Below are positions 1 to 64,000 of a stretch of 64,000 nt of DNA, piece by piece (the first letter of the stretch is position 1; every line of letters begins with the position of its first letter). A model generated the notes under the pieces. The model worked only from the letters and a program-made list of their open reading frames with translations. It was not told the DNA's origin and did no database searches. Origin of the DNA: Comamonas sp. Y33R10-2 (GTDB lineage Bacteria; Pseudomonadota; Gammaproteobacteria; Burkholderiales; Burkholderiaceae_C); NCBI RefSeq assembly GCF_019355935.1, contig NZ_CP079925.1:1922001-1986000 (forward strand). The letters are read 5' to 3'. A program made the translations under genes and the position numbers.

Positions 1-603
1 GCCAACTGGTGGACCCCAGTCATAAATTCGCAAAGGTCGGGTTCCCATCGTGGTCGAGAAGGCCATGACAACCAATGTCCAGACTCCAGCAAGAATGGCA
101 ACGATGATGAAATCCTTTGCCACTGGAGGCAACACACTGGAGTTTTCACCTGAGGCTTGCACAAGATTCGGCCCCCTATCCCACGGGAAACCAGGCTGTG
201 CGCGAAACTGAAACAGGCTTGCAAATATTTTTCCGTAGCCAAGCAACAAAAGGCCGCACAAAAGCAACTCTTGAGTCCCCGTAAACAGCTGACGTGGATG
301 CGGTGAAATAAATAAATTCAGATAAATAATCTGAAATGAAATCCCTGCCATGACCGACAGAGCGACTGGTACAAAAACATTGAACAGCAGCATCGAGCCC
401 AACACTATCTCTAGATATTTCACCAAAGGATAGAAACCGATTTCATTCATTTCATGCATATAAGGGCCAACCAGCCCCGCCTTGCTGAAATCAGGAATCA
501 CCCCAAATACCGCGTAATTAATCCCAGACTTTAAAAAATGAATGGCGTAGTAAAACCTAAGCCACAATACGATATATTTCCAAGGCCCTTTTTCAGCGCT
601 CAT
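1..603 (-). CDS. DoxX-like integral membrane protein (partial, runs off left edge)
   Basis: I read an open frame from an ATG at 603 to the window edge, 201 codons with no stop. The start is preceded by GGAGACAATA, a good ribosome site. The product opens with MSAEKGPWKYIVLWLRFYYA and has several hydrophobic segments, plus the phrase HPRQLFTGTQELLL that is also found in the protein at 891-1364. The two are clear paralogues. DoxX-like proteins are small four-helix membrane proteins, some linked to quinone or redox functions; the exact role here is unknown. It is the last visible gene of the minus-strand run from the aromatic locus. The C-terminus is outside the window. Confidence 0.75.
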   Translation of the reverse strand, partial: MSAEKGPWKYIVLWLRFYYAIHFLKSGINYAVFGVIPDFSKAGLVGPYMHEMNEIGFYPLVKYLEIVLGSMLLFNVFVPVALSVMAGISFQIIYLNLFISPHPRQLFTGTQELLLCGLLLLGYGKIFASLFQFRAQPGFPWDRGPNLVQASGENSSVLPPVAKDFIIVAILAGVWTLVVMAFSTTMGTRPLRIYDWGPPVG

Positions 604-625
604 TATTGTCTCCTTTATTTTAAAT

Positions 626-666
626 AAAAAAGGCCGCAATGAATTTAAAAACATTGCGACCTTTTT
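626..666 (-). terminator. Hairpin between the small membrane gene and the DoxX-like gene
   Basis: AAAAAGGCCGCAATG pairs with CATTGCGACCTTTTT around a short AT-rich loop, with one mismatch, and has T runs on both sides. It sits between the stop at 672 and the start at 603, so it probably attenuates rather than fully separates the two genes. Confidence 0.6.
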
Positions 667-671
667 ATTAA

Positions 672-854
672 TTAATCTTTTTTCTTGTCACGGATAAGAT
701 AAAAAATCAATCCAGCCCAAGATGCTACAAATGCAACGATGTCATAGTTGCGAATTGGACGATATGTCGTGTAAAAAAGACCAGTCGACCCAATAAATGC
801 TGCAGCTGTCAGGAAAACACAGACAAACACAGCAATCCATTTATTTTTATCCAT
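672..854 (-). CDS. Small membrane protein, 60 aa
   Basis: I start this gene at the inner ATG at 854 because GGAGAAAT lies directly in front of it; an ATG nine codons upstream has no such site. The product begins MDKNKWIAVF, has two hydrophobic segments (about residues 6-27 and 36-53) and ends in a basic IRDKKKD tail, so a two-helix inner-membrane protein is likely. I do not recognise the family. It lies between two DoxX-like paralogues in the same direction, which suggests it works with them in a small membrane complex, but this is inference only. Confidence 0.55.
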   Translation of the reverse strand: MDKNKWIAVFVCVFLTAAAFIGSTGLFYTTYRPIRNYDIVAFVASWAGLIFYLIRDKKKD

Positions 855-890
855 TATTTCTCCGTTTTTTATTTTTAACAAATGAAAGTA

Positions 891-1364
891 TTAATCAACA
901 ATTCGTCGACCAACATCTGGCTTGTATGCTTTATCCCCATTCCACAGCCAAAGCGGTTCAAGCTTAGGCTTGAGCGCCGCAGCCATCCAGCCGCTATAAG
1001 CCAGCAATAAAACTCCGTTCAGGAAAAGTTCTTGAGGCCCGGTGAAATACTGACGAGGCATTTCAGGTGAAGCCACGATGATCGTGTTCAACCAGAAAAT
1101 ATTGACAGAGGCAGGCATTTCAAGAATCAGACCCAACAGCGGCATGCGGTTAAAGAAAATCATGGCACCAGTCACGATTTCCAGGTACTTAATTATCTGA
1201 TAGAGGTAAATTTCAGCATTCGCATTGACCCATTCACCACCTACTCCAGGAATATTAGGCACATACCCTGTAAATGCATAGCGCAAACCAGAGAACAGCA
1301 AATGGGCGCCGAAGTACAGACGAATCCAATGAACAATGTAATACCAGGGAGACTTAGAAGCCAT
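891..1364 (-). CDS. DoxX-like integral membrane protein, 157 aa
   Basis: The protein starts MASKSPWYYIVHWIRLYFGA, and a strong AAAGGAAAT ribosome site precedes the ATG. It has about four hydrophobic segments and the conserved phrase PRQYFTGPQELFLNG shared with the protein at 1-603, so the two arose by duplication. DoxX-like proteins often accompany oxidative enzymes; here the pair follows the porin and transporter genes of the aromatic locus. A role in electron transfer or in membrane handling of the substrate is possible but not shown by the sequence. Confidence 0.7.
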   Translation of the reverse strand: MASKSPWYYIVHWIRLYFGAHLLFSGLRYAFTGYVPNIPGVGGEWVNANAEIYLYQIIKYLEIVTGAMIFFNRMPLLGLILEMPASVNIFWLNTIIVASPEMPRQYFTGPQELFLNGVLLLAYSGWMAAALKPKLEPLWLWNGDKAYKPDVGRRIVD

Positions 1365-1399
1365 TTTATTTCCTTTACAGTTTTAAAAATCAGTGGCTC

Positions 1400-2545
1400 T
1401 TAGAACCTGTGGGACATACCCAAAATCACACCGTTAACACTGGCTCCCGCATTGGGAATCGTGCTTTGGAAAACAGGCCAGCGAGATTTACTGTCTTGCG
1501 TCAGTCGTGTGACAGCCGCCAACAACATCGTGGAGCGGCTCAACTGATAGGTATAAGCCACGCCATAGCTGCGGGCATCGCTGTTATCTGCGCCGCTAGA
1601 GTAATGACCCAAGGTAAAGCGCAATTGACTGTTATCAGTCACTGGAACGACACCACCCAACAAAATGACCGACTCTGAATTACCGTTAACCGCTTGACCC
1701 GACGCATTTAACGCTGGGTCAGTCACATCGCGGTGAATATAAGAAACGTAAGGCTGGACAGGGCCTTTTTTGTAGCTGGCACCCAGCGCGTACTCGGTTA
1801 CGCCCTTCGCTGCTGGCGTTGCGCCAGCACCTTCTACTTTGGACGTTTTTACGAGCAAAGCACCTAAGGTCAGTGGCCCATTTTCATAATCGACCATTGC
1901 CTCCAACATTTTAGGCATGGTCTGCGAACGCTCATTGAATGAATACGACACCTTTGCCTGCACACCACCTAGGCGAGGAGAAATATAGGCCAGTGAGTTT
2001 TCCGTACGCATGGTCGGATTAATCAAAAATCCCGTAGACCCACCCCGTTTAGACGCAGAAACATAGCCGGGCATTGGAGAGCCCAGCGTAGTCAGCACAC
2101 CCCATGCATCCATAGCAGGCAGCAGCATGGGATCAAATTTTGGGAAAAAGTCGTAGATCGGACCTTCCAGACGACCGGCGCGAACAGCACCTAGGGACTG
2201 GCTTGCCAACTCCACATAGGCCTGACGACTCCAGAAACGGCCCGGATTACCGCTGGTTGAGCTTGATGTACCAGAATCCAGATTAATACCGGCTTCTAAG
2301 CGTGCACCAACCTTAAGGCCTTGACCGAGATCTTCACTGCTTAGAAAACCCAGACGTGAGCCCGCGCTTGCGGCATGCATGGCTGTTTTGGATTGGCCAG
2401 ATGTACGGTAATGAGCAACTCCAATATCCGCTGCACCGTAGAGGCGAACAAAGCTAGTAGAATTTTTTTCTTGATTATTATTATTTTGTGCTTGCACCAT
2501 AGAAATGGCCAGCACTGAACCAACCCCCAGCAGGATTTGTTTCAT
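1400..2545 (-). CDS. Gram-negative general porin, OmpC-like
   Basis: The 381-residue product has a signal peptide (MKQILLGVGSVLAISMVQAQ) and a typical betaproteobacterial porin body. The mature part opens with a VRLYGAADIGV-type strand, contains GSRLGFLSSEDLGQGLKVGARLEAG and ends in a C-terminal Phe (GMSHRF), the outer-membrane assembly signal. It would form a trimeric 16-stranded barrel for passive entry of small solutes. It lies downstream of an MHS transporter and upstream of DoxX-like genes on the same strand, so it probably serves uptake of the same aromatic substrate. Confidence 0.9.
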   Translation of the reverse strand: MKQILLGVGSVLAISMVQAQNNNNQEKNSTSFVRLYGAADIGVAHYRTSGQSKTAMHAASAGSRLGFLSSEDLGQGLKVGARLEAGINLDSGTSSSTSGNPGRFWSRQAYVELASQSLGAVRAGRLEGPIYDFFPKFDPMLLPAMDAWGVLTTLGSPMPGYVSASKRGGSTGFLINPTMRTENSLAYISPRLGGVQAKVSYSFNERSQTMPKMLEAMVDYENGPLTLGALLVKTSKVEGAGATPAAKGVTEYALGASYKKGPVQPYVSYIHRDVTDPALNASGQAVNGNSESVILLGGVVPVTDNSQLRFTLGHYSSGADNSDARSYGVAYTYQLSRSTMLLAAVTRLTQDSKSRWPVFQSTIPNAGASVNGVILGMSHRF

Positions 2546-2703
2546 TATGTCTCCGATTTTATTTAATTAAATTTACCGACAAACGATCATAGAAATTTTA
2601 TTAAATCCCCATGTCTTTTCAACCCGAAAAAAGAGTTGATTGAAATCTTGCAACTTCAATCAACATCTTTATTCAAATCAAAATCTCTCCAATATCAAGC
2701 AGA

Positions 2704-4065
2704 TTACTTTTGGAAAGCCATATCTCGCTTTGGCTCGACCTCTTCTTCATTAGCAACCGTAAAGGTATCTAGTTCTTGGTCAAACTTCTCACTACCGATC
2801 CAGTAGGTAATACCGCTGATGACGCAAATCGCACCAAAATACATGGCAACCCATTCAGGATTTTTACCGCCAGAAGCGGCCAGCAAAGTCGCAGCGATGA
2901 GCGGTGACAAGCCTGCGCCCAATGTTGAAGCAATTTGGAAAGTCAAAGCAATGCCGCTGTAGCGCACATCAGCAGCAAACTTCTCGCTGATCCAGGTGTT
3001 GAACACTCCGCCCATCAATGCCTGAATCACGGGCATTGCCAACACCATTGCAAGCAGCAGCAAACCAAAGCTCACCTGTTGCACCAACAAGAAGATGGGC
3101 CAGATCAGCACCACACCAGCAGTAGCACCTGTCAGCATCAAAGGTCGGCGACCCACTTTGTCAGACAGTGCACCAAAGAATGGCAGCGTGAAGATGTTGA
3201 AGAAATTAGCGATCGTCATCGCAATCAGTGCGTCCGTACGGCTGTGTCCCATCTGCACCGCATAGTTCAACAGGAAAGCTGCAGCAAATGTCGAGAACGA
3301 CAGAGGTGCCAAACCACCCAGAACACCAGACACAATCTGGCGCTTGTTGTATTTGAGAACCGTCACGATGGGGATCGACTTAGGTCCCTTCTTGGCAGCC
3401 TGAGCCTTGCGAGCGGCTTCGTACTCTGGAGTTTCCGTCACTTTCACGCGGATCAACAAGCCCACAACCATCAGCAGTGCGCTCAGCAAGAATGGCACTC
3501 TCCAGCCCCAGCTCAAAAAGTCTTCACTAGGCAGCAATGAGAACGGTGTCATGACCAATGTCCCCAGCACAGCACCTGTAGGACCACCAGCACTCACCAG
3601 ACTGACGGCAAAGCCGCGCCCTTTAGGCTTGGCATGCTCCATCGACATTAGGGTTGCGCCCCCCCACTCGCCACCCATGGCCACGCCCTGCACCAAGCGC
3701 AGAACCACCAACAGGATTGGAGCAATCACACCGGCCTGAGCGTACGTAGGCAGCGCACCAATCAAGGTGCTGGCCAAGCCCATCATCACCAACGTCACCA
3801 CGAGCACATTTTTGCGCCCTAGTTTGTCACCGTAATGACCAAACACGACCGCCCCTAATGGGCGAGCAAAGTAGCCCACCGCGAATGTAGCGAAGGAAGA
3901 CAGCGTGGCCGTAAACGGATCCATCGCAACAAAGAAGATCTTTGGAAAGATCAGTGCAGCAGCAACGCCGTACAACAGAAAATCGTAATACTCGAGCGTT
4001 GTTCCCAAGTAACTGGCGATCATTGCTCGTCGCTTTTGCTTTTGCGCTTCAGTGGTCTCGGTCAT
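2704..4065 (-). CDS. MHS-family (MFS) metabolite:H+ symporter
   Basis: This 453-residue major facilitator has twelve predicted helices. The N-terminal IASYLGTTLEYYDFLLYG matches the metabolite:H+ symporter signature, and loop motifs HYGDKLGRK (between helices 2 and 3) and ALSDKVGRR (repeated in the second half) are present. Family members carry organic acids such as shikimate, ketoglutarate, proline/betaine or aromatic acids. Sitting between a TRAP-type binding protein and a porin inside an aromatic-degradation locus, it most likely imports the pathway substrate; which acid or phenol cannot be told. Confidence 0.88.
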   Translation of the reverse strand: MTETTEAQKQKRRAMIASYLGTTLEYYDFLLYGVAAALIFPKIFFVAMDPFTATLSSFATFAVGYFARPLGAVVFGHYGDKLGRKNVLVVTLVMMGLASTLIGALPTYAQAGVIAPILLVVLRLVQGVAMGGEWGGATLMSMEHAKPKGRGFAVSLVSAGGPTGAVLGTLVMTPFSLLPSEDFLSWGWRVPFLLSALLMVVGLLIRVKVTETPEYEAARKAQAAKKGPKSIPIVTVLKYNKRQIVSGVLGGLAPLSFSTFAAAFLLNYAVQMGHSRTDALIAMTIANFFNIFTLPFFGALSDKVGRRPLMLTGATAGVVLIWPIFLLVQQVSFGLLLLAMVLAMPVIQALMGGVFNTWISEKFAADVRYSGIALTFQIASTLGAGLSPLIAATLLAASGGKNPEWVAMYFGAICVISGITYWIGSEKFDQELDTFTVANEEEVEPKRDMAFQK

Positions 4066-4124
4066 AAAAATCTACGGTCTCGTTGTTTAAGCAAAGGAAA
4101 AGCTTCTACTGGCTCAAAAGTCCA

Positions 4125-5279
4125 TCACTGAAGCGAATAGCTAACAGTCGTCAAAGCAAGTATTGGCAAGGCACTACTGCATAGGCCGCCTTTGAGGCAA
4201 CCAGTAGCACGGGGTTTTAAGCCCGTGTCGGTCAATGCGTTTTCACGCATATTTTTTGTGGCGTCGCTCAGCTTTTGCACCAGTTCATGGGACACCATGT
4301 GAATCTGCATTCCCTGCGACTTCAGGGTTTCCAAGACTTGGGCATCTTCCTTGCGCGCAGCAATACGCTGCTGCGAAGCCACTTGCTGCGCAGCCTTATT
4401 CAAGACGTCTTGTTGCAATGTGCTCAGAGCACTCCAAGCCTTGGCATTGATTACCAAAACCTGTGCTCCGTAAGAGTGATTAGTCAGCCAGAGCTTGTTC
4501 TGGACTTCATACAGCTTGTTTTGCTGCACTGAAGTGATGAAGCTTTCCTGCGCAACAATCTTTTTAGACAGCAGTGCTTCGCGCACTTGACTCACAGGAA
4601 TTGCAACAGGCATAGCGCCCCAAGCTTTAAAAGTTTCTACAGAGGTAGCGACCGGCAATGAGCGCAGTTTCAGCCCATGAAAATCCTGCAGTGAAACCAG
4701 ATCTTGATCAGAGGTGGTGAGCACGCGAAAGCCGTTTTCCATCCACGCAAGTCCCACTAAACCGTGAGCCTCCAAGCGCTTGAACAAAGCCTCACCTTTG
4801 CTCCCATCTATCAGAGCATCAACCTCAGCGCTATTTCTGAGCGCGTAAGGCAGGTCGAACAAAGAAAAGCTGTCATCGAGCTCAGCCAACCCTGTCGCGG
4901 CGACCAGCATGATTTCTGGTGTTTGTGCCTCGCCTGCTTGCAAAGCATTGATCTGTTGCGAGGGATTACCAGGCACAGTGCCTGAAAGAACTTTCACCTG
5001 CAACGCAGTACTACTGCGCTCATTAACCAGCATGGACAAGCTGTTCAAGGCCTGACGAACAGAATGCGTCTCAGGTAAATAGGCTCGGTAATCTGCCACA
5101 CGCAGCTGAGAAGTGCTCTGTGCCTGAGCAACTCCCGCCACATGAAAAGGAACTAGCGCCACCAACAAGTAGCGGCCTGTCAACCGCCTTGCTCGAAAGC
5201 TATGCCGACAGCGATCAAGCAGATGCAATGCAGCATCTCTCAATCGTGTTTCGGCACTTTTCAAAAGTGCTCTGTTCAT
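4125..5279 (-). CDS. TRAP-type (DctP family) periplasmic solute-binding protein, orphan
   Basis: The 384-residue protein has a long N-region followed by a hydrophobic stretch ending VAGVAQAQ, a plausible signal peptide, though the first 35 residues are unusually arginine-rich. The body shows DctP features, including FSLFDLPYALRNSAEVDAL, the hallmark GLVGLAWMENGFRVLTT and LQDFHGLKLRSLP. TRAP systems need DctQ and DctM membrane partners; none is near, so the partner is elsewhere or an unrelated carrier is used. The last 35 residues (LKPRATGCLKGGLCSSALP onward) do not resemble a normal DctP tail and may reflect a 3' frameshift. CTAGAATT repeats lie upstream of its start. Confidence 0.8.
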   Translation of the reverse strand: MNRALLKSAETRLRDAALHLLDRCRHSFRARRLTGRYLLVALVPFHVAGVAQAQSTSQLRVADYRAYLPETHSVRQALNSLSMLVNERSSTALQVKVLSGTVPGNPSQQINALQAGEAQTPEIMLVAATGLAELDDSFSLFDLPYALRNSAEVDALIDGSKGEALFKRLEAHGLVGLAWMENGFRVLTTSDQDLVSLQDFHGLKLRSLPVATSVETFKAWGAMPVAIPVSQVREALLSKKIVAQESFITSVQQNKLYEVQNKLWLTNHSYGAQVLVINAKAWSALSTLQQDVLNKAAQQVASQQRIAARKEDAQVLETLKSQGMQIHMVSHELVQKLSDATKNMRENALTDTGLKPRATGCLKGGLCSSALPILALTTVSYSLQ

Positions 5280-5330
5280 CGATTTGTCTCCGTGTATTTA
5301 TCAATCCAGTACTTTTGTTCTGGAATATTT

Positions 5331-5354
5331 TTCTAGAATTCTGAAACTAGAATT
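5331..5354. promoter_or_regulatory. Candidate operator: CTAGAATT direct repeat upstream of the DctP gene
   Basis: CTAGAATT occurs at 5333 and again at 5347, a 14-bp period, and the first copy sits in a TTCTAGAA palindrome. The CTAGAAT core also occurs in front of the hydrolase gene (9315) and, inverted, in front of the dioxygenase gene (10992). A shared regulator is inferred, possibly the LysR protein at 14506. Confidence 0.4.
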
Positions 5355-5732
5355 GAACTAAATCAACACGGAGAAACACCAACTCTGCTATTCAAAGATC
5401 GAAGGAAAGACTGACATCTCGACCTGTTTTGAAAAGCCTCCCTGCTAACACAATGATTTGGAGTTACTTCCCCTGCTTTTGTGCAAACGGCAAAAGGAAC
5501 TGAGCATGAATAAATCTAGGGAAAGCACCTAGCACTACATTGACACATTTGTATGCAGGAAAGCGTGGAATACGCCCCACCGCCTAGGTTGCATGAGCTA
5601 GGCGGCACACAAAGGAGCACACATCCTTTGGAGGCTCGGGCTTTAGTAGCCAAATAAACGGTACCAATTGTTAGCACTACAAAAATCTCACATGTAAAAA
5701 CCAACTCGGCACTCAAGCTCACCCTGTGCAAA

Positions 5733-5850
5733 AGCCGCTAACACCACAGAGCAAACGAAGGCTTGCGTTTGAGACGAGGCGCTAAGCCGCAGGTAGTACA
5801 TGCGTACAACAAGGCAAAGCAACGACGTATCAAGGGTGGTGTTAGCGGCT
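5733..5850 (+). repeat. 118-bp dispersed repeat with 15-bp terminal inverted repeats (copy 1)
   Basis: It begins AGCCGCTAACACCAC and ends with the exact reverse complement GTGGTGTTAGCGGCT. The interior (GTTTGAGACGAGGCGC, GCAACGACGTATCAAGG) is nearly identical in two more copies at 39744-39862 and 60039-60157, all in the same orientation and all intergenic. It has no coding capacity, so it looks like a MITE or REP-type element. Confidence 0.85.
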
Positions 5851-5886
5851 CTAAGCGATGATTTCTACAATCGCCCTGAATTAAGT

Positions 5887-6912
5887 TCAGGCAGCTGTGC
5901 GCTGGCGCAGCAAATCAAGGGCGACGTCCACAATCATGTCTTCCTGGCCACCCACCATGCGGCGCTTGCCCAGCTCCACCAGAATGTCCACAGCCTTCAG
6001 GTTGTACTTGGCAGCAGCGACCTCCGCATGGCGCAGGAACGAGCTGTACACACCTGCATAGCCCAGAGCCAGTGTTTCGCGGTCCACGCGCACGGGGCGG
6101 TCTTGCAGGGGGCGCACGATGTCGTCAGCCGCATCCATGAGCTTGTACAGGTCGGTGCCGTGGTTCCAGCCCAGGCGCTCAGCAGCGGCAATGAAGACTT
6201 CCAGAGGTGCATTGCCCGCACCCGCGCCCATGCCGGCCAGGCTGGCATCCACACGGTCGCAGCCTTCTTCGACGGCGACGATGGAGTTGGCCACGCCCAA
6301 GCTCAGGTTGTGGTGGGCATGCATGCCGGTTTGGGTTTCGGGCTTCAGCACATCCTTGAAGGCGCGGAAACGGTCACGCACATCTTGCATGCCCAAAGCG
6401 CCGCCCGAATCCACCACGTAGCAGACGGTGGCGCCGTAGCTTTCCATCAGCTTCGCTTGCTGGGCCAAACCTTGAGGGGTCTGCATATGGCTCATCATCA
6501 AAAAGCCCACGGCTTCCATACCCAAGTGACGGGCGTATTCGATGTGTTGACGCGAAACGTCGGCTTCGGTGCAGTGGGTCGCAACGCGAACTACGCGCAC
6601 GCCGGCGTCGTAGGCGGCTTTCAGGTCATGGACGGTACCGATGCCGGGCAGCAGCAAGGTGGTGATCTTGGCGTGCTTGACGACGCTGGCCACGGCTTCA
6701 ATCCATTCCAGATCAGTGTGGGCCCCAAAGCCGTAGTTAAAGCTGGAGCCTTGCAGGCCGTCGCCGTGGGCCACTTCAATGGAGTCCACCTTGGCATCGT
6801 CCAAGGCCTTGGCGATTTGCTTGACTTGCTCAACACTGTACTGGTGGCGAATGGCATGGCTGCCATCACGCAGGGTCACGTCGGAGATGTAGATTTTTTT
6901 GTTCACGTTCAT
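5887..6912 (-). CDS. mhpE: 4-hydroxy-2-oxovalerate aldolase
   Basis: This aldolase cleaves 4-hydroxy-2-oxovalerate to pyruvate and acetaldehyde, the last carbon-splitting step of meta-cleavage pathways. The 341-residue length is normal. The DVTLRDG motif (residues 11-17, with the catalytic Arg and metal-binding Asp), the nearby catalytic His (SHAIRHQ) and the [11 protein letters not shown] motif with the two metal-binding His residues are present, with the C-terminal DmpG communication domain behind. Its partner acetaldehyde dehydrogenase is the next gene upstream, 11 bp away; the two normally form a channelling complex. Equivalent names are bphI, dmpG and tesG. Confidence 0.95.
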
Positions 6913-6923
6913 GACGCTTTTCC

Positions 6924-7874
6924 TTAAGCAGTAGCCAGTTTGGCAGCCAGCATGCGGGCGGCCATGTGTTCAGCGGTGCGCAGACCTGCGCTGGTCATGA
7001 TGTCCAGATTGCCGGCGTAAGCGGGCAGGTAGTGGGCTGCACCCTCGACTTCCAAGAACACCGAGGTCTTCAGACCCGTCAGGGCATTGCCCACGCCAGG
7101 GATGCGGATGGGTGTGTCGATGCGGTCGAACTGCACTTTTTGCTTCAAGCGGTAGCCGGGCACATAGGACTGCACATCGGCGGCCATGCGCTCTACCGAT
7201 TCAGCGATGGCATCTTGGTCGGCAAAGTCGCTCAAGGTGTAGACCGTGTCGCGCATGATCAGCGGTGGCTCGGCCGGATTCATGATGATGATGGCCTTGC
7301 CCTTGGTCGCACCGCCCACCACTTCAATGGCTTTGGAGGTGGTTTCGGTGAACTCATCAATATTGGCGCGGGTGCCGGGGCCGGCGCTCTTGCTGGCAAT
7401 CGAGGCCACGATTTCGCCGTAATGCACCTTGGCCACGCGCGAGACGGCAGCGACCATAGGAATAGTGGCCTGACCACCGCAGGTGACCATGTTCACGTTC
7501 AGCGCATCCAGATGCGCTTGGCCGTTGACCACGGGAATGCAATACGGGCCGATTGCCGCAGGTGTCAAATCGATCATGCGGATGCCGGGCTTGAGGCTGC
7601 GCAAGAAGGCATCGTTTTTGACATGAGCGCCTGCGCTGGTGGCATCAAAGACAAAATCGATGTCCGCAAACTCAGGCATGCGGGTAAGGCCTTCCACACC
7701 TTCGTGGGTGATGGCAACGCCCATGCGGGCGGCGCGGGCCAGACCGTCGGAATTGGGGTCGATGCCAACCATGGCACCCATTTCGATGTTCTGGCCGTGG
7801 CGCAGAATCTTGATCATCAGATCTGTGCCAATGTTGCCGCTGCCGATGATGGCAGCTTTCAGCTTATGCGTCAT
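6924..7874 (-). CDS. mhpF: Acetaldehyde dehydrogenase (acylating)
   Basis: This enzyme converts acetaldehyde, NAD+ and CoA to acetyl-CoA and receives acetaldehyde from the aldolase encoded just downstream. I start it at the ATG at 7874 ([20 protein letters not shown]), because the family begins there with the GSGNIGTD dinucleotide fold; a frame extending 29 codons further upstream codes an unrelated leader. The catalytic Cys lies in [12 protein letters not shown] (about residue 131), and [15 protein letters not shown] is conserved. The length of 316 residues is standard. Equivalent names are bphJ, dmpF and tesF. Confidence 0.95.
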
Positions 7875-7964
7875 AGCGCTTCTTTCACAAATATCAAAGG
7901 TGCCATCTAGGCAGAGCAGGCAAATGCAGATCGATGCAGTTACCCGAAAAAGAAAACTCATCGG

Positions 7965-8759
7965 CTAATGCGCTACGTCGAAGCGAGCACGGACGCAGCC
8001 TAAGCCGCTGATACTGGCTTCAAAAACATCACCCGGATTTACAGGCACCATTGGCCCCAATGCGCCTGTCAGCACAAGGTCTCCTGCTTTCAAGGGGTTG
8101 CCTAATGATGCAAGTTTGCGTGCCAGCCATAGTGCTGCATTGAGTGGATGCCCCAGACAGGCTGCACCATTGCCAGTGGATGCGACCTCGCCATTGCGCG
8201 TCATCTGCATCTCGCAGAGTTTCAAATCGAGGTTATTCAAAGGCACCTTGACTCCGCCAAGCACAACCAATCCACTAGAAGCGTTGTCAGCCACCGTATC
8301 TGCGAACCGAATATTCCAATTAGCGATGCGGCTGCCCACAATTTCAATGGCAGGTAACGCATAGGCTGTCGCATTTAACAGCTCTACCAAAGTCGTATCA
8401 GTACGTGGCAAGTCCTGCCCCAACACAAGCGCGACCTCCGCCTCCACCTTAGGCTGCAGCGTGCGCGCAACCGGCACAGGTTCGTCATCGCCGTAAAGCA
8501 TGTCTGCAAAAAGAACGCCAAAATCAGGCTGATCAACGCCCAGCTGCTTTTGCACTGCAAGTGAGGTCAAGCCAATTTTGCGACCCACAATTCGGCGCCC
8601 TTGAGATACGGCGTAATCCACATTGGCTTGTTGAATGGCGTACGCCAAACGCTCCGGATCATGCTGAATTTGCTCACGCAATGGTTGGACTGGGGAACCT
8701 GAGCGCTCTGCTTCGCGCAAGCTGGCTGCCAATTGCTGAATCAGCACTTCGTTATTCAT
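7965..8759 (-). CDS. mhpD: 2-hydroxypenta-2,4-dienoate hydratase (2-keto-4-pentenoate hydratase)
   Basis: This enzyme adds water to 2-hydroxypenta-2,4-dienoate to give 4-hydroxy-2-oxovalerate, feeding the aldolase. The 264-residue protein has the fumarylacetoacetase-like hydratase fold. It shows GRKIGLTS near residue 60, [14 protein letters not shown] with the metal-binding acidic residues, and [20 protein letters not shown]. It is the first gene of the lower-pathway set on the minus strand, 90 bp upstream of the dehydrogenase gene. Divergent promoters with the hydrolase gene occupy the 676 bp before it. Confidence 0.93.
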
Positions 8760-9435
8760 CGTGTTGCCTCTACCATTTTCGTTCTGTTAACCATGTACGC
8801 GAGTCGGCTCATTGCTGACTGGACGCAGTTTCAAGCAACAGCTCGCTGTACAACAGACGAAAAGAAATGGTTCGCTTCACAGGAGAGCGCATGAAGTCCG
8901 CACTCAAGCTAGAGCGGGAAAATGTCGCCTCGTCCACCAGGATACGAGGCTGCCCACCAACTACTCATGCGCATGATTCCATGCCTTGCAGAAAGCTGCT
9001 TTGAAAACACTTCTTGAATTCGCTGAGCTACCTGCTTGATACCTCAATCAGCTCTACTTTCCATGACGCCATGGCCAGTTGACTTTTCTCATTCTCAAAG
9101 TATTTCAAGCCACATTCAACACTGGACTGCACAACACAGATATGCAATTTGTCTATGGCACGCCATCTGAATTTCAAAGCTAACAAGAAAATACTGATCG
9201 ATTCATACGAGGTATATGCGACAGCGTCCATCGCTTTTTAACTTTCACCTATCTCCATGCAGTCGCTCAATAAGAGCAATGAAGTCGGCAACCTAGGGTT
9301 AACGATCACATCTTCTAGAATGAATGTTCATTTATTATTCGTTCGTCAATTGATATGGCGTGCTTTGACACCCCTAGAAGACACCCGATTTTTTATCTTC
9401 CTCAAGTGTTTTGAGGCTTTACTAAAGAGACACAC
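8760..9435. other. Divergent regulatory interval between the hydratase and hydrolase genes
   Basis: This 676-bp gap separates the minus-strand lower-pathway operon from the plus-strand hydrolase gene. A short frame of 67 codons inside (9028-9231) has no ribosome site or recognisable motif and I do not call it. The palindrome at 9319-9332 is the only clear regulatory element I find. Confidence 0.55.
9315..9332. promoter_or_regulatory. Candidate operator upstream of the hydrolase gene
   Basis: CTAGAAT runs into the palindrome AATGAA-TG-TTCATT. The pattern resembles the perfect GAATGATCATTC followed by TAG in front of the dioxygenase gene, so one regulator probably reads both promoters. Confidence 0.45.
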
Positions 9436-10269
9436 ATGGCGACTTTGACCGAAGAGAACACCAGCAAACGCATCAAGACCAAGTCTTGGGACATTCATTA
9501 CCACGAAGCCGGTCAAGGCCAACCTCTGGTTTTGGTTCACGGTGGCGGCCCTGGCGCCTCTGCATGGAGCAACTTCCAACCAAACATCGCTTATTTGGCT
9601 GAGCACTTTCACGTATTTGCCGTGGATCTCCCAGGCTGGGGTAAGTCGCAGGCTGTGACATACGACATTCGCGATAACAGCGGTGCATTGGCTGAATTCA
9701 TTGACGCGCTGGGTCTTGGCAAGGTTGCCATCGTGGGCAACTCCATGGGCGGATCTTCCTGCATTCGTCTTACCTACGAGCGCCCTGACCTCATCAGCCA
9801 TTTGATCACTTTGGGATCTTCTGCCGGCGTTCCTGGAATTTTTGATGCTGCGGGTGGCTTAACTGAAGGTGTGAAAGCTCTGGAAGCTGCCTACTTCAAC
9901 CCAAGCGTAGAAACAATGCGCAAGTTCATCGCAACGATGACTTATGACTCCCGTCACGTCACAGACGAGTTCATCGAGGAGCGCGTGCAGTTGACCAAGT
10001 CTCGCATGGACCACGTTGAAGGCTGGATCACCGGTCACGGCAAGCCCATGGTTCGCATCGACCAGTCCAAGCTGCCAGAGATCAATATCCCGACGTTGCA
10101 CGTTCATGGCCGTGATGACCGTACCGTTAACGTCGCTGCCGCTCTGCATCTCTCTCGCCTGATCCCTAACTCTCGTGCATTGATCGTGAATCGTTGCGGC
10201 CACTGGGTACAACTGGAACACGCTGACGAATTCAACCGTTCAGTGACATCCTTCATCAAGGGTCAATAA
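9436..10269 (+). CDS. Meta-cleavage product hydrolase (alpha/beta hydrolase)
   Basis: It belongs to the C-C bond hydrolases that split the ring-opened product of extradiol cleavage into 2-hydroxypenta-2,4-dienoate and a carboxylic acid (BphD, MhpC, HsaD/TesD family). The 277-residue sequence has the oxyanion loop HGGGPGA, the nucleophile elbow GNSMGG (Ser near residue 104), the acid in HGRDDRTV and the catalytic His in RCGHWVQLEH. The start follows AAAGAGACACAC. A perfect 17-bp hairpin follows the stop, so it is probably transcribed apart from the dioxygenase gene 766 bp further on. Which side chain it accepts is unknown. Confidence 0.92.
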   Translation: MATLTEENTSKRIKTKSWDIHYHEAGQGQPLVLVHGGGPGASAWSNFQPNIAYLAEHFHVFAVDLPGWGKSQAVTYDIRDNSGALAEFIDALGLGKVAIVGNSMGGSSCIRLTYERPDLISHLITLGSSAGVPGIFDAAGGLTEGVKALEAAYFNPSVETMRKFIATMTYDSRHVTDEFIEERVQLTKSRMDHVEGWITGHGKPMVRIDQSKLPEINIPTLHVHGRDDRTVNVAAALHLSRLIPNSRALIVNRCGHWVQLEHADEFNRSVTSFIKGQ

Positions 10270-10294
10270 TCGCTGAAACTCATCAGGTAATTCG

Positions 10295-10334
10295 AAATGG
10301 GCCGAGTGATGCATCTTCATCACTCGGCCCATTT
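10295..10334 (+). terminator. Strong hairpin after the hydrolase gene
   Basis: AAATGGGCCGAGTGATG and CATCACTCGGCCCATTT form a perfect 17-bp stem with a six-base loop, 25 bp after the stop codon, followed by a pyrimidine-rich run (CCTTTC). It is a probable rho-independent terminator. Confidence 0.8.
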
Positions 10335-11035
10335 CCTTTCTGAGCACTATGCTCAGCGAGCCGCAACAGCCTCCTCTCCTAGGACTGAGGTAGTAGCTGA
10401 TAAAAGCAAAGCGAAATACCCTTCAAAGCACATCTTAAGCGCGACTTAGGCTGTACTGGTTCGAAGGATTTTCAGCAAATTTCGGCGCTTGGTTTCAAAG
10501 CCTGACGCTGCTACAAACCTAGACCCCTCGCGCAATTTCAGCCCTGGTCATCCACACCAAAGGCGCAATTAGGTGACATTCGTCTTATCTTTTCTTGCTG
10601 ATGGAAATAGTCAGCGGAATGGATCAGTCCATTCGGGGGCCCAACGTTAGTCAGTGCTGTTCTGACAAGGTCCGGGACTCACATGTCTCATGGCGCTTAT
10701 TGCCATCAGCATCGCTATTCACTCAAATTCTTTTCTGCATCACTGGCGGGTAATGCCAGTGTTTCAAAACGCCATCACTTTTTCTAAGTCTGCCTACCCT
10801 GAAGGCAGTCCTGATGGATCGATCTCACCAACCTACGCACAACGGTGCTCACCTGCACACGGCTAATGTTGTTGAACCCTCTATGGCTGCGTCATCACAA
10901 GGGACGCATTCCTATAGAGCTTCTTCATACAAAAAATTGAGCATCACCTAGGGTCAACCCCATCTTGCCTGATTCTCTTTGTTGAATGATCATTCTAGTA
11001 TTGATAATCATCAAATAATTTAAAAGGATAGACAA
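10335..11035. other. 700-bp gap before the dioxygenase gene
   Basis: I find no gene or known RNA in this interval. It ends with the dioxygenase promoter region, including a perfect 12-bp palindrome at 10984-10995. The length is unusual inside a catabolic cluster; it could be the remnant of a deleted gene. Confidence 0.5.
10984..10998. promoter_or_regulatory. Candidate operator upstream of the dioxygenase gene
   Basis: GAATGATCATTC is a perfect palindrome about 40 bp before the GTG start and continues into TAG, giving ATTCTAG, the inverse of the CTAGAAT element before the hydrolase gene. Confidence 0.45.
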
Positions 11036-11941
11036 GTGATTACCTCTCTCGCGTACTTTGGCGTCACATCACCAGCCTATAAAGAGTGGGAAACCTTCGG
11101 CCCCAAAGTGCTAGGTGCAGAGTTGACGCAACCAGGTCAAGATGGCTCAGTTCGTTTGCGTTTTGATGAAATGGCACACCGCTTGACGGTTCATCCAGGT
11201 GAGCGCAACGATGTCGCCTATATCGGCTGGACCACCTCTGGCGAATCCGAGGCCGCAACCCTCGCCGCTCGCGTCGCAGAAGAAGGTATTCAAACCACCC
11301 GAGCGAGCAATGAGCAAGCCGCAGATCGCGGCGTTCTGGGCTTCTTCTGGTTTCTTGATCCTGCGGGTTTCCGTCATGAGCTGATTTGGGGTCAACGACG
11401 CCCCAACAATCCATTTCTGCCCGGTCGTCCAATGTCCGGCTTCACAACTGGGGAGCAAGGTCTCGGCCACGTAGTGCTGGGAGTTCCAGACGTTGCTGAA
11501 ATGGACCGTTTCTATCGCTCCGTCATGGGTTTTCACCTCTCTGACACCGTCGTCGATGGCCCCATCCATGCTCACTTCTATCACGTCAACGGTCGCCACC
11601 ACTCGTTGGCCATTGCACGCCCGCCAACAGGTCGCCCTTCATTCCTTCACTTGATGGTGGAAACCAAGTCGCTAGACGATGTCGGCTCAGCACTGGACAT
11701 CTGCGAAGACTCGGGTGTCCCCATCACCCGCACCTTGGGCGCGCATACCAACGATCACATGACATCGTTCTATCTGCACTCCCCATCCGACTTCCGCATC
11801 GAATACGGCTGGGGCGGCCTGGAAGTGCATGACCTGTGGGTTCCGCGCTACTACGACCGCACCAGCATCTGGGGTCACCGCCACCTCAACAAGCACCTTT
11901 CGCCCTTCCTCGATTTGGGCGATGCCGGCAGCAAAGCCTGA
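11036..11941 (+). CDS. Type I extradiol (catechol meta-cleavage) dioxygenase, VOC fold
   Basis: It opens a catechol-type ring next to the hydroxyls using Fe(II) and O2 (BphC/HsaC/TesB-type family). The 301-residue length fits the two-domain type I enzymes. The three metal ligands are visible: His in GLGHVVLGV (about 144), His in SFLHLMVE (about 208) and Glu in FRIEYGWGG (about 259); the catalytic NDHMTSFYLHSP is also present. The start is GTG at 11036, preceded by AAAAGGATAGACAA. The monooxygenase gene follows after 43 bp, so the catechol is probably made by that enzyme. Confidence 0.93.
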   Translation: MITSLAYFGVTSPAYKEWETFGPKVLGAELTQPGQDGSVRLRFDEMAHRLTVHPGERNDVAYIGWTTSGESEAATLAARVAEEGIQTTRASNEQAADRGVLGFFWFLDPAGFRHELIWGQRRPNNPFLPGRPMSGFTTGEQGLGHVVLGVPDVAEMDRFYRSVMGFHLSDTVVDGPIHAHFYHVNGRHHSLAIARPPTGRPSFLHLMVETKSLDDVGSALDICEDSGVPITRTLGAHTNDHMTSFYLHSPSDFRIEYGWGGLEVHDLWVPRYYDRTSIWGHRHLNKHLSPFLDLGDAGSKA

Positions 11942-11984
11942 TTCACCCCCACTCTGTTCGACCCCTGTAAACAAGAGATTAACT

Positions 11985-13157
11985 ATGCATCCCGCTCTCG
12001 AAAACATCCAAACACTGGGCGACCAAGTCGCTGCTGAAGCCGAAGCCTGTGAGGCACTAGGTCGCGTTTCTGACGAAGGCGCTCGCTTGTTGCGCGATGC
12101 CGGCATCATCCGCATGTTGCAACCCAAGGATTTTGGCGGTGAGGAAGCTCATCCACGCGATTTCATCGAAATTCTGATGGAGTTGACAGCTCGCTGCCCT
12201 TCCATAGGCTGGGTTGGTGGCGTGGTCGGCGTTCACCCCTTCGAATTTGCACAAGGCGACCGCCGCATGCAAGAAGAAGTCTGGGCTGAGGACAATGACA
12301 CATGGATTGCATCACCCTACGCATTTATTGGCCGAGCCAAGCGCGTGGACGGCGGCTACATCCTGAATGGCCAATGGCCTTTCTCGTCCGGAACTGATCA
12401 CTGCAAGTGGATCGTACTGGCAGGTTTGGCAGAAAAAGAAGGTGGGCCTGCCGATGAGTTCACTGAGATGACTCACTTCATCTTGCCACGCGCCGACTAC
12501 GAGATTTTGCAAGACTCTTGGAAGGTCATGGGCCTGGTGGGAACCGGCAGCAAGGATGTGCGCGTGACTAACGCTTTCGTCCCTGACCACCGCATCATGA
12601 GCTACGCGGGCCTGACATCACGTCAATACGCCAAGAAGAATCGTCCTGGTAGCCCTCTGTATCAAGTTCCTTTCGAGCTGATCTTCCCCGGCGCTATTGC
12701 TGCAGCAACGATCGGCATCGCTGATGGTGTAGTCCGTCACTTCTCTGAATACACACGCAACCGCGTATCTCGCATGGGCGTCAAATCCACGCAAAACCCT
12801 TGGCAAATGGCGGATCTAGGTAGCGCTATGGCCGATATTGACGCTTGCAAGCTGCAGGTGCTGACCGACATCAACGACGCCTATGAATTCGTCAAGGGTG
12901 GCGGCTTCATCACACCCGAGATGCAAGCCAAGGCTCGCGTTCATCAAGTGCGTGCCGTGCACCGTGCAGCAAGCGCTGCGGCACAGGTCTTTAAGCACGC
13001 AGGTGGCAATGCCAGCCGCTTGTCCAACCCCATCCAACGTCAATGGCGCGATCTGTCCGTGGCACTGGGTCACGCATGTAACGTCGAAGCACCAGTGTAC
13101 TCAGCCTATGCTGGTTCGCTCTACAACATCCCAACCCCTAAGGGCGTGATTATTTAA
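11985..13157 (+). CDS. Flavin-dependent monooxygenase, acyl-CoA dehydrogenase fold (group D, HsaA-like)
   Basis: It is the oxygenase of a two-component phenol ortho-hydroxylase: reduced flavin from a separate reductase is used to turn a phenol into a catechol. I start it at the ATG at 11985 (MHPALENIQTLGDQV) after AAGAGATT; an open frame extends upstream but only overlaps the dioxygenase gene. The 390 residues match the HsaA/HpaB-like group: RCPSIGWVGGVVGVH, GGYILNGQWPFSSGTDHCKW and SWKVMGLVGTGSKDV are typical. The matching reductase is the next gene. It is not a beta-oxidation enzyme, as it sits between ring-cleavage genes. The substrate phenol is not known. Confidence 0.88.
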   Translation: MHPALENIQTLGDQVAAEAEACEALGRVSDEGARLLRDAGIIRMLQPKDFGGEEAHPRDFIEILMELTARCPSIGWVGGVVGVHPFEFAQGDRRMQEEVWAEDNDTWIASPYAFIGRAKRVDGGYILNGQWPFSSGTDHCKWIVLAGLAEKEGGPADEFTEMTHFILPRADYEILQDSWKVMGLVGTGSKDVRVTNAFVPDHRIMSYAGLTSRQYAKKNRPGSPLYQVPFELIFPGAIAAATIGIADGVVRHFSEYTRNRVSRMGVKSTQNPWQMADLGSAMADIDACKLQVLTDINDAYEFVKGGGFITPEMQAKARVHQVRAVHRAASAAAQVFKHAGGNASRLSNPIQRQWRDLSVALGHACNVEAPVYSAYAGSLYNIPTPKGVII

Positions 13158-13188
13158 GCGATCCCTACCCGGATCCAGAATGACAGAG

Positions 13189-13218
13189 CGGGCGCCGACT
13201 CTTTACAGCCGGTGCCCG
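13189..13218 (+). terminator. Internal hairpin between monooxygenase and reductase genes
   Basis: CGGGCGCCG pairs with CGGTGCCCG (one wobble) and is followed by TTTGTCTTTG. It probably lowers rather than stops transcription into the reductase gene, which would fit the smaller need for reductase. Confidence 0.5.
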
Positions 13219-13254
13219 TTTGTCTTTGACACCTAGAACAAAGAAAGCAAGATC

Positions 13255-14454
13255 ATGTCGCAAACCGAGCAGTCCATCGCTAACGACCGTTTCCGCTCCG
13301 TACTGGGAAGCTATCCCACCGGCGTCGCCGTCGTCACTGGCCTTGATCAACAAGGTGAGGCCATCGGCATGGTCGTGGGAACTTTTACCTCCGTGTCAAT
13401 GAATCCGCCACTGGTCGCTTTTTTGCCAATGAAGACCTCGCGCACTTTCCAAAATCTACGCGAAGCTTCAGATAAGTTCTCTATCAATATTTTGGCAGCC
13501 GATCAGGAAGGTATTTGCCGCACTTTGGCCTCGCCAGGAGAGCGCAAATTCGATGCGGTCGACTGGCACCTCAGCCCTGCAGGCAACCCCATCATCAACG
13601 GCGTCGTCGCGTGGATTGATTGCGAATACGCAAATGTGCTTGAAGGCGGCGACCACTTTATTGTGCTGGGAAGCGTCAAGGATATGGGCCTCGAGCGAGA
13701 CACCACGCCACTGCTGTTCTTCCAGCGCGGATATGGGAGCTTCTCCACAGGCCCCATGGTGCTTGCAAGTGAAAGAGAAACCCTGCAATGCGCCCGACTT
13801 GCAGAAGTCGCACGCAACGAAATTGAATCACTGGCTAATGAATTGCAGATGGAGTGCAGCCTAGTCGCCCCCGTCGGCAACGATGCCGTCTATGTCGCCG
13901 TGGCCAACCACAACCCAGAAAACGACAATCCAAGCCACCTAGGAGTACGTGTACCTTTAACACCTCCGCTGGGCACCCTATTCATTGGCCACGAGAACGC
14001 CCTATCCGAAGATGAGTGGATTGCACGCCTGGGAAACAAGGCTAGCCCTGACACCGTTGCCAAAGCACGCAGCAAGCTAAGCAGCGTCCAAGCTCGTGGC
14101 TGGTCAGCATCCTTGCTTGGCAATTTATCCGCCGATCAGCTAGAGCAAGCGGTAACGATGTATAGCAATCCACAGCGCACGCCCGAGCAAGAACGTCACT
14201 TCCTGTCTAGCGTGTCCACCATGTTTGACTTGCACGAACCAGATGAGTTGGACATCAATGAGAAGCACGACATGCTCCACCTGTCTGTCCCGGTACGCAA
14301 ACCCAACGGCGAAGTCGCTTTAGCTCTGCGCCTGAGTGAATTTCCCAGCCAACTGTCAGGCGAAATCGTTCATTCGTATTTGCAAAAGCTGCAAAAAACT
14401 GCTGTCACTATCGAACATTTGATCGCAGCACAACCTGAACAGTCAGTGCATTAA
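13255..14454 (+). CDS. Flavin reductase fused to an IclR-type effector-binding domain
   Basis: Residues 1-165 form a flavin reductase domain (SYPTGVAVVTG, FTSVSMNPPLVAF, GGDHFIVLGSV, PLLFFQRGYGSF) that would reduce FMN or FAD with NADH for the monooxygenase encoded before it. Residues from about 175 to 390 match the effector domain of IclR regulators: RLAEVARNEIESLANEL, VRVPLTPPLGTLF, ARSKLSSVQARGW and HLSVPVRKPNGEVALAL. No DNA-binding helix-turn-helix is present. The layout recalls the C1 reductase of 4-hydroxyphenylacetate hydroxylase, whose C-terminal domain makes flavin reduction depend on the aromatic substrate. I infer similar substrate gating here. Plain reductases of this family are only about 165-190 residues. 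Confidence 0.85.
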   Translation: MSQTEQSIANDRFRSVLGSYPTGVAVVTGLDQQGEAIGMVVGTFTSVSMNPPLVAFLPMKTSRTFQNLREASDKFSINILAADQEGICRTLASPGERKFDAVDWHLSPAGNPIINGVVAWIDCEYANVLEGGDHFIVLGSVKDMGLERDTTPLLFFQRGYGSFSTGPMVLASERETLQCARLAEVARNEIESLANELQMECSLVAPVGNDAVYVAVANHNPENDNPSHLGVRVPLTPPLGTLFIGHENALSEDEWIARLGNKASPDTVAKARSKLSSVQARGWSASLLGNLSADQLEQAVTMYSNPQRTPEQERHFLSSVSTMFDLHEPDELDINEKHDMLHLSVPVRKPNGEVALALRLSEFPSQLSGEIVHSYLQKLQKTAVTIEHLIAAQPEQSVH

Positions 14455-14505
14455 TTGCGCTCGCCAACATCCTTCTGAATCGGTTTTTTGCAGGTCACCT
14501 TAGAC

Positions 14506-15426
14506 ATGGATATTTCTCAACTCAAAAGCTTTGTTGTCGTAGCAGAAGCCGGAAGCTACATCAGAGCATCCGACCTGCTTCAGATTCCACAGCCGACACT
14601 TAGCCGACAAGTTCGCGCCCTAGAGGTCGAATTACGTGCCAGCCTCTTTCACCGCCATGGTCGCGGCGTCCTGCTGACAGATCGAGGCAAGCGCTTCATC
14701 GAATATGCGCGCTCTATTTTGCTCACCGTAGATACAGCGCTACTCTCCGTTCGAGAAGATGAGGCCGAGTACAGCGGACAACTCGTCATTGGCCTTACGC
14801 CCAGCATCAGTCGACTGGTTATTCCATCACTTGCACGCCAACTGAAAGAACGCTTTCCCAGGGCAGCGATTAGCCTCACTGAAGGCCTATCCGGAGCCCT
14901 TTATGAACGCGTGCTGCTCGGCCAGCTAAACTTCGCCGTGCTACTCAGCCCAGCTAGCTCACCGAACTTAGACATCAGGCCTTTGGCCACAGAAGACTTC
15001 TATCTAGTTGGGCCGCAGTCCGATCGCGACCCAGCGGCATCGATCAGTGTTCAGGAAATAGCGGCACTCCCACTTATCCTCCCACACAGCAATCAATGGA
15101 CAAGGCCTGCGCTTGAATCGGCCGCAGCACGCTTAGGACTGCGCCTTAACATCGTGTTGGAAGTTGACTCAACCTTCTCCACTTTGGAGCTGATCCACCA
15201 AGGCATTGGATACTCCATCATGCCCGGAAGCATGCGACGCCTCCCCCGTATTCACGATCTTTCTTGGCAAAAGATTTCGAATATGGAAGCGACCGTCAGC
15301 ATCATCACACCTTCACGCCAGCCACGTAATCGCTTGATTGAGGACTCCATTTCAGAAGTCACCAATACAATCGTCGCTGTGTTTCGCGAGGAGAAAAGTA
15401 CTTCAATAGTAAGTCCGATCATTTGA
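14506..15426 (+). CDS. LysR-type transcriptional regulator of the aromatic locus
   Basis: The 306-residue product has the LysR winged helix at residues 1-60 (MDISQLKSFVVVAEAGSYIR, then IPQPTLSRQVRALE) and a periplasmic-binding-like effector domain (GQLVIGLTPSIS onward). I chose the ATG at 14506; an in-frame TTG at 14488 would add six residues. It lies 51 bp after the reductase gene in the same direction, so it may be cotranscribed and autoregulated. It is the only regulator in the locus, which makes it the best candidate for reading the CTAGAAT-type palindromes at 5331, 9315 and 10984. Confidence 0.88.
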   Translation: MDISQLKSFVVVAEAGSYIRASDLLQIPQPTLSRQVRALEVELRASLFHRHGRGVLLTDRGKRFIEYARSILLTVDTALLSVREDEAEYSGQLVIGLTPSISRLVIPSLARQLKERFPRAAISLTEGLSGALYERVLLGQLNFAVLLSPASSPNLDIRPLATEDFYLVGPQSDRDPAASISVQEIAALPLILPHSNQWTRPALESAAARLGLRLNIVLEVDSTFSTLELIHQGIGYSIMPGSMRRLPRIHDLSWQKISNMEATVSIITPSRQPRNRLIEDSISEVTNTIVAVFREEKSTSIVSPII

Positions 15427-15700
15427 ACTGCTCAGCGGCACTTTGGCCCAAACCCCAGACTCGTCTACGCCACCGCCGCGATCTGAGGATGATCCAATTA
15501 AGTAAATTGATTGAAGGTCGTGGGCCAGCTGTACAGGTCGTTCACTTGACGCTAAAACGTTTGTGAAATCACACACCCAACCAGTCGCTTGATACAGTTA
15601 ACTTTGGCCACGACCAAACCCGGTGCGCTTCAAGTTAGCTTTAAAACTAATGCGGCTCCATCGTGCAGGAAGCCGCTATAGCCAAGGCAAAGCTCGCTTA

Positions 15701-15733
15701 AAGTGATCTGCAACAGCGCATCACAGATCACTT
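15701..15733. terminator. Bidirectional terminator between the LysR gene and rlmD
   Basis: AAGTGATCTG and CAGATCACTT form a perfect 10-bp stem, followed by CAAAAA on the plus strand. It lies between two convergent genes. The rest of the 330-bp gap shows nothing recognisable. Confidence 0.6.
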
Positions 15734-15760
15734 CAAAAATCAAACTAGATCAATGAGGGA

Positions 15761-17260
15761 TCAAATACGCTCAAAAACGGCCATGCTTTCCACGTGGGCC
15801 GTATGCGGAAACATATTGACCACACCAGACAGCACGCAGCGGTAACCGGCCTGATGCACCAGCAAACCCGCATCGCGCGCCAGCGTGGCGGGGTTGCAAC
15901 TCACGTACACGATGCGCTTGGGAAACTCCCAGCTTTCCTGTCCTTCAGGCAGCGCTGGCAGCAAGTCCGGCTGTTCTTCCGTAGCCACGCCCACTTGCTT
16001 GGCACCTGTGCGGATCTGGTGAATATCCGCCAACGCTTGAACCAAGGCAAAAGCGCCTTCGCGAGGGGGATCCACCAGCCACTTGTCTGCATTGCCGTCG
16101 GCAATAAGCATGGCGGGTGTCATATTGAACAGATTACGTGCCACAAAGGTCGTAGGCGCCAGCTTCTCACCCTCAGCGCGCACGGCGTTGTTGGCGGCAT
16201 AGTTTTCATGGGAGCGCTGCACCAGCGTGTCTGAGCCTTCAATGCCCAGCACTTCGCCGGCCATGGTGGCAATCGGCAAGGTGAAATTACCCAGACCGCA
16301 GAACCAATCGATAACACGCTCGCTCTTTTTAGCATCAAGCAAACGCAGTGAACGACCCACCAGCACGCGGTTGATTTGCGGGTTCACCTGTGTGAAGTCG
16401 GTGGGTTTGAACGGCATGGTGATGCCAAATTCTGGCAGGCTGTAAGACAACTGGGTGCCGCCCTCTTCCATGCGGTGTACGGTGTCTGGGCCCTTGGGCT
16501 GCAGCCACCACTGCACATTGTGCTCAGTGCCAAAGACGCGCAGACGCTCTTGGTCTGTCACGCTCAGCGGCTCAAGGTGGCGCAGCAGCATAGCGGTCAC
16601 ATGCTCGCCGCAAGCCACCTCGATCTGGGGCAGGGTTTCACGCGCATCCATGCTGCCAACCAACGCGCGCAGCGGCATCAACATGGCATCGACATGGGGA
16701 GGCAAAATTTTGCAGGTTTCCATATCGGCCACATAGCGGCTCTTGCGCTCATGAAAGCCGACCAGCACCTTGCTCTTCTTGATGACGTAGCGCACCGACA
16801 GACGCGAGCGGTCACGATAGCCCCAGGCCGGGCCTTCGATGGGGCGCAGCATAGTCTCGGGCTTGACCTTGGACAGATGCCAGAGGTTGTCTTCCAGCAC
16901 GCGCTGCTTGATGGCGACCTGGGCAGCGACATGCAGATGCTGCATCTTGCAGCCGCCGCAAGCACCATCGTGCAGGCCGAAGTTGGGGCAACCGGGCGTC
17001 ACACGCTGAGACGATTCGCGATGAATCTCAGTCAACGAGGCAGCTTCCCAGTTGTTTTTCTTGCGGTGGGTATTGGCGGTGACAAGCTCACCCGTCAAAG
17101 CACCGTCGATAAAGACTACCTTGCCATCGGGCTTGCGCGCTACGCCCTTGGCGTCCATATCCATGGACAACACCTGCAGCCAGCCCTCAGGCAAAGCCGG
17201 CGCATCGGTGTCAATTTCAGGCAGATTTTCGGGGATTTTGTTGTCGCTGGATTTACTCAT
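15761..17260 (-). CDS. rlmD: 23S rRNA (uracil-1939-C5)-methyltransferase RlmD
   Basis: It methylates U1939 of 23S rRNA with S-adenosylmethionine. I use the ATG at 17260 ([12 protein letters not shown], 499 residues); a GTG ten codons upstream is possible. An N-terminal TRAM-like domain is followed by the iron-sulfur cysteines ([19 protein letters not shown] and METCKILP). The methyltransferase domain has [23 protein letters not shown] and the nucleophile loop [12 protein letters not shown], ending with the base [11 protein letters not shown]. The length is slightly above the E. coli enzyme (433) because of inserts in the C-terminal domain. It is a housekeeping gene unrelated to its neighbours. 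Confidence 0.94.
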
Positions 17261-17513
17261 GGTGGGCAATTGTCTCAGGCTAGGCCGCACCCTTTGGCTC
17301 CATCACAAAATACCCAAGCCACGCCTAGCAACACTCGTGTCTAAAGCGCTGGCCCACCACAGACTCCAGTTCACGACGTCATAACCCGCCGCCATACCTT
17401 GCGATTTGAAATATTGCAACACCTTTTAACAGGTAGCATTTATTGCATTTGCACACATCAAGCCTTTGTCGCCGTGTGAATTTCGAATTTGAAGCCCTCG
17501 CAAGGCCCCACTC

Positions 17514-17981
17514 ATGACCATGCAACCACTCAAAAATACACGGCGTCGCGAATTTCTTGTACTGCTGTCAAGTTGCATTGCCGCAGATGCCTTTGCGACG
17601 AGTGCGAACACAAACAGCCAGCAAATCACCGAGCTAATGGCTGTTGGAAATGCTTTGGCCGGCACAAAAGTTGATAGTAAAGAGCTGGTGGGCCAATACC
17701 TGCAGGTGCTGCAAGAGCATCTTTCTCGCCCGCAAATAACAGCTTTTCTCACGCTAGCCAAGCAGCCTGCGAAGGTTCAAGCCACAGCGTCACGCCAAAA
17801 GCCGCTTAAAGAAGCCGCCGAGTTTGCACTGCAACTCTGGCTCAGTGCTATGCCCCCCATCAAAAACAGCGAAACCGTTCTTGCCTATATCGATGCACCG
17901 ATCTGGAGCACTTTGACGTTTACCAAACCCGCGGGCGTATGCGGCGGAGCTTTTGGCTATTGGGCCGACAAACCCGCCTGA
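17514..17981 (+). CDS. GMC-dehydrogenase small subunit (FAD-sorbitol/gluconate dehydrogenase gamma-like)
   Basis: This 155-residue protein belongs to the small subunits that partner membrane-bound FAD sugar or alcohol dehydrogenases. It has a twin-arginine leader (NTRRREFLVLLSS), a helical body and the conserved end FTKPAGVCGGAFGYWADKP. In characterised complexes the small subunit carries the Tat signal and the large subunit hitch-hikes through the membrane. The large subunit follows directly. This is the first gene of the ten-gene block; no regulator lies upstream, and rlmD points the other way across a 250-bp gap. Confidence 0.82.
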   Translation: MTMQPLKNTRRREFLVLLSSCIAADAFATSANTNSQQITELMAVGNALAGTKVDSKELVGQYLQVLQEHLSRPQITAFLTLAKQPAKVQATASRQKPLKEAAEFALQLWLSAMPPIKNSETVLAYIDAPIWSTLTFTKPAGVCGGAFGYWADKPA

Positions 17982-18049
17982 AGACCTTCGTCCTCATCTG
18001 CTACCTAAGCATGAGAGCGCCCATTTTTCTAAAGATTTTTGCACACACA

Positions 18050-19702
18050 ATGAACGCACCAAGCCCTCAAAACGAAACTTTTTCTGCGGACGTCATTGTC
18101 ATTGGCGCTGGTGCCGTTGGCGGCATGATGGCTTGGCAGCTGGCCAAAAAAGGCATCAAGGTTTTGATACTTGAAGCGGGCCCGCGTATTGATCGGGGAG
18201 ATGCCGTTCAACATTTTTTTAATTCCGCAGTTAAAGGGCCGAACTCGCCTTACCCCAACCAAGACTACGCACCTCACCCTATGCATGCCACCGATTACAT
18301 GGTGCAGGCGGGACCAGATGTTTTTGGTGGTAGCTTTTTGCGTGCAGTTGGTGGAACCAGTTGGCACTGGACAGGCTTTGCCACACGCTTTCGCCCCAAT
18401 GACTTCAAAACTCGCAGCCTTTATGGCGTAGGTGAGGACTGGCCGATTGCATACGAGGACTTGCTGGACCACTACCTGCTCATTGAAAAAGAGTGGGGAA
18501 CTGCTGGTGACGATGCTTTCGATCAAGGCTGCCCGCGTCATGGCCATGCATTTCCACTCCCCCCCGTCCCCATGGCCTATGCAGACAAGGTCATCAATGC
18601 GGCGATTGCCCCTTTAGGCTACACCGTCGGGCCCTTCAGCCATGCCCGTAACTCTGTCGTGCATGACAACCGCCCACCCTGCTGCGGCAGTGCAAGCTGT
18701 GTTCCAATTTGCCCTATCGGCGCCAAATATGACGGCAGCGTTCATATTGCCAAAGCAGAAGCGGCAGGTGCCCAGCTACTGTCTCAGGCATTGGTCGAGC
18801 ATATTGAAGTGGGCTCTGACTCCAAGATCAAAAGCCTACGCATACGCCGCGCTGATGGCAGCCGAGCTACTGCTAATGCAAAAATATTCGTGCTGGCTGC
18901 TCATGCCATCGAAACGCCCAATCTCCTGCTGCGCTCTCGCCAAGCAAGCGCACCTAATGGCGTTGCCAACAGTAGCGATGCCGTTGGCCGATATCTAATG
19001 GGGCAGGTGGACCTGGACACTAGAGCTTTGACGCGAGAGCCGCTCTATACCTACCGCGCACCCACCACGACAGCGGGTATTTTGGAGCTGCGCGATGGTG
19101 ACTTCCGCAAGCGCCACGCAGCCATTGGCACCTCGTTCCTTAACCGCGGCTGGCGCACTGGGCTTGGGCCTATGCAACGCTCAGCTCAGCTCATCAAAGC
19201 AGGTTTGAGAGGGCAAGAGCTAGCGCAAGCCCTCAATGATGAATGCGCACGCGAGCTCGCGATCAACAGCTCAGTGGAAACATTGCCTGTTGCACATAAC
19301 CGCGTCATTCCAGACCCAAAACTCAAAGACAGCAGCGGCATGCCCCGTCCACAGGTCAGCTTCACCATTGACGATTACAGCCTGCAAGCGATCAACCAAG
19401 CCCGCCTGCGCCATGACGAGATCACTAAAGCGCTGGGCTGCACGAATATCACCACCGACGAGCCCTCTATCGCGACGGCCATCATTGCAGGCACTGCGCG
19501 CATGGGCAGCAATGCGAAAACTTCAGTTGTCGATGATTCGTGCCGTAGCCATGACCATGCCAATTTGTTCGTGGTTGGTACGGCCAATTTCCCAACCATG
19601 CCGATTAACGCGCCGACGCTGACTGCAGCTGCCCTCGGCTTGCGAGCCCTACCTAGCCTTATTAACGACTTGAGCATTGGTCGCTTTCAGGCTAACGCCT
19701 GA
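18050..19702 (+). CDS. GMC-family FAD oxidoreductase large subunit with 3Fe-4S-type cysteines
   Basis: The 550-residue product (from the ATG at 18050; an ATG at 18011 is an alternative) has the FAD-binding motif DVIVIGAGAVGGMM at residues 14-27 and the GMC fold. Cysteines 211, 212, 217 and 221 in PPCCGSASCVPICPIGAKY match the motif that holds the 3Fe-4S cluster in Burkholderia FAD-glucose dehydrogenase. The partner Asn near 520 is kept, but the position that reads His-Ile-Met-Gly in that enzyme reads I-I-A-G here (478-481), so the catalytic His may be missing. No multihaem cytochrome subunit gene follows, unlike sugar dehydrogenase operons. The substrate is unknown. Confidence 0.82.
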   Translation: MNAPSPQNETFSADVIVIGAGAVGGMMAWQLAKKGIKVLILEAGPRIDRGDAVQHFFNSAVKGPNSPYPNQDYAPHPMHATDYMVQAGPDVFGGSFLRAVGGTSWHWTGFATRFRPNDFKTRSLYGVGEDWPIAYEDLLDHYLLIEKEWGTAGDDAFDQGCPRHGHAFPLPPVPMAYADKVINAAIAPLGYTVGPFSHARNSVVHDNRPPCCGSASCVPICPIGAKYDGSVHIAKAEAAGAQLLSQALVEHIEVGSDSKIKSLRIRRADGSRATANAKIFVLAAHAIETPNLLLRSRQASAPNGVANSSDAVGRYLMGQVDLDTRALTREPLYTYRAPTTTAGILELRDGDFRKRHAAIGTSFLNRGWRTGLGPMQRSAQLIKAGLRGQELAQALNDECARELAINSSVETLPVAHNRVIPDPKLKDSSGMPRPQVSFTIDDYSLQAINQARLRHDEITKALGCTNITTDEPSIATAIIAGTARMGSNAKTSVVDDSCRSHDHANLFVVGTANFPTMPINAPTLTAAALGLRALPSLINDLSIGRFQANA

Positions 19703-19743
19703 GCCAGCCCTGCTCCACCACGTTCACTCTATCTGGAAATTAC

Positions 19744-21516
19744 ATGCTTAGACGCTCTTGGCTCAAGGTATCAACCATCGCTTCTATGGCCACTTATTTT
19801 TCGTCCAAAGCGCAGGCTGCTCAACGCACCGCAAACTTGGCAAGCGCAGACGCAGGCTCAGAAGCGTACAAACGCATTGTTCGCTCTATTCGGGACGGCT
19901 TCCCATCGCCGACCACATCCTCAGCGGCTGATAGCCGATTCTCTCGGATCATGGCTTTCGCATTGTCTGAATACGAGAGCCTTAAGTCTCACCGTACTTT
20001 TTTGGGAAAACGCAAACCTCTTGACTATGCAGGTGCGCGCAAATTCCGAATGCAAAAGAATATGGCAGACATGCGCCGTACCGTTCAGGAGACGGCTCAA
20101 TATCTCGAAGGTCAATACACATGGAGCCACCCTGATGTGCACCGTCTGCATGGCTCTGCAACCTCCGTCTCCATCATTGGTCAGCTGTATGGCTCCCTTG
20201 TAGACCCCAATACAGTCTGGGATGATTTGTCGCACAAGACGGCTGAAGCAGAAGTCAGAGCCTCCGCAATGTGCGCCGAGCTCGTGGGCTATGACCCAGA
20301 TAAGGCGCTGGGACTGTTTACTTTTGGCGGCACAGGAACCACTCTTTACGGCATCAAAATTGGTGCAGAAAAAGCCCAGCCCGGCCTGTTTAATGATGGC
20401 CTGCGTCAGCCCATGCGCGTCTTCGCCTCTGATGTGGCTCACTACGCCAAGCTTAGCTCAACCGCTTGGCTAGGCTTGGGCTCTCAAGCGGCAGTCTCTG
20501 TGCCCACCACCGAAGACAATGCCATTGATGTACAGGCGTTAGAAAAATCTCTGCGTAGCGCTATCGCAAAAGGCGAACGTATTGCCGCCATTGTTGTCAC
20601 CATGGGAAGCACCGATGCTTTTGGCATAGACGACATCGAAGCCGTGCATGCGCTGCGCTTAAAGCTGGTGCAAGAGTACAAGCTTGACTATGTGCCGCAC
20701 CTGCATGCAGATGCCGTGATTGGCTGGGCATATAGCGTTTTCAATGACTACGACTTTGCACAAAACCCGCTAGAAATTCCCGACGCTGCACTGAACTCCC
20801 TCAAGCTAGTTCGCGAGCGTCTGCGTCACCTGTCACTCGCCGACTCTTTGGGCATTGACTTCCATAAGAGTGGCTACACACCCTATGCATCCAGCCTATT
20901 TCTGGCCCGGGATGCACAAATGCTCAGCCCCATCCGTCGCGACAAAGTGGCGATGCCCTATTTATTCCAATTTGGCGAATATGACCCCGGCATTTACACC
21001 TTGGAATGCTCACGCTCGGGCGGGCCAGTGCTCGCTGCACTGTCTAACCTGATTTTGCTGGGCAAAGATGGCTTTCGGGGCATGCTCAGCCACTGCCTTC
21101 AAATGTCAGAGCTCATGCGAAAAAAGGCGCGCGAGCTACCTTGGTTGACCGTACTCAATGCCGACAACCATGGTTCAGTGGTCGTTATTCGAGTCTATCC
21201 AGACAATGTCGAAGCCGACAGCTCATACCGCATAGAAAGAAGCGACGCCGCGCAAAAAGCCACGCTGCAAGCGCATAACGACTTCAACCAGGCCGTGTAC
21301 ATGCGCACCCGCGAGATGGCAGAAAGCGGCGAAAGCCCCGTGTTCGTGCAAACCAACCGGTACCGAGATACCCCGTATGGCATGCCAATCGTTGGCATCA
21401 AATTCTTCACGCTTTCCGTGTTCACCGACCCCGAATCCATTGATCGGGCTCTCGATGCGCTGCGCAAGGCGCGTGAATATGTGCAGCGACAAAACGCCCT
21501 CGCAAGCAAGAACTAA
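19744..21516 (+). CDS. Exported PLP-dependent decarboxylase (group II amino-acid decarboxylase family)
   Basis: The 590-residue protein starts with a twin-arginine-like leader, MLRRSWLKVSTIASMATYFS, ending near KAQA-AQ. The fold-type I PLP enzyme follows: GGTGTTLYGIKIGAE (residues 195-209, phosphate loop), stacking His 233 in DVAHYAKLSS, Asp 323 in HADAVIG, and the Schiff-base Lys 375 in IDFHKSGYTPYASS. Family members decarboxylate amino acids such as tyrosine, DOPA, glutamate or cysteine derivatives, almost always in the cytoplasm. Tat export would explain how a cofactor-loaded enzyme reaches the periplasm, as for PvdN of Pseudomonas. The gene sits 41 bp after the GMC gene and 9 bp before the peptidase gene. 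The substrate cannot be read. Confidence 0.82.
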   Translation: MLRRSWLKVSTIASMATYFSSKAQAAQRTANLASADAGSEAYKRIVRSIRDGFPSPTTSSAADSRFSRIMAFALSEYESLKSHRTFLGKRKPLDYAGARKFRMQKNMADMRRTVQETAQYLEGQYTWSHPDVHRLHGSATSVSIIGQLYGSLVDPNTVWDDLSHKTAEAEVRASAMCAELVGYDPDKALGLFTFGGTGTTLYGIKIGAEKAQPGLFNDGLRQPMRVFASDVAHYAKLSSTAWLGLGSQAAVSVPTTEDNAIDVQALEKSLRSAIAKGERIAAIVVTMGSTDAFGIDDIEAVHALRLKLVQEYKLDYVPHLHADAVIGWAYSVFNDYDFAQNPLEIPDAALNSLKLVRERLRHLSLADSLGIDFHKSGYTPYASSLFLARDAQMLSPIRRDKVAMPYLFQFGEYDPGIYTLECSRSGGPVLAALSNLILLGKDGFRGMLSHCLQMSELMRKKARELPWLTVLNADNHGSVVVIRVYPDNVEADSSYRIERSDAAQKATLQAHNDFNQAVYMRTREMAESGESPVFVQTNRYRDTPYGMPIVGIKFFTLSVFTDPESIDRALDALRKAREYVQRQNALASKN

Positions 21517-21525
21517 GACCTCACG

Positions 21526-22329
21526 ATGATAAATACCCGCAATTGCCTGCGCAGCACTAGGCATCTAAGTTCACGAATGCTGGTGAGCCTGTCTCTGGCG
21601 CTCTGCAGCGCTTTTCTCACACCTACGGCATTAGCGCGGGAAACTGCGCCTCAAGTCACTTTCGCCCCTTCCACTCAGAAGCCACTGGAGATTCCAAGCA
21701 ATCTCTTTGCGCTCTCGCACCCAATTGGTCAGCAGCGGCTTTTGCAAAGTGACTATCGCCAGCCCTACTGGCTGCTGGCAACCTACTTTGAAACCCAACG
21801 CAATCAAGCCTATTGCTCTGTTGCAAGTTCCGTCATCGTGCTCAACGCCTTAGGCCTGCCTAGGCCAGCCAATGCGCTGTATCCAGACTTTCCATTCTTC
21901 ACTCAGCAAGACTTTTTCACACCCGCCGACAAGCGCATTGCGGACCCGGACGTGGTTGCTAAAGAGGGTATGACCATGGACCAGCTCAGCGCCATGCTGG
22001 GCAACTACCCTGTCAACCAGCAAAAGATATTTGGCGACACGCTGAATGAGCAGAGTTTTCGCGAACTATTGAAGAAAAATCTCAAAGAAGATGATCGCTT
22101 TGTCTTGCTCAATTTCAACCGACGCATGACTGGTGAAATCGGTGGAGGACACTGGTCGCCTCTGGCCGCATACCACGAGCCCAGTGATTCTGTTTTGCTC
22201 ATGGATGTAGCACGCTACAAATACCCACCCGTGTGGGTCCCCCTCAAGGATTTGTTGCTGGGCGCGCAGGACCCAGACAGCGTAAGCAACAAACCACGCG
22301 GCGTTCTCATCATCAGCAAAAAACCATGA
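21526..22329 (+). CDS. Exported phytochelatin-synthase-like cysteine peptidase
   Basis: It belongs to the papain-like phytochelatin synthase family, whose short bacterial members mostly hydrolyse glutathione to gamma-glutamylcysteine. The 267 residues include an N-terminal hydrophobic export signal (RMLVSLSLALCSAFLTPTALA, about residues 17-37). The catalytic triad is visible: Cys 97 in QAYCSVASS, His 209 in GGGHWSPLAAY and Asp 227 in LLMDVARYKYPP. No plant-type C-terminal metal domain is present. The stop overlaps the start of the RCC1 gene by four bases, so the two are translationally coupled. Periplasmic action on a gamma-glutamyl or peptide substrate is inferred. Confidence 0.86.
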   Translation: MINTRNCLRSTRHLSSRMLVSLSLALCSAFLTPTALARETAPQVTFAPSTQKPLEIPSNLFALSHPIGQQRLLQSDYRQPYWLLATYFETQRNQAYCSVASSVIVLNALGLPRPANALYPDFPFFTQQDFFTPADKRIADPDVVAKEGMTMDQLSAMLGNYPVNQQKIFGDTLNEQSFRELLKKNLKEDDRFVLLNFNRRMTGEIGGGHWSPLAAYHEPSDSVLLMDVARYKYPPVWVPLKDLLLGAQDPDSVSNKPRGVLIISKKP

Positions 22330-23390
22330 GCCAGCCAGATAAGGTTCTGGACTTGGCTGCAGGCCGTGACCACAGCTTGGTATTGCGATCACAAGCGGGC
22401 TTGCTGGGCTGGGGGGGCGACGGCACAGGGCGCCTGCCTTTGCCTGCAGGGGTGTGCTCGGCTTCGGACTCCGAAAACAGCATGGTTTTGATCAGTCACC
22501 AGCCATTGCGCCAAATCACTGCGGGCGCGGGCAGCAGTTTGGCCTTGGATACACAGGGCAAAGCTTACGTATGGGGCGCTAACCGCGCTGGGCTAGGCGG
22601 TCAACAAGGCAGCATTACGGAATCAACACCGCGCTTGTTGCACGGACTTCCCGCCATCGAGCACATCAGTGGCAGCGAATTTTTTGCACTGGCGCTCAGC
22701 AAAGAGGGGCAATTGTTTCACTGGGGGCTGCTCCCCGGTGGCGCTCAGACTCAGAACATCGCCCCGGCTAGCGTGCAGCAAGCACCAGCGTGTTTGACAT
22801 GCAGCGCTGGCGGCTCTCATGCCTTAGCAATAGACCGGCAGCACACAATCTGGGCATGGGGCTCCAACACCGCAGGGCAGTTGGGCCTCGGTCACCTCAA
22901 AGATCAAGCCAGCCCCATACGGCTGCCTGTTTTGAAGCGTATGAAGGCCGTTGCAGCGGGCAGCAGCCATAGCTTGGCGCTTGATACCAATGGATCCGTA
23001 TGGGCCTGGGGAAGCAATCAGCACGGCCAGCTAGGTCACTCAGCCCCCAGTTACAGCCCTGAAGCCCTCAAAGTCAAACTCCCTGAAGCAATTACTCAAA
23101 TCGCAGCCGGGCAGCATGTCTCCTATGCACTCTCTCGCTCGGGCAATGTTTATGCATGGGGCTGGAATGCCAGCGGCCAGCTAGGCCAAGGAAATCAAAA
23201 CGCGCTGACAGGCATTCAATCCATTGCTTCATTGCGGCGCATCACCCAACTGGCAGCAGGCCACAGGCATGTGCTGGCCAGCGATGGGGCACGTGTCTGG
23301 GCATGGGGCGACAACCGCCGCGAGCAACTTGGCATCGCTATCCCAAGCATGGCCTCTCCCATCTTGTTGAACGAAACACAAGCGCTTTAA
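22326..23390 (+). CDS. RCC1-repeat beta-propeller protein
   Basis: I start at the ATG at 22326, which overlaps the peptidase stop as ATGA; upstream in-frame ATG codons lie inside the peptidase gene. The 354 residues hold about six to seven RCC1 blades, each with a phrase such as VWAWGSNQHGQLGHS, AWGSNTAGQLGLGHL or YAWGWNASGQLGQG plus an AAGxxHxLAL strand. No signal peptide is visible, so the product is probably cytoplasmic while its neighbours are exported. RCC1 propellers bind partner proteins; what it binds here is unknown. It is unusual among bacterial RCC1 proteins in sitting within a metabolic operon. Confidence 0.83.
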   Translation: MSQPDKVLDLAAGRDHSLVLRSQAGLLGWGGDGTGRLPLPAGVCSASDSENSMVLISHQPLRQITAGAGSSLALDTQGKAYVWGANRAGLGGQQGSITESTPRLLHGLPAIEHISGSEFFALALSKEGQLFHWGLLPGGAQTQNIAPASVQQAPACLTCSAGGSHALAIDRQHTIWAWGSNTAGQLGLGHLKDQASPIRLPVLKRMKAVAAGSSHSLALDTNGSVWAWGSNQHGQLGHSAPSYSPEALKVKLPEAITQIAAGQHVSYALSRSGNVYAWGWNASGQLGQGNQNALTGIQSIASLRRITQLAAGHRHVLASDGARVWAWGDNRREQLGIAIPSMASPILLNETQAL

Positions 23391-23410
23391 TACTGCGCAA
23401 CACCACCACT

Positions 23411-25123
23411 ATGAAAAGCGTACCGACTAACCGCCGTGATTTTCTCAATGTCTCATGGAAGCTTGGGGTTGGGGCCATTCTCCCCACTGCGTTAGCCGCC
23501 TGCGGCGGCGGCGGTGATTCATCGCCAGCGACTACCGAGACCTTCGTCGAGCCGCTACGTGTCGTCGCAAGCAATGGAGTATTGGACTACACCTTGCGCA
23601 TGACTTATGCAGACCTACGCTTAGATAACAAAGCCGTCAACCTACGCACTTACAACGGCATGATCCCAGCGCCAACGCTGCAAGTTGATGCAGGTGAGCT
23701 GCTGAAAATTCGCATCGTCAACGATCTTCCCCTCAATCCTGTGAGCCAAGAGCCAGTTGAGCACCTTCGCTATATGAATAGTGCCAACCTCCATACTCAT
23801 GGCCTGCATGTCACGCCGGGGCTGGTTCGCCCCAACGTCTATGGCGACTACGTTGTAGATACCCATACAACCGCCGTACACCCAGGTCAGAGCCGCCAGC
23901 ATGAATACGCTATCGGCAAAGATCACCCCCCGGGCACCTCTTGGTACCACCCCCATTTACATGGATCTACTGCCATTCAAGTTGGTAGCGGCATGGCTGG
24001 AGCCATTTTGATTAAAGGCGCACTAGATCAAGTCCCTGAAATCGCCGCAGCGCGCGACCGCGTTTTCATGTTCCAAGCACCGATCTCGGACGACAAAGGC
24101 CGGCTGGAAAGCTTCTCTCAAGTGGCAGATCCAAAATCCGAGCCTCCATTTCTCATCAATGGTCAGCGCCGACCAACTCTCGTGCTGCGCCCCGGTCAAG
24201 TTGAACGCTGGCGCCTGATCAATGCTGGTATTGCCAATTATCTGAACATCGAATTTCAAGATCACGCTCTGCACCTTGTGGCACTGGACTCCTGCCCACG
24301 CAGTCATGCACAAGTTTTCCAGAGCAACGACGCGCAAGCTGACGGGCTGGTTCTGTGCCCAGGCAATCGTGCCGATGTCTTGATCAAGGCAGGCGCGCCT
24401 GGCCGCTATGAACTCAGAACGAACTCCTATGACATGGGCAATGAACAGCCGCTGGACGCTGATGTTCTTGCCTATATTGTTGTAGAGGGAAGCCCAATCA
24501 ACATGGCTTTGCCGCAAAAACTGCCGCCGGTCCCTGAAGCGCTCAAGCACATTAGCGACGAAGAACTCGCTCAAAAAGGCGGGCTGCGACGCAGCATTGT
24601 TTTGCGCTCTGTTTTCAATAGTGATGGAAGCCCTTTGACAAGCGCTCCCGCACTCGACCTTCTGAACCTTCCCAATGGTGACCTGTCTCAATTGAGCCAA
24701 TGGCAATACCAAACAGACAGCACCTTTTTGGCGGATACGGCGTTGACGATGGGAGCCGCAAGCGACAAAGCATCTACTCAACCGCTGATGCCGCAGAAAC
24801 TGGCACCCATCCAATCGGATTCCGCCATACGCCAAACGGTGGACCTTGGAAGTGTTGAGGAATGGACTATCTACAATATGAACGGGGTACGCCACCCCTT
24901 TCACATCCACATCAACCCTATCGAAATTATCAAAGTCAACGGTGAAGCGGTCGAGCCTTTCTGGTGCGACACCATTGGACTGCCGCGAAACGGAAAACCT
25001 GAGGCACCCACGTCGGTGACATTCAGAACACGTTTTACAGACTTCCGTGGCGAGTACGTCATGCACTGCCACATCTTGGCGCATGAAGATATGGGGATGA
25101 TGCAAATCGTCTCGGTGGAATAA
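23411..25123 (+). CDS. Tat-exported multicopper oxidase, probable lipoprotein
   Basis: This 570-residue multicopper oxidase has a twin-arginine leader (NRRDFLNVSWK, residues 7-17) ending in the lipobox LAAC at 28-31, so it is probably exported folded and lipid-anchored. All copper motifs are present: HTHGLH at 128-133, HPHLHG at 180-185, HPFHIH at 495-500 and HCHILAHEDM at 552-561, supplying the trinuclear site and the type 1 copper with a Met ligand. The family oxidises phenols or metal ions and reduces O2 to water. In this block it could re-oxidise the GMC dehydrogenase or act on a phenolic product of the decarboxylase; both ideas are inference. It lies 20 bp after the RCC1 gene. Confidence 0.9.
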   Translation: MKSVPTNRRDFLNVSWKLGVGAILPTALAACGGGGDSSPATTETFVEPLRVVASNGVLDYTLRMTYADLRLDNKAVNLRTYNGMIPAPTLQVDAGELLKIRIVNDLPLNPVSQEPVEHLRYMNSANLHTHGLHVTPGLVRPNVYGDYVVDTHTTAVHPGQSRQHEYAIGKDHPPGTSWYHPHLHGSTAIQVGSGMAGAILIKGALDQVPEIAAARDRVFMFQAPISDDKGRLESFSQVADPKSEPPFLINGQRRPTLVLRPGQVERWRLINAGIANYLNIEFQDHALHLVALDSCPRSHAQVFQSNDAQADGLVLCPGNRADVLIKAGAPGRYELRTNSYDMGNEQPLDADVLAYIVVEGSPINMALPQKLPPVPEALKHISDEELAQKGGLRRSIVLRSVFNSDGSPLTSAPALDLLNLPNGDLSQLSQWQYQTDSTFLADTALTMGAASDKASTQPLMPQKLAPIQSDSAIRQTVDLGSVEEWTIYNMNGVRHPFHIHINPIEIIKVNGEAVEPFWCDTIGLPRNGKPEAPTSVTFRTRFTDFRGEYVMHCHILAHEDMGMMQIVSVE

Positions 25124-25151
25124 AGCCTGCTTTACTCTTTGACTGTTTGAT

Positions 25152-26552
25152 ATGAACTCTCCTTTGCAGCGTCAGGCTTCAAAGTGCAGTCACACATCCA
25201 GCAACAGCAATTCCAATCTGGTCGCATGGGCGCTTTGCGCCTTATGTGGCCTTATTGGTTTGGCCGGCTGGCTACTCATCACGCACGCTAACGCCCCGCT
25301 ATGGGCTCAAGATTTCAATCTTCAGCAGCTCGGACTGGGGCTTTGCATGCTGCTTTTGCTAGGTCTGTGGATGCTGCAATCCATGCCTGCCCTTGCGCCC
25401 ATGCTGCTGATTTTTCTGGTGATCAGCTTATTGGGTATACGCCCCGCTCAGGCCATTTTGACCCCTGCCGCGACGGATGCAACACTGTGGATGCTGACAT
25501 CCTTGGCCCTGTCCATCGCCGCTCGTGACAGCGGTTTACTGGGCTACTTGCTCAACCGGGCATGCAAAAGCCTGAAAGCGCCTCACAGTCAACAATGGCC
25601 CAGCCTCCGTCTCTCTTGCGTTCTGTGGCTAACCCCTGTTTTTGCGCTGCTGACATCTCCACGGCAATCCGCACACTGGCGCAACATTTATCTGCACACA
25701 ACACCAGCACACGAGAGCCATGAGCGCACATCTTCAGCCGCCCAACTTGCCGCAAAACTGATTTGGCTACCAGCTCATCCAGCAAGCTTGCTTATGCTTG
25801 CACTTTTACCGGCTGGGGGTTCAAACAGTTTCAGCGCACTTCACTGGTGCCTTTCCACTTGGCCACTCGCACTTCTTGCCTGCTGCCTTGGCTGCAGGTT
25901 TCAAGGCAATGACTCAGCACTAGTCTCCAGCCAGACTACAAAAGTCATCGGCTCATCTTCAGTCCCAGCACCCAATCCACATTACTTAGATCGCTTTGCG
26001 TTTCAATCCACGATCACCATCGCTTTATTTTGCGTTGTGCTGGTTGCATTGCAACCCTTTCATGGGATTGAACCGGGTTTGGTGACTGCGCTTGGGCTGA
26101 TCGCTTTATTTGCACTGCGCGTCATTACCCCAGCCGCATTGCAGCAAGGCATGGACTGGTCCTTGCTCGTTAGCTTCATTATTTTCCCAGGGCTACTGGA
26201 GTCTTTCTCCTCGATCACTCCAGTCGCCTTTAGCCTGCACGTGGAGCACTTGCAACCCGCATCTACGCTGCTGATCTTGCCTTTGCTGATGGCCCTCAGA
26301 TTCATCGTTCCGGCAGTGGCATTGACGATGATCACTATCATCGTCGGTGCACTTTGGGGGCATACACCCGGCACCAGCCTTTTGGAGGCTCTGCTACCCG
26401 TTCTCGTTGCGCTTCACTTGGTGGAGTTTTTAACGCAAACACATGAGCAATCTCCAAAGCTCTGGCTACGCCTGCGCTATGCCTATTCAGCGCCCAGCAC
26501 ATGGGCAATTTTGCTTGCATTTCCATTGTGGCTTCAATGGGTACGCTCATGA
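25152..26552 (+). CDS. DASS/IT-superfamily-like permease 1
   Basis: The 466-residue protein has about eleven hydrophobic segments and resembles divergent divalent anion:Na+ symporter (SLC13-like) permeases, for example in TPAATDATLWMLTSLALSIAARDSGLLGYLL and in the C-terminal half. The typical SNTAT sodium-site motifs of well-studied DASS carriers are not visible, so the match is distant. Its stop overlaps the start of the next gene, a membrane-anchored binding protein, as ATGA. The same permease-binder pair is repeated directly downstream. It probably moves a substrate or product of the periplasmic enzymes encoded before it. Confidence 0.62.
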   Translation: MNSPLQRQASKCSHTSSNSNSNLVAWALCALCGLIGLAGWLLITHANAPLWAQDFNLQQLGLGLCMLLLLGLWMLQSMPALAPMLLIFLVISLLGIRPAQAILTPAATDATLWMLTSLALSIAARDSGLLGYLLNRACKSLKAPHSQQWPSLRLSCVLWLTPVFALLTSPRQSAHWRNIYLHTTPAHESHERTSSAAQLAAKLIWLPAHPASLLMLALLPAGGSNSFSALHWCLSTWPLALLACCLGCRFQGNDSALVSSQTTKVIGSSSVPAPNPHYLDRFAFQSTITIALFCVVLVALQPFHGIEPGLVTALGLIALFALRVITPAALQQGMDWSLLVSFIIFPGLLESFSSITPVAFSLHVEHLQPASTLLILPLLMALRFIVPAVALTMITIIVGALWGHTPGTSLLEALLPVLVALHLVEFLTQTHEQSPKLWLRLRYAYSAPSTWAILLAFPLWLQWVRS

Positions 26553-27625
26553 AAGCAGGATTCAACAATTGTCAGCGCTGGCTCATCGCTGCCACCTTGG
26601 TTTTTTTATGGGTAAGCCTCGCATGGACTGGAGCACTACGGCCATCTGTTCTGGTCGTTCACAGCCAAGACAAGACAATCCCTTGGACCCGCGGCATTAA
26701 TGTCGGCATCGATACAACGATCACACCCATCTCCAACATCAGGCTGCATAAATCTCACATCTCCACAAGCAACGGCGCCAATCCAGATACGCAAATCTCA
26801 CGCACACAACGCTTCATCAAGCTTTGGCAACCTAGTGCGCTGATCGTTGTTGACGACCTTGCACAAACGCGTATCGGCCTACCTTACGCAGCCAACAAGC
26901 CCGTCATCTACACCGGCATCGAAGACCACGAAAGATCACTCGCCAGCCTGCAAGCCAGTGGTGTTCGCGGTATCGCGCAGAGAACGCCTTGGGACAGCAT
27001 CGAGCACAGTTTGGTTAGAGCTGTGCAGTTAAACGCCCCTTCGCACAAAGCCAGCACCTCTGAATTACGCATTGCACTCATTTCAGATACGGGCCCTGCC
27101 GCAGAAGAGGAAGCTCGCAGCTTCGAGCAGCACACCTGGAAGCTTGCCAAACCGATTGGGGTGTGGCGCTGTAAAAACAAAGAGCAATGGATTGCTGCAC
27201 TCCATGAAATTGCAGAATCTGCAGACATCGTTGTCATTGGAGACTATCGATACATGCAGCCAAGCGATAGCTTGAATCACAAACAATGGCGCCGCATTCT
27301 GGCGCAGGAAGCGCTTGATCGCTTGTCTCAGCCAATCGCTGCGTTATCTGCTTATGCCTTAGAAGATGGAATTCCCATGGGAATACTTCCTTCCCCCATG
27401 GAGCAAGGCGAGGTTGCCGCCAAGATGGCGCTGCAGCAGATATCCAAGCATGAGATTGCTATCCCCAAGCAACCCTCATCGCTTTCGCAACAGCATTTGC
27501 AAAGCCAACATTTTTTACTTTTACTCAACCCAGCACAGGTACAGCGCCGACACCTGAAAGTTGATGCTCTAGACGCTTACTACGCACGCTCATCCGCGCG
27601 ATTAATCGGAGTCTCTGCTCAATGA
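26549..27625 (+). CDS. Membrane-anchored ABC_sub_bind-type binding protein 1
   Basis: I start at the ATG at 26549, which overlaps the permease stop. The 358-residue product has one N-terminal hydrophobic segment (WLIAATLVFLWVSLAWTGAL) without a clear cleavage site, then a periplasmic type-1 binding fold. The sequence RPSVLVVHSQDK, IVVDDLAQTRIG, NKPVIYTGIEDHE and ASGVRGIAQRTP follows the order seen in ABC_sub_bind (YrhO/TrpX-like) proteins. No ABC ATPase or permease gene is nearby; instead a DASS-like permease gene is on each side, and the next gene overlaps by four bases. The ligand is unknown; relatives are often annotated for aromatic amino acids. Confidence 0.65.
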   Translation: MKAGFNNCQRWLIAATLVFLWVSLAWTGALRPSVLVVHSQDKTIPWTRGINVGIDTTITPISNIRLHKSHISTSNGANPDTQISRTQRFIKLWQPSALIVVDDLAQTRIGLPYAANKPVIYTGIEDHERSLASLQASGVRGIAQRTPWDSIEHSLVRAVQLNAPSHKASTSELRIALISDTGPAAEEEARSFEQHTWKLAKPIGVWRCKNKEQWIAALHEIAESADIVVIGDYRYMQPSDSLNHKQWRRILAQEALDRLSQPIAALSAYALEDGIPMGILPSPMEQGEVAAKMALQQISKHEIAIPKQPSSLSQQHLQSQHFLLLLNPAQVQRRHLKVDALDAYYARSSARLIGVSAQ

Positions 27626-29298
27626 ACCATCCGTTGCAGCAGCACCCGGTTTTTGCACAGCTAGGAGCGTCAGAGCAATATGTGCTGACTTGCAATGTTC
27701 AAGAAATCACTTGGAACTGCGCCAGGGACCTCCGGCAAATCAGCCCATCTGCTCAAGTATTCGGCTGGTTTGATGACGGAACGCCCATTGAGGCCATCAC
27801 CGCTGACGTCCACAGCAACGCGTCTGAGCTGATTACTCCTGATTTACCCGGCTACGGCTGGGTCGCTCCGGCAGCCTTGCTCAGCACCCTCAGTCAGCAA
27901 CGCTGCACACCACGCGTGTCACCTGCGCCATTCAATATTCGTGAAGCGCTTGGCTGGGTGCTCGCCCTATCACTACCCGCCTGGGCTCTGCTTCTCATGG
28001 CAGGTATCAACGATGAACGAACCCAGTGGTTGATCTTCTCCGCTTCATTGGCGGCAGGTTTATGTGTCTGGGTGTTGAACCTAGCGCCTCCGTTGATTGG
28101 AGCCTTGCTCGCATTAACACTCATGATGGCCGGTAACCATTTGCCAGTTCAACAGGCTCTTGCAGGGCTCACTACCGGAAGCTTCTTCTTACTATTGGGA
28201 ATGTTTGGCTGTAGCGCTGCGGTACAGCGCAGCGGCTTGATGCCTCGCCTTTTAAGCAGTCTTTTGCGCCCACTGCCGCGTACCCCACGCATCTTTCAAC
28301 TGGCATTGCTTCTGATCGGAAGCGCCATGACCATGTTTATCCCTAGCAGCAGCGGCCGCCTGCAACTGATTGCCCCCATGGTCAGCGCCCTGGCAACACC
28401 GTTGAGCCGAAGCGCCTTGGCATTCATCGCCCTGTCGGCCTGCACCTTTTTTTCAACTTCATTTCTGTTGGGTAATGCAGCCAATTTCATTGTGCTTGGC
28501 ATCTTGCCTGACCACTGGCAGCCCTATGTCAACTGGAGCACCTGGTTTCAATGCGCTGCAATTTACACCGCAACAATGATCGCCAGCTTAGTCATCAGCA
28601 CCGCTTTTGAGGGAAAAAAAGGCCCCCCCCATAAAGAATTGGCACCTTGGACAGCGCCTAAACTGCCTCCCATGGGGAGAAAAGAGCAGATTACTCTGCT
28701 GTCGTTAATCGTTTTGGCAACTGGCGCGGCAACAGTACATACACACCATATTGAAATGGCTTGGCTTGCACTTTTCATTTTGGTTTTACTGATGTTTACC
28801 GGAGTACTGCCCGCCACCAGGCTTCATAGCGACATTCAGTGGAGCATTCTAATTTACCTCATTTGCACAACAGGTCTGGCTCGCGGCTTTACTTTCATGG
28901 GCATAGAAAAAGTGCTGCTAAGTCAACTTGACATGCTTGAGCCACTGATTCGAGATCAGCAATCAATATTCCTCGCCATGCTGATTGCCACCATATTGCT
29001 GCTTCGTTTAGCTCTGCCTTCTGTGGTCTGCATTACAACGCTGTGCGCCATTCTTATACCTTTGGCAGACGTACATGGTTTAAATCCGCTGGTACTTGGC
29101 TTTGTCATTGTTACAGCCAGCGAGATTTGGTTTTTACCGCACCAAAGCTCGGACTTTCTAATGTTCAGAGAGTCCTGCCAATGCACGCATGCAGAAAGCA
29201 CTTTTATGCTCAAGCGTAATGCGTTAATGCAATTGACTCGAATTTTTGCCTTGGCGCTCAGTCTTCCCTACTGGCTCTCCATGGGGTTCATTCAGTGA
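27622..29298 (+). CDS. DASS/IT-superfamily permease 2 with N-terminal soluble domain
   Basis: The 558-residue protein has about 110 soluble residues and then eleven to twelve hydrophobic segments of a SLC13-like permease, with IPSSSGRLQLIAPM near residue 245 and LLRLALPSVVCITTLCAILIPLA in the second half resembling the two hairpin regions. The N-terminal start, HPVFAQLGASEQYVLTCNVQEI, faintly resembles the opening helix of cyclic-nucleotide-binding domains, which some DASS permeases carry, but I would not assign that. It starts and ends in four-base overlaps with the two binding-protein genes. The substrate is unknown. Confidence 0.66.
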   Translation: MNHPLQQHPVFAQLGASEQYVLTCNVQEITWNCARDLRQISPSAQVFGWFDDGTPIEAITADVHSNASELITPDLPGYGWVAPAALLSTLSQQRCTPRVSPAPFNIREALGWVLALSLPAWALLLMAGINDERTQWLIFSASLAAGLCVWVLNLAPPLIGALLALTLMMAGNHLPVQQALAGLTTGSFFLLLGMFGCSAAVQRSGLMPRLLSSLLRPLPRTPRIFQLALLLIGSAMTMFIPSSSGRLQLIAPMVSALATPLSRSALAFIALSACTFFSTSFLLGNAANFIVLGILPDHWQPYVNWSTWFQCAAIYTATMIASLVISTAFEGKKGPPHKELAPWTAPKLPPMGRKEQITLLSLIVLATGAATVHTHHIEMAWLALFILVLLMFTGVLPATRLHSDIQWSILIYLICTTGLARGFTFMGIEKVLLSQLDMLEPLIRDQQSIFLAMLIATILLLRLALPSVVCITTLCAILIPLADVHGLNPLVLGFVIVTASEIWFLPHQSSDFLMFRESCQCTHAESTFMLKRNALMQLTRIFALALSLPYWLSMGFIQ

Positions 29299-30278
29299 CT
29301 AATATCTGGCGTCGATTTGAACCATGGGCATGGGTCGGCTTACTTGCTTTGTTGGCATGGGCCACCATTTTGGTGAATACACAAAGTCGCCGAGTCTTGA
29401 TTCTTCACGAAGGCAAAGCGGACAGCGCTTACAGCAAAGCCTTTAATGCAGGCGCTAAAGAAATCTTCCAGGCTCACCCACAACTCAAAGTTCGCCATCA
29501 GTATTTGGGTTTCAGTCAAGATTCCTGCCGAAGCATCCAATCTCAGCTTCGAGCTTTTGACCCTGACACCGTCATCTCAGAGGGTTCTCAAGCCCTAGAC
29601 TGCCTTCGCTCGCCCGCAGGCACAACTCATGGCAAAGGGCAATATCGGCTGCTCAACATGCCCTCCCCGCCGCTTCGTGACGAGAACCCGCAAGCCTATG
29701 AGAGCCACGTCAACGCTTGGCAGCGCACATTCACAGACCTCGCCCAAGGCGCGACTCAAAAATTATTGATTTTCAAAGCTGCCCAAGAATCAAACAATTT
29801 CATATGGCAAGCTGTGGCACAAGCGGCGCTCGTCGCAGGTCTCGATATTGATATCCAAGAATTTCCGTCACGCCAATCATTGCCACTAGGGCTGCAAGCC
29901 ACTCTATCGACACTGGTGCAGTCCATCGAGCCCACGTTAATTTACGTCAGTGACCTCGCTGGACAAGTCCCCGATCAAGACCTGAATTCAACGCAAAACG
30001 AATTGTTCAAAGCGCTTCACTCAACGAGCGAAGCAGCCTTGCTTTCATCTCGCTTGGACTCTTTGCAGTGGGGAAGCGATCTGGCACTACAGCAAGCGCC
30101 TGAACAACGAGCAAGCATGCTCGCGCTCGCCGCTTGGGAGCAAAGCACGCTCGCACAGATCGATACCTATGAGATGGCTGTTGGTATGCGAGAAGAATTT
30201 GCCACCAGCCACCCCCTGTTCCCAAAATTTTACGAACGCAATGCCCGTGCCGCGGGCTTTTTCCTCAGCACTCCATAA
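29295..30278 (+). CDS. Membrane-anchored ABC_sub_bind-type binding protein 2
   Basis: The start is GTG at 29295, overlapping the permease stop TGA. The 327 residues have one N-terminal anchor (WAWVGLLALLAWATILVNTQ) and a periplasmic binding-protein-like body: RRVLILHEGKADSAYSKAFN, ISEGSQALDCLRSPAG and a C-terminal domain with LIYVSDLAGQVPD. It is a distant paralogue of the protein at 26549-27625, and again no ABC partner exists. It ends the ten-gene block; the next gene converges on it from the other strand 20 bp later. Confidence 0.6.
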   Translation: MTNIWRRFEPWAWVGLLALLAWATILVNTQSRRVLILHEGKADSAYSKAFNAGAKEIFQAHPQLKVRHQYLGFSQDSCRSIQSQLRAFDPDTVISEGSQALDCLRSPAGTTHGKGQYRLLNMPSPPLRDENPQAYESHVNAWQRTFTDLAQGATQKLLIFKAAQESNNFIWQAVAQAALVAGLDIDIQEFPSRQSLPLGLQATLSTLVQSIEPTLIYVSDLAGQVPDQDLNSTQNELFKALHSTSEAALLSSRLDSLQWGSDLALQQAPEQRASMLALAAWEQSTLAQIDTYEMAVGMREEFATSHPLFPKFYERNARAAGFFLSTP

Positions 30279-30298
30279 AACGGGGTGCAAGCGACGTG

Positions 30299-30616
30299 TT
30301 ATCGAGAAAAGCGTGAGTCCTCACGAGTGCGACGGTCGCGATTGTTGCGGGCTGCCGCGACCTGAGCGCGGTCGGCGATCAAGTTGACTTCAGTCGCGCA
30401 GTTGTACTCGTCCAGCGAGAAGAACATCCTCGCGCCGGGGCTGAGTTGGGGCACAGTCATATGCAGCGGCTGCGAGAGATCGACTGGCGCCAAGTTGGAG
30501 CGATAGATCAGCTCGTTATTTGGCGCGTAAACAAAGTAGCAAGCTGCCGATGCGGCTTGGGCCAGAGCGCAGGCCGACACCAGCACGGTGGCACGTAATA
30601 CAGATACAGCAGTCAT
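30299..30616 (-). CDS. Small secreted protein of unknown function, 105 aa
   Basis: The start at 30616 follows AAGGGAGAGACTTC. The product has a signal peptide (ATVLVSACALAQAASA, cleavage near residue 25) and a small mature domain beginning CYFVYAPNNELIYRSNLAP, with a second Cys in DEYNCATEV that could form a disulfide, and a basic tail (NNRDRRTREDSRFSR). I recognise no function. It is divergent from the GbsR/MarR-type gene, and the palindromes in the 205-bp interval may control both. Confidence 0.7.
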   Translation of the reverse strand: MTAVSVLRATVLVSACALAQAASAACYFVYAPNNELIYRSNLAPVDLSQPLHMTVPQLSPGARMFFSLDEYNCATEVNLIADRAQVAAARNNRDRRTREDSRFSR

Positions 30617-30689
30617 GAAGTCTCTCCCTTAGCCATCAGAGGCTACATGCCCCTTGAATGCTCATCATTTTATGTGGCTGCCGCCAAAG

Positions 30690-30703
30690 ACAGAAATTTC
30701 TGT
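30690..30703. promoter_or_regulatory. Palindrome ACAGAAATTTCTGT between divergent genes
   Basis: A perfect 14-bp palindrome made of the same half-sites as the operators at 30763-30810 and 31394-31411, but in the outward order. It lies 73 bp from the start of the secreted-protein gene. Confidence 0.55.
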
Positions 30704-30762
30704 ACCGCCATTGTTTCTTGGTTCGCCTTGCTACAACACATGAAGCAAGAGCGGTAAAGCTT

Positions 30763-30810
30763 TTCACTGGATTGAAATTTCTGTATTGACAGAAATTTCA
30801 ATCCAGTGAA
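30763..30810. promoter_or_regulatory. 22-bp perfect inverted repeat, probable operator of the GbsR/MarR gene
   Basis: Two 22-bp arms are exact reverse complements around a four-base loop (ATTG). The core is TTTCTG-N6-CAGAAA at 30778-30795. It ends 11 bp before the start codon at 30822, so bound regulator, or the hairpin in mRNA, would block expression. Autoregulation is the likely reading. Confidence 0.75.
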
Positions 30811-30821
30811 CACTTAAAACC

Positions 30822-31346
30822 ATGCAACTAAGTCCTATCGCCGAACGTTTTGTGCATCACTGGGGTGACATGGGAAACGCCTGGGGCGTCAACCGCACCG
30901 TGGCGCAGATCCATGCCTTGCTGTTCTTTCATGGCCGCCCGCTCAATGCCGATGACATCTGCGAAACACTGGGCGCTGCGCGCTCCAATGTGAGCAACAG
31001 CCTCAAGGAACTGCTGAGCTGGAATCTGATTCGCAGCAGCCGCAAAACAGGCGACCGGCGCGAATACTTTGAAACCTCGGCTGATGTATGGGAGCTGCTA
31101 CGCACCATTGTGAGAGAGCGCAAGCAGCGGGAGTTTGACCCCACCAGCGCCCTGCTACGTAATTTGATTGCGCAGCCCGAGTTTGAGCAAGAAACACCCG
31201 ACGCCCAAGACCGCGTGCACGAGACCCTGCGCCTGATGGACTCGCTAGGCATTTGGACAGATGAAATGCTGCGCTTATCCCCCTCTACGCTAGACAAAAT
31301 TTTGCGTATGGGTGCCAGTGTGCAGCGCTTTGTGCGGAGTTCTTAA
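30822..31346 (+). CDS. GbsR/MarR-type transcriptional regulator
   Basis: The 174-residue protein matches the GbsR-like branch of MarR regulators: an N-terminal helix (SPIAERFVHHWGDMGNAWGVNRTVAQIHALLF), the winged helix with GAARSNVSNSLKELLSWNLI, and the wing SSRKTGDRREYFETS, followed by a helical dimer region. The gene is preceded by a perfect 22-bp inverted repeat with the core TTTCTG-N6-CAGAAA, and the same core stands before the epimerase gene downstream. I infer that it represses itself and the epimerase/DoxX/DUF2269 operon. The signal is unknown. Confidence 0.88.
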   Translation: MQLSPIAERFVHHWGDMGNAWGVNRTVAQIHALLFFHGRPLNADDICETLGAARSNVSNSLKELLSWNLIRSSRKTGDRREYFETSADVWELLRTIVRERKQREFDPTSALLRNLIAQPEFEQETPDAQDRVHETLRLMDSLGIWTDEMLRLSPSTLDKILRMGASVQRFVRSS

Positions 31347-31393
31347 GGCATCTCTGTGCATTGCCAAGGCAAAAATCGCCTCACTGTTTTTAA

Positions 31394-31411
31394 TTTCTGC
31401 AAAAGCAGAAA
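31394..31411. promoter_or_regulatory. Operator TTTCTG-N6-CAGAAA before the epimerase operon
   Basis: TTTCTGCAAAAGCAGAAA has the same half-sites and the same six-base spacing as the core of the inverted repeat upstream of the regulator gene. It lies 18 bp before the start at 31430. Confidence 0.7.
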
Positions 31412-31429
31412 ATTTTAAAGGGGTTATGT

Positions 31430-32323
31430 ATGCGAGTTCTAATTTGCGGTGGCACCAGTTTTTTGGGCCGTCATATCGTCAACGCCTTGGTGCAACTAGG
31501 CCACGACCCCGTCGTGCGCAGCCGTCATTCTGATCCGTCACTGGACTTTGCCCAGTTGCGCACCGCGCAAGACTGGATGCCGCACTTGCAAGGGATAGAC
31601 GCCGTCATCAACGCCGTTGGCGCCCTGCGCAACCGGCCCGATGCCGATTTGCAAACCCTGCACATGACAGCGCCAGCCGCCTTGTTTGACGCCTGCGTAC
31701 AAGCCGGCATACGCCGCGTAGTGCAGGTATCTGCGCTTGGTGCGGACAAGGGCGACACGCTTTACGCCACTACCAAGCGCGCGGCAGATGACTATTTACT
31801 GGCGCTGGGGCAAGCGGGCGAGCTCAACCCCGCCATTGTTCGCCCCAGCATCATTTTTGGCGAAGGTGGCGCCAGCAGCAAACTTTTTATTTTGCTGGCT
31901 CAACTTCCTGTTCTGCCTTTGCCGCAAATCATGCGTGGCAGCCAGATCCAGCCCGTCGCCGTGCGCGATGTGGCGCAAGCCATCGCCAAACTGGCAAGCA
32001 TTGAGGCAGCAGAAAACACCCCAAGCGGCGTCATTGAGATCGGCGGCCCGCAAGCACTTTCCATCGAACGCTTTATCGCCACCCTGCGCGCACAAATGCA
32101 ATACGGCCCCGCCACTGTGCGCATGCTGCCCAACTGGCTGAGCAGCGCTAGCGCCAAACTGGGCGACAAGATCAGCTGGATGCCCTGGTGCAGCGAAGCC
32201 ATGGCCTTGCTTGAGCATGACAACGTAACCGACCCCGCCACCCTGCGCAGCCTGCTGGGGCGCGAGCCCATGAATATCTATCAAATGGTGGCCAGCCTAC
32301 CCAAAGGAGGCCCCCGTGGATAA
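31430..32323 (+). CDS. NAD(P)-binding epimerase/reductase (atypical SDR)
   Basis: The 297-residue protein has the N-terminal dinucleotide motif (RVLICGGTSFLGRHIV), VINAVGALRNRPDA, the VVQVSALGADKGDTLYATTKRAADDYLL stretch with a Tyr-x-x-x-Lys-like active site, and IVRPSIIFGEGG. This is the NmrA/NDUFA9-like atypical SDR group, whose members bind NAD(P)H and act as reductases or redox sensors. Its start follows AAAGGGGTT. It overlaps the next gene by eight bases, so the three genes from 31430 to 33229 form an operon under the operator at 31394-31411. Substrate unknown. Confidence 0.85.
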   Translation: MRVLICGGTSFLGRHIVNALVQLGHDPVVRSRHSDPSLDFAQLRTAQDWMPHLQGIDAVINAVGALRNRPDADLQTLHMTAPAALFDACVQAGIRRVVQVSALGADKGDTLYATTKRAADDYLLALGQAGELNPAIVRPSIIFGEGGASSKLFILLAQLPVLPLPQIMRGSQIQPVAVRDVAQAIAKLASIEAAENTPSGVIEIGGPQALSIERFIATLRAQMQYGPATVRMLPNWLSSASAKLGDKISWMPWCSEAMALLEHDNVTDPATLRSLLGREPMNIYQMVASLPKGGPRG

Positions 32324-32756
32324 AGCTGTGCGCTCGCCACTCAGTGCGATGCACGCCACGCTAGTCATAGTCTGGCTAGGCACGGCCGCCGTCAGCGCTT
32401 TGGACTACTTCGGTCTGTCTAGCCTCAACCACGAAGGCGCACGCCTTTTGACTGATGGCGGCATAAGCGATACCCGGTGGCAAGCAGTACTTATTTGGTC
32501 TGGCCTGCTGGCAGATCTACTAATAGGTTTGGCTCTGTTGCTGCGCCCCGGCCGCGCAAGTTATAGGGCGGCACTGTGGATGATGGTTGCCATGACGGCG
32601 GTCGGCACCGCACTGCAACCCGCGCTGTGGCTGCACCCGTTGGGGCCTCTACTCAAAAATCTGCCCATCGCAGCCATGCTGTGGTTTTTGCTGCAGACCG
32701 AAAAATCCACGAATACCGCCAACACAGCCGGCGCGGCTGATGGGCTTGAATCATGA
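32316..32756 (+). CDS. DoxX-like membrane protein
   Basis: The start is GTG at 32316, preceded by a near-perfect AAAGGAGG. The 146-residue product has four hydrophobic segments, from ATLVIVWLGTAAVSALDY to PIAAMLWFLLQ, and fits the DoxX-like family often coupled to NAD(P)-binding epimerases. The gene overlaps both neighbours by a few bases, which supports one operon. The role may be redox-linked, but no active site is visible. Confidence 0.72.
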   Translation: MDKAVRSPLSAMHATLVIVWLGTAAVSALDYFGLSSLNHEGARLLTDGGISDTRWQAVLIWSGLLADLLIGLALLLRPGRASYRAALWMMVAMTAVGTALQPALWLHPLGPLLKNLPIAAMLWFLLQTEKSTNTANTAGAADGLES

Positions 32757-33229
32757 ATATCTATCTGCTGCTCAAAACCCTGCATATCCTCTCCAGCGTT
32801 TTGCTGGTGGGAACGGGCCTTGGCTCGGCTTTTTATATGTTCTTTGCCAACCGCAGTGGCTGCGTTGCCGCTCAAGCAGTGGTTAGCCGCCTCGTCGTGC
32901 GGGCAGACTGGTGGTTTACCACGCCATGCATCTTTATTCAGCCGATAACAGGTCTTGCCATGGCTTATATGGCCGGCTGGCCGCTTTCCACCCCTTGGCT
33001 CGCACTATCGCTGGGGCTGTATGTGCTGGCCGGTATTTGCTGGCTGCCCGTGGTCTGGCTGCAAGTTCGCATGGCCGCCATAGCCAATGAAGCTCATGCA
33101 AACAATCAGCCCCTGCCAGCACTTTTCAAGCACTACCAACTGCGCTGGGAGACATTGGGCTACCCCGCTTTTGTAGCCATGGCAGGGACTTATTACCTGA
33201 TGGTGAACAAACCCGCCCTGTGGGGATGA
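32753..33229 (+). CDS. DUF2269 integral membrane protein
   Basis: The 158-residue protein begins MNIYLLLKTLHILSSVLLVG and carries the DUF2269 pattern of four helices with His residues facing the membrane (KTLHILSS) and FIQPITGLAMAYMAGWPL. It overlaps the DoxX-like gene by four bases (ATGA). Genes of this family commonly sit in the same trio with an NAD(P)-binding epimerase and a DoxX-like protein, suggesting a membrane redox unit; the function is not established. Confidence 0.8.
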   Translation: MNIYLLLKTLHILSSVLLVGTGLGSAFYMFFANRSGCVAAQAVVSRLVVRADWWFTTPCIFIQPITGLAMAYMAGWPLSTPWLALSLGLYVLAGICWLPVVWLQVRMAAIANEAHANNQPLPALFKHYQLRWETLGYPAFVAMAGTYYLMVNKPALWG

Positions 33230-33433
33230 GCAGCGCAATTTCTACGTCAAGGCATACCTGAAAATTGCCCTCAACCCAAATCAGAGCGCCGAATTTATCA
33301 ATGTTAACAATCCTCTACAGAGGGAAAGACTAGAATTTGTCTTACAGGATACATATTGCTACAAATAGGGCTATGCGTTAAAAAACCAGGATGGATTTAT
33401 TAGTGTTTTTTACGATTATTAGGAGATGAGCTT

Positions 33434-34213
33434 ATGAGTACCGTGGTCAACACCAGCTACAACATGGAACTTGTTGTGCTGTCATATGCAATCTCAATGC
33501 TTGGCGCCTTTATGGCGCTACTCTCCGCTCGGCGGTTGATGCCTGAGAATTACGATCCGCAAACCTATCGGATGGCGCTCATCAGCTCCGGGCTTGCACT
33601 GGGCGGTATCGGCGTTTGGGCCATGCACTTTATTGCTATGCTCGCCGTGCGCATGGATTTGGGAATCGGTTACTCCATCTGGGAAACAATCGTCTCCCTC
33701 ATCGCCGCTGTTGCAATTTCTGCCTTTGCCTTTCATATTGTCGCCCGCGACCCGCGCAGCTTTAAACGACTGCTGCTCGCTGGCGCCATATTAGGAATGG
33801 GCGCCGTTGTCATGCACTACTTGGGCATGTACGGCATGCGTTTTGGCGGCTACTTTCAGTGGGATTACACCCGCGTTGCGCTCTCGGTTTTGATAGCGTT
33901 TGTTGCGGCTACTGCGGCACTTTGGCTGGCTTTTAACACTGCACAGATCAGCTTGCGCGTTATGGCAGCCGCCATCATGGCCATCGCGGTCTCGGCCATG
34001 CACTACATGGGCATGAGCGCTGCGGAATTCATCTGCACTGCGCCAGCAGAAAAACGCCTCGCAATTCCCTCGGGCCCTGATGTGGTCAGCGCACTGGGCC
34101 TGCCAATCGTTGTTATCGCTCTGGTCTTTGGCCTTAGCCTGTACCTGTTGCAAGATCTGCTGCGCGCTTGGTTTCAGCATCAAGACCGCAAAGCGTCGAA
34201 CAACGCGGCTTGA
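33434..34213 (+). CDS. Stand-alone MHYT-domain membrane sensor protein
   Basis: The 259-residue protein has seven hydrophobic segments and the three MHYT signatures MHFIAM, MHYLGM and MHYMGM near residues 60, 120 and 190. This domain is thought to bind copper and sense O2, CO or NO. Most MHYT proteins carry GGDEF/EAL or histidine kinase modules; this one ends shortly after the last helix (RAWFQHQDRKASNNAA), so it needs a partner for signalling. AGGAG precedes the start. It appears to be a single-gene unit. Confidence 0.87.
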   Translation: MSTVVNTSYNMELVVLSYAISMLGAFMALLSARRLMPENYDPQTYRMALISSGLALGGIGVWAMHFIAMLAVRMDLGIGYSIWETIVSLIAAVAISAFAFHIVARDPRSFKRLLLAGAILGMGAVVMHYLGMYGMRFGGYFQWDYTRVALSVLIAFVAATAALWLAFNTAQISLRVMAAAIMAIAVSAMHYMGMSAAEFICTAPAEKRLAIPSGPDVVSALGLPIVVIALVFGLSLYLLQDLLRAWFQHQDRKASNNAA

Positions 34214-34275
34214 AGCAGCCAAAGTGAAGCTTGCCTTGGCTAGATAACTCAGCGGCTACTCGGCAGTAACTCGAT

Positions 34276-34752
34276 TTACAGCGGTAGCCGCGCATCATCC
34301 TTGACCTCTTCCATCACCGCATAGGTGCGCGTCTCTCGCACGCCGGGTAGCTGCCACAGCACCCGGCCGGCAAACTCTCGGTAAGCAGCCATATCCGCCA
34401 TGCGGGTCTTGAGCAAATAGTCAAACCCGCCCGCCACCATATGGCACTCCATGATGGCCGGGTAAGCCAGCACCGCAGCCTTGAACTCATCGAACACATG
34501 AGCGGCTGTGCGATCGAGCAGCACCTCCACAAACACCGTCATGCCAACGCCTAGCTTTTGGGGGTTCAGGCGTGCCTCGTAACCCAAGATATAGCCGTCT
34601 CGCGTCAACCGGGCCACCCGCGCCTGCACAGCCGTGGGCGATAGTGCTACTTGGTCGGCCAAGCGCAGATTAGAGATGCGCCCGTCTGTTTGCAGAATTT
34701 CCAGTATTTTTCGATCGATCCTATCGATATCCACTTCTAAAACATCATTCAT
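34276..34752 (-). CDS. AsnC/Lrp-family regulator, probable activator of putA
   Basis: The 158-residue protein has the AsnC-type helix-turn-helix (DRIDRKILEILQTDGRISNLRLADQVALSPTAV) and a RAM ligand domain (VEVLLDRTAAHVFDEF, MVAGGFDYLLKT). It is divergent from putA with 167 bp between the two starts. In several proteobacteria an Lrp-type regulator (PutR, BkdR-like) activates putA in response to proline. Here that fits because the PutA protein has no DNA-binding domain of its own. The inverted repeat at 34834-34859 may be its site. Confidence 0.88.
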   Translation of the reverse strand: MNDVLEVDIDRIDRKILEILQTDGRISNLRLADQVALSPTAVQARVARLTRDGYILGYEARLNPQKLGVGMTVFVEVLLDRTAAHVFDEFKAAVLAYPAIMECHMVAGGFDYLLKTRMADMAAYREFAGRVLWQLPGVRETRTYAVMEEVKDDARLPL

Positions 34753-34833
34753 TGGAGAATTCCTCTTTTTAATTCGCCAAATATAGTGATTAATTTATTT
34801 CCAAACCAGCAATGATTTTCCCTATGTAGACAT

Positions 34834-34859
34834 CTGCATTACAGACGCATGCAATGCAG
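34834..34859. promoter_or_regulatory. Inverted repeat in the asnC-type/putA intergenic region
   Basis: CTGCATT and AATGCAG are spaced 12 bp apart, 60 bp before the putA start. The dyad could serve the AsnC-type regulator. The surrounding sequence is AT-rich, as expected for a promoter. Confidence 0.35.
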
Positions 34860-34919
34860 TGGTGGACATGGTGAATACCGCGCACCCGCTCGCGGCCAGA
34901 CTCTCCAACACGGCCAGCC

Positions 34920-37900
34920 ATGACAACCTTCACCGCACTGCCAGACTCCAGCCGCCCGGCCGATGATCTGCGCCAAGCCATCACCGCTGCAACTCGCATC
35001 GCCGAGCCAGAGGCTGTTACCAAACTGCTGCCTGCGGCCACGTTGCCACCCGCTGTTGCCGCTCAAGTGGCAGCCCACGCCCAAACACTGGTCGAGCAAC
35101 TGCGCGCCCAGCCTTCGAGTAAAGGCAGACAGGGCTTGGTGCAAGGGCTGCTGCAGGAGTTCTCACTGTCCTCACAAGAAGGCGTAGCGCTGATGTGCTT
35201 GGCCGAGGCGCTGCTGCGCATCCCCGACGCCGCCACGCGCGATGCGCTCATTCGCGACAAGCTGCGCGGTGGAGACTGGCAAGCCCACCTGGGCAAGAGC
35301 CCATCCGTCTTCGTCAACGCTGCCGCTTGGGGGCTGGTGGTTACCGGCAAGCTCGTCGATACGCACAGCGAATCTGGACTGTTCTCAGCCCTCAAACGCA
35401 TTACCGCCCGAGGTGGCGAGCCTCTGGTGCGCAAAGGCGTGGACATGGCGATGCGCCTGATGGGCGAGCAGTTTGTGATGGGCGAGACCATTGGCCAAGC
35501 TCTGGTGCGTGCCCGCGATCTCGAACCCAAAGGCTTTCGCTACTCCTACGACATGCTGGGCGAGGCCGCAATCACCGCGCAAGATGCCCAGCGCTATCTG
35601 CAATCCTATGTGGATGCCATTGACGCCATTGGCAAAGCATCGGCTGGCCGAGGCGTTTACGAAGGGCCAGGCATCTCCATCAAGCTCAGCGCCCTGCACC
35701 CGCGCTACAGCCGTGCGCAGCAGCAACGGGTAATGCAAGAGTTGCTGCCCCGTGTGCTGCAGTTGTGCGAGTTAGCACGCAGCTACGACATTGGCCTGAA
35801 CATTGATGCTGAAGAAGCCGACCGGCTGGAACTCTCACTAGACCTGCTCGAGCAGCTAGCGCACGCGCCCAGCTTGGCCAACTGGAATGGTCTAGGCTTT
35901 GTGATTCAAGCCTATCAAAAGCGCTGCCCGTATGTGATTGACTACCTAATCGATTTAGCCCGCCGCAGCCAGCGCCGGCTAATGGTGCGCTTGGTCAAAG
36001 GCGCTTACTGGGACAGTGAAATCAAACGCGCCCAGATCGAAGGCCTGAGCGACTATCCCGTTTACACCCGCAAGCACCACACCGATGTGGCATACCTTGC
36101 CTGCGCCCGCAAGCTGCTGGCCGCGCCCCTTGCGATTTACCCGCAGTTTGCCACTCACAACGCCCAAACCGTGGCCAGCATCGAAGCCTTGGCCAAGCCA
36201 CAGCCCTACGAGACTGGGCGCTATGAATTTCAATGCCTGCACGGCATGGGCGAGCCGCTGTATCGCCATGTGGTTGAAGAAGGTAAACCAGAAAACCGCC
36301 GCCCCTGTCGCATCTACGCCCCCGTGGGCACGCATGAGACGCTGCTGGCCTATTTGGTGCGACGCTTGCTGGAAAACGGGGCCAACAGCTCCTTCGTACA
36401 CCGCATTGCTGACCCGGACTGGCCTATTTCAGATTTGATAGCAGCCCCTGCAGATCTGACAAGGACTGCGAGCCAGAGTGACCCAAAATCTGAGCGCGAA
36501 GGGCCTCAAAACATCGGCCTGCCCCATCCACATATCGCACTGCCCAGCCAACTACTGGGGCAGCAGCGCACCAACTCTGCTGGTTTGGATCTGAGCGACG
36601 AACGCGTGCTGCAGGCACTCTCCTGCCACCTCAACCCTAGCCGAGGTGAGCCAGCCAAAGAACACAAAGATCACAAACAGCCCAAAGACGGCTTCACCAT
36701 CACCAACCCCGCCAACCATCTGCAATGGTTAGGTCATGTGCCAGACGTTACGCCTGCACAGGTGCATCAAGCCGTGCAACGTGCCGAGCAGGCCCAGCCA
36801 AGCTGGAACGCCACTCCCGCCGAGCTGCGCGCGCAACTACTGGAAACGGCTGCCGACAGCTACCAAAGCCAAATGCAGCCGCTGATGGCGCTGCTGATGC
36901 AAGAGGCCGGCAAGACCGCCGCCAATGCCGTGGCCGAGGTGCGCGAAGCCGTGGACTTTTTGCGCTACTACGCAGGGCAAATACGCCGACAGGCCGAGTC
37001 TGGCCTGCTCGCACCCGGCATCGGCCCTGTGGTTTGCATCAGCCCTTGGAATTTTCCGCTGGCGATTTTCACTGGCCAGATTGCCGCCGCCCTTGCCGCT
37101 GGCTGCGTGGTGCTGGCCAAACCGGCAGAGCAAACCCCGCTGATCGCGCAGCAAGCGGTACGCCTGCTGCACCAAGCCGGTATTGCGCCAGAGGTGCTTC
37201 AACTGCTGCCCGGGCGCGGCGAAACCGTGGGTGCGCAGCTAGTCGCCGATGCCCGCGTGGCCGGGGTGCTGTTTACCGGCTCCACCGAAGTAGCGCGGCT
37301 TTTAAACCAGCAAACCGCCGCCCGCCTGCGCGCTGACGGCCAGCCCGTGGTGCTGGTAGCCGAGACCGGCGGCCAAAACGCCATGCTGGTGGACTCCTCC
37401 GCCCTCGTCGAGCAAGCCGTGCAAGACATTGTGGCATCGGCCTTTGACAGTGCGGGCCAGCGCTGCTCGGCCCTGCGCCTGCTGTGCGTGCAAAACGACT
37501 GCGCCGACCGCCTGCTGCACATGCTGCGCGGCGCCATGCATGAGCTGCGCTGCGGCAACCCCGCCGAGCTAGCCACCGATGTGGGCCCCGTGATTGATGC
37601 CCAAGCTAAGGCGGGCCTGGAAAAACATATCCACCATCTCCAAGCCCAAGGTTTGAGCGTTGAGCAGTCGCCGCTGTCATCCATCACCGCAGCGCAAGGC
37701 CACTTTGTGCCCCCCACGCTCATTGAGTTGCCCGACCTACACCACCTCAAACGCGAAGTCTTTGGCCCTGTGCTGCATGTGCTGCGCTACAAAAGGCAAG
37801 AGCTGCCAGAGCTGATGCAGCGCATCAACGCCTTGGGTTATGGCCTGACCATGGGCCTGCACACCCGCATTGATGAAACGGTGCAGCATGTGGCAAACAG

Positions 37901-38714
37901 CGCCCATGTCGGCAACCTGTACGTCAACCGCAACATGGTGGGCGCCGTGGTGGGGGTGCAGCCTTTTGGCGGCGAAGGGCTGTCCGGCACCGGCCCCAAG
38001 GCAGGTGGACCACTTTATGTGCCGCGCCTGCAACAAGCCTGCTCATCACCCGTGCGCCTGCTCCAGCAAATACTGCAAGATTCTGGCCCTGAGCAAGAGG
38101 CAAGCAGCCACACAAGCCACCCCACAACCACCGCCATCAACGCAGCAGTTGATGCCCTTGAACACCTGAGCCACTGGGCCAGACAGTTAAGTGAGCCCAC
38201 CGTAGCAACCCAATGCGAGCAATTAAAGGCATGCCTGCCCGCGTTGTGGAGCCCGCGCCTGTTGCCCGGCCCCACGGGGGAGCGCAACTTCTACCGCCTC
38301 ACAGGCAAACACCACACGCTGTGCGTGGCACAAAATGATCAAACTTTGCTGCTGCAATGTGCGGCCGTGCTGGCCAGTAGCTCCAAAGTTATATGGGTGC
38401 ATAGCGCTCTTACCGCATCGCTGCTGAAGAAGCTGCCCGAGCCTTTGCAGCACCATATCAAGCTGCTCAGTGCCGATATCAGTGTTGAAGAAATTGCCGA
38501 AACCGAAGCTATCGATTCGGCCTTGCTGCACTGTGATGACGCGCAGTTTTTGCAATGGTCGCAAGCCTTGGCACGTCGCCCCGGCCCGCTGGTACTGCCC
38601 GAGCGTTGCCCAACGGGCCAGCCCGTGCGCCTAGAGCGGCTTTGGCATGAGCGTGCCCTGTCACACAACACAGCTGCGGCAGGGGGCAATGCGGCGTTGA
38701 TGACGCTGGAGTAG
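34920..38714 (+). CDS. putA: Bifunctional proline dehydrogenase / P5C dehydrogenase PutA
   Basis: It oxidises proline to glutamate in two steps at the membrane. The 1264-residue protein has an N-terminal arm, then the FAD-dependent proline dehydrogenase barrel (GPGISIKLSALHPRY, NIDAEEADRLELSL, RLVKGAYWDSEIKRAQ, ATHNAQTV, EFQCLHGMGEPLY). A long linker at about 510-590 is rich in polar residues. The aldehyde dehydrogenase follows (CISPWNFPLAIF, FTGSTEVARLL, AETGGQNAMLVDSSAL and catalytic Cys in SAGQRCSALR), and a C-terminal ALDH-like tail ends it. The ribbon-helix-helix DNA-binding domain of E. coli PutA is missing, so it is not its own repressor. No clear Shine-Dalgarno precedes the ATG. Confidence 0.95.
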   Translation: MTTFTALPDSSRPADDLRQAITAATRIAEPEAVTKLLPAATLPPAVAAQVAAHAQTLVEQLRAQPSSKGRQGLVQGLLQEFSLSSQEGVALMCLAEALLRIPDAATRDALIRDKLRGGDWQAHLGKSPSVFVNAAAWGLVVTGKLVDTHSESGLFSALKRITARGGEPLVRKGVDMAMRLMGEQFVMGETIGQALVRARDLEPKGFRYSYDMLGEAAITAQDAQRYLQSYVDAIDAIGKASAGRGVYEGPGISIKLSALHPRYSRAQQQRVMQELLPRVLQLCELARSYDIGLNIDAEEADRLELSLDLLEQLAHAPSLANWNGLGFVIQAYQKRCPYVIDYLIDLARRSQRRLMVRLVKGAYWDSEIKRAQIEGLSDYPVYTRKHHTDVAYLACARKLLAAPLAIYPQFATHNAQTVASIEALAKPQPYETGRYEFQCLHGMGEPLYRHVVEEGKPENRRPCRIYAPVGTHETLLAYLVRRLLENGANSSFVHRIADPDWPISDLIAAPADLTRTASQSDPKSEREGPQNIGLPHPHIALPSQLLGQQRTNSAGLDLSDERVLQALSCHLNPSRGEPAKEHKDHKQPKDGFTITNPANHLQWLGHVPDVTPAQVHQAVQRAEQAQPSWNATPAELRAQLLETAADSYQSQMQPLMALLMQEAGKTAANAVAEVREAVDFLRYYAGQIRRQAESGLLAPGIGPVVCISPWNFPLAIFTGQIAAALAAGCVVLAKPAEQTPLIAQQAVRLLHQAGIAPEVLQLLPGRGETVGAQLVADARVAGVLFTGSTEVARLLNQQTAARLRADGQPVVLVAETGGQNAMLVDSSALVEQAVQDIVASAFDSAGQRCSALRLLCVQNDCADRLLHMLRGAMHELRCGNPAELATDVGPVIDAQAKAGLEKHIHHLQAQGLSVEQSPLSSITAAQGHFVPPTLIELPDLHHLKREVFGPVLHVLRYKRQELPELMQRINALGYGLTMGLHTRIDETVQHVANSAHVGNLYVNRNMVGAVVGVQPFGGEGLSGTGPKAGGPLYVPRLQQACSSPVRLLQQILQDSGPEQEASSHTSHPTTTAINAAVDALEHLSHWARQLSEPTVATQCEQLKACLPALWSPRLLPGPTGERNFYRLTGKHHTLCVAQNDQTLLLQCAAVLASSSKVIWVHSALTASLLKKLPEPLQHHIKLLSADISVEEIAETEAIDSALLHCDDAQFLQWSQALARRPGPLVLPERCPTGQPVRLERLWHERALSHNTAAAGGNAALMTLE

Positions 38715-38855
38715 TCGCAGCCGTCAAAATACACCCTATCAGGCGGCGGGGGTGGCGCTAGTTAGCAGGCCATCACCGGGGGTGTACAAGCCATCTATCA
38801 TCGCCTGCTGCAACGCATTCGCGTTCTGCCAAATATTGGTTGGAAGTTTTTCAAA

Positions 38856-39089
38856 ATGATCGACTGGGTCCCCGTCATCCTCCTGGCCTTCAAGGCCCTC
38901 ATCTTCGGCGCGTGCATGTTCTTTGCCATCAAATGGCATTACGACCAAGGTAAAAAAAAGCTGGACAAGCGCACGCTGCTACGCACAGGCGGCAAGCTGG
39001 CTGCGTTGTTCCTTGTAGGGCTCGCGCTTGTGCTGCTGTTCACCTTCGGCATCGCCAAGATGCTGGGTATGGACTTGAACATGCCTTGA
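38856..39089 (+). CDS. Small membrane protein, 77 aa
   Basis: The product begins MIDWVPVILLAFKALIFGACMF, has two hydrophobic helices separated by a very basic loop (YDQGKKKLDKRTLLRTGGK) and ends MLGMDLNMP. Its stop overlaps the next start codon as TGATG, so it may be coupled to the GreA/B-like gene. I do not recognise a function. Confidence 0.65.
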   Translation: MIDWVPVILLAFKALIFGACMFFAIKWHYDQGKKKLDKRTLLRTGGKLAALFLVGLALVLLFTFGIAKMLGMDLNMP

Positions 39090-39619
39090 TGGCCCACCTT
39101 GTAACCTCACCCATTTCTGCGATTTTTGACTTCATGATGGATAAATTGTTGCTGCAAAAGCAGGTGCTGCAGAGGCTTACCGAGGACCTAGAGCAAGTCG
39201 AGCAAGCAGCGCGGGCAGCGCATGAGACGGCGACTCATGAAGAGAACATCGCCGAAAACAAATACGACACCTTGGGCCTCGAAGCCGCCTACCTCGCCAC
39301 AGGCCAAGCGCGCCGCGCCCAAGCGATTGCTCAGTCAATCGCCCAATGGCGCCAGTTCCGCCCGCACGCCTATGACGCCAGCAAAGGTATACAGCTGGCC
39401 GCACTGGTCTGCTTGGTGGATGAAAGCGGCCAGCAGCAACAGCTCTTTTTAGGCCCTAGTGGGGCGAGCATGAAGCTGATCAACGGCGCTGAAATTATTC
39501 AGGTCATCAGCAGTGATGCCCCCTTGGGCAATGCCATGCTGGGTAAGTGCGAGGGTGATGAGATCGCGATACAGGTCGCTCAAATGCGTCAGCATTTTGA
39601 AGTGCTGCGGGTGGACTAA
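39089..39619 (+). CDS. GreA/GreB-like C-terminal domain protein
   Basis: I give the ATG at 39089 that overlaps the upstream stop; the conserved part begins at MDKLLLQKQVLQRL (39137), so the true start may be there (160 residues). Residues after that form a coiled coil (EDLEQVEQAARAAHETATHEENIAENKYDTLG) with a phrase seen in transcription elongation factors of the GreA/B type, and a C-terminal FKBP-like part ends in GNAMLGKCEGDEIAIQV, matching the GreA PIGRALLGKxxGDEV pattern. It may bind in the RNA polymerase secondary channel or be an Rnk-like factor. Function is inferred from the fold only. Confidence 0.65.
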   Translation: MAHLVTSPISAIFDFMMDKLLLQKQVLQRLTEDLEQVEQAARAAHETATHEENIAENKYDTLGLEAAYLATGQARRAQAIAQSIAQWRQFRPHAYDASKGIQLAALVCLVDESGQQQQLFLGPSGASMKLINGAEIIQVISSDAPLGNAMLGKCEGDEIAIQVAQMRQHFEVLRVD

Positions 39620-39679
39620 TCCGCCCATAAATTAGCAATTTAGCGAATTAGCGAGTTCGCCTGTATGAATTAATCAAAA

Positions 39680-39724
39680 AAAAGAGCACCCAGTGCAGAC
39701 AGTACCTGCACAAGGTGCTCTTTT
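39680..39724. terminator. Bidirectional terminator after the GreA/B-like gene
   Basis: AAAAGAGCACC pairs exactly with GGTGCTCTTTT around a stem-like loop, with A and T tracts outside. It separates the plus-strand GreA/B-like gene from the converging minus-strand ssu operon. Confidence 0.85.
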
Positions 39725-39743
39725 GACATTAAGAACCACTAAG

Positions 39744-39862
39744 AGCCGCTAACACAACCCAGCAAACCGCAGGTTTGCGTTTGAGACGAGGCGCGAAGCC
39801 GCAGGCAGTACAAGCGTACGACAAGGCGAAGCAACGACGTATCAAGGGTGGTGTTAGCTGCT
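39744..39862 (+). repeat. 119-bp dispersed repeat (copy 2)
   Basis: Begins AGCCGCTAACAC and ends GTGTTAGCTGCT, with one changed base in the terminal repeat. The interior (GTTTGAGACGAGGCGCGAAGC, then GCAACGACGTATCAAGG) matches copies 1 and 3. It lies between the terminator and the 3' end of ssuF. Confidence 0.85.
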
Positions 39863-39874
39863 CTAACTCTCGAA

Positions 39875-40090
39875 TTACAGCTTGGCGATAGAGACCTCTG
39901 TAGATTTGACCAGCGCCACGACTTCCGAGCCGACCTCTAAGCCCAAGTCATTCACCGAACGTGTGGTGATAACCGAGGTCACGACGCCCCAAGGCGTTTC
40001 CACATCCACTTCGGAGACCACATCACCGCGGATGATTTCTTTGACTTTACCCTTGAACTGGTTGCGCACATTGATAGCTTGAATAGACAT
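39875..40090 (-). CDS. ssuF: Molybdopterin/TOBE-domain protein SsuF
   Basis: The 71-residue protein is a single molbindin (TOBE/Mop) domain: MSIQAINVRNQFKGKVKEII, SEVDVETPWGVVTSVITTRS and LGLEVGSEVVALVKSTEVSI. Such small proteins bind molybdate or related oxyanions as hexamers. In Pseudomonas putida the ssuEADCBF operon ends with a gene of exactly this type, ssuF, needed for sulfonate use, and here it lies 55 bp after ssuB in the same order. How it helps desulfonation is not understood. Confidence 0.85.
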   Translation of the reverse strand: MSIQAINVRNQFKGKVKEIIRGDVVSEVDVETPWGVVTSVITTRSVNDLGLEVGSEVVALVKSTEVSIAKL

Positions 40091-40145
40091 GATGTTTCCT
40101 TTGGTTTGAGAACAAGTGAACAGAGAAAAAGAGAAAGAGAAAAAA

Positions 40146-41168
40146 TCAAATCGCCCAGCGCAGGCCGGTCGCGGTCACACCCGGCCAGACAGCCTGCACA
40201 GGGGGTGACTCGGTTTCAGGCTTTTGCAGCACGCGGTCCAAAATGCGGCTTTCCAGCGCGGCAAAGCGTGCATCGCCATGCACACGCGGGCGCGGCAAGT
40301 CGATGCGTTCATCCAGCGCAATGCGGCCGTCTTCAATCAAGACCACGCGATCGGCCAAGGCCACGGCTTCCTGCACATCGTGGGTGACCAGCAAAGCCGT
40401 AAAACCGTGGCTGCGCCACAGGCCTTCAATCAGGCGGTGCATCTCAATGCGCGTTAGCGCGTCCAGTGCGCCCAGCGGTTCGTCGAGCAGCAGCAAACGC
40501 GGCTGGTGAACCAAGGCACGGGCCAAGGCCACACGCTGGCGCTGGCCGCCCGACAAACGGGCCGGCCATTCGTTTTCACGATCGGCCAAGCCCACCTGCG
40601 CCAGCACCTTGCGGCCTTTTTCGCGGGCGGATTCGGGCAGGCCCAAAATCACGTTATCCAAGACCCGCTTCCAAGGCAGCAAACGCGCATCTTGAAACAT
40701 GATGCGGGTGTCTTTTTTCGCCTCTTTAGCTGCCTTTTTGACATCCACATCAGCAATTAGCAACTGGCCAGCGCTGGACTCTTCCAGCCCCGCCACCAAG
40801 CGCAACAAAGTCGATTTGCCGCAGCCGCTGCGCCCCACGATGGCGATAAACTCACCGGGCTGCACATCGAGCTGCACCTGCTTTAAAACCTCGCGCTCGC
40901 CATAGCGCTTGGTCAGCTGCTGGGTCTGCAAGTGCACGCCGCGTGTTTTGACTTGCGCCTGCAAAGAGCTACCCTGCACTACGCCCTGCACTTCACCCGT
41001 AACTGCTCCCAAAGCTGCGTCGCTTTGAGTCACTGCACGCTCAAGCTTGAGCGTTTGCAACGCCCTCACCTCATAGTCAGACGACTCCCAAGCCACCAGC
41101 GGCTGGCGCGCACTCCGGGCACCGCTCCCTAGCAGAGACTGCGTCAAACGTTTAAATAAATTGCTCAT
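40146..41168 (-). CDS. ssuB: Sulfonate ABC transporter ATPase SsuB, with long N-terminal extension
   Basis: This is the ATP-binding subunit for alkanesulfonate import. Walker A (GRSGCGKST), the signature LSGGQRQR, Walker B (LLLLDEP) and the His switch (THDVQEA) are all present. I take the ATG at 41168, eight bases after AGGAGC; a GTG just before it is possible. About 80 residues precede the usual start of the ATPase ([21 protein letters not shown]); these lack a known domain and make the protein 340 residues against about 255 in E. coli. It is downstream of ssuC across a GC-rich repeat. Confidence 0.92.
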
Positions 41169-41212
41169 CACAAGCTCCTGAAATTCTTTTCACTGACCTT
41201 AAAACCGTCACA

Positions 41213-41291
41213 CCCTCACCCCAGAGACGCCAAGCAAGAGCCGCCTCGCGGTGATGGCGTCGGCCCCCTCAGGGGGAAGGCGCAAAGCGCC
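41213..41291. repeat. GC-rich intergenic repeat between ssuC and ssuB
   Basis: It contains AAGAGCCGCCTCGCGG and GGAAGGCGCAAAGCGCCTCAGGGGG-type parts in hairpin form. Related copies stand at 45640-45755, 56168-56262 and 63018-63110, in either orientation, always between genes. It looks like a REP-family element that can form mRNA stem-loops. Confidence 0.6.
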
Positions 41292-42137
41292 TCAGGGGGT
41301 TCCATAACTAGGATGCCAACGCAGCCACCAGCGCTCCAGAGAACGTGCAAACACATCGGCCAGCTTGCCCAAAATGGCATAGAGCAAAATACCCACCAGC
41401 ACCACATCGGTCTGCAAAAACTCCCGGGCGTTCATGGTCAGGTAACCAATTCCGGCCTGCGCCGAGATGGTCTCGGCCACAATGAGAATCACCCACATCA
41501 GCCCCAGCGAAAAGCGCAGGCCCACCAAGATGGAAGACAGCGCACCGGGCAGCACGATGTCGCGGTACAGCTGCCAGCGGGTCAGGCCGTAGCTCTTGCC
41601 CATTTCAATCAGCGCCGGGTCTACATTGCGAATGCCGTGAAAGGTGTTGAGATAGATGGGAAAAAACACCGAGATGCTGATCAGAAACAGCTTGGCCGTC
41701 TCATCAATGCCAAACCATAAAATCACCAACGGAATCAGCGCCAGCGCCGGGATGTTGCGCACCATCTGAATAGTGGAGTCCAGCAGCGTCTCGGCCCAGC
41801 GCAGCGAGCCTGTGAGCAGGCCCAGCAGCAGCCCCAAGCTGCCGCCAATGGCCAGCCCAGCCAGCGCACGCCCCGCGCTGACCTTGACATGAACCCACAG
41901 CTCGCCCGATTCAGCCAACGCCCAGCCCGCGCGCAGCACATCCAGCGGCGCAGGCAGAACCCGGGTAGACAGCCAGCCGTAGGCCGATGCTGCCTGCCAT
42001 GTGGCAATCAGCAGCAGCGGCACCAGCCAAGGCACAAGCCGCAGGCCCACCTGCCGGGCAAACTGCTCCAGACGAGGTGCGATTTGCGCCGTGGGTTGAG
42101 TCCTCGGCTTCAAGGCTAAAGTTTGAGCATCACTCAT
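41292..42137 (-). CDS. ssuC: Sulfonate ABC transporter permease SsuC
   Basis: The 281-residue inner-membrane subunit has six hydrophobic segments and the ATPase-contact loop SYGLTRWQLYRDIVLPGALSSILVGLR of binding-protein-dependent permeases (EAA motif). I start at the ATG at 42137, just after AAAGGAGATGCT; a longer frame upstream overlaps the ssuD tail. It lies ten bases after ssuD and completes the importer with SsuA and SsuB. Confidence 0.93.
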   Translation of the reverse strand: MSDAQTLALKPRTQPTAQIAPRLEQFARQVGLRLVPWLVPLLLIATWQAASAYGWLSTRVLPAPLDVLRAGWALAESGELWVHVKVSAGRALAGLAIGGSLGLLLGLLTGSLRWAETLLDSTIQMVRNIPALALIPLVILWFGIDETAKLFLISISVFFPIYLNTFHGIRNVDPALIEMGKSYGLTRWQLYRDIVLPGALSSILVGLRFSLGLMWVILIVAETISAQAGIGYLTMNAREFLQTDVVLVGILLYAILGKLADVFARSLERWWLRWHPSYGTP

Positions 42138-42147
42138 AGCATCTCCT

Positions 42148-43359
42148 TTAGCTTTGCGACACGCGCAATGGTTCCGAAACCTTCTCCGCCACCCTCTCGC
42201 GCCCCGGTGAGTAAAGATTGGCCACGGTCTCGCCAAATGGGCCGAATGGACCTAAAGGGCTGCCGCCAGCGAGCTTTTCCTGCACGTTCACCGGCAGCAG
42301 CGGAAAGACCAGCTCGGCAAAGCGATAGGCTTCTTCCAAGTGCGGGTAGCCCGACAGCACAAAGGTGTCAATGCCCAAGTCGGCATATTCCTTAATGCGA
42401 TCCGCCACGGTTTGCGCGCTGCCCACAAGCGCCGTGCCCGCGCCACCACGCACTAAGCCCACGCCCGCCCACAAGTTGGGGCTAATCTCCAAATCCTTGC
42501 GGCTGCGCTTGGCGCCCCCTGCATGCAGTTGGGCCATGCGGCGCTGGCCTTCAGAATCCATGCGCGCAAATGCGGCCTGCGCCTGCACCACGGTTTCGTC
42601 TTGCACGCGGCTGATCAGGCGCTCTGCATCGGCCCAAGCTTCTTCATCGGTTTCACGCACGATGACGTGCAGGCGAATGCCGTATTGCAGCTTGCGACCA
42701 TGGCGCTCGGCCTTGGCCCGCACATCGGCCAGCTTTTTAGCCACTTCAGCCGGTGGCTCGCCCCATGTCAGATAAGCATCGACTTGCTCGGCCGCCAAGT
42801 CGTGGGCGGCTGCAGACGAGCCACCAAAATACACGGGCGGATATGGCTTTTGCAGCGGCGGGAACAGCAGCTTGGCGCCCTTGACCTGCAGGTGTTTACC
42901 GTCATAGTCCAGCGACTGGCCATCATGGCTGCGTGCCAAAATCTCGCGCCAGATTTTGATGAACTCAGCGGACTGCTCATAGCGCGTGGCGTGGTCCAAA
43001 AACACGCCGTCACCTTCGAGCTCAGCCTGATCGCCGCCGGTCACGAGGTTGATCAACAAGCGCCCGCCTGAGAGCCGGTCAAAGCTGGCCGCCATGCGCG
43101 CTGCCAAACTGGGCTGGTGCAGGCCGGGGCGCACCGCCACCAAAAACTTCAGGCGTTTGGTGACAGGCATCAGGCTCGAAGCGATGACCCAAGGGTCTTC
43201 GCAAGAGCGGCCCGTGGGAATCAACACCCCTTCGTAGCCCAAGCTGTCTGCGGCGATGGCCACCTGCTTGACATAGTCAAAACTGAGCTGGCGGGCCCCC
43301 TCGCTGGTGCCCAGATAGCGAGAGTCACCGTGGGTAGGAATAAACCAAAAAACTTTCAT
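42148..43359 (-). CDS. ssuD: FMNH2-dependent alkanesulfonate monooxygenase SsuD
   Basis: SsuD releases sulfite from alkanesulfonates using FMNH2 and O2, giving the aldehyde. I start at the ATG at 43359 ([20 protein letters not shown]), right after AAGGAGATATCCGC. The 403-residue protein is a bacterial luciferase-type barrel with LTFWGxx-like family features: [37 protein letters not shown]-like [12 protein letters not shown], and the conserved Arg loop [14 protein letters not shown]. The FMNH2 donor is SsuE, encoded at 45761. Sulfite released here can feed the sulfite reductase encoded at 60197. Confidence 0.94.
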
Positions 43360-43382
43360 GCGGATATCTCCTTGATGTTGTC

Positions 43383-44441
43383 TCAGCCCTTGGCGGGCAC
43401 GATGGATGGGGAAAGCTGGGCGTAACTGGCGTACTCCGAAGCGCTGGGCTGCCAAACAATGTCAGCCACACGCACTTGGCGCGGAATCACGCCCAAGCGA
43501 AAAAAGGCGTCGGCCACGCGCTGCTGATCGGCCACGATGGCGGGGGTCAGCAGCGTGGTGGGCGAGCTGGGCCTGCGCGCAATAAAGCGGTTGACCACAT
43601 TGGTATCCAGCCCGCTAAAGGCGGCCACCAGTTGCACCGCCTCTTTGCGCGAGGTCTGCACCAGTTGATCGGCGCGCGTTAACTCGTCAAACAAGGCTCT
43701 GATGAGTTGCGGGTGGCGCTCCACCAGCGTGCGAGATGCCAGGTAAAAAGAGTTGTTGCCCGACAGCCCTTCGCCGCTGCTGAGCACACGGGGGGTTAAA
43801 GCCACTTCGGTGGCGGCGTAAAACGGGTCCCAAATTGCCCATGCATCCACGCTTTTGCGCTCAAACGCGGCGCGTGCATCGGCGGGGGCCAGATAGATGG
43901 GCTGTATGTCGGCCCAAGCGACTCCGGCCTTGTCCAGCGCACGCACCAGCAAATAGTGCGCGCTAGAGCCTTTTTGCAGCGCAATGCGTTTGCCTTTGAG
44001 GTCGGCAAGCGTTTTAAGTGGCGAATCGGCCTGCACCAAAATGGCCGAGCTTTCGGGCTTGGGTGGCTCCGCCCCCACATAGCGCAGATCTTTGCCAGCG
44101 GCTTGCGCAAAGACCGGGGGCGAGTCGCCCGTCAAGCCAAAGTCCAAGCTCCCCACTGACAAGGCTTCCAGTAGTTGCGGCCCGGCCGGGAACTCCAGCC
44201 AGTTGATTTTGGTGGAGGGAAAACGCTTTTCCAGCACGCCATGCTGCTTGAGCACGACCAGATTGACGGCTGATTTTTTATAACCAATGCGCAGCTGATC
44301 GGGTGCACTTGAGACAGGCTTGGCCTGTGCATGCGCGTAATGGTCTGCCAGCGCCCAGCTAAAAGCCGTGGTGCCCAGCAGCTGTAGCGCTTGGCGACGC
44401 CCGCGCTGAAAACGGGGTTGAGAAATCGGTTGATTAGTCAT
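43383..44441 (-). CDS. ssuA: Sulfonate-binding periplasmic protein SsuA, paralogue 2
   Basis: The 352-residue binding protein has a twin-arginine-like leader ([22 protein letters not shown]) and an SsuA body: [56 protein letters not shown] and [18 protein letters not shown] precedes the ATG at 44441. It lies between the other ssuA-type gene and ssuD with gaps of about 20 bp. The two paralogues are only moderately similar, so they probably recognise different sulfonates for the same SsuBC. Confidence 0.9.
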
Positions 44442-44461
44442 CACCTACTCCTAGTCTTGCT

Positions 44462-45496
44462 TTAGCGCCCTGCCAGCAGATCCACAGGGGCTGCGTGCAA
44501 AAGGTTCAGTTTTTTAGGGATCAGCTTGAGATCAAAGAAGGTGTCGGCAATCTTTTGCTGCTCGGCCAAGATCTCGCCGTTGACCGCCTTGGTGCCAAAC
44601 TCCGTGCGGCTCAAATACAGCTCGGTCACCGCAATGTCTAGCCCCAAAATTTGCGACAGATCTGCGGCCGCAGCGCTCTTGTTTTTGCTGGCCCAGCTGT
44701 CAATCGCCGCAATCTCTTCAATTGCAATGCGCAACACATCGGCATTGCGGCTGGCAAAGTCACGCGAGGTGAAGTAGTAAGCGCGGTTATTGGCTATGCC
44801 CTTGGCATCGGCCAGCAAACGCGCATCCAGCGACTTTTGCGCGGCGGCCAAGAAGGGGTCCCAAATCACCCACGCATCGACCGAACCTTTTTCAAACGCA
44901 GCACGCGCATCGGCCGGGGCCAAAAAGACGGACTGCACATCGCCGTATTTCAGGCCATGCTTTTGCAGCAGCTGGACCAAAAAGTAGTGAACGTTGGAGC
45001 CCTTGTTATAGGCAATGCGCTTGCCCTTGAGGTCGGCCACCGAGCGAATGGCCGAGTCCTTGGGCACGATCACCGCCTCCAAACCCGGGCGGGCCACGGT
45101 GGCGCCGGCATACACCAGCGGCGCACCGGCGGCCTGGGCAAAGATGGGTGGGGCTTCGCCCACATCACCAAAGTCGATGGAGCCGACGTTCAGCGCTTCC
45201 AGCTGCACGGGGCCGGCGTTGAACTCCACCCAGCGCACCGACACACCCAGCGGGGTCAAACGCTTTTCCAAGGTGCCGCGTTTTTTGAGGATAGAGAGCC
45301 AGCCTTTTTGGTGGCCCACGCGCAAAACCCGCGGTGCAGCCGCTGCGTTACTGCCGCTCTGCGCCAGCAGCGGGCTTGATGCCAAAGCCAGCGCTGAAGC
45401 GGCAGTCCCTGCCAGCCACTTGCGGCGGCTTGCGCTCAACAGTGGGGGCAAGACGCGTGAAGTGAGTGGGTTGCCGAATGGGTTGCGATCTGTCAT
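44462..45496 (-). CDS. ssuA: Sulfonate-binding periplasmic protein SsuA, paralogue 1
   Basis: The 344-residue protein is the first of two consecutive binding proteins. I start at the ATG at 45496 (MTDRNPFGNPLTS) after AAAGGTG. A Tat-like leader (SASRRKWLAGTAASALALAS) is followed by LRVGHQKGWLSILKKRGTLEKRL, WVEFNAGPVQLEALNVGSIDFG, GEAPPIFAQAAGAPL and VDAWVIWDPFLAAAQ, all SsuA features. It delivers sulfonates to the SsuBC importer encoded downstream. It heads the ssuA-A-D-C-B-F run; ssuE is a separate unit across a GC-rich repeat. Confidence 0.92.
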   Translation of the reverse strand: MTDRNPFGNPLTSRVLPPLLSASRRKWLAGTAASALALASSPLLAQSGSNAAAAPRVLRVGHQKGWLSILKKRGTLEKRLTPLGVSVRWVEFNAGPVQLEALNVGSIDFGDVGEAPPIFAQAAGAPLVYAGATVARPGLEAVIVPKDSAIRSVADLKGKRIAYNKGSNVHYFLVQLLQKHGLKYGDVQSVFLAPADARAAFEKGSVDAWVIWDPFLAAAQKSLDARLLADAKGIANNRAYYFTSRDFASRNADVLRIAIEEIAAIDSWASKNKSAAAADLSQILGLDIAVTELYLSRTEFGTKAVNGEILAEQQKIADTFFDLKLIPKKLNLLHAAPVDLLAGR

Positions 45497-45639
45497 AAGA
45501 AATTCACCTTTCAAGAAGTCGCAATCCACACACTTCAGCCGTACTTTGGGGCTGATTTCAGGCGCAAGTCGGCCTTCACAGTGCGGGGACTGCTATCCAA
45601 TAAAACAAAGACATAGTTAAGCCAGCACTACCCCGGCAA

Positions 45640-45755
45640 CAGCCATCAAGGGGGTAGTGAACAAGAGCCGCCCTTGAGCCAAGCTAGCGCCCTCCTCGCT
45701 CTATGAGAAGGAAGCGGGGTAGCTGCGCAGCCGATTAAGGCTCAGGGGGAGAGGA
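45640..45755. repeat. GC-rich intergenic repeat between ssuA and ssuE
   Basis: Shares CAAGAGCCGCCCTTGAG, CTCCTCGCTCTATGAGAAGGAAG and CTCAGGGGGAGAGG elements with the copies at 41213, 56168 and 63018. It separates ssuE from ssuA and may carry a stem-loop that stops or weakens read-through. Confidence 0.55.
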
Positions 45756-45760
45756 GATTT

Positions 45761-46357
45761 TTAGACACTACATCGCACATCAGTGAAGGCGATGTTTTCA
45801 AAGTTTTGCGAGGCGGCCCATTGCGCGCTGCGGCGCAAGTCGGTGGCCAGCAGTTCGGCGGCGTCGTCCAGCCGCTCTGCAATGTCGGGGTTCAGACCAT
45901 AGCCGCCTTCAGGCAACAAGGGCACGCCTTGGTCGGTGGCGTAAATGCCCGGCAAGATATGGCGCGCAGCCAGCGACTGCAGCACGGGGCGCAGCGCATA
46001 GTCCAGCGCCAGCATGTGGTGCGGGCTGCCACCCGTGGCCAGCGGCAATACCAGCTTGCCCTTGAGTGCAGTCTGCGGCAGCACATCGAGAAAAACCTTG
46101 AGCAGGCCGCTGTAAGCCGCCTTGTAAACCGGCGTGGCAATCACCACGGCATCGGCTTGGGCGACGCGATCGGTCACGGCGCGAATTTCGGGGTGATCAA
46201 ACTGGGCGTGCAGCAGGGCTGCGGGGTCCAGCTGGTTCAGGTGCAGCACCGGCTCGGTGCTCAGGCCCTGCGCCTGCAAACGGCTCGCCACGGCACTGAG
46301 CAAAGCGCTTGAGCGCGATGGCTTGGTGGGACTTGCGGCTATCAGCAAAATCGACAT
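45761..46357 (-). CDS. ssuE: NAD(P)H-dependent FMN reductase SsuE
   Basis: SsuE supplies FMNH2 to SsuD. The 198-residue flavodoxin-like protein begins at the ATG at 46357 (MSILLIAASPTKPSRSSALL), with AAGGCC upstream, and has the flavin-binding phosphate loop SPTKPSRSS and the conserved IATPVYKAAYSGLLKVFLDVLPQ followed by KLVLPLATGGSPHH. Its gene stands about 260 bp upstream of ssuA, apart from the rest of the operon but in the same direction, and after the sbp terminator. Confidence 0.92.
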   Translation of the reverse strand: MSILLIAASPTKPSRSSALLSAVASRLQAQGLSTEPVLHLNQLDPAALLHAQFDHPEIRAVTDRVAQADAVVIATPVYKAAYSGLLKVFLDVLPQTALKGKLVLPLATGGSPHHMLALDYALRPVLQSLAARHILPGIYATDQGVPLLPEGGYGLNPDIAERLDDAAELLATDLRRSAQWAASQNFENIAFTDVRCSV

Positions 46358-46380
46358 GAGTTGGCCTTGTTGTTTATCAA

Positions 46381-46414
46381 AAAAGGGGGCCCACAATCGC
46401 GCACGCCCCCTTTT
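46381..46414 (-). terminator. Terminator after sbp
   Basis: Reading the minus strand, AAAAGGGGGC and GCCCCCTTTT form a perfect 10-bp stem followed by six T residues, directly after the sbp stop at 46423. It separates sbp from ssuE. Confidence 0.85.
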
Positions 46415-46422
46415 CGTCTTAC

Positions 46423-47460
46423 TTATTTTTTGGTGTAAATCTGGTCAAAGCTGCCGCCATCCGTAAAGTGCGCCTTGTCCGCTGCAGCCCAGCCGCCAAA
46501 AGCCTTGTCGATGCTAAACAGCTCCAGCTTAGGGAATTGGCTGGCAAACTCAGCGGCCACCTTGGCATCTGTGGGGCGGTAGAAGTTCTTGCCCGCAATG
46601 CGCTGGGCCTCTTCGGAGTACAGATACTTCAAATAAGCCTCGGCCACCACGCGGGTGCCGCGCTTGTCAACCACCTTGTCAACCACGGCCACCGAAGGCT
46701 CAGCCAGAATTGACAGCGGCGGCGCCACGATCTGGAACTTCTCTGGGCCAAACTCCTTAAGCGCCAAATAGGCTTCGTTTTCCCAAGCCAGCAGCACATC
46801 ACCCAGACCGCGCTGCACAAACGTTACCGTCGAGCCGCGTGCGCCCGTGTCTAGCACCGGCACGTTTTTGTAGAGCTTGGCCACAAAGTCCTTGGCCTGC
46901 ACATCACCGCCGTACTTGCGCTTGGCAAACTCCCAAGCGGCCAGATAGTTCCAGCGCGCACCGCCCGATGTTTTGGGGTTGGGCGTAATCACCTGCACGC
47001 CGGGCTTGACCAGATCGTCCCAATCCTTGATGCCCTTGGGGTTGCCCTTTTTCACCAAAAACACAATCGTCGAGCTGTAAGGCGCGCTGTTGTGCGGCAG
47101 GCGCTTTTGCCAGTCCGCCTTCACATTGCCGTTTTTAACCAGCACATCAATATCGCCCGCCAGTGCCAGCGTAGCCACATCGGCATCAATCCCATCAATG
47201 ATGGAGCGCGCCTGCTTGCCCGAGCCGCCGTGCGACTGCTTGATGCTCACGTCCTGGTTTTGCGTCGCCTTCCAGTGCTTGGCAAAGGCTTGGTTGTAGT
47301 TCACATACAGTTCACGGGTCGGGTCGTAGGACACGTTGAGCAGCTGCACAGGCGCTGCACCTTGCGCATGGGCAGACAATGTAGACAAAACAGATAGGGA
47401 CAAGCCAGCAATCAGGCCTGCAGCCAGAGGAAACTTGATAAAGTTGCGACGATTTTTCAT
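46423..47460 (-). CDS. sbp: Sulfate-binding periplasmic protein
   Basis: The 345-residue protein has a leader ([31 protein letters not shown]) and the sulfate-binding signature: [64 protein letters not shown] and [21 protein letters not shown], with [25 protein letters not shown] later. It binds sulfate or thiosulfate for a CysTWA importer, which is not encoded in this window. It neighbours ssu genes and is divergent from yggX, so control by sulfur limitation is likely. Confidence 0.93.
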
Positions 47461-47603
47461 TGGACTGTGTTCTTAGTGAATAGTTAACGGGCTACTTCCC
47501 CCCGTTGCTATGCATTCTTCATCTACAGTTTTAAAACTCAAACTACTAAGATTTCAGTTTGTTATAACCAAAACATCTGAATTCAACTAAGAGGACCCTA
47601 CAC

Positions 47604-47879
47604 ATGGCACGCACCATTCACTGCATCAAGCTTGGTCAAGACGCTGAAGGCATGGATTTCCCCCCTGCACCCGGCGAGCTGGGCAAGCGCATCTATGAAA
47701 GCGTGAGCAAGCAGGCTTGGGCTGATTGGCTCAAGCACCAAACCATGCTGATCAATGAAAACCGCCTGAATTTGGCAGACGCACGTGCTCGCCAGTACCT
47801 GGCCCGCCAGATGGAAAACCATTTCTTTGGCGATGGCGCGGATGCGGCGCAGGGCTATGTGCCTCCTAGCGCTGACTAA
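47604..47879 (+). CDS. yggX: Probable Fe(2+)-trafficking / oxidative damage protection protein YggX
   Basis: The 91-residue protein has the family hallmarks [23 protein letters not shown] start with the single Cys 7, [37 protein letters not shown] and a C-terminal [11 protein letters not shown]. It protects iron-sulfur enzymes and may carry iron. AAGAGGACC precedes the ATG, and a strong terminator follows. It is a single-gene unit divergent from sbp. Confidence 0.96.
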
Positions 47880-47896
47880 GCTGGTCTTGCTCTGAT

Positions 47897-47930
47897 AAAA
47901 AAGCCTCGGGTGTGAGTCCGGGGCTTTTTT
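47897..47930 (+). terminator. Terminator after yggX
   Basis: AAAAAAGCCTCGG pairs with CCGGGGCTTTTTT around TGTGAGT, ending in six T residues. It stands 18 bp after the yggX stop. Confidence 0.9.
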
Positions 47931-47939
47931 GTTGTCTGG

Positions 47940-48740
47940 TGTTTTGATTTCTGCCAAATCAGCCTCTAGTGCTTATGCTTCCTGCACTAGCAGCTATCAA
48001 AATTACTCATGCTTTGTCGCCAGCGACAGAGGCCGGGTCTCGCCCCGGCAGGCAAGGTACTTTCTTTTGCTTCGCCAAAAGATAAGTACCCAAAGAAAAG
48101 GCGACCCTGCTGTCTGCGTCCCTACGCTACGTTTCACTTCGCTTCGGGCAAACCTGCGTCACGCAATTCAGTCTGCGGTGCCGCCCAACTCGCTGCGCGG
48201 CATTGCCGCTTCGCTCAGACAAACGGCGGCAAGTCAGATGACGAAGCAACGCTGTCCTGCGGCAGCGTTGCCCGCAGCCTGAACCGCGTGCCGCAGGCGC
48301 GGACACAAGGGGTTAGGAACCGGGAGCGGACGGCCTGCCGGATTTGTGACGAAATGGGCTTCTAGCCCTTATTTCACCTTGGGTAGCCGCTCTCTATTTT
48401 GCTAAAGAAGCTATCCCGGCTCCTTTGCCCTTTTGCCCGCGCCTGCGACGGCGGGCTCTTGTTGCGGGCGGCTGCACCGAAGAGTGCAGACGCATTCACC
48501 TCAGACTTGCGGCCGCTTGTTTGAACGAAGTGCTGCAAGCACGCAGTGAGTTGGGCCGCACAGAAACAAGAGGTTGGCGGCGCAGGTTTGACCCGTAGCG
48601 CAGCGAAGGGGACGCGGGCAGCAGGGTCAGGCTCTTTGGCTACTTTCTGGCCGCAGAAAGTAGCTTGCCTGCCGGGGCGAAACCCGGCTCCTGTCCGTCA
48701 ATCAGGCATGAGTCCATGAATATCAGCCAAATCAGCCTCT
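47940..48740. repeat. Long imperfectly palindromic repeat unit, copy 1
   Basis: A unit of about 0.75 kb begins near GTCGCCAGCGACAGAGGCC and ends near GCCTGCCGGGGCGAAACCCGG. The second half is a diverged inverted copy of the first: for example CTCAGACAAACGGCGGCAAGT in the first half answers CTTGCGGCCGCTTGTTTGA in the second. Reading frames inside are GC-rich by-products without family resemblance. Further copies occupy 48745-49360, 52915-53430, 53431-54170 and 54180-54290. Confidence 0.8.
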
Positions 48741-48744
48741 AGTC

Positions 48745-49360
48745 ATTGTGTTGATTAGATATGCAGCTATCAAATTAGCGGCATATCGTCGCCAGCGACA
48801 GAGGCCGGGTCTCGCCCCGGCAGGCGACCTTCTTTTCTTGCTCGTGCAAGCAAAGAAGGCAAAAGAACACGCCCCTACTGTCCGCGTCCCTACGCTACGT
48901 TTCACTTCGCTACGGGCAAACCTGCGTCACGCAATTCAGGCTGCGGTGCCGCCCAACTCGCTGCGCGGCTTTGCCGCTTCGCTCAGACAAACGGCGGCAA
49001 GTCAGATGACGAAGCAACGCTGTCCTGCGGCAGCGCTGCCCGCAGCCTGAACCGCGTGCCGCAGGCGCGGACACAAGGGGTAAGAGCCGGGAGCGGACGG
49101 CCTGCCGGACTTGTGACGAAATAGGCTTTTAGTCCGCACCTCACCTTGGGCAGCAGCTATCTATTTTGCTAAAGAAGCTATACCGGCTCCTTTGCCCTTT
49201 TGCCCGCGCCAGCGACGGCAGCCTCTTGTTGCGGGCGGCTGCACCGCAGAGTGCATACGCATCCACCTCAAATTTGCGGCCGTTTGTTTGAACGAAGTGC
49301 CGCAGGCACTTAGAGAGTTGGGCCACACAGCAACAAGAGGTTAGCGGCGCAGGCCTGCCC
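48745..49360. repeat. Long palindromic repeat unit, copy 2 (right end truncated)
   Basis: It runs parallel to copy 1 (GTCGCCAGCGACAGAGGCC at 48790, CTTGTTGCGGGCGGCTGCACC near 49225) but breaks off near 49360, where AACCTGCGTCACATGG replaces the expected end. AT-rich DNA begins about 80 bp later. Confidence 0.8.
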
Positions 49361-49601
49361 CGTAAAACCTGCGTCACATGGGTGGAGCGGACGACCTGGA
49401 TGACTTGTGACGGAATTGACTTACAGCCGTATGTATTGAATACGGTAGTAACCATTCAATTTGACAGAAACTACCCCTGATATAAATTTTGCATCTATGT
49501 TTCTGCCCATGCCTGCGACCTCAGGGGATAATCGACTGCGCCAACACATGAGATTTTATTTCATATGAAACCAATAATTTTACTTAATCGAATTTATATT
49601 T

Positions 49602-50966
49602 TTAAATCGAAAAACTCAGATTATTTTTATCTTCATTTTTCAAATCGTACAAAAAATCATTATATAAATAATCTCTAGAGAAATATGAGAATTTTTTCAA
49701 TTCAAAAAAATTTTTTGCACTCATAAATTCTCGGCTTATTTTCATCGAAAGTGATCTTGCTTCATGATGATCAATAGATGGGCTTAAATTTATCTGCTGA
49801 ACCCCTTTGATACTATTAAAATCTGCAGGAGTAGCACCAAAGGATCTTAGTTGCTCCATATATGAAGCAACTTTAGTATCCCAACCATAAACAACAACTG
49901 GTCCAACAGAAACCCCAAAAATAAATTCTCTATGCTGATGAAGCCAATCCATAGTTTCTCGTACAGTAGCTGCACATTCACCCGCATAGAGTAAAATATT
50001 AACCTTAACTTTAATATTATTATTTTTAGCTTCCTTTAATATTAAAGAAGCTCTTTCCAAATATCTTTTTGGATTATTGGTTTTAGACATTTTTTTAAGT
50101 TGAACTTCTGATGCACTCTCCAAACCCAAATCAATAATTTTTAATCCTGAATCACTCAAAAAAGGTAATACTTGTGGGTTAATGGAGTCAACTCTAGACT
50201 CGGTCCTCCATTCTAGATGATCCAGCAAAACATGATGCTTCTTCACTTCATAAAACTTCTTACTCCATTCTTTTGATGGGATAAACATTGAAGCTTCAAA
50301 GTATGGTGTCATTTTTGTTAATGAATCATGAAGCAATGTCTCTTCAATTTGATTACACAAAATTTCCGGAGCAATCAATTTCTCTAATGGTTGATCTTTC
50401 TCCTGACAAAAAGAGCAACCCATCCCGCAACCCCTAGAAACCTCAATACTCGGCTGATATAGATATCTATTCTCCAAGACACTATAATCAAGTACTGAAT
50501 GCTTCCCTGACGTGAGATTTTTTTTCAGTCTTAGTAAGAATTCATTCTCAATACCATTTAAATGAGACTCTCCCAATCCATCCGCAATATAGTCAACACG
50601 ACCAATTTCTTGAACTAATTTTTGAGGTTCTCCATCTATCAACCATCTTCCTCCAATGATAATTTTTCTTTTTAAATTATCAGCCCTTATAAAATCAAGA
50701 AATTTTCTTGTCCAAGACAAAGCATAAAAACTAGGAATGGAAATAAATATTGGATTATCATTTTCAAAATATCCCAATCTTTTGTAATGATTGAAAAATT
50801 CCAATGGCTGATAAAAATGGCCCTGAACTTGAATGCAAGGGTAGCCTTTATTTGAAAAATAAGTTGCTATTGTCAGCAAACCATAGTTCAAATACATATT
50901 TCTTCGGTTAATCGAGGTATTAGATTTTCTAGTAACCTCTTGCCCAGCAGATACAAATAAGATCAT
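49602..50966 (-). CDS. AT-rich radical SAM protein with B12-binding-like N-terminal region
   Basis: The 454-residue product has a Rossmann-like N-terminal region (MILFVSAGQEV, then LNYGLLTIATYFSNKGY and RKIIIGGRWLIDGEPQKLV) resembling the cobalamin-binding fold of class B radical SAM proteins, but without the DxHxxG cobalamin motif. The iron-sulfur motif is exact: Cys 180, 184 and 187 in SRGCGMGCSFC. The SAM barrel follows with WRTESRVDSINPQ and IIDLGLESASEVQLKKMSK. Base composition is strikingly AT-rich against every neighbour, and the gene lies between arrays of long repeats, so it was acquired. Its ATG overlaps the helicase stop. Reaction and substrate are unknown. Confidence 0.82.
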   Translation of the reverse strand: MILFVSAGQEVTRKSNTSINRRNMYLNYGLLTIATYFSNKGYPCIQVQGHFYQPLEFFNHYKRLGYFENDNPIFISIPSFYALSWTRKFLDFIRADNLKRKIIIGGRWLIDGEPQKLVQEIGRVDYIADGLGESHLNGIENEFLLRLKKNLTSGKHSVLDYSVLENRYLYQPSIEVSRGCGMGCSFCQEKDQPLEKLIAPEILCNQIEETLLHDSLTKMTPYFEASMFIPSKEWSKKFYEVKKHHVLLDHLEWRTESRVDSINPQVLPFLSDSGLKIIDLGLESASEVQLKKMSKTNNPKRYLERASLILKEAKNNNIKVKVNILLYAGECAATVRETMDWLHQHREFIFGVSVGPVVVYGWDTKVASYMEQLRSFGATPADFNSIKGVQQINLSPSIDHHEARSLSMKISREFMSAKNFFELKKFSYFSRDYLYNDFLYDLKNEDKNNLSFSI

Positions 50967-52762
50967 TGATAAATAATTTTCTGAGTAGCACGAGTCGAAG
51001 CCACATAAACCAACCTAGCCTCCAACGCCCCATCCTTCTTCACATCCCGAGCCTTACGCTCCTCATCCGAAGTAACAACCGCAACCACAGGCCACTCCAG
51101 CCCCTTGCTCGCATGCATGGTCATCACCTTGATGGAATCGTGCGTAGGTTGAAAGTCCCCCGCCCTCTCCCGCACCCGGTGCGGCAAACCCTTGCGGCGC
51201 AGGGCGTCGGCGCAGACAAACATTTCGTCCTTATGGCGACACAGCACGGCCATCTCCCCCCAGGCATGGCCTTGGGCATGCTGGTCAGCCAGCAAATCGG
51301 CCACGCGGCCTGCGCGGGCGTAGAGGGTGGGCAGGTCGATGATGATGGGTTCCGGGCCTTCGCGGCCACAGCTCAGTGGCTTTAAGAGCGGAATGCCGTC
51401 TTCGTCCTTGGCGTCTTCGGGGGTGAGCATGTCACCCGCCACGCGGTGGGCCAGTTGCAGAATCTGGCGCGTGTTGCGGTAGTTGATTTTGAGAATGGTG
51501 GTGCGGCCCGGCGCCTGTATGCCCACGCTTTTCAGGCTGAAATTACGCTTTTGACCCCGGTCGTAAATGCTTTGCGCGTCGTCATACAGCAGCAGCAGGC
51601 TGTTGGTGGCGGGGTCCACCATTTGGGTGACAAGGCGCAGCCATTCGGGCGCAAAGTCATGGCCTTCGTCGATGAGGATGGCGTGGTATTGGCCAGCCGG
51701 GATGTGAGCTTTGTCCACGGCGGCAATCAGGCAACGGACGTACTCTTCCATCTTGGCGTCCACATTCCAGTCGATTGCGTAGCTCGGCAGTTGCTGGTAG
51801 CTCTTGAGCTGGGCGTACACCCATTTGTGAAAGTGGCGCACATGCACGCGCTCAGACAGGCCTTTTTCGGCGATGCTGGCGGCGAGTTTGACGGCCAGCG
51901 GCTCGTTGTAGCAAAGCACCAAAATCGGCTTGCTGCCCGGGCCTTGGGTCTGCGCTAAGTGCTCGGCACGGTAGCCCAGGATCATGGTTTTGCCCGAGCC
52001 TGCCACGCCGTGAATGACGCGGTGGCCGTCGCCCAAGCTGCGGGCTAGCTGCTCTTGCTGCAAGTCCATCACGCGCATGATGTCGGGCAGCTCATCCTCA
52101 TCGGCCGCATCGTTGCCAAACAGGGCTTGCTGTTGGGGCACGCGCACTTCGGGGAAGAGTATCCAGCGAATACGGTCTAGCTGCGGCAGGGTGATGGTGC
52201 GGCCAAAGCTGTGGGGGAACATGTCCCACAGCCGCTGCTGAAAGGCTTCGGCATCCACGACTTCCACCATTTCGTCTTGGCAGATGACGAGGTGCGCAGC
52301 AATTGCATCGCCCAGCCCCGCCGCATCAAACTGCTTGCGCGTGATGCGGGTAAAAACCACGCCATGCCCCCAAGGAAAGGCCAGCTTGCCTTGGTGCGGA
52401 CCATCGCCATCAATAAGCTGGGGGTCGCGCTCCAAGGCGTTGATGACCTGTATGGCACAGTGCCGCGCTTGCTGCAGCGGGCTCATCACCACTTTGACTT
52501 GGCCATCGACCAAAATTTCAAAGCGCTCGCGGGTGGCGCTGCGAATGGTGTCGAGGTGCCAATCTTTGGTTTCCAAAATCAGCGCACCCCGGCGCGGATG
52601 CACCACCACAAAGTCAGGCCTTGTCTGTTTGGGGCCAATGGGCACATCCCACCAGAGCAAGTAATCGTCTTCGAGTTTTTGCTGCAAACGCTCTGCCAAG
52701 CGTTTTTCACCACTCGTCATCCGCCCCGCGCAACTGCTGAGCGCGGGTATCAATACCGCCAT
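50963..52762 (-). CDS. NERD-domain/UvrD-type DNA helicase, C-terminus apparently replaced
   Basis: The 599-residue protein starts at the ATG at 52762 (MAVLIPALSSCAGRMTSGEKRL); a GTG three codons earlier is possible. It has an N-terminal NERD nuclease-related domain (PDFVVVHPRRGALILETKDWHL), then superfamily 1 helicase motifs: GVAGSGKTMILGYRA (Walker A), ILIDEGHDFAPEW (Walker B), INYRNTRQI, VMTMHASKGLEWPVVAV and LVYVASTRATQ (motif VI). It stops 5 residues after motif VI, in KIIYQ, where relatives continue for another 15-20 residues. The composition turns from GC-rich to AT-rich exactly there. It probably acts in DNA repair or defence. Confidence 0.85.
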   Translation of the reverse strand: MAVLIPALSSCAGRMTSGEKRLAERLQQKLEDDYLLWWDVPIGPKQTRPDFVVVHPRRGALILETKDWHLDTIRSATRERFEILVDGQVKVVMSPLQQARHCAIQVINALERDPQLIDGDGPHQGKLAFPWGHGVVFTRITRKQFDAAGLGDAIAAHLVICQDEMVEVVDAEAFQQRLWDMFPHSFGRTITLPQLDRIRWILFPEVRVPQQQALFGNDAADEDELPDIMRVMDLQQEQLARSLGDGHRVIHGVAGSGKTMILGYRAEHLAQTQGPGSKPILVLCYNEPLAVKLAASIAEKGLSERVHVRHFHKWVYAQLKSYQQLPSYAIDWNVDAKMEEYVRCLIAAVDKAHIPAGQYHAILIDEGHDFAPEWLRLVTQMVDPATNSLLLLYDDAQSIYDRGQKRNFSLKSVGIQAPGRTTILKINYRNTRQILQLAHRVAGDMLTPEDAKDEDGIPLLKPLSCGREGPEPIIIDLPTLYARAGRVADLLADQHAQGHAWGEMAVLCRHKDEMFVCADALRRKGLPHRVRERAGDFQPTHDSIKVMTMHASKGLEWPVVAVVTSDEERKARDVKKDGALEARLVYVASTRATQKIIYQ

Positions 52763-52914
52763 TGCCTCCACCCTTCACTTGTATCTTCTTGTTTCAAGGA
52801 TGAGGGGTTATAGCCGATAGCCCTTCTGGAATTCTTTCAAAACCTTCAAAGTGCATGCTCACATGGACTTCTAGCCAAGCTTGTGCTTGCGGTGGCTCGC
52901 TATCTATTTGGAGT

Positions 52915-53430
52915 TGCAGGGAGATGACGATGCAACGCTGTCCTGCGGCAGTGCTGCCCGCAGCCGAACCGCGTGCCGCAAGCGCAGACATAAGGGATGG
53001 AAGCCGAGAATGGACGGCCTGCCGGACTTGTGACGGAATCCTCCTCTAGTGCTTATTCCACCTTGGGTAGCCGCTCTCTATTTTGATAAAGAAGCTATCC
53101 CGTATTCGGTATCTCGCCCCTTGTGCCCACGCCTGTGACGGCAAGTTCTTGGGGCTGGCTGCTGCACCGCAGAGTGCGGCAGCTTCGTGCTCTGACTTGC
53201 GGCCGTTTGTTTGAACGAAGTGCCGCAGGCACGCAGTGAGTTGGGCCGCACAGCCCCAAGAGCTTGACGGCGCAGGTTGCCCGCAGGCGAAGCCGAAGGG
53301 TCGTGGGCAGTAGGGGTGCTGCTCTTTGCCTACTTTCTGGCAGCAGAAAGTAGGTTGCCTGCCGGGGCGAAACCCGGCTCCTGTCGGCCAATCAGGCATG
53401 ACGCCAAAAAATCAACCTAAATCAGCCTCT
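52915..53430. repeat. Long palindromic repeat unit, copy 3 (left end truncated)
   Basis: Starts inside the first half (GCAACGCTGTCCTGCGGCAGT) and runs to GCCTGCCGGGGCGAAACCCGG near 53380. It lies directly after the helicase promoter region. Confidence 0.75.
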
Positions 53431-54170
53431 AGTCATTGTGTTGATTAGACATACAGCTATCAAATTAGCTGCATATCGTCGCCAGCGACAGAGGCCGGGT
53501 CTCGCCCCGGCTGGCGAGATACTTTCTTTTGCTTCGCCAAAAGATAAGTACCCAAAGAAAAGGCGACCCTACTGCCTGCGTCCCTCCGCTGCGCTACGGG
53601 CAAACCTGCGTCACGCCATTCAAGCTGCGGTGCCGCCCAACTCGCTGCGCGCTTGCAGCGCTTCGCTCAAACAAACGGCGGCAAGTCAGATGACGAAGCA
53701 ACGCTGTCCTGCGGCAGCGCTGCCCGCAGCCCAAACCGCGTGCCGCAGGCGCTGACACAAGGGGTGGAAGCCGGGAGCGGACGGCCTGCCAGATTTGTGA
53801 CGAAATAGGCTTTTAGTCCGCACCTCACCTTGGGCAGCAGCTATCTATTTTGCTAAAGAAGCTATCCCGGCTCCCCCGCCCTTTTGCCCGCGCCTGCGAC
53901 GGCGGCCTCTTGTTGCGGGCGGCTGCACCGAAGAGTGCAGACGCATCGTCATCACTTCTGCGGCCGTGTGTTTGAACGGAGTGCCGCAGGCACGCAGTGA
54001 GTTGGGCCGCACAGCAACAAGAGGTTGGCGGAGCAGGTTTGCCCCGTAGCGTAGCGAAGGGGACGCGGGCAGCGGGGTCAGGCTCTTTGGCTACTTTCTG
54101 GCCTCAGAAAGTAGCTTGCCCGCCGGGGCGAAACCCGGCTCCTGCCGGTGAATCAGGCATGTGGCAAAAA
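53431..54170. repeat. Long palindromic repeat unit, copy 4
   Basis: A nearly full unit from GTCGCCAGCGACAGAGGCC (53480) to CGCCGGGGCGAAACCCGG (54121), close in sequence to copy 1. Confidence 0.8.
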
Positions 54171-54179
54171 CAAGCTAAA

Positions 54180-54290
54180 TCCGCCTCTAGTGCTTATGCA
54201 TCTTGCACTAGCAGCTATCAAAATTAACTTCATTGCGTCGCCAGCGACAGAGGCCGGGTCTCGCCCCGGCTCCTACTCTTCAATCAAGCA
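54180..54290. repeat. Long palindromic repeat, copy 5 (short left-end fragment)
   Basis: Only the opening (GTGCTTATGCATCTTGCACTA, GTCGCCAGCGACAGAGGCCG, CTCGCCCCGGCTCCT) remains before unique sequence. Confidence 0.7.
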
Positions 54291-54420
54291 TGAGGCAGAA
54301 ATATCAGCAAAATTAGCCGCTAGCCTTTATATCGATTAGACATAACGCTATCAAATTTATTATTTCTTTATCACCAACGATGCGCAAAACATAGTGGTTA
54401 TTACGTAGATAAAAACCAAA

Positions 54421-54469
54421 GCTGACACCTTGATGTCAGCTCCTTATTCTCAGAAATAAGGGAATTCCC
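54421..54469 (+). promoter_or_regulatory. Stem-loop leader region before the acetate transporter gene
   Basis: Three dyads follow each other: GCTGACA/TGTCAGC (54421-54440), CCTTATT/AATAAGG (54442-54461) and GGGAATTCCC (54460-54469). They lie 47 to 95 bp before the start and may form an mRNA leader structure or protein-binding sites. Confidence 0.4.
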
Positions 54470-54515
54470 CGACAGTACAATTCACGCTCAAAAAAACCGA
54501 ACGAGATTATTGGTG

Positions 54516-55085
54516 ATGAATAATACTTATACCCTGAAAGACAACACAGCCAACCCATTACCGCTGGGATTATTTGGCTTTGCAATGACCACGATTTTAT
54601 TAAATATCCACAATGCTGGATTTTTCCCGGTCGACAGTATGATTATGGGAATGGGCATTTTCTTTGGCGGTGGCGCGCAGTTTATTGCGGGTGTCATGGC
54701 TTGGAAGAAAGGCAATAATTTCGCCAGCGTCGCCTTTATGGCCTATGGCGCATTTTGGCTGACCTTGGTTTTCTTATGGCTGGCACCCGGTGTTTTTGGC
54801 GCCGCAAAACCTGATGCCACTTCTATGGGTTGCTATTTAGCCATCTGGGGCATGTTTACGGTTATCTTTTTCCTGCAAACATTAAAGGGTCACACCACCG
54901 GCAAACTGCTGTTCGGCTCCTTGGCTATTTTGTTTTTCTTATTGTCTGCCTCTTACTTTACGGGCAGCACTAGCATTCTCAATATCGCCGGCTGGGTGGG
55001 TATTGTCTGCGGCTCACTGGCTTTTTATGAAGCTTCGGCCATCATGATTAATGGCGCTTACGAAAAGACAATTCTTCCGCTTTAA
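54516..55085 (+). CDS. satP: Acetate uptake transporter, GPR1/FUN34/SatP family
   Basis: The 189-residue protein has six hydrophobic segments and the hallmark NPLPLGLFGFAMTTILLNIHNAG near the N-terminus (family NPxPLGLxxF), with YGAFWLTL and a helical pore similar to SatP of E. coli. It imports acetate or succinate with protons. I start at the ATG at 54516; a TTG two codons earlier is unlikely. It lies just beyond the repeat island and is closed by a strong terminator at 55113-55149. Confidence 0.93.
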   Translation: MNNTYTLKDNTANPLPLGLFGFAMTTILLNIHNAGFFPVDSMIMGMGIFFGGGAQFIAGVMAWKKGNNFASVAFMAYGAFWLTLVFLWLAPGVFGAAKPDATSMGCYLAIWGMFTVIFFLQTLKGHTTGKLLFGSLAILFFLLSASYFTGSTSILNIAGWVGIVCGSLAFYEASAIMINGAYEKTILPL

Positions 55086-55112
55086 TCATCAAGCAATAAA
55101 GCGATAGCTCTC

Positions 55113-55149
55113 AAAAGCGCTGCTGGTGGATTGCCAGCAGCGCTTTTTT
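55113..55149 (+). terminator. Terminator after satP
   Basis: AAAAGCGCTGCTGG and CCAGCAGCGCTTTT form a perfect 14-bp stem with a seven-base loop and six T residues. Confidence 0.9.
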
Positions 55150-55228
55150 ATGGACTAAAACTGAAGGGCAAAAGCAAAACGAAGCCATGAGTCGCTAAAA
55201 GCGCCTTACGGCAGGCTAGAATCGCGCC

Positions 55229-55450
55229 CATCCTGCGGGAGAGAGGGGTCTGCAACGGCTCCCGCCGAAGGCGCAAACTCCCATAATCGCTCAGGCACTA
55301 AGAACCGCAGGTGGGCCAGACAAGGCCCGGATATCGCCAACTGGAGAGCAGCCCGCAATGCGCAATTTGTAGGGCTCACCGAAGGGGCAAGCATGACCGC
55401 CACGATGGTGCTTATGCGCAACTCTCAGGTAAAAGGACAGCGGGAGAGGC
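55229..55450 (+). ncRNA. Tandem glycine riboswitch
   Basis: Two glycine aptamers follow each other. The first has CGGGAGAGAGG, GCCGAAGGCGCAA and CGCTCAGGCA. The second has TGGAGAGCAGCC, CACCGAAGGGGCAAGC, CAACTCTCAGGTAAAAGGAC and a closing GCGGGAGAGGCA. These match the conserved cores of glycine aptamers, and the order is the usual cooperative pair. The gene at 55502 begins about 50 bp later and codes for a glycine-transporter-family protein, so glycine probably controls it. Confidence 0.9.
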
Positions 55451-55501
55451 ACGCCAGACAACCCGCTGATGCGAGTGGCTGGTTTATTTTCAAGAGCCTT
55501 C

Positions 55502-56167
55502 ATGCTTCCCTCTATCTCTTTGCTGGACTCGTTCCAGGCCTCTAATTTCACCGTCATGCTGGCCATCTATTTGGTGGCCATTGCGGCAGAAGCCATGTCC
55601 GGCGCACTGGCTGCGGGCCGGCGCAATATGGATATCTTTGGCGTTGTTGTCATCGCCTTCGTCACCGCTTTGGGCGGCGGCACCATTCGCGATATGGTGC
55701 TGGGCCACTACCCGATTGGCTGGACGCAGCACCCCGAATATGTGTACTTGGTCATCAGCTTTGGCCTGCTGACCACGCTGGTCGCACGCCACATGGTCAA
55801 GCTCAAACAGGTGTTTTTGCTGCTGGACGCCATGGGCTTAATCGCCTTTTCGCTCATCGGCTGTAATACCGCGCTAGAGCTGGGCTACCCCACCATCGTT
55901 GTCATCATGGCGGGCATGATTACCGGCATCAGCGGCGGCATTTTGCGCGACGTGCTGTGCAACCAAGTGCCCGTAGTCTTCCGCCGCGAGCTGTATGCCA
56001 GCGTGTCGCTGGCCGTGTGTTTGATGTTCCTCGGCCTGCGCTATCTGGAGGTAAGCCCCAACGTCAGCACCATCGTCTGTTTTATCGGGGGTCTGGCGTT
56101 TCGTATGGCAGCTATTCGTTTCAAGTGGCGCCTTCCCGTCTTTTCCTATCAGCAACGCTGGGAATAA
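55502..56167 (+). CDS. Glycine transporter family (UPF0126/TRIC-like) membrane protein
   Basis: The 221-residue protein starts at the ATG at 55502 (MLPSISLLDSFQASNFTVML), after the riboswitch; an ATG at 55469 falls inside the expression platform. It has seven hydrophobic segments and two copies of the UPF0126 repeat (VTALGGGTIRDMVLGHYPIGW and GMITGISGGILRDVLCNQVPVVF), as in E. coli YicG/YadS. Control by a glycine riboswitch fits glycine transport or export. Whether it imports or relieves excess glycine cannot be told. Confidence 0.92.
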   Translation: MLPSISLLDSFQASNFTVMLAIYLVAIAAEAMSGALAAGRRNMDIFGVVVIAFVTALGGGTIRDMVLGHYPIGWTQHPEYVYLVISFGLLTTLVARHMVKLKQVFLLLDAMGLIAFSLIGCNTALELGYPTIVVIMAGMITGISGGILRDVLCNQVPVVFRRELYASVSLAVCLMFLGLRYLEVSPNVSTIVCFIGGLAFRMAAIRFKWRLPVFSYQQRWE

Positions 56168-56262
56168 GATGAAGCACCCCCTGTGGCGCTGTGCGCCTTC
56201 CCCCTCTCTCGCTTCGCGGAATGGGGACGATGCCCTCGCCGCAAGGCGGCTCTTGCCCGGCA
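56168..56262. repeat. GC-rich intergenic repeat before mnmC
   Basis: Contains CCCCCTGTGGCGCTGTGCGCC, CTCTCGCTTCGCGGAATGGGG and CCGCAAGGCGGCTCTTG, in the same family as 41213, 45640 and 63018. Confidence 0.6.
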
Positions 56263-56325
56263 TCTCTAATGCTGGAGCGCGCCAGTTTTTAAGCATCACG
56301 CCCTGTGAATGCACCTTCCTCTGCC

Positions 56326-58338
56326 ATGCCTGAACCCATCACATGGATGCCTGACGGCACTCCCTATAACACCCGATTTGGCGATCGCTATCACAGCGAG
56401 GATGGCGGGCTGAAGCAAGCCAAGCAGGTGTTTTTAGGCGGCTGCGGCCTGCCCGCTGCATGGGCCAACGCGCCGCAGTGGCGCATTTTGGAAACCGGGT
56501 TTGGCTTTGGCCTGAACTTTCTGGTGACCTGGGCGGCCTGGAAGGCAGACCCGCAGCGCGCAAGGCTGCTGCATTTTGTCTCGGTAGAGGCCTTCCCCGT
56601 CTCACGCGAAGACCTGCTTCGATCCTTGCCAGCCGATGAGGAACTGCGCAGCTTGGGCCTGCAACTGGCCGATCAATGGTGGGGGCTGCTGCCGGGCGTA
56701 CACCGCCTGTCTTTTGACAACGGCCAAGTGCTGCTGACGCTTTATATCGGCCCGGCGCAGATCATGCTGCGCAAGCAGCAGCTCACAGTTGATAGCGTCT
56801 ATCTCGATGGCTTTTCACCCCAGCTCAACCCCGAGTTGTGGGATGAAGACGCCATGAAAAACATCGCCCGCCACTGCCGCCGCGGCACGCAGCTGGCGAC
56901 TTGGTGTGTGGCTGGCAGCGTTCGGCAGGCTTTAAAGACTCAGGGTTTTGACGTTCAAAAAATCGCGGGCACGCCGCCCAAGCGCCATAACCTGCAAGCC
57001 AGCTACAACCCCGCGTGGGAGCCACGCCAGCGCGTTGATGGCTTTGCGCCCCCCGTTCAGCAGCCCAGCCATTGCCTGGTGCTGGGCGCGGGCCTGGCCG
57101 GTGCAGCAGCAGCTGCCAGTTTGGCAAGGCGCGGCTGGCAGGTTACCGTGCTTGATAGTGCAGCCCAGCCTGCGGCCGGTGCATCAGGTCTGCCTGCCGG
57201 TCTGTTTTGCCCCCACGTCTCGCCCGATGACAGTGTTTTATCGCGCTTGTCACGCAGCGGCGTGCGTACCACGCTACAAACTTTGCAGCAGCTCAGTACG
57301 GCTGAGCAACTGCTCGCCGGCCAAGACTGGGCGCACAGCGGCGTGCTGGAGCACGACTTGAACGAGCCCACCCACCTGCCCCCGCAATGGCTCAGGGCAG
57401 ACAGCGCTGAATCGGGCTGGGGCTTGCAGTGGAGTAATCCAGCCAGCAGCCAGCACTTGGCCGCTGCGCATTTACCCAACGACAGCCACGCCCTATGGCA
57501 TGCGCAAGCAGGCTGGGTCAGACCGGCCCAGTTGGTGCGCGCTTTGTTGCAGTCGCCGCTAATTCAATGGCAAGGCAATGCCCACGCCGCCAAGCTGCTG
57601 CGCGATGAAGCCAGCGGCCAGTGGCAGGTCTTGAACCCAGAAGGCCAGACCATCGCCCAAGCCCCCATGCTGGTGCTGGCACTAGGCCCCACCAGCAAAA
57701 GCCTGCTGCAAGCCAGTGGCATGGATGCCGGGCTATGGGAGCTGCAAGCCATACGCGGGCAGGTCAGCGTGGCAGACCATACGACGCAAACGCAGGCGGC
57801 CATGCCGCCCTTCCCCGTCAACGGCAACGGCAACTTGGTGCCGGACTTTCTGAGCAGTAATCCAGACAAGCCAAGCAGCGCCAGCGCCAATCAATGGATC
57901 ATGGGCTCCACCTTCGAGCGCGATGTGACCGAGCTTCCGCCCAGCCAAGCCGATCAGCTAGCCGCCCATGCGGGCAACGCTGAAAAACTGGCCGCCCTGC
58001 TGCCCGAGTGCAGCCGCGCCTTGCAGACCTTTTTTACGGCGCAGCAGCAGCCCGAGACGTTGGAACAAACCTGGGCCAGAGTGCGCTGCGCTGCCTATGA
58101 CCGCCTGCCGCTTGCGGGCCCGATAGGGAAGTCGGCCAATGACCAAATCGGGCTGTGGGTGCTGACAGGGCTAGGCTCGCGGGGATTGACGCTTTCCATG
58201 CTCTGCGGCGAGCTGCTGGCCGCGCGCTTGCATGGTGAGCCCTTGCCGCTGGACGCAAAACTGGCGCAGTCGCTGGGCACGCAACGCTTGTGGAGCCGCG
58301 TGGAGCAGGTAACTACAAAGCCCACGCAAGCTGAATAA
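56326..58338 (+). CDS. mnmC: Bifunctional tRNA 5-methylaminomethyl-2-thiouridine biosynthesis protein MnmC
   Basis: MnmC completes mnm5s2U at tRNA position 34 in two steps. The N-terminal methyltransferase domain (residues 1-230) has ETGFGFGLNFLVTW for SAM and DSVYLDGFSPQLNPELW. The C-terminal FAD oxidoreductase has LVLGAGLAGAAAAASLARRGWQVTVLD and the terminal FAD loop GLGSRGLTLSMLCGELLAARL. I use the ATG at 56326 (MPEPITWMPDGTPY, 670 residues), where relatives begin; a GTG seven codons upstream is an alternative. It is an isolated housekeeping gene, closed by the terminator at 58348. Confidence 0.95.
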   Translation: MPEPITWMPDGTPYNTRFGDRYHSEDGGLKQAKQVFLGGCGLPAAWANAPQWRILETGFGFGLNFLVTWAAWKADPQRARLLHFVSVEAFPVSREDLLRSLPADEELRSLGLQLADQWWGLLPGVHRLSFDNGQVLLTLYIGPAQIMLRKQQLTVDSVYLDGFSPQLNPELWDEDAMKNIARHCRRGTQLATWCVAGSVRQALKTQGFDVQKIAGTPPKRHNLQASYNPAWEPRQRVDGFAPPVQQPSHCLVLGAGLAGAAAAASLARRGWQVTVLDSAAQPAAGASGLPAGLFCPHVSPDDSVLSRLSRSGVRTTLQTLQQLSTAEQLLAGQDWAHSGVLEHDLNEPTHLPPQWLRADSAESGWGLQWSNPASSQHLAAAHLPNDSHALWHAQAGWVRPAQLVRALLQSPLIQWQGNAHAAKLLRDEASGQWQVLNPEGQTIAQAPMLVLALGPTSKSLLQASGMDAGLWELQAIRGQVSVADHTTQTQAAMPPFPVNGNGNLVPDFLSSNPDKPSSASANQWIMGSTFERDVTELPPSQADQLAAHAGNAEKLAALLPECSRALQTFFTAQQQPETLEQTWARVRCAAYDRLPLAGPIGKSANDQIGLWVLTGLGSRGLTLSMLCGELLAARLHGEPLPLDAKLAQSLGTQRLWSRVEQVTTKPTQAE

Positions 58339-58347
58339 AACTCCTAA

Positions 58348-58394
58348 AAAAAGAGCAGCCAGTGCTTGATCCACAAGCGCTAGCTGCTCTTTTT
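58348..58394. terminator. Bidirectional terminator between mnmC and the CorC-type gene
   Basis: AAAAAGAGCAGC and GCTGCTCTTTTT form a perfect 12-bp stem, with a further inner pairing (AGTGCTTG/CAAGCGCT). It serves two convergent genes. Confidence 0.88.
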
Positions 58395-58457
58395 AATGGG
58401 TTTTAAACGGCTTATAAAGTGCTTATAAAGGGCCGCTCTCAATACCTAGCGCTGAAA

Positions 58458-59777
58458 TTACAGCAGCGCCGCTTCTGAGTCTGAAATTAAGCTCTCCAGC
58501 TTGGTAGCCAAGACCTTGTCCAGCGTTTTGCCGTCCATGTCCACCACTTCAAAGCGCCACTCTTCCCACTCCACCATATCGGCCTCTTTGGGCACTCGGC
58601 CCAAGAGCAGCATCACCATGCCGCTGAGGGTGTGATAGCGCCCGCGCTCTTCTTCAGGCACGGCGTCAAGGTTCAGACGGTCCTTGAGTTCAGGCACGGG
58701 GATATGGCCATCTAGCAGCCAGCTGCCATCTGCGCGCTGCACAGCCCAGCTGGTTTCTTCATCACGCGGCTGGAATTCGCCCGTAATCGCTTCGATCAAA
58801 TCTTGCAGCGTGACAATGCCTTGCACCTCGCCGTACTCATCGATCACAAACGCCATTTGCAGGTCAGAGGTGCGGAAGTTATCCAGCAGCTCCATGCCCG
58901 TGATGGTCTCGGGCACATACAAAGCCACTTGCAAGGACTGGTCGCCCAGCTTTTGCTCGCCCTTTTGGCGCACGGTTTGGGCCAGCCACTGGCGGGCGTT
59001 GAGCACGCCGACGATATTGTTCATATCGCCACGCACCACAGGGTAGCGCGCGTGGTCGGCGCTTTCCATGCGCGTCAGGTTGACGTCTAGGCTGTCGTCG
59101 ATGTCGAGAAACACCACATCGCTGCGCGGCACCATCAGCGAGCCGATTTGGCGGTCGTCTAGACGGAACACGTTGCGCACCATGGTGTGCTCTTGCGACT
59201 CGATCACGCCTGCTGAATGGCCTTCGACCAAGATGGCCTGAATTTCTTCTTCAGTCACCACGCTGCCATTGCTTTCCTTGACGCCCATGAGCTTGAGCAA
59301 GCCGCGAGTCGACGCCGACAGCAGCCACACAAAAGGCTTGGTGGCCAAGGCCAGAAAGTTGATGGGACGGGAGACCAGACGGGCAAACGCCTCGGGGTTG
59401 GTTTGGCCCAAACGCTTGGGAACCAGCTCACCGACAACGATAGAGAAATAGGTGATGACCAAGACCACCAAGCCGGTGGCGGTGTAACCCGCAGCCTTGA
59501 CTTCCATGCCCAAGCTGGTGAGCCACAGCGCAACCGGGCCGGCCAAAGCCGCCTCACCGACGATACCGTTGAGCACGCCGATGGAAGTGATACCAATTTG
59601 AATGGTAGAGAGGAAACGCGTTGGGTCCTCTCCTAGTTTGATAGCAGCTAGTGCACCGCTATCACCCTCATCCACCATTTTTTGCATGCGGCTCTTGCGG
59701 GCTGTGACCAGCGCAATCTCCGACATGGCGAACACGCCGTTCAAACAGATGAGGGCTAAAAGTATGGCTATTTCCAT
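58458..59777 (-). CDS. CorC/HlyC (CNNM/DUF21) family membrane transporter
   Basis: The 439-residue protein has an N-terminal DUF21 domain with four helices (MEIAILLALICLNGVFAMSEIAL, IQIGITSIGVLNGIVGEAAL, VGELVPKRLGQ), a CBS pair (MVPRSDVVFLDIDDSLD to LQDLIEAITGEF) and a C-terminal CorC_HlyC domain (GSWLLDGHIPVPELKDRL). Relatives take part in Mg2+ or Co2+ efflux and resistance, and some are annotated as hemolysins. It is a single gene on the minus strand. Confidence 0.92.
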   Translation of the reverse strand: MEIAILLALICLNGVFAMSEIALVTARKSRMQKMVDEGDSGALAAIKLGEDPTRFLSTIQIGITSIGVLNGIVGEAALAGPVALWLTSLGMEVKAAGYTATGLVVLVITYFSIVVGELVPKRLGQTNPEAFARLVSRPINFLALATKPFVWLLSASTRGLLKLMGVKESNGSVVTEEEIQAILVEGHSAGVIESQEHTMVRNVFRLDDRQIGSLMVPRSDVVFLDIDDSLDVNLTRMESADHARYPVVRGDMNNIVGVLNARQWLAQTVRQKGEQKLGDQSLQVALYVPETITGMELLDNFRTSDLQMAFVIDEYGEVQGIVTLQDLIEAITGEFQPRDEETSWAVQRADGSWLLDGHIPVPELKDRLNLDAVPEEERGRYHTLSGMVMLLLGRVPKEADMVEWEEWRFEVVDMDGKTLDKVLATKLESLISDSEAALL

Positions 59778-60196
59778 AGTCAGGCACCCGCTTTCGATCC
59801 AGGCGCCTCAATCATTAAACAAGCCCCGATTCTAGGGAATCAGCAAACCCTTCATATCCATAAATGCAAGCGCGGAGCAAGGAAATCCCTCAAAAACGCG
59901 CTTTTCGCCCCAAAACTTGGCCTTTTCCCACAATCTCACATATTCATTTAGTTATATATGAAGGACTAAATAATCGTTTGTTTTTATATAAAGAATCTCT
60001 ACAGTTCCACCCAACGACCACAGTGCCAAGCCCTTCAGAGCGGCTAACACAGCTCAGCAAACCCAAGGTTTGCGTTTGAGACGAGGCGCCAAGCCGCAGG
60101 CAGTACATACGTACGACAAGGCGATGCAACGACGTATCAAGGGTTGAGTTAGCGGCTCTAAAGGCAAGGCATTCGCCCCACGGAAGAGCTGAAGAC
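59778..60196. other. 419-bp gap between the CorC-type gene and the sulfite reductase gene
   Basis: It holds the divergent promoter region of the two genes, an AT-rich stretch (59935-60000) and the third copy of the 119-bp dispersed repeat, which ends only 39 bp before the reductase start and therefore may be transcribed in its leader. Confidence 0.6.
60039..60157 (+). repeat. 119-bp dispersed repeat (copy 3)
   Basis: Begins AGCGGCTAACAC and ends GAGTTAGCGGCT; the interior carries GTTTGAGACGAGGCGCCAAGC and GCAACGACGTATCAAGG as in the other two copies. It lies within the leader of the sulfite reductase gene. Confidence 0.85.
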
Positions 60197-61981
60197 ATGT
60201 ATCAATACACCGATTTCGACAAAGCGTTCGTCAAGCAACGCGCCGACCAGTTCCGTGACCAGCTACAACGCTGGCAGGCAGGCAAGCTGGCGGAAGATGA
60301 TTTCCGCCCGCTGCGTTTGCAAAACGGCTGGTATGTCCAGCGCTATGCGCCCATGCTGCGCGTGGCCGTGCCTTATGGCGAGATCAACTCCGCCCAGATT
60401 CGCGTGCTGGCCAAGGTCGCCCGTGATTACGACGAGCCCGAGGCTGAAGTCTTTAAGACCGCCCTCGAAGGCCAAGGCAAGATGGGCACTACCTATCTGC
60501 CCAAGAACTGCGCCCACTTCACCACCCGCACCAATGTGCAGTTCAACTGGATCCCCCTGTCCAAAGCTGCCGATGTGATGGATTTGCTGGCCAGCGTCAA
60601 CCTGCACGGCATTCAAACCAGCGGCAACTGCATTCGCAACACCACCACCGACGCGCTGGCCGGTATTGCCCCGGACGAAGCAATTGATCCCCGCCCCTAC
60701 GCTGAAATTTTGCGCCAGTGGACCACGCTGCACCCTGAGTTCGCCTTTTTGCCACGCAAGTTCAAGATCGCCATCACCGGTGCCACCGAAGACCGCGCCG
60801 CCACCGGCTGGCACGATGTGGGCCTGCACATGGTCAAAAACGCAGCCGGTGAGATTGGCTTTAAAGTTTTTGTAGGTGGCGGCATGGGCCGTACGCCTGT
60901 GATCGGTACTGTGATTCGTGAGTTCCTGCCGTGGAACCAGATCATGAATTACATCGAAGCCATTGTTCGCGTCTACAACGAACTAGGCCGCCGCGACAAC
61001 AAGTACAAGGCGCGTATCAAGATCTTGGTCAAGGCCGAAGGTCAGGCTTATATCGATGCGGTGGAAGAAGAATTCCGCCAAATCGTTGAAGTCGATGGCG
61101 GCCCACACACCGTGCCTCAGGCCGAGTTTGACCGCGTGGCCGCCATGTTCACCACGCCCAAGTTGCCTGCAGTGGCCAACGCCATTGCCGACGAGCAAAA
61201 GCTGATCGAGCAAGCCGCCAAGGACCCCGCCTTCTCGCGCTGGGTTTCGCGCAACGTACACGCCCACCGCATTGCCGGTCTGCGCGCCGTGACCCTGTCT
61301 TTCAAGCGCGTAGGCCAAGCGCCCGGCGATGCGCAAAGCGAGCAGCTCGACGCACTGGCGCAATTGGTGGATGCCTTCTCCGCAGGCGAAGCCCGCGTCA
61401 CCCATGACCAAAACGTGATGCTGCCCTGGGTACAAGTCGGCCAGCTGTATGCGCTGTGGACCGAGGCCAAGGCCTTGGGTCTGGCAAGCACCAACGTGGC
61501 TTTGCTGACCGACATGATTGCCTGCCCCGGCGGCGACTTTTGCGCGCTGGCCAACGCCCGCAGCCTGCCAATTGCCGACGCCATCACCGCCCGCTATCAG
61601 GATCTGGACGAGCTGGACGACATCGGTGAGATTGATCTGCACATCAGCGGCTGCATCAACAGCTGCGGCCACCACCACAGCGGCCACATCGGCATTCTGG
61701 GCGTGGATAAGGATGGCAAAGAGTGGTATCAGGTCACCTTGGGCGGCTCGGATGGCTCCACGCTGTCTGGCAACGCCGTGGCCGGCAAGGCCATTGGCCC
61801 ATCGTTTAGCGCTGCCGAAGTGCCGGACGTGATCGAAGCCGTGCTCAGCACCTACCGCGACCTGCGCCAGCCGGGCGAGCATTTTGTGGACGCCGTGCGC
61901 CGCATTGGTCTGGACCCCTTCAAGGATGCAGGCAAAGCTGCCCGCCACCCCGCGCCCGCTGAAGAAGAAGCCGTGGCCTGA
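60197..61981 (+). CDS. cysI: Assimilatory sulfite (nitrite/sulfite) reductase haemoprotein
   Basis: The 594-residue protein carries two ferredoxin-like half domains and two siroheme domains. The 4Fe-4S/siroheme cysteines are visible in ACPGGDFCALA (Cys-x5-Cys) and SGCINSCGHHH (Cys-x3-Cys). TTYLPKNCAHFTTRTNVQFNW and GIQTSGNCIRNTT are typical of the sulfite reductase group. It reduces sulfite to sulfide; a nitrite reductase role is less likely because DUF934, cysH and cysD follow. The electron donor may be a ferredoxin or a CysJ-type flavoprotein, which is not in this window. Confidence 0.93.
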   Translation: MYQYTDFDKAFVKQRADQFRDQLQRWQAGKLAEDDFRPLRLQNGWYVQRYAPMLRVAVPYGEINSAQIRVLAKVARDYDEPEAEVFKTALEGQGKMGTTYLPKNCAHFTTRTNVQFNWIPLSKAADVMDLLASVNLHGIQTSGNCIRNTTTDALAGIAPDEAIDPRPYAEILRQWTTLHPEFAFLPRKFKIAITGATEDRAATGWHDVGLHMVKNAAGEIGFKVFVGGGMGRTPVIGTVIREFLPWNQIMNYIEAIVRVYNELGRRDNKYKARIKILVKAEGQAYIDAVEEEFRQIVEVDGGPHTVPQAEFDRVAAMFTTPKLPAVANAIADEQKLIEQAAKDPAFSRWVSRNVHAHRIAGLRAVTLSFKRVGQAPGDAQSEQLDALAQLVDAFSAGEARVTHDQNVMLPWVQVGQLYALWTEAKALGLASTNVALLTDMIACPGGDFCALANARSLPIADAITARYQDLDELDDIGEIDLHISGCINSCGHHHSGHIGILGVDKDGKEWYQVTLGGSDGSTLSGNAVAGKAIGPSFSAAEVPDVIEAVLSTYRDLRQPGEHFVDAVRRIGLDPFKDAGKAARHPAPAEEEAVA

Positions 61982-62010
61982 AGAACAAGAGCAAGAAGAA
62001 AGACAAAGTC

Positions 62011-62397
62011 ATGAAAATTCTGGCAAACAACGATTACCAAGCACCTGCCCAGAGCACTGGCAGCGTGCTGGTACTGGCCAACGATGTGAACGCCTTAGAA
62101 GCCAATCTGGACGGCATCACTCAGGTGGATCTGCAGTTTCCCAACTTCACCGACGGCCGCGCCTTCAGCCAAGCCTATTTGCTGCGCCGCCGCCTGAAAT
62201 TCACGGGCGACATTCGCGCCACTGGCGATGTGCTGATCGACCAGTTGGTGCAAATGCAGCGCACAGGCTTTAGCTCTGCCGTGCTGCGCGAAGGCGTGGA
62301 TGCCGCTGATGCCCAGCGCCAGTTCGAACGCTTTGGCGGCTACTACCAAGCCGATGCTGTGGAGCACCACCCCCACTTTCCGCAGGAGCTGGCATGA
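62011..62397 (+). CDS. DUF934 protein of sulfate assimilation
   Basis: The 128-residue protein matches DUF934: VLVLANDVNALEANLDGITQVDLQFPNFTDGRAFSQAYLLRRRL and GDVLIDQLVQMQRTGFSS. Genes of this family almost always stand between cysI-type and cysH genes in betaproteobacteria, so an accessory role in sulfite reduction is likely but unproven. The stop overlaps the cysH start by four bases. Confidence 0.9.
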   Translation: MKILANNDYQAPAQSTGSVLVLANDVNALEANLDGITQVDLQFPNFTDGRAFSQAYLLRRRLKFTGDIRATGDVLIDQLVQMQRTGFSSAVLREGVDAADAQRQFERFGGYYQADAVEHHPHFPQELA

Positions 62398-63017
62398 GCG
62401 AACTGAACCTGTCGGCCATCAACGCCGAACTGGGCCACGACGCCCAAGCGCTGGTGAACTGGGCTATTGGTCTGGGCCAGCCCACCATCGTCACCACCAA
62501 CTTTCGCCCTTTTGAAGCGGTGATTTTGCACATGGTCGCTCAGGCCCGCCCTGATGTGCCCGTGGTCTGGATGGACAACGGCTACAACACCGAAGCTACT
62601 TACCAGTTTGCCGACGCGGTCACCAAGCAGCTGGGCCTGAACCTCAAGATCTACCTGCCGCTGCGCAGCCGTGCCCACCGCGAAGCAGTAGAAGGCGCCA
62701 CGCCAGCTCTGGATGACCCGCGCCACGCCGCCTTTACGCAAGAAGTAAAGCTAGAGCCCTTTACCCGCGCCCTGCGGGAGACAGCGCCCAAGGTCTGGTT
62801 TACCGCTTTGCGCGCCACCGACACTGCGGTGCGCGCTGCCATGGACCCCGTCAGCATCAACCCTGACGGGCTGATCAAGGTAGCGCCGCTGCTGCACTGG
62901 TCGTCTAAAGACCTGCACGAGTACTGCCAAAAGCACGGCCTGCCCAACAATTTTGACTATGTGGACCCGACCAAGGGCGAAGACAACCGCGAGTGCGGCT
63001 TGCACATTTCTCATTAA
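62394..63017 (+). CDS. cysH: Phosphoadenylyl-sulfate reductase, CysH family
   Basis: This enzyme reduces activated sulfate to sulfite. The 207-residue protein has the adenylyl-binding fold (FEAVILHMVAQARPDVPVVWMDNGYNTEATYQFAD) and the active-site ECGLHISH at the C-terminus. The Cys-Cys pairs that hold the 4Fe-4S cluster in APS reductases are missing; the position reads WFTALRATDTA. It is therefore of the PAPS type, needing thioredoxin and a PAPS-forming kinase. It is shorter than E. coli CysH (244). It overlaps the DUF934 gene by ATGA. Confidence 0.9.
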   Translation: MSELNLSAINAELGHDAQALVNWAIGLGQPTIVTTNFRPFEAVILHMVAQARPDVPVVWMDNGYNTEATYQFADAVTKQLGLNLKIYLPLRSRAHREAVEGATPALDDPRHAAFTQEVKLEPFTRALRETAPKVWFTALRATDTAVRAAMDPVSINPDGLIKVAPLLHWSSKDLHEYCQKHGLPNNFDYVDPTKGEDNRECGLHISH

Positions 63018-63110
63018 CCCCCTGAGCCGCTTTGCGGCTTCGCCCTTTCTCGCTGCGCGGAAGGGGGACGGCACCGGTGCTGCGGGGCGGCCCTTGCACG
63101 GTGCCCCTGA
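63018..63110. repeat. GC-rich intergenic repeat between cysH and cysD
   Basis: Contains CCCTGAGCCGCTTTGCGGC, CTCGCTGCGCGGAAGGGGG and GGGGCGGCCCTTGCACGG, of the same family as 41213, 45640 and 56168. It forms hairpins and separates cysH from cysD by 199 bp. Confidence 0.6.
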
Positions 63111-63216
63111 TGTGGACCTGCTCAGTTTCAAGCGCAACGCCCTGAGTTGCCGCAAAAAAAGATAGCTGTCTGTGCATTCTCCATATGCGCTACAGCATGA
63201 TTTGATTGGATAAGTA

Positions 63217-64000
63217 ATGAACGCCCGAGTGGATACCTCCGTGCTCAATCACCTGAGCAACAGCCATCTGGATGCGCTGGAAGAAGAAACCATCTTCATC
63301 TTGCGTGAAGTCGCTGCCGTGTTTGAGCGCCCCACCCTGCTGTTTTCGGGCGGCAAGGATTCGCTGGTCATGCTGCGCTGTGCGGAAAAAGCCTTTGGTG
63401 CGGGCCGCATTCCCTTTCCGCTGCTAATGATCGACACCGGCCACAACTTCCCTGAAGTGACCGATTTCCGTGACCTGCGTGCCAAAGAACTGGGCGCTGA
63501 GCTGATCGTGCGCAGCGTAGAAGACTCCATGGCGCGCGGCACGGTGCGCTTGGCCCACCCTGAAGAGCCGCGCAATGCGCACCAGTCGGTCACGCTGCTC
63601 GAAGCGATTGAAGAATTCCGCTTTGACGCGCTGATTGGCGGCGCACGCCGCGACGAAGAAAAAGCTCGCGCCAAGGAACGCATCTTTAGCCACCGCGACA
63701 GCTTTGGTCAGTGGCAGCCCAAGGCCCAGCGCCCTGAGCTGTGGACGCTGTTCAACACCCGCATTGCGCCCGGCGAGCACTTCCGTGTGTTCCCCATCAG
63801 CAACTGGACCGAGCTGGACGTGTGGCAGTACATCGAGCGAGAGAAGATTGCCCTGCCAAGCCTCTACTACAGCCACCAGCGCAACATCGTTGAGCGCAAG
63901 GGCCTACTGGTGCCCGTGACCGAGCTGACCCCCGCCAAAGATGGCGAGCAAGTCGTGGTGCGCGATGTGCGCTTCCGCACTCTGGGCGACATCACCTGCA
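63217..64000 (+). CDS. cysD: Sulfate adenylyltransferase subunit 2 CysD (partial, cut by right edge)
   Basis: CysD with the GTPase CysN forms APS from sulfate and ATP. The visible 261 residues begin MNARVDTSVLNHLSNSHLDALEEE and contain the PP-loop FSGGKDSLVMLRCAEK, LLMIDTGHNFPEVTDFRD, GGARRDEEKARAKERIFSHRD and FPISNWTELDVWQYI. The remainder, and the expected cysN, lie beyond position 64000. It follows cysH in the sulfate assimilation cluster. Confidence 0.95.
   Translation, partial: MNARVDTSVLNHLSNSHLDALEEETIFILREVAAVFERPTLLFSGGKDSLVMLRCAEKAFGAGRIPFPLLMIDTGHNFPEVTDFRDLRAKELGAELIVRSVEDSMARGTVRLAHPEEPRNAHQSVTLLEAIEEFRFDALIGGARRDEEKARAKERIFSHRDSFGQWQPKAQRPELWTLFNTRIAPGEHFRVFPISNWTELDVWQYIEREKIALPSLYYSHQRNIVERKGLLVPVTELTPAKDGEQVVVRDVRFRTLGDITC

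Follow-up and report, generated by a model that had tools for sequence, protein, structure and literature searches.

The window analysed here, a 64,000-nucleotide stretch of Comamonas sp. Y33R10-2 (contig NZ_CP079925.1), raises the question of whether ten consecutive genes for enzymes, a beta-propeller protein and transport proteins serve one process, and what this process could be. The ORF listing placed all ten genes in a single orientation at 17514-30278, and the reading frames and their order matched the one-direction block of the original prediction. The gaps between consecutive genes, g1 to g10, were 68, 41, 9, -4, 20, 28, -4, -4 and -4 bp with improved starts. The largest computed gap of 68 bp agrees with the predicted gap of about 70 bp, and the predicted overlaps of starts with stops were found at g4/g5, g7/g8, g8/g9 and g9/g10. 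These values use corrected starts; the first tblastn scans were run with over-long starts for the queries g2, g5, g6 and g8. Tat motifs were read by eye in g1, g3 and g6 and a Sec-type stretch in g4, which bears out the count of export signals, three of them twin-arginine: Tat in the small subunit, the decarboxylase and the copper oxidase, and Sec-type in the phytochelatin-synthase (PCS)-like protein. No promoter motif common to six loci was seen upstream of g1. The original prediction knew of no described pathway with these members, and a published description of the ten-gene set was likewise not found in the open-licence literature.

Comparison with same-genus genomes shows the block to be an insertion. 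As inserted, the island comprises the ten genes and short flanks (17281..30308, + strand) and contains precisely both halves of the block, g1-g6 and g7-g10. Its edges are those of homology to empty sites in five same-genus genomes: homology stopped at 17280/17281 and resumed at 30309 in three of the five and at 30329 and 30366 in the other two. The site held 556-806 bp in 15 of the 16 same-genus genomes compared (16 of 40). The left-flank gene, RNA uracil-methyltransferase-like (15761..17290, - strand, PF05958), was present in 41 of 41 same-genus genomes, its own included. The right-flank gene for a MarR-type regulator (30822..31346, + strand, PF12802) was located near the left flank, with the island absent, in the 16 genomes compared. 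Both flanking genes lie outside the island. A GMC dehydrogenase of the block type occurred in only one of the 41 genomes. With a GC content of 0.538 the block is close to the window (0.552), and composition therefore gives no sign of recent transfer. A plasmid-borne copy was considered and rejected; of the 236 records that tblastn of the decarboxylase found in a plasmid collection, none reached 60% identity.

The predicted co-occurrence of these genes was confirmed at five other full-length loci (L034, L036, L037, L039 and L134), where g1-g10 occurred in the same order. With the window this amounts to six loci, as expected of one conserved unit. Recurrence in order at other loci, together with the insertion relative to same-genus genomes, rules out a chance cluster. 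Locus L038, labelled Variovorax, was not counted as independent; its decarboxylase shares 99.7% identity with the L037 enzyme, and the two loci have an upstream ORF in common. Identity to the window was 43-80% for g1-g6 and 32-56% for the transport genes. Gene-to-gene distances across the six loci correlated with r of 0.84-0.97, and those of the g1-g6 half against the g7-g10 half at 0.84-0.95, the g6 and g8 starts being approximate for G574 in these comparisons. Overlaps of 4-7 bases were present among the transport genes in the five loci with resolved starts. The claim that the uptake half accompanies the enzymes held in six of the seven loci reaching that far. The seventh, L035, comes from a metagenome-assembled genome and has g1-g6 in order followed by unrelated genes; no match to g9 was found in that genome, in a search run without a positive control. 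The gene trees were not fully congruent, with g1, g4 and g6 joining the window with L035, and g3 joining L035 with Curvibacter. In the Curvibacter-like genome G559 the PCS-like gene was found alone at the site. Comparison with L036 fits equally a deletion around the PCS-like gene and a block that was acquired around this gene later. The parts are thus separable, as L035 lacks the transport half and G559 has the peptidase alone.

The gene g3 (19744..21516, + strand) encodes a Tat-exported PLP decarboxylase with a match to Pyridoxal_deC (PF00282). Scores against the NCBIfam models TIGR03799, NF052646 and TIGR03811 were all far below cut-off, and the match to the solved structure 5hsi was partial (E 2e-13, residues 227-429). 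The residues K375, D323, H233 and Y381 correspond to the PLP lysine, the aspartate, the stacking histidine and the active-site tyrosine, and were assigned by offset and motif to residues of LbTDC, for which H241 and Y398 are given as active-site residues (PMC4904194). Its Lys, His and Tyr are those of tyrosine decarboxylase, and g3 is predicted to be a group II decarboxylase. It has the family and the active-site Lys, His and Tyr in common with LbTDC, PanP and diaminobutyrate decarboxylase, but its matches are weak or partial, and it differs in being exported and linked to a GMC dehydrogenase. The Tat motif was present in 40 of 45 homologues at at least 51% identity, and the 75 more distant homologues listed gave three loose matches, read as non-signals. 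According to PMC6206403, the folded PLP enzymes PvdN and PtaA of pyoverdine maturation are exported by Tat and act outside the cytoplasm. As a likewise Tat-exported PLP enzyme, g3 may be analogous to them; it is, however, a PF00282 protein, and siderophore genes are absent among the ten.

Linkage of the decarboxylase to other genes was inferred from equal longest-contig sizes between lists of homologue clusters. Nine of the 44 decarboxylase clusters at at least 51% identity matched in size one of 40 GMC clusters, among the matches listed, with at least one source in agreement in each case, and this linkage persisted down to 54% identity. Five of these nine sizes were also found in the copper oxidase list (best 120 of 1380); on two shared contigs at 54-56% decarboxylase identity no copper oxidase was seen among the same best 120 of 1380. 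Equal sizes can arise by chance, and the size 2828 shared by the GMC and copper oxidase lists, with different sources, is read as such a case. The decarboxylase and the GMC dehydrogenase thereby appear to be the deepest linked pair seen. At 61 of 74 more distant decarboxylase loci no gene group recurred in more than nine loci, and none of the other block genes was found in these 74 loci at E 1e-5.

The genes g1 and g2 encode the small and large subunits of an FAD dehydrogenase. The Tat-exported small subunit g1 (17514..17981, + strand) has a TRRREFL motif; PF12318 (FAD-SLDH) was matched in both orthologues scanned (L034 and L036), and no Pfam match was found in the window copy. The large subunit g2 (18050..19702, + strand) contains PF05199/PF00732, is of the FAD/3Fe-4S type, and matched 6a2u (E 4e-118) and also fructose dehydrogenase (FDH). 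Its FAD site is present, the four Cys of the 3Fe-4S motif are kept, and an export signal of its own is absent. FAD-dependent glucose and fructose dehydrogenase complexes are known in Burkholderia and Gluconobacter. The Tat-type small subunit, the signal-less large subunit and the four-Cys motif are common to these complexes and the block. In contrast, no CxxCH motif was present in the ten proteins, and a cytochrome c gene was thus not found in the block. Furthermore, Ala/Ile occupies the positions of FDH N1146/H1147 in six of six aligned orthologues of g2, and the histidine is absent in 120 of 120 g2 homologues among the matches listed. N1146/H1147, preceding the GT.RMG motif, is the catalytic Asn-His pair mutated in the studied fructose dehydrogenase. 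Because this pair is missing, the ordinary alcohol oxidation of the original prediction is doubtful.

The PCS-like cysteine peptidase g4 (21526..22329, + strand), of Alr0975 type and Sec-exported, matched Phytochelatin (PF05023) with 187 bits and Alr0975 of Nostoc over the full domain (E 2e-52), and its catalytic triad C97, H209 and D227 was kept in six of six sequences. Unlike Alr0975, g4 sits in a ten-gene operon. Cleavage of a gamma-glutamyl bond had been proposed and is unsupported, since peptidases of the phytochelatin-synthase type cut the Cys-Gly bond, leaving gamma-Glu-Cys. The RCC1-repeat beta-propeller g5 (22326..23390, + strand) belongs to PF00415/PF25390 (PF25390, 235 bits), and no export signal was present in it. 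The description of the block as periplasmic consequently does not fit the block as a whole. The closest solved chains to g5 were those of UVR8; a UVR8-like photoreceptor role was dropped as the GWRH motif is absent. The multicopper oxidase g6 (23411..25123, + strand), laccase-like with a Tat/lipoprotein signal, has three Cu-oxidase domains, and its T1 and T2/T3 copper ligand motifs were invariant in six of six sequences. Its best solved matches were laccases, with CueO chains lower, and its best NCBIfam model was CueO, far below cut-off (100.6 of 525 bits).

The transport half consists of two permease/binder pairs. Permease 2, g9 (27622..29298, + strand), is of the DASS type (Na_sulph_symp/CitMHS; Na_sulph_symp score 61 bits, cut-off 27) and also matched DctM below cut-off. 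About 100 residues precede its first membrane span. A cNMP-binding domain (PF00027) was found at the N-terminus of two of two g9 homologues scanned; such a domain was rejected for g9, which gave no PF00027 match and whose N-terminus did not align to it. Canonical DASS sodium sites are two Ser-Asn-Thr motifs, and these forms were not plain by eye. Permease 1, g7 (25152..26552, + strand), has nine hydrophobic stretches and appears to be a diverged DASS-like permease, as hhalign related it to the g9 family (97%, E 6e-11). The membrane-anchored binder 1, g8 (26549..27625, + strand), has an N-terminal hydrophobic stretch, and its distant homologues in L135, L137 and L139 are of the ABC_sub_bind type (PF04392). 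Binder 2, g10 (29295..30278, + strand), with a hydrophobic stretch likewise read as a membrane anchor, probably arose from g8 by duplication and divergence (94% in hhalign, limited to 113 N-terminal columns). No Pfam match above cut-off was obtained for g7, g8 and g10 in the window, and the orthologues scanned gave stray weak matches only. The g9 matches link the pairs to DASS (VcINDY) and TRAP transporters, from which they differ in the membrane-anchored binder following each permease and in the cNMP-binding domain of the g9 homologues. Elsewhere, a DASS permease was paired with a membrane-anchored binder in ten of ten strong-match loci, one of which adjoins genes for acetyl-CoA synthetase, malate dehydrogenase and fumarase; a second was similar by eye. 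The substrates of DASS permeases are di- and tricarboxylates or sulfate (PMC6359215), which does not suit the predicted import of a bare amine and suggests an anionic cargo for pairs with DASS-like permeases.

Since decarboxylation yields amines and DASS permeases move anions, an intervening oxidation has to be postulated. Quite possibly, the block is an operon that moves horizontally and whose products process an amino-acid-type compound in the periplasm before the resulting acid is taken up, a reading put forward tentatively. The GMC large subunit would leave the cytoplasm as a passenger of the Tat-carrying g1, g4 would release or trim a peptide-bound substrate, and g3 would make the amine. 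The product would be carried to the acid by the GMC dehydrogenase, which lacks the usual histidine base, and by the copper oxidase, which reduces O2 and perhaps takes the place of the missing cytochrome subunit as electron sink; the permease/binder pairs would import the acid. The RCC1 protein would be a cytoplasmic or co-exported scaffold. The conserved unit and the export signals of the original prediction are retained in this scheme, and the gamma-glutamyl bond, the alcohol and the wholly periplasmic location are doubtful or unsupported. A far more specific pathway for gamma-glutamyl peptides is very improbable when all its parts are taken together: that g4 shortens glutathione, or one of its conjugates, to a gamma-Glu-Cys unit, that g3 acts on the free alpha-carboxyl of the gamma-glutamyl group, as PvdN does on gamma-linked Glu, that the His-less flavo-iron-sulfur GMC passes electrons to the copper oxidase in place of a cytochrome, and that the product is imported by a heteromeric pair belonging to a new binding-protein-dependent DASS class.

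An explanation for the two halves could be that g1-g6, as a set of exported oxidoreductases, and g7-g10, as a duplicated module for anion uptake, travel together without a shared pathway. L035, the ten loci with a g9-g8 type pair without these enzymes, and the lower identities of the transport genes all favour such an association. It is nevertheless unlikely, given the order of all ten genes in six loci, the overlaps among the transport genes, the correlated distances of the halves, and an island with exactly both of them; L035 is, moreover, a metagenome-assembled genome. Tailoring of a secreted metabolite in the periplasm, as in pyoverdine maturation by PvdN/PtaA, would share the logic of a Tat-exported PLP enzyme and periplasmic oxidation (PMC6206403), but genes for an NRPS, an exporter and a receptor are absent among the ten, and the transporters resemble those for uptake of small anions, making this distinctly unlikely. 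Roles in metal handling are known for phytochelatin synthases and multicopper oxidases alike, and the peptidase triad, the copper ligands and the CueO model of g6 could point to a periplasmic system against metal or thiol stress, with the peptidase trimming glutathione and the oxidase acting on copper or thiols. Laccases are, however, better matches to g6 than CueO, a metal regulator, efflux pump and chaperone are absent among the ten, and the linked decarboxylase and GMC pair has no role in such a system, which is accordingly improbable.

The locus is compact and insertable as a unit, and an exported decarboxylase forms its core. A clade of PLP decarboxylases marked by Tat export and a large subfamily of GMC proteins that lack the usual catalytic base are both testable leads, and the G559 site provides a ready genetic contrast. 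The recurring pair of DASS permease and membrane-anchored binder is a third lead; with it, secondary transport that depends on binding proteins would no longer be confined to TRAP-like systems.

The ten genes of the block (g1-g10) all ran in one direction at 17514-30278 of the window, in a host genome of a single 3.84 Mb contig, with successive gaps of 68, 41, 9, -4, 20, 28, -4, -4 and -4 bp. They encode, in order, an FAD-SLDH-type small subunit (g1, family seen in two orthologues), a GMC large subunit (g2), a PLP decarboxylase (g3), a phytochelatin-synthase-like (PCS-like) peptidase (g4), an RCC1 propeller (g5), a multicopper oxidase (g6), a permease (g7), a binder (g8), a DASS permease (g9) and a second binder (g10). 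Inspection by eye with simple hydropathy located twin-arginine motifs at the N-termini of g1, g3 and g6, the last with a lipobox as well, a hydrophobic stretch of Sec type in g4 and hydrophobic anchors in g8 and g10, and found no export signal in g2 or g5. The ten proteins held no CxxCH motif, and family searches revealed no recombinase among the ten genes. A terminator-like hairpin with a T run was seen at 30243-30257, inside the final codons of g10.

The original prediction called for a search for conserved co-occurrence in the same order in other genomes, and such co-occurrence was found for all ten genes in five other loci and g1-g6 in a further one. The decarboxylase scan covered one genome per species and gave 338 relatives among 357 stretches; the best 80 were kept. 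Six close loci were found among these 80, two from Simplicispira, two from Curvibacter, one from a Comamonas MAG and one from a Variovorax-labelled MAG, all of which we take to be Comamonadaceae. A tblastn search of the six with the ten proteins showed g1-g10 complete and in the same order in L034, L036, L037 and L039, and g1-g6 in the Comamonas MAG (L035), followed by two other genes, presumably cyanophycin synthetases, in place of g7-g10. The Variovorax-labelled contig (L038) breaks off within g4, and was not regarded as an independent locus because its decarboxylase shares 99.7% identity with the one in L037 (Curvibacter lanceolatus). The label or the binning of this MAG may be wrong. L134, in genome G574 of the same family label, was the fifth full copy outside the window. 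Across six loci, the ten genes gave pairwise protein distances that correlated at 0.84-0.97; the position of L035 varied between single-gene trees. In a comparison of the window with the six close loci from the scan, flanking genes were common only to the Curvibacter pair and to L037/L038 when weak or antisense-ORF matches were set aside. The g3 decarboxylase was present in three of 399 family genomes, including the window's own.

In the window, the block is an island (about 17281-30308). Its left flank, an RNA uracil methyltransferase-type gene (15761-17290, minus strand), was present in 41/41 same-genus genomes and its right flank, a MarR-type gene (30822-31346, plus strand), in 34/41 with paralogues counted, both including the window's own genome. 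The gap between the flanks was measured in the 16 of 40 other same-genus genomes with a best right-flank match of at least 83% identity. It was 556-806 bp in 15 of these and 2047 bp in one (contig 43 of G1078), whereas the window has 13,531 bp. DNA similarity to five empty sites placed the left edge at 17280 or 17281 and the right restart at 30309 in three, and at 30329 and 30366 in the other two. The block-type GMC gene occurred in 1/41 same-genus genomes, the next best match having an E value of 1e-122. The GC content of the block was 0.538 versus 0.552 for the window, and composition therefore gave no sign of recent arrival. Directly before the MarR-type gene, a self-complementary stretch of 27-34 bases (30770-30805), possibly an operator, had reverse matches at three of the five empty sites. 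To the left of the island, 9436-15423 carries alpha/beta hydrolase, BphC-type extradiol dioxygenase, flavin reductase and LysR genes, a set of aromatic meta-cleavage type not found at the other block loci.

Deeper linkage was read from equal size of each protein cluster's longest contig, not from the contig sequences themselves, by comparing 44 decarboxylase clusters of at least 51% identity (the window's own record excluded) with 40 GMC clusters. Nine of the 44 (54-81% identity) matched a GMC cluster in size, each match with at least one source in agreement. By eye, five of the nine sizes (20608, 70067, 15057, 54104 and 15969) also occurred among the copper oxidase matches listed, and size 103494 ties a decarboxylase to a copper oxidase; sizes 454832 and 29771, from pairs of 54-56% identity, were absent among the copper oxidase matches listed (best 120 of 1380). 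A short size match, 2828, looks like chance. Since equal-size contigs extend down to 54% identity, we infer that decarboxylase and GMC may be the oldest pair visible.

The peptidase can persist without the other block genes, since G559, which shares its genus label with G622 (the genome of L036, Curvibacter sp. HBC61), has the L036 flanks at 88-92% DNA identity and between them only a PCS-like gene of 88% identity. That gene is open throughout, and its dN of 0.045 and dS of 0.46 against L036 (244 codons) fit purifying selection. The decarboxylase alignment, used as query against G559 with no internal positive control, found no decarboxylase there. PF05023 occurred in 19 of 398 family genomes; ten of the 16 remaining after exclusion of the window's own, G574 and G622 were read out, and none had another block gene, G559 alone having its gene at a block site.

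The decarboxylase g3 conserves the PLP lysine K375, H233, D323 and Y381. Y381 lies six residues past the lysine, the same spacing as Y398 in L. brevis tyrosine decarboxylase, for which we assume the lysine numbering. Mutants of Y398 had a much lower kcat (available part of PMC4904194). Among solved structures, g3 was most like aromatic, tyrosine and diaminobutyrate decarboxylases, though every match was weak and partial. Of the 120 listed homologues, the first 45 (at least 51% identity) included 40 with a Tat motif, one of the five lacking it being a truncated entry for g3 itself, versus three loose matches, read as non-signals, in the remaining 75; Tat export thus seems to mark the clade of g3. 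Many of these distant relatives (P0046-P0120) carry STAS and some CBS domains, as we take their accessions to mean, and the named ones are mostly from uncultured bacteria. The large subunit g2 resembles glucose and fructose dehydrogenases in full-length alignment and four kept cysteines, but differs from fructose dehydrogenase in Ala and Ile at the positions of N1146 and H1147 (mutated in PDB 8k6k and 8k6j). Because the best 120 of 3007 homologues had His at the H1147 position in no case and the four cysteines in every case, g2 belongs to a large GMC subfamily not peculiar to the block. The peptidase g4 matches Alr0975 and keeps C97, H209 and D227; g6 keeps the copper ligand motifs, with laccases as best solved matches and CueO as best NCBIfam model, far under its cut-off.

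The permeases and binders of the block form two pairs, whose more diverged partners are g7 and g10. At all ten loci with strong matches to the DASS-type g9 elsewhere (L135-L139 and L185-L189, nine genomes), an ABC_sub_bind-type gene lies immediately downstream; no such partner was seen at six weaker matches (L141-L146), and the L140 contig breaks off inside the permease. Both permeases scanned had an N-terminal cNMP-binding domain, not recognisable at the g9 N-terminus, and all three partners scanned had PF04392. The pairs adjoin alkaline phosphatase genes (L139, L187), hydroxyphenylpyruvate dioxygenase (L135, L136), or acetyl-CoA synthetase, malate dehydrogenase and fumarase genes (L185, and by eye L186); at L137 (1793-6609), one of two genes read as nucleotide cyclases adjoins the pair. 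A 957-residue ORF with RCC1 similarity was noted at L138 (13043-15916) close to the DASS/binder pair, among ORFs alike by eye. Among the papers listed for DASS transporters that have binding proteins or cNMP domains, all but one, on Streptomyces genomes, deal with ordinary DASS transporters.

The most likely working of the block would combine the trimming of peptides and a decarboxylation with an oxidation that uses O2 as final acceptor and the import of the resulting acid. Passage of electrons from GMC to copper oxidase is an attractive idea, because a cytochrome is missing and the copper oxidase is constant. That PLP enzymes can act outside the cytoplasm has a precedent in PvdN and PtaA (available part of PMC6206403). 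The open-licence literature, in the parts available and including work on single families, yielded no description of the ten-gene set. The block is a conserved, insertable set of genes with export signals.
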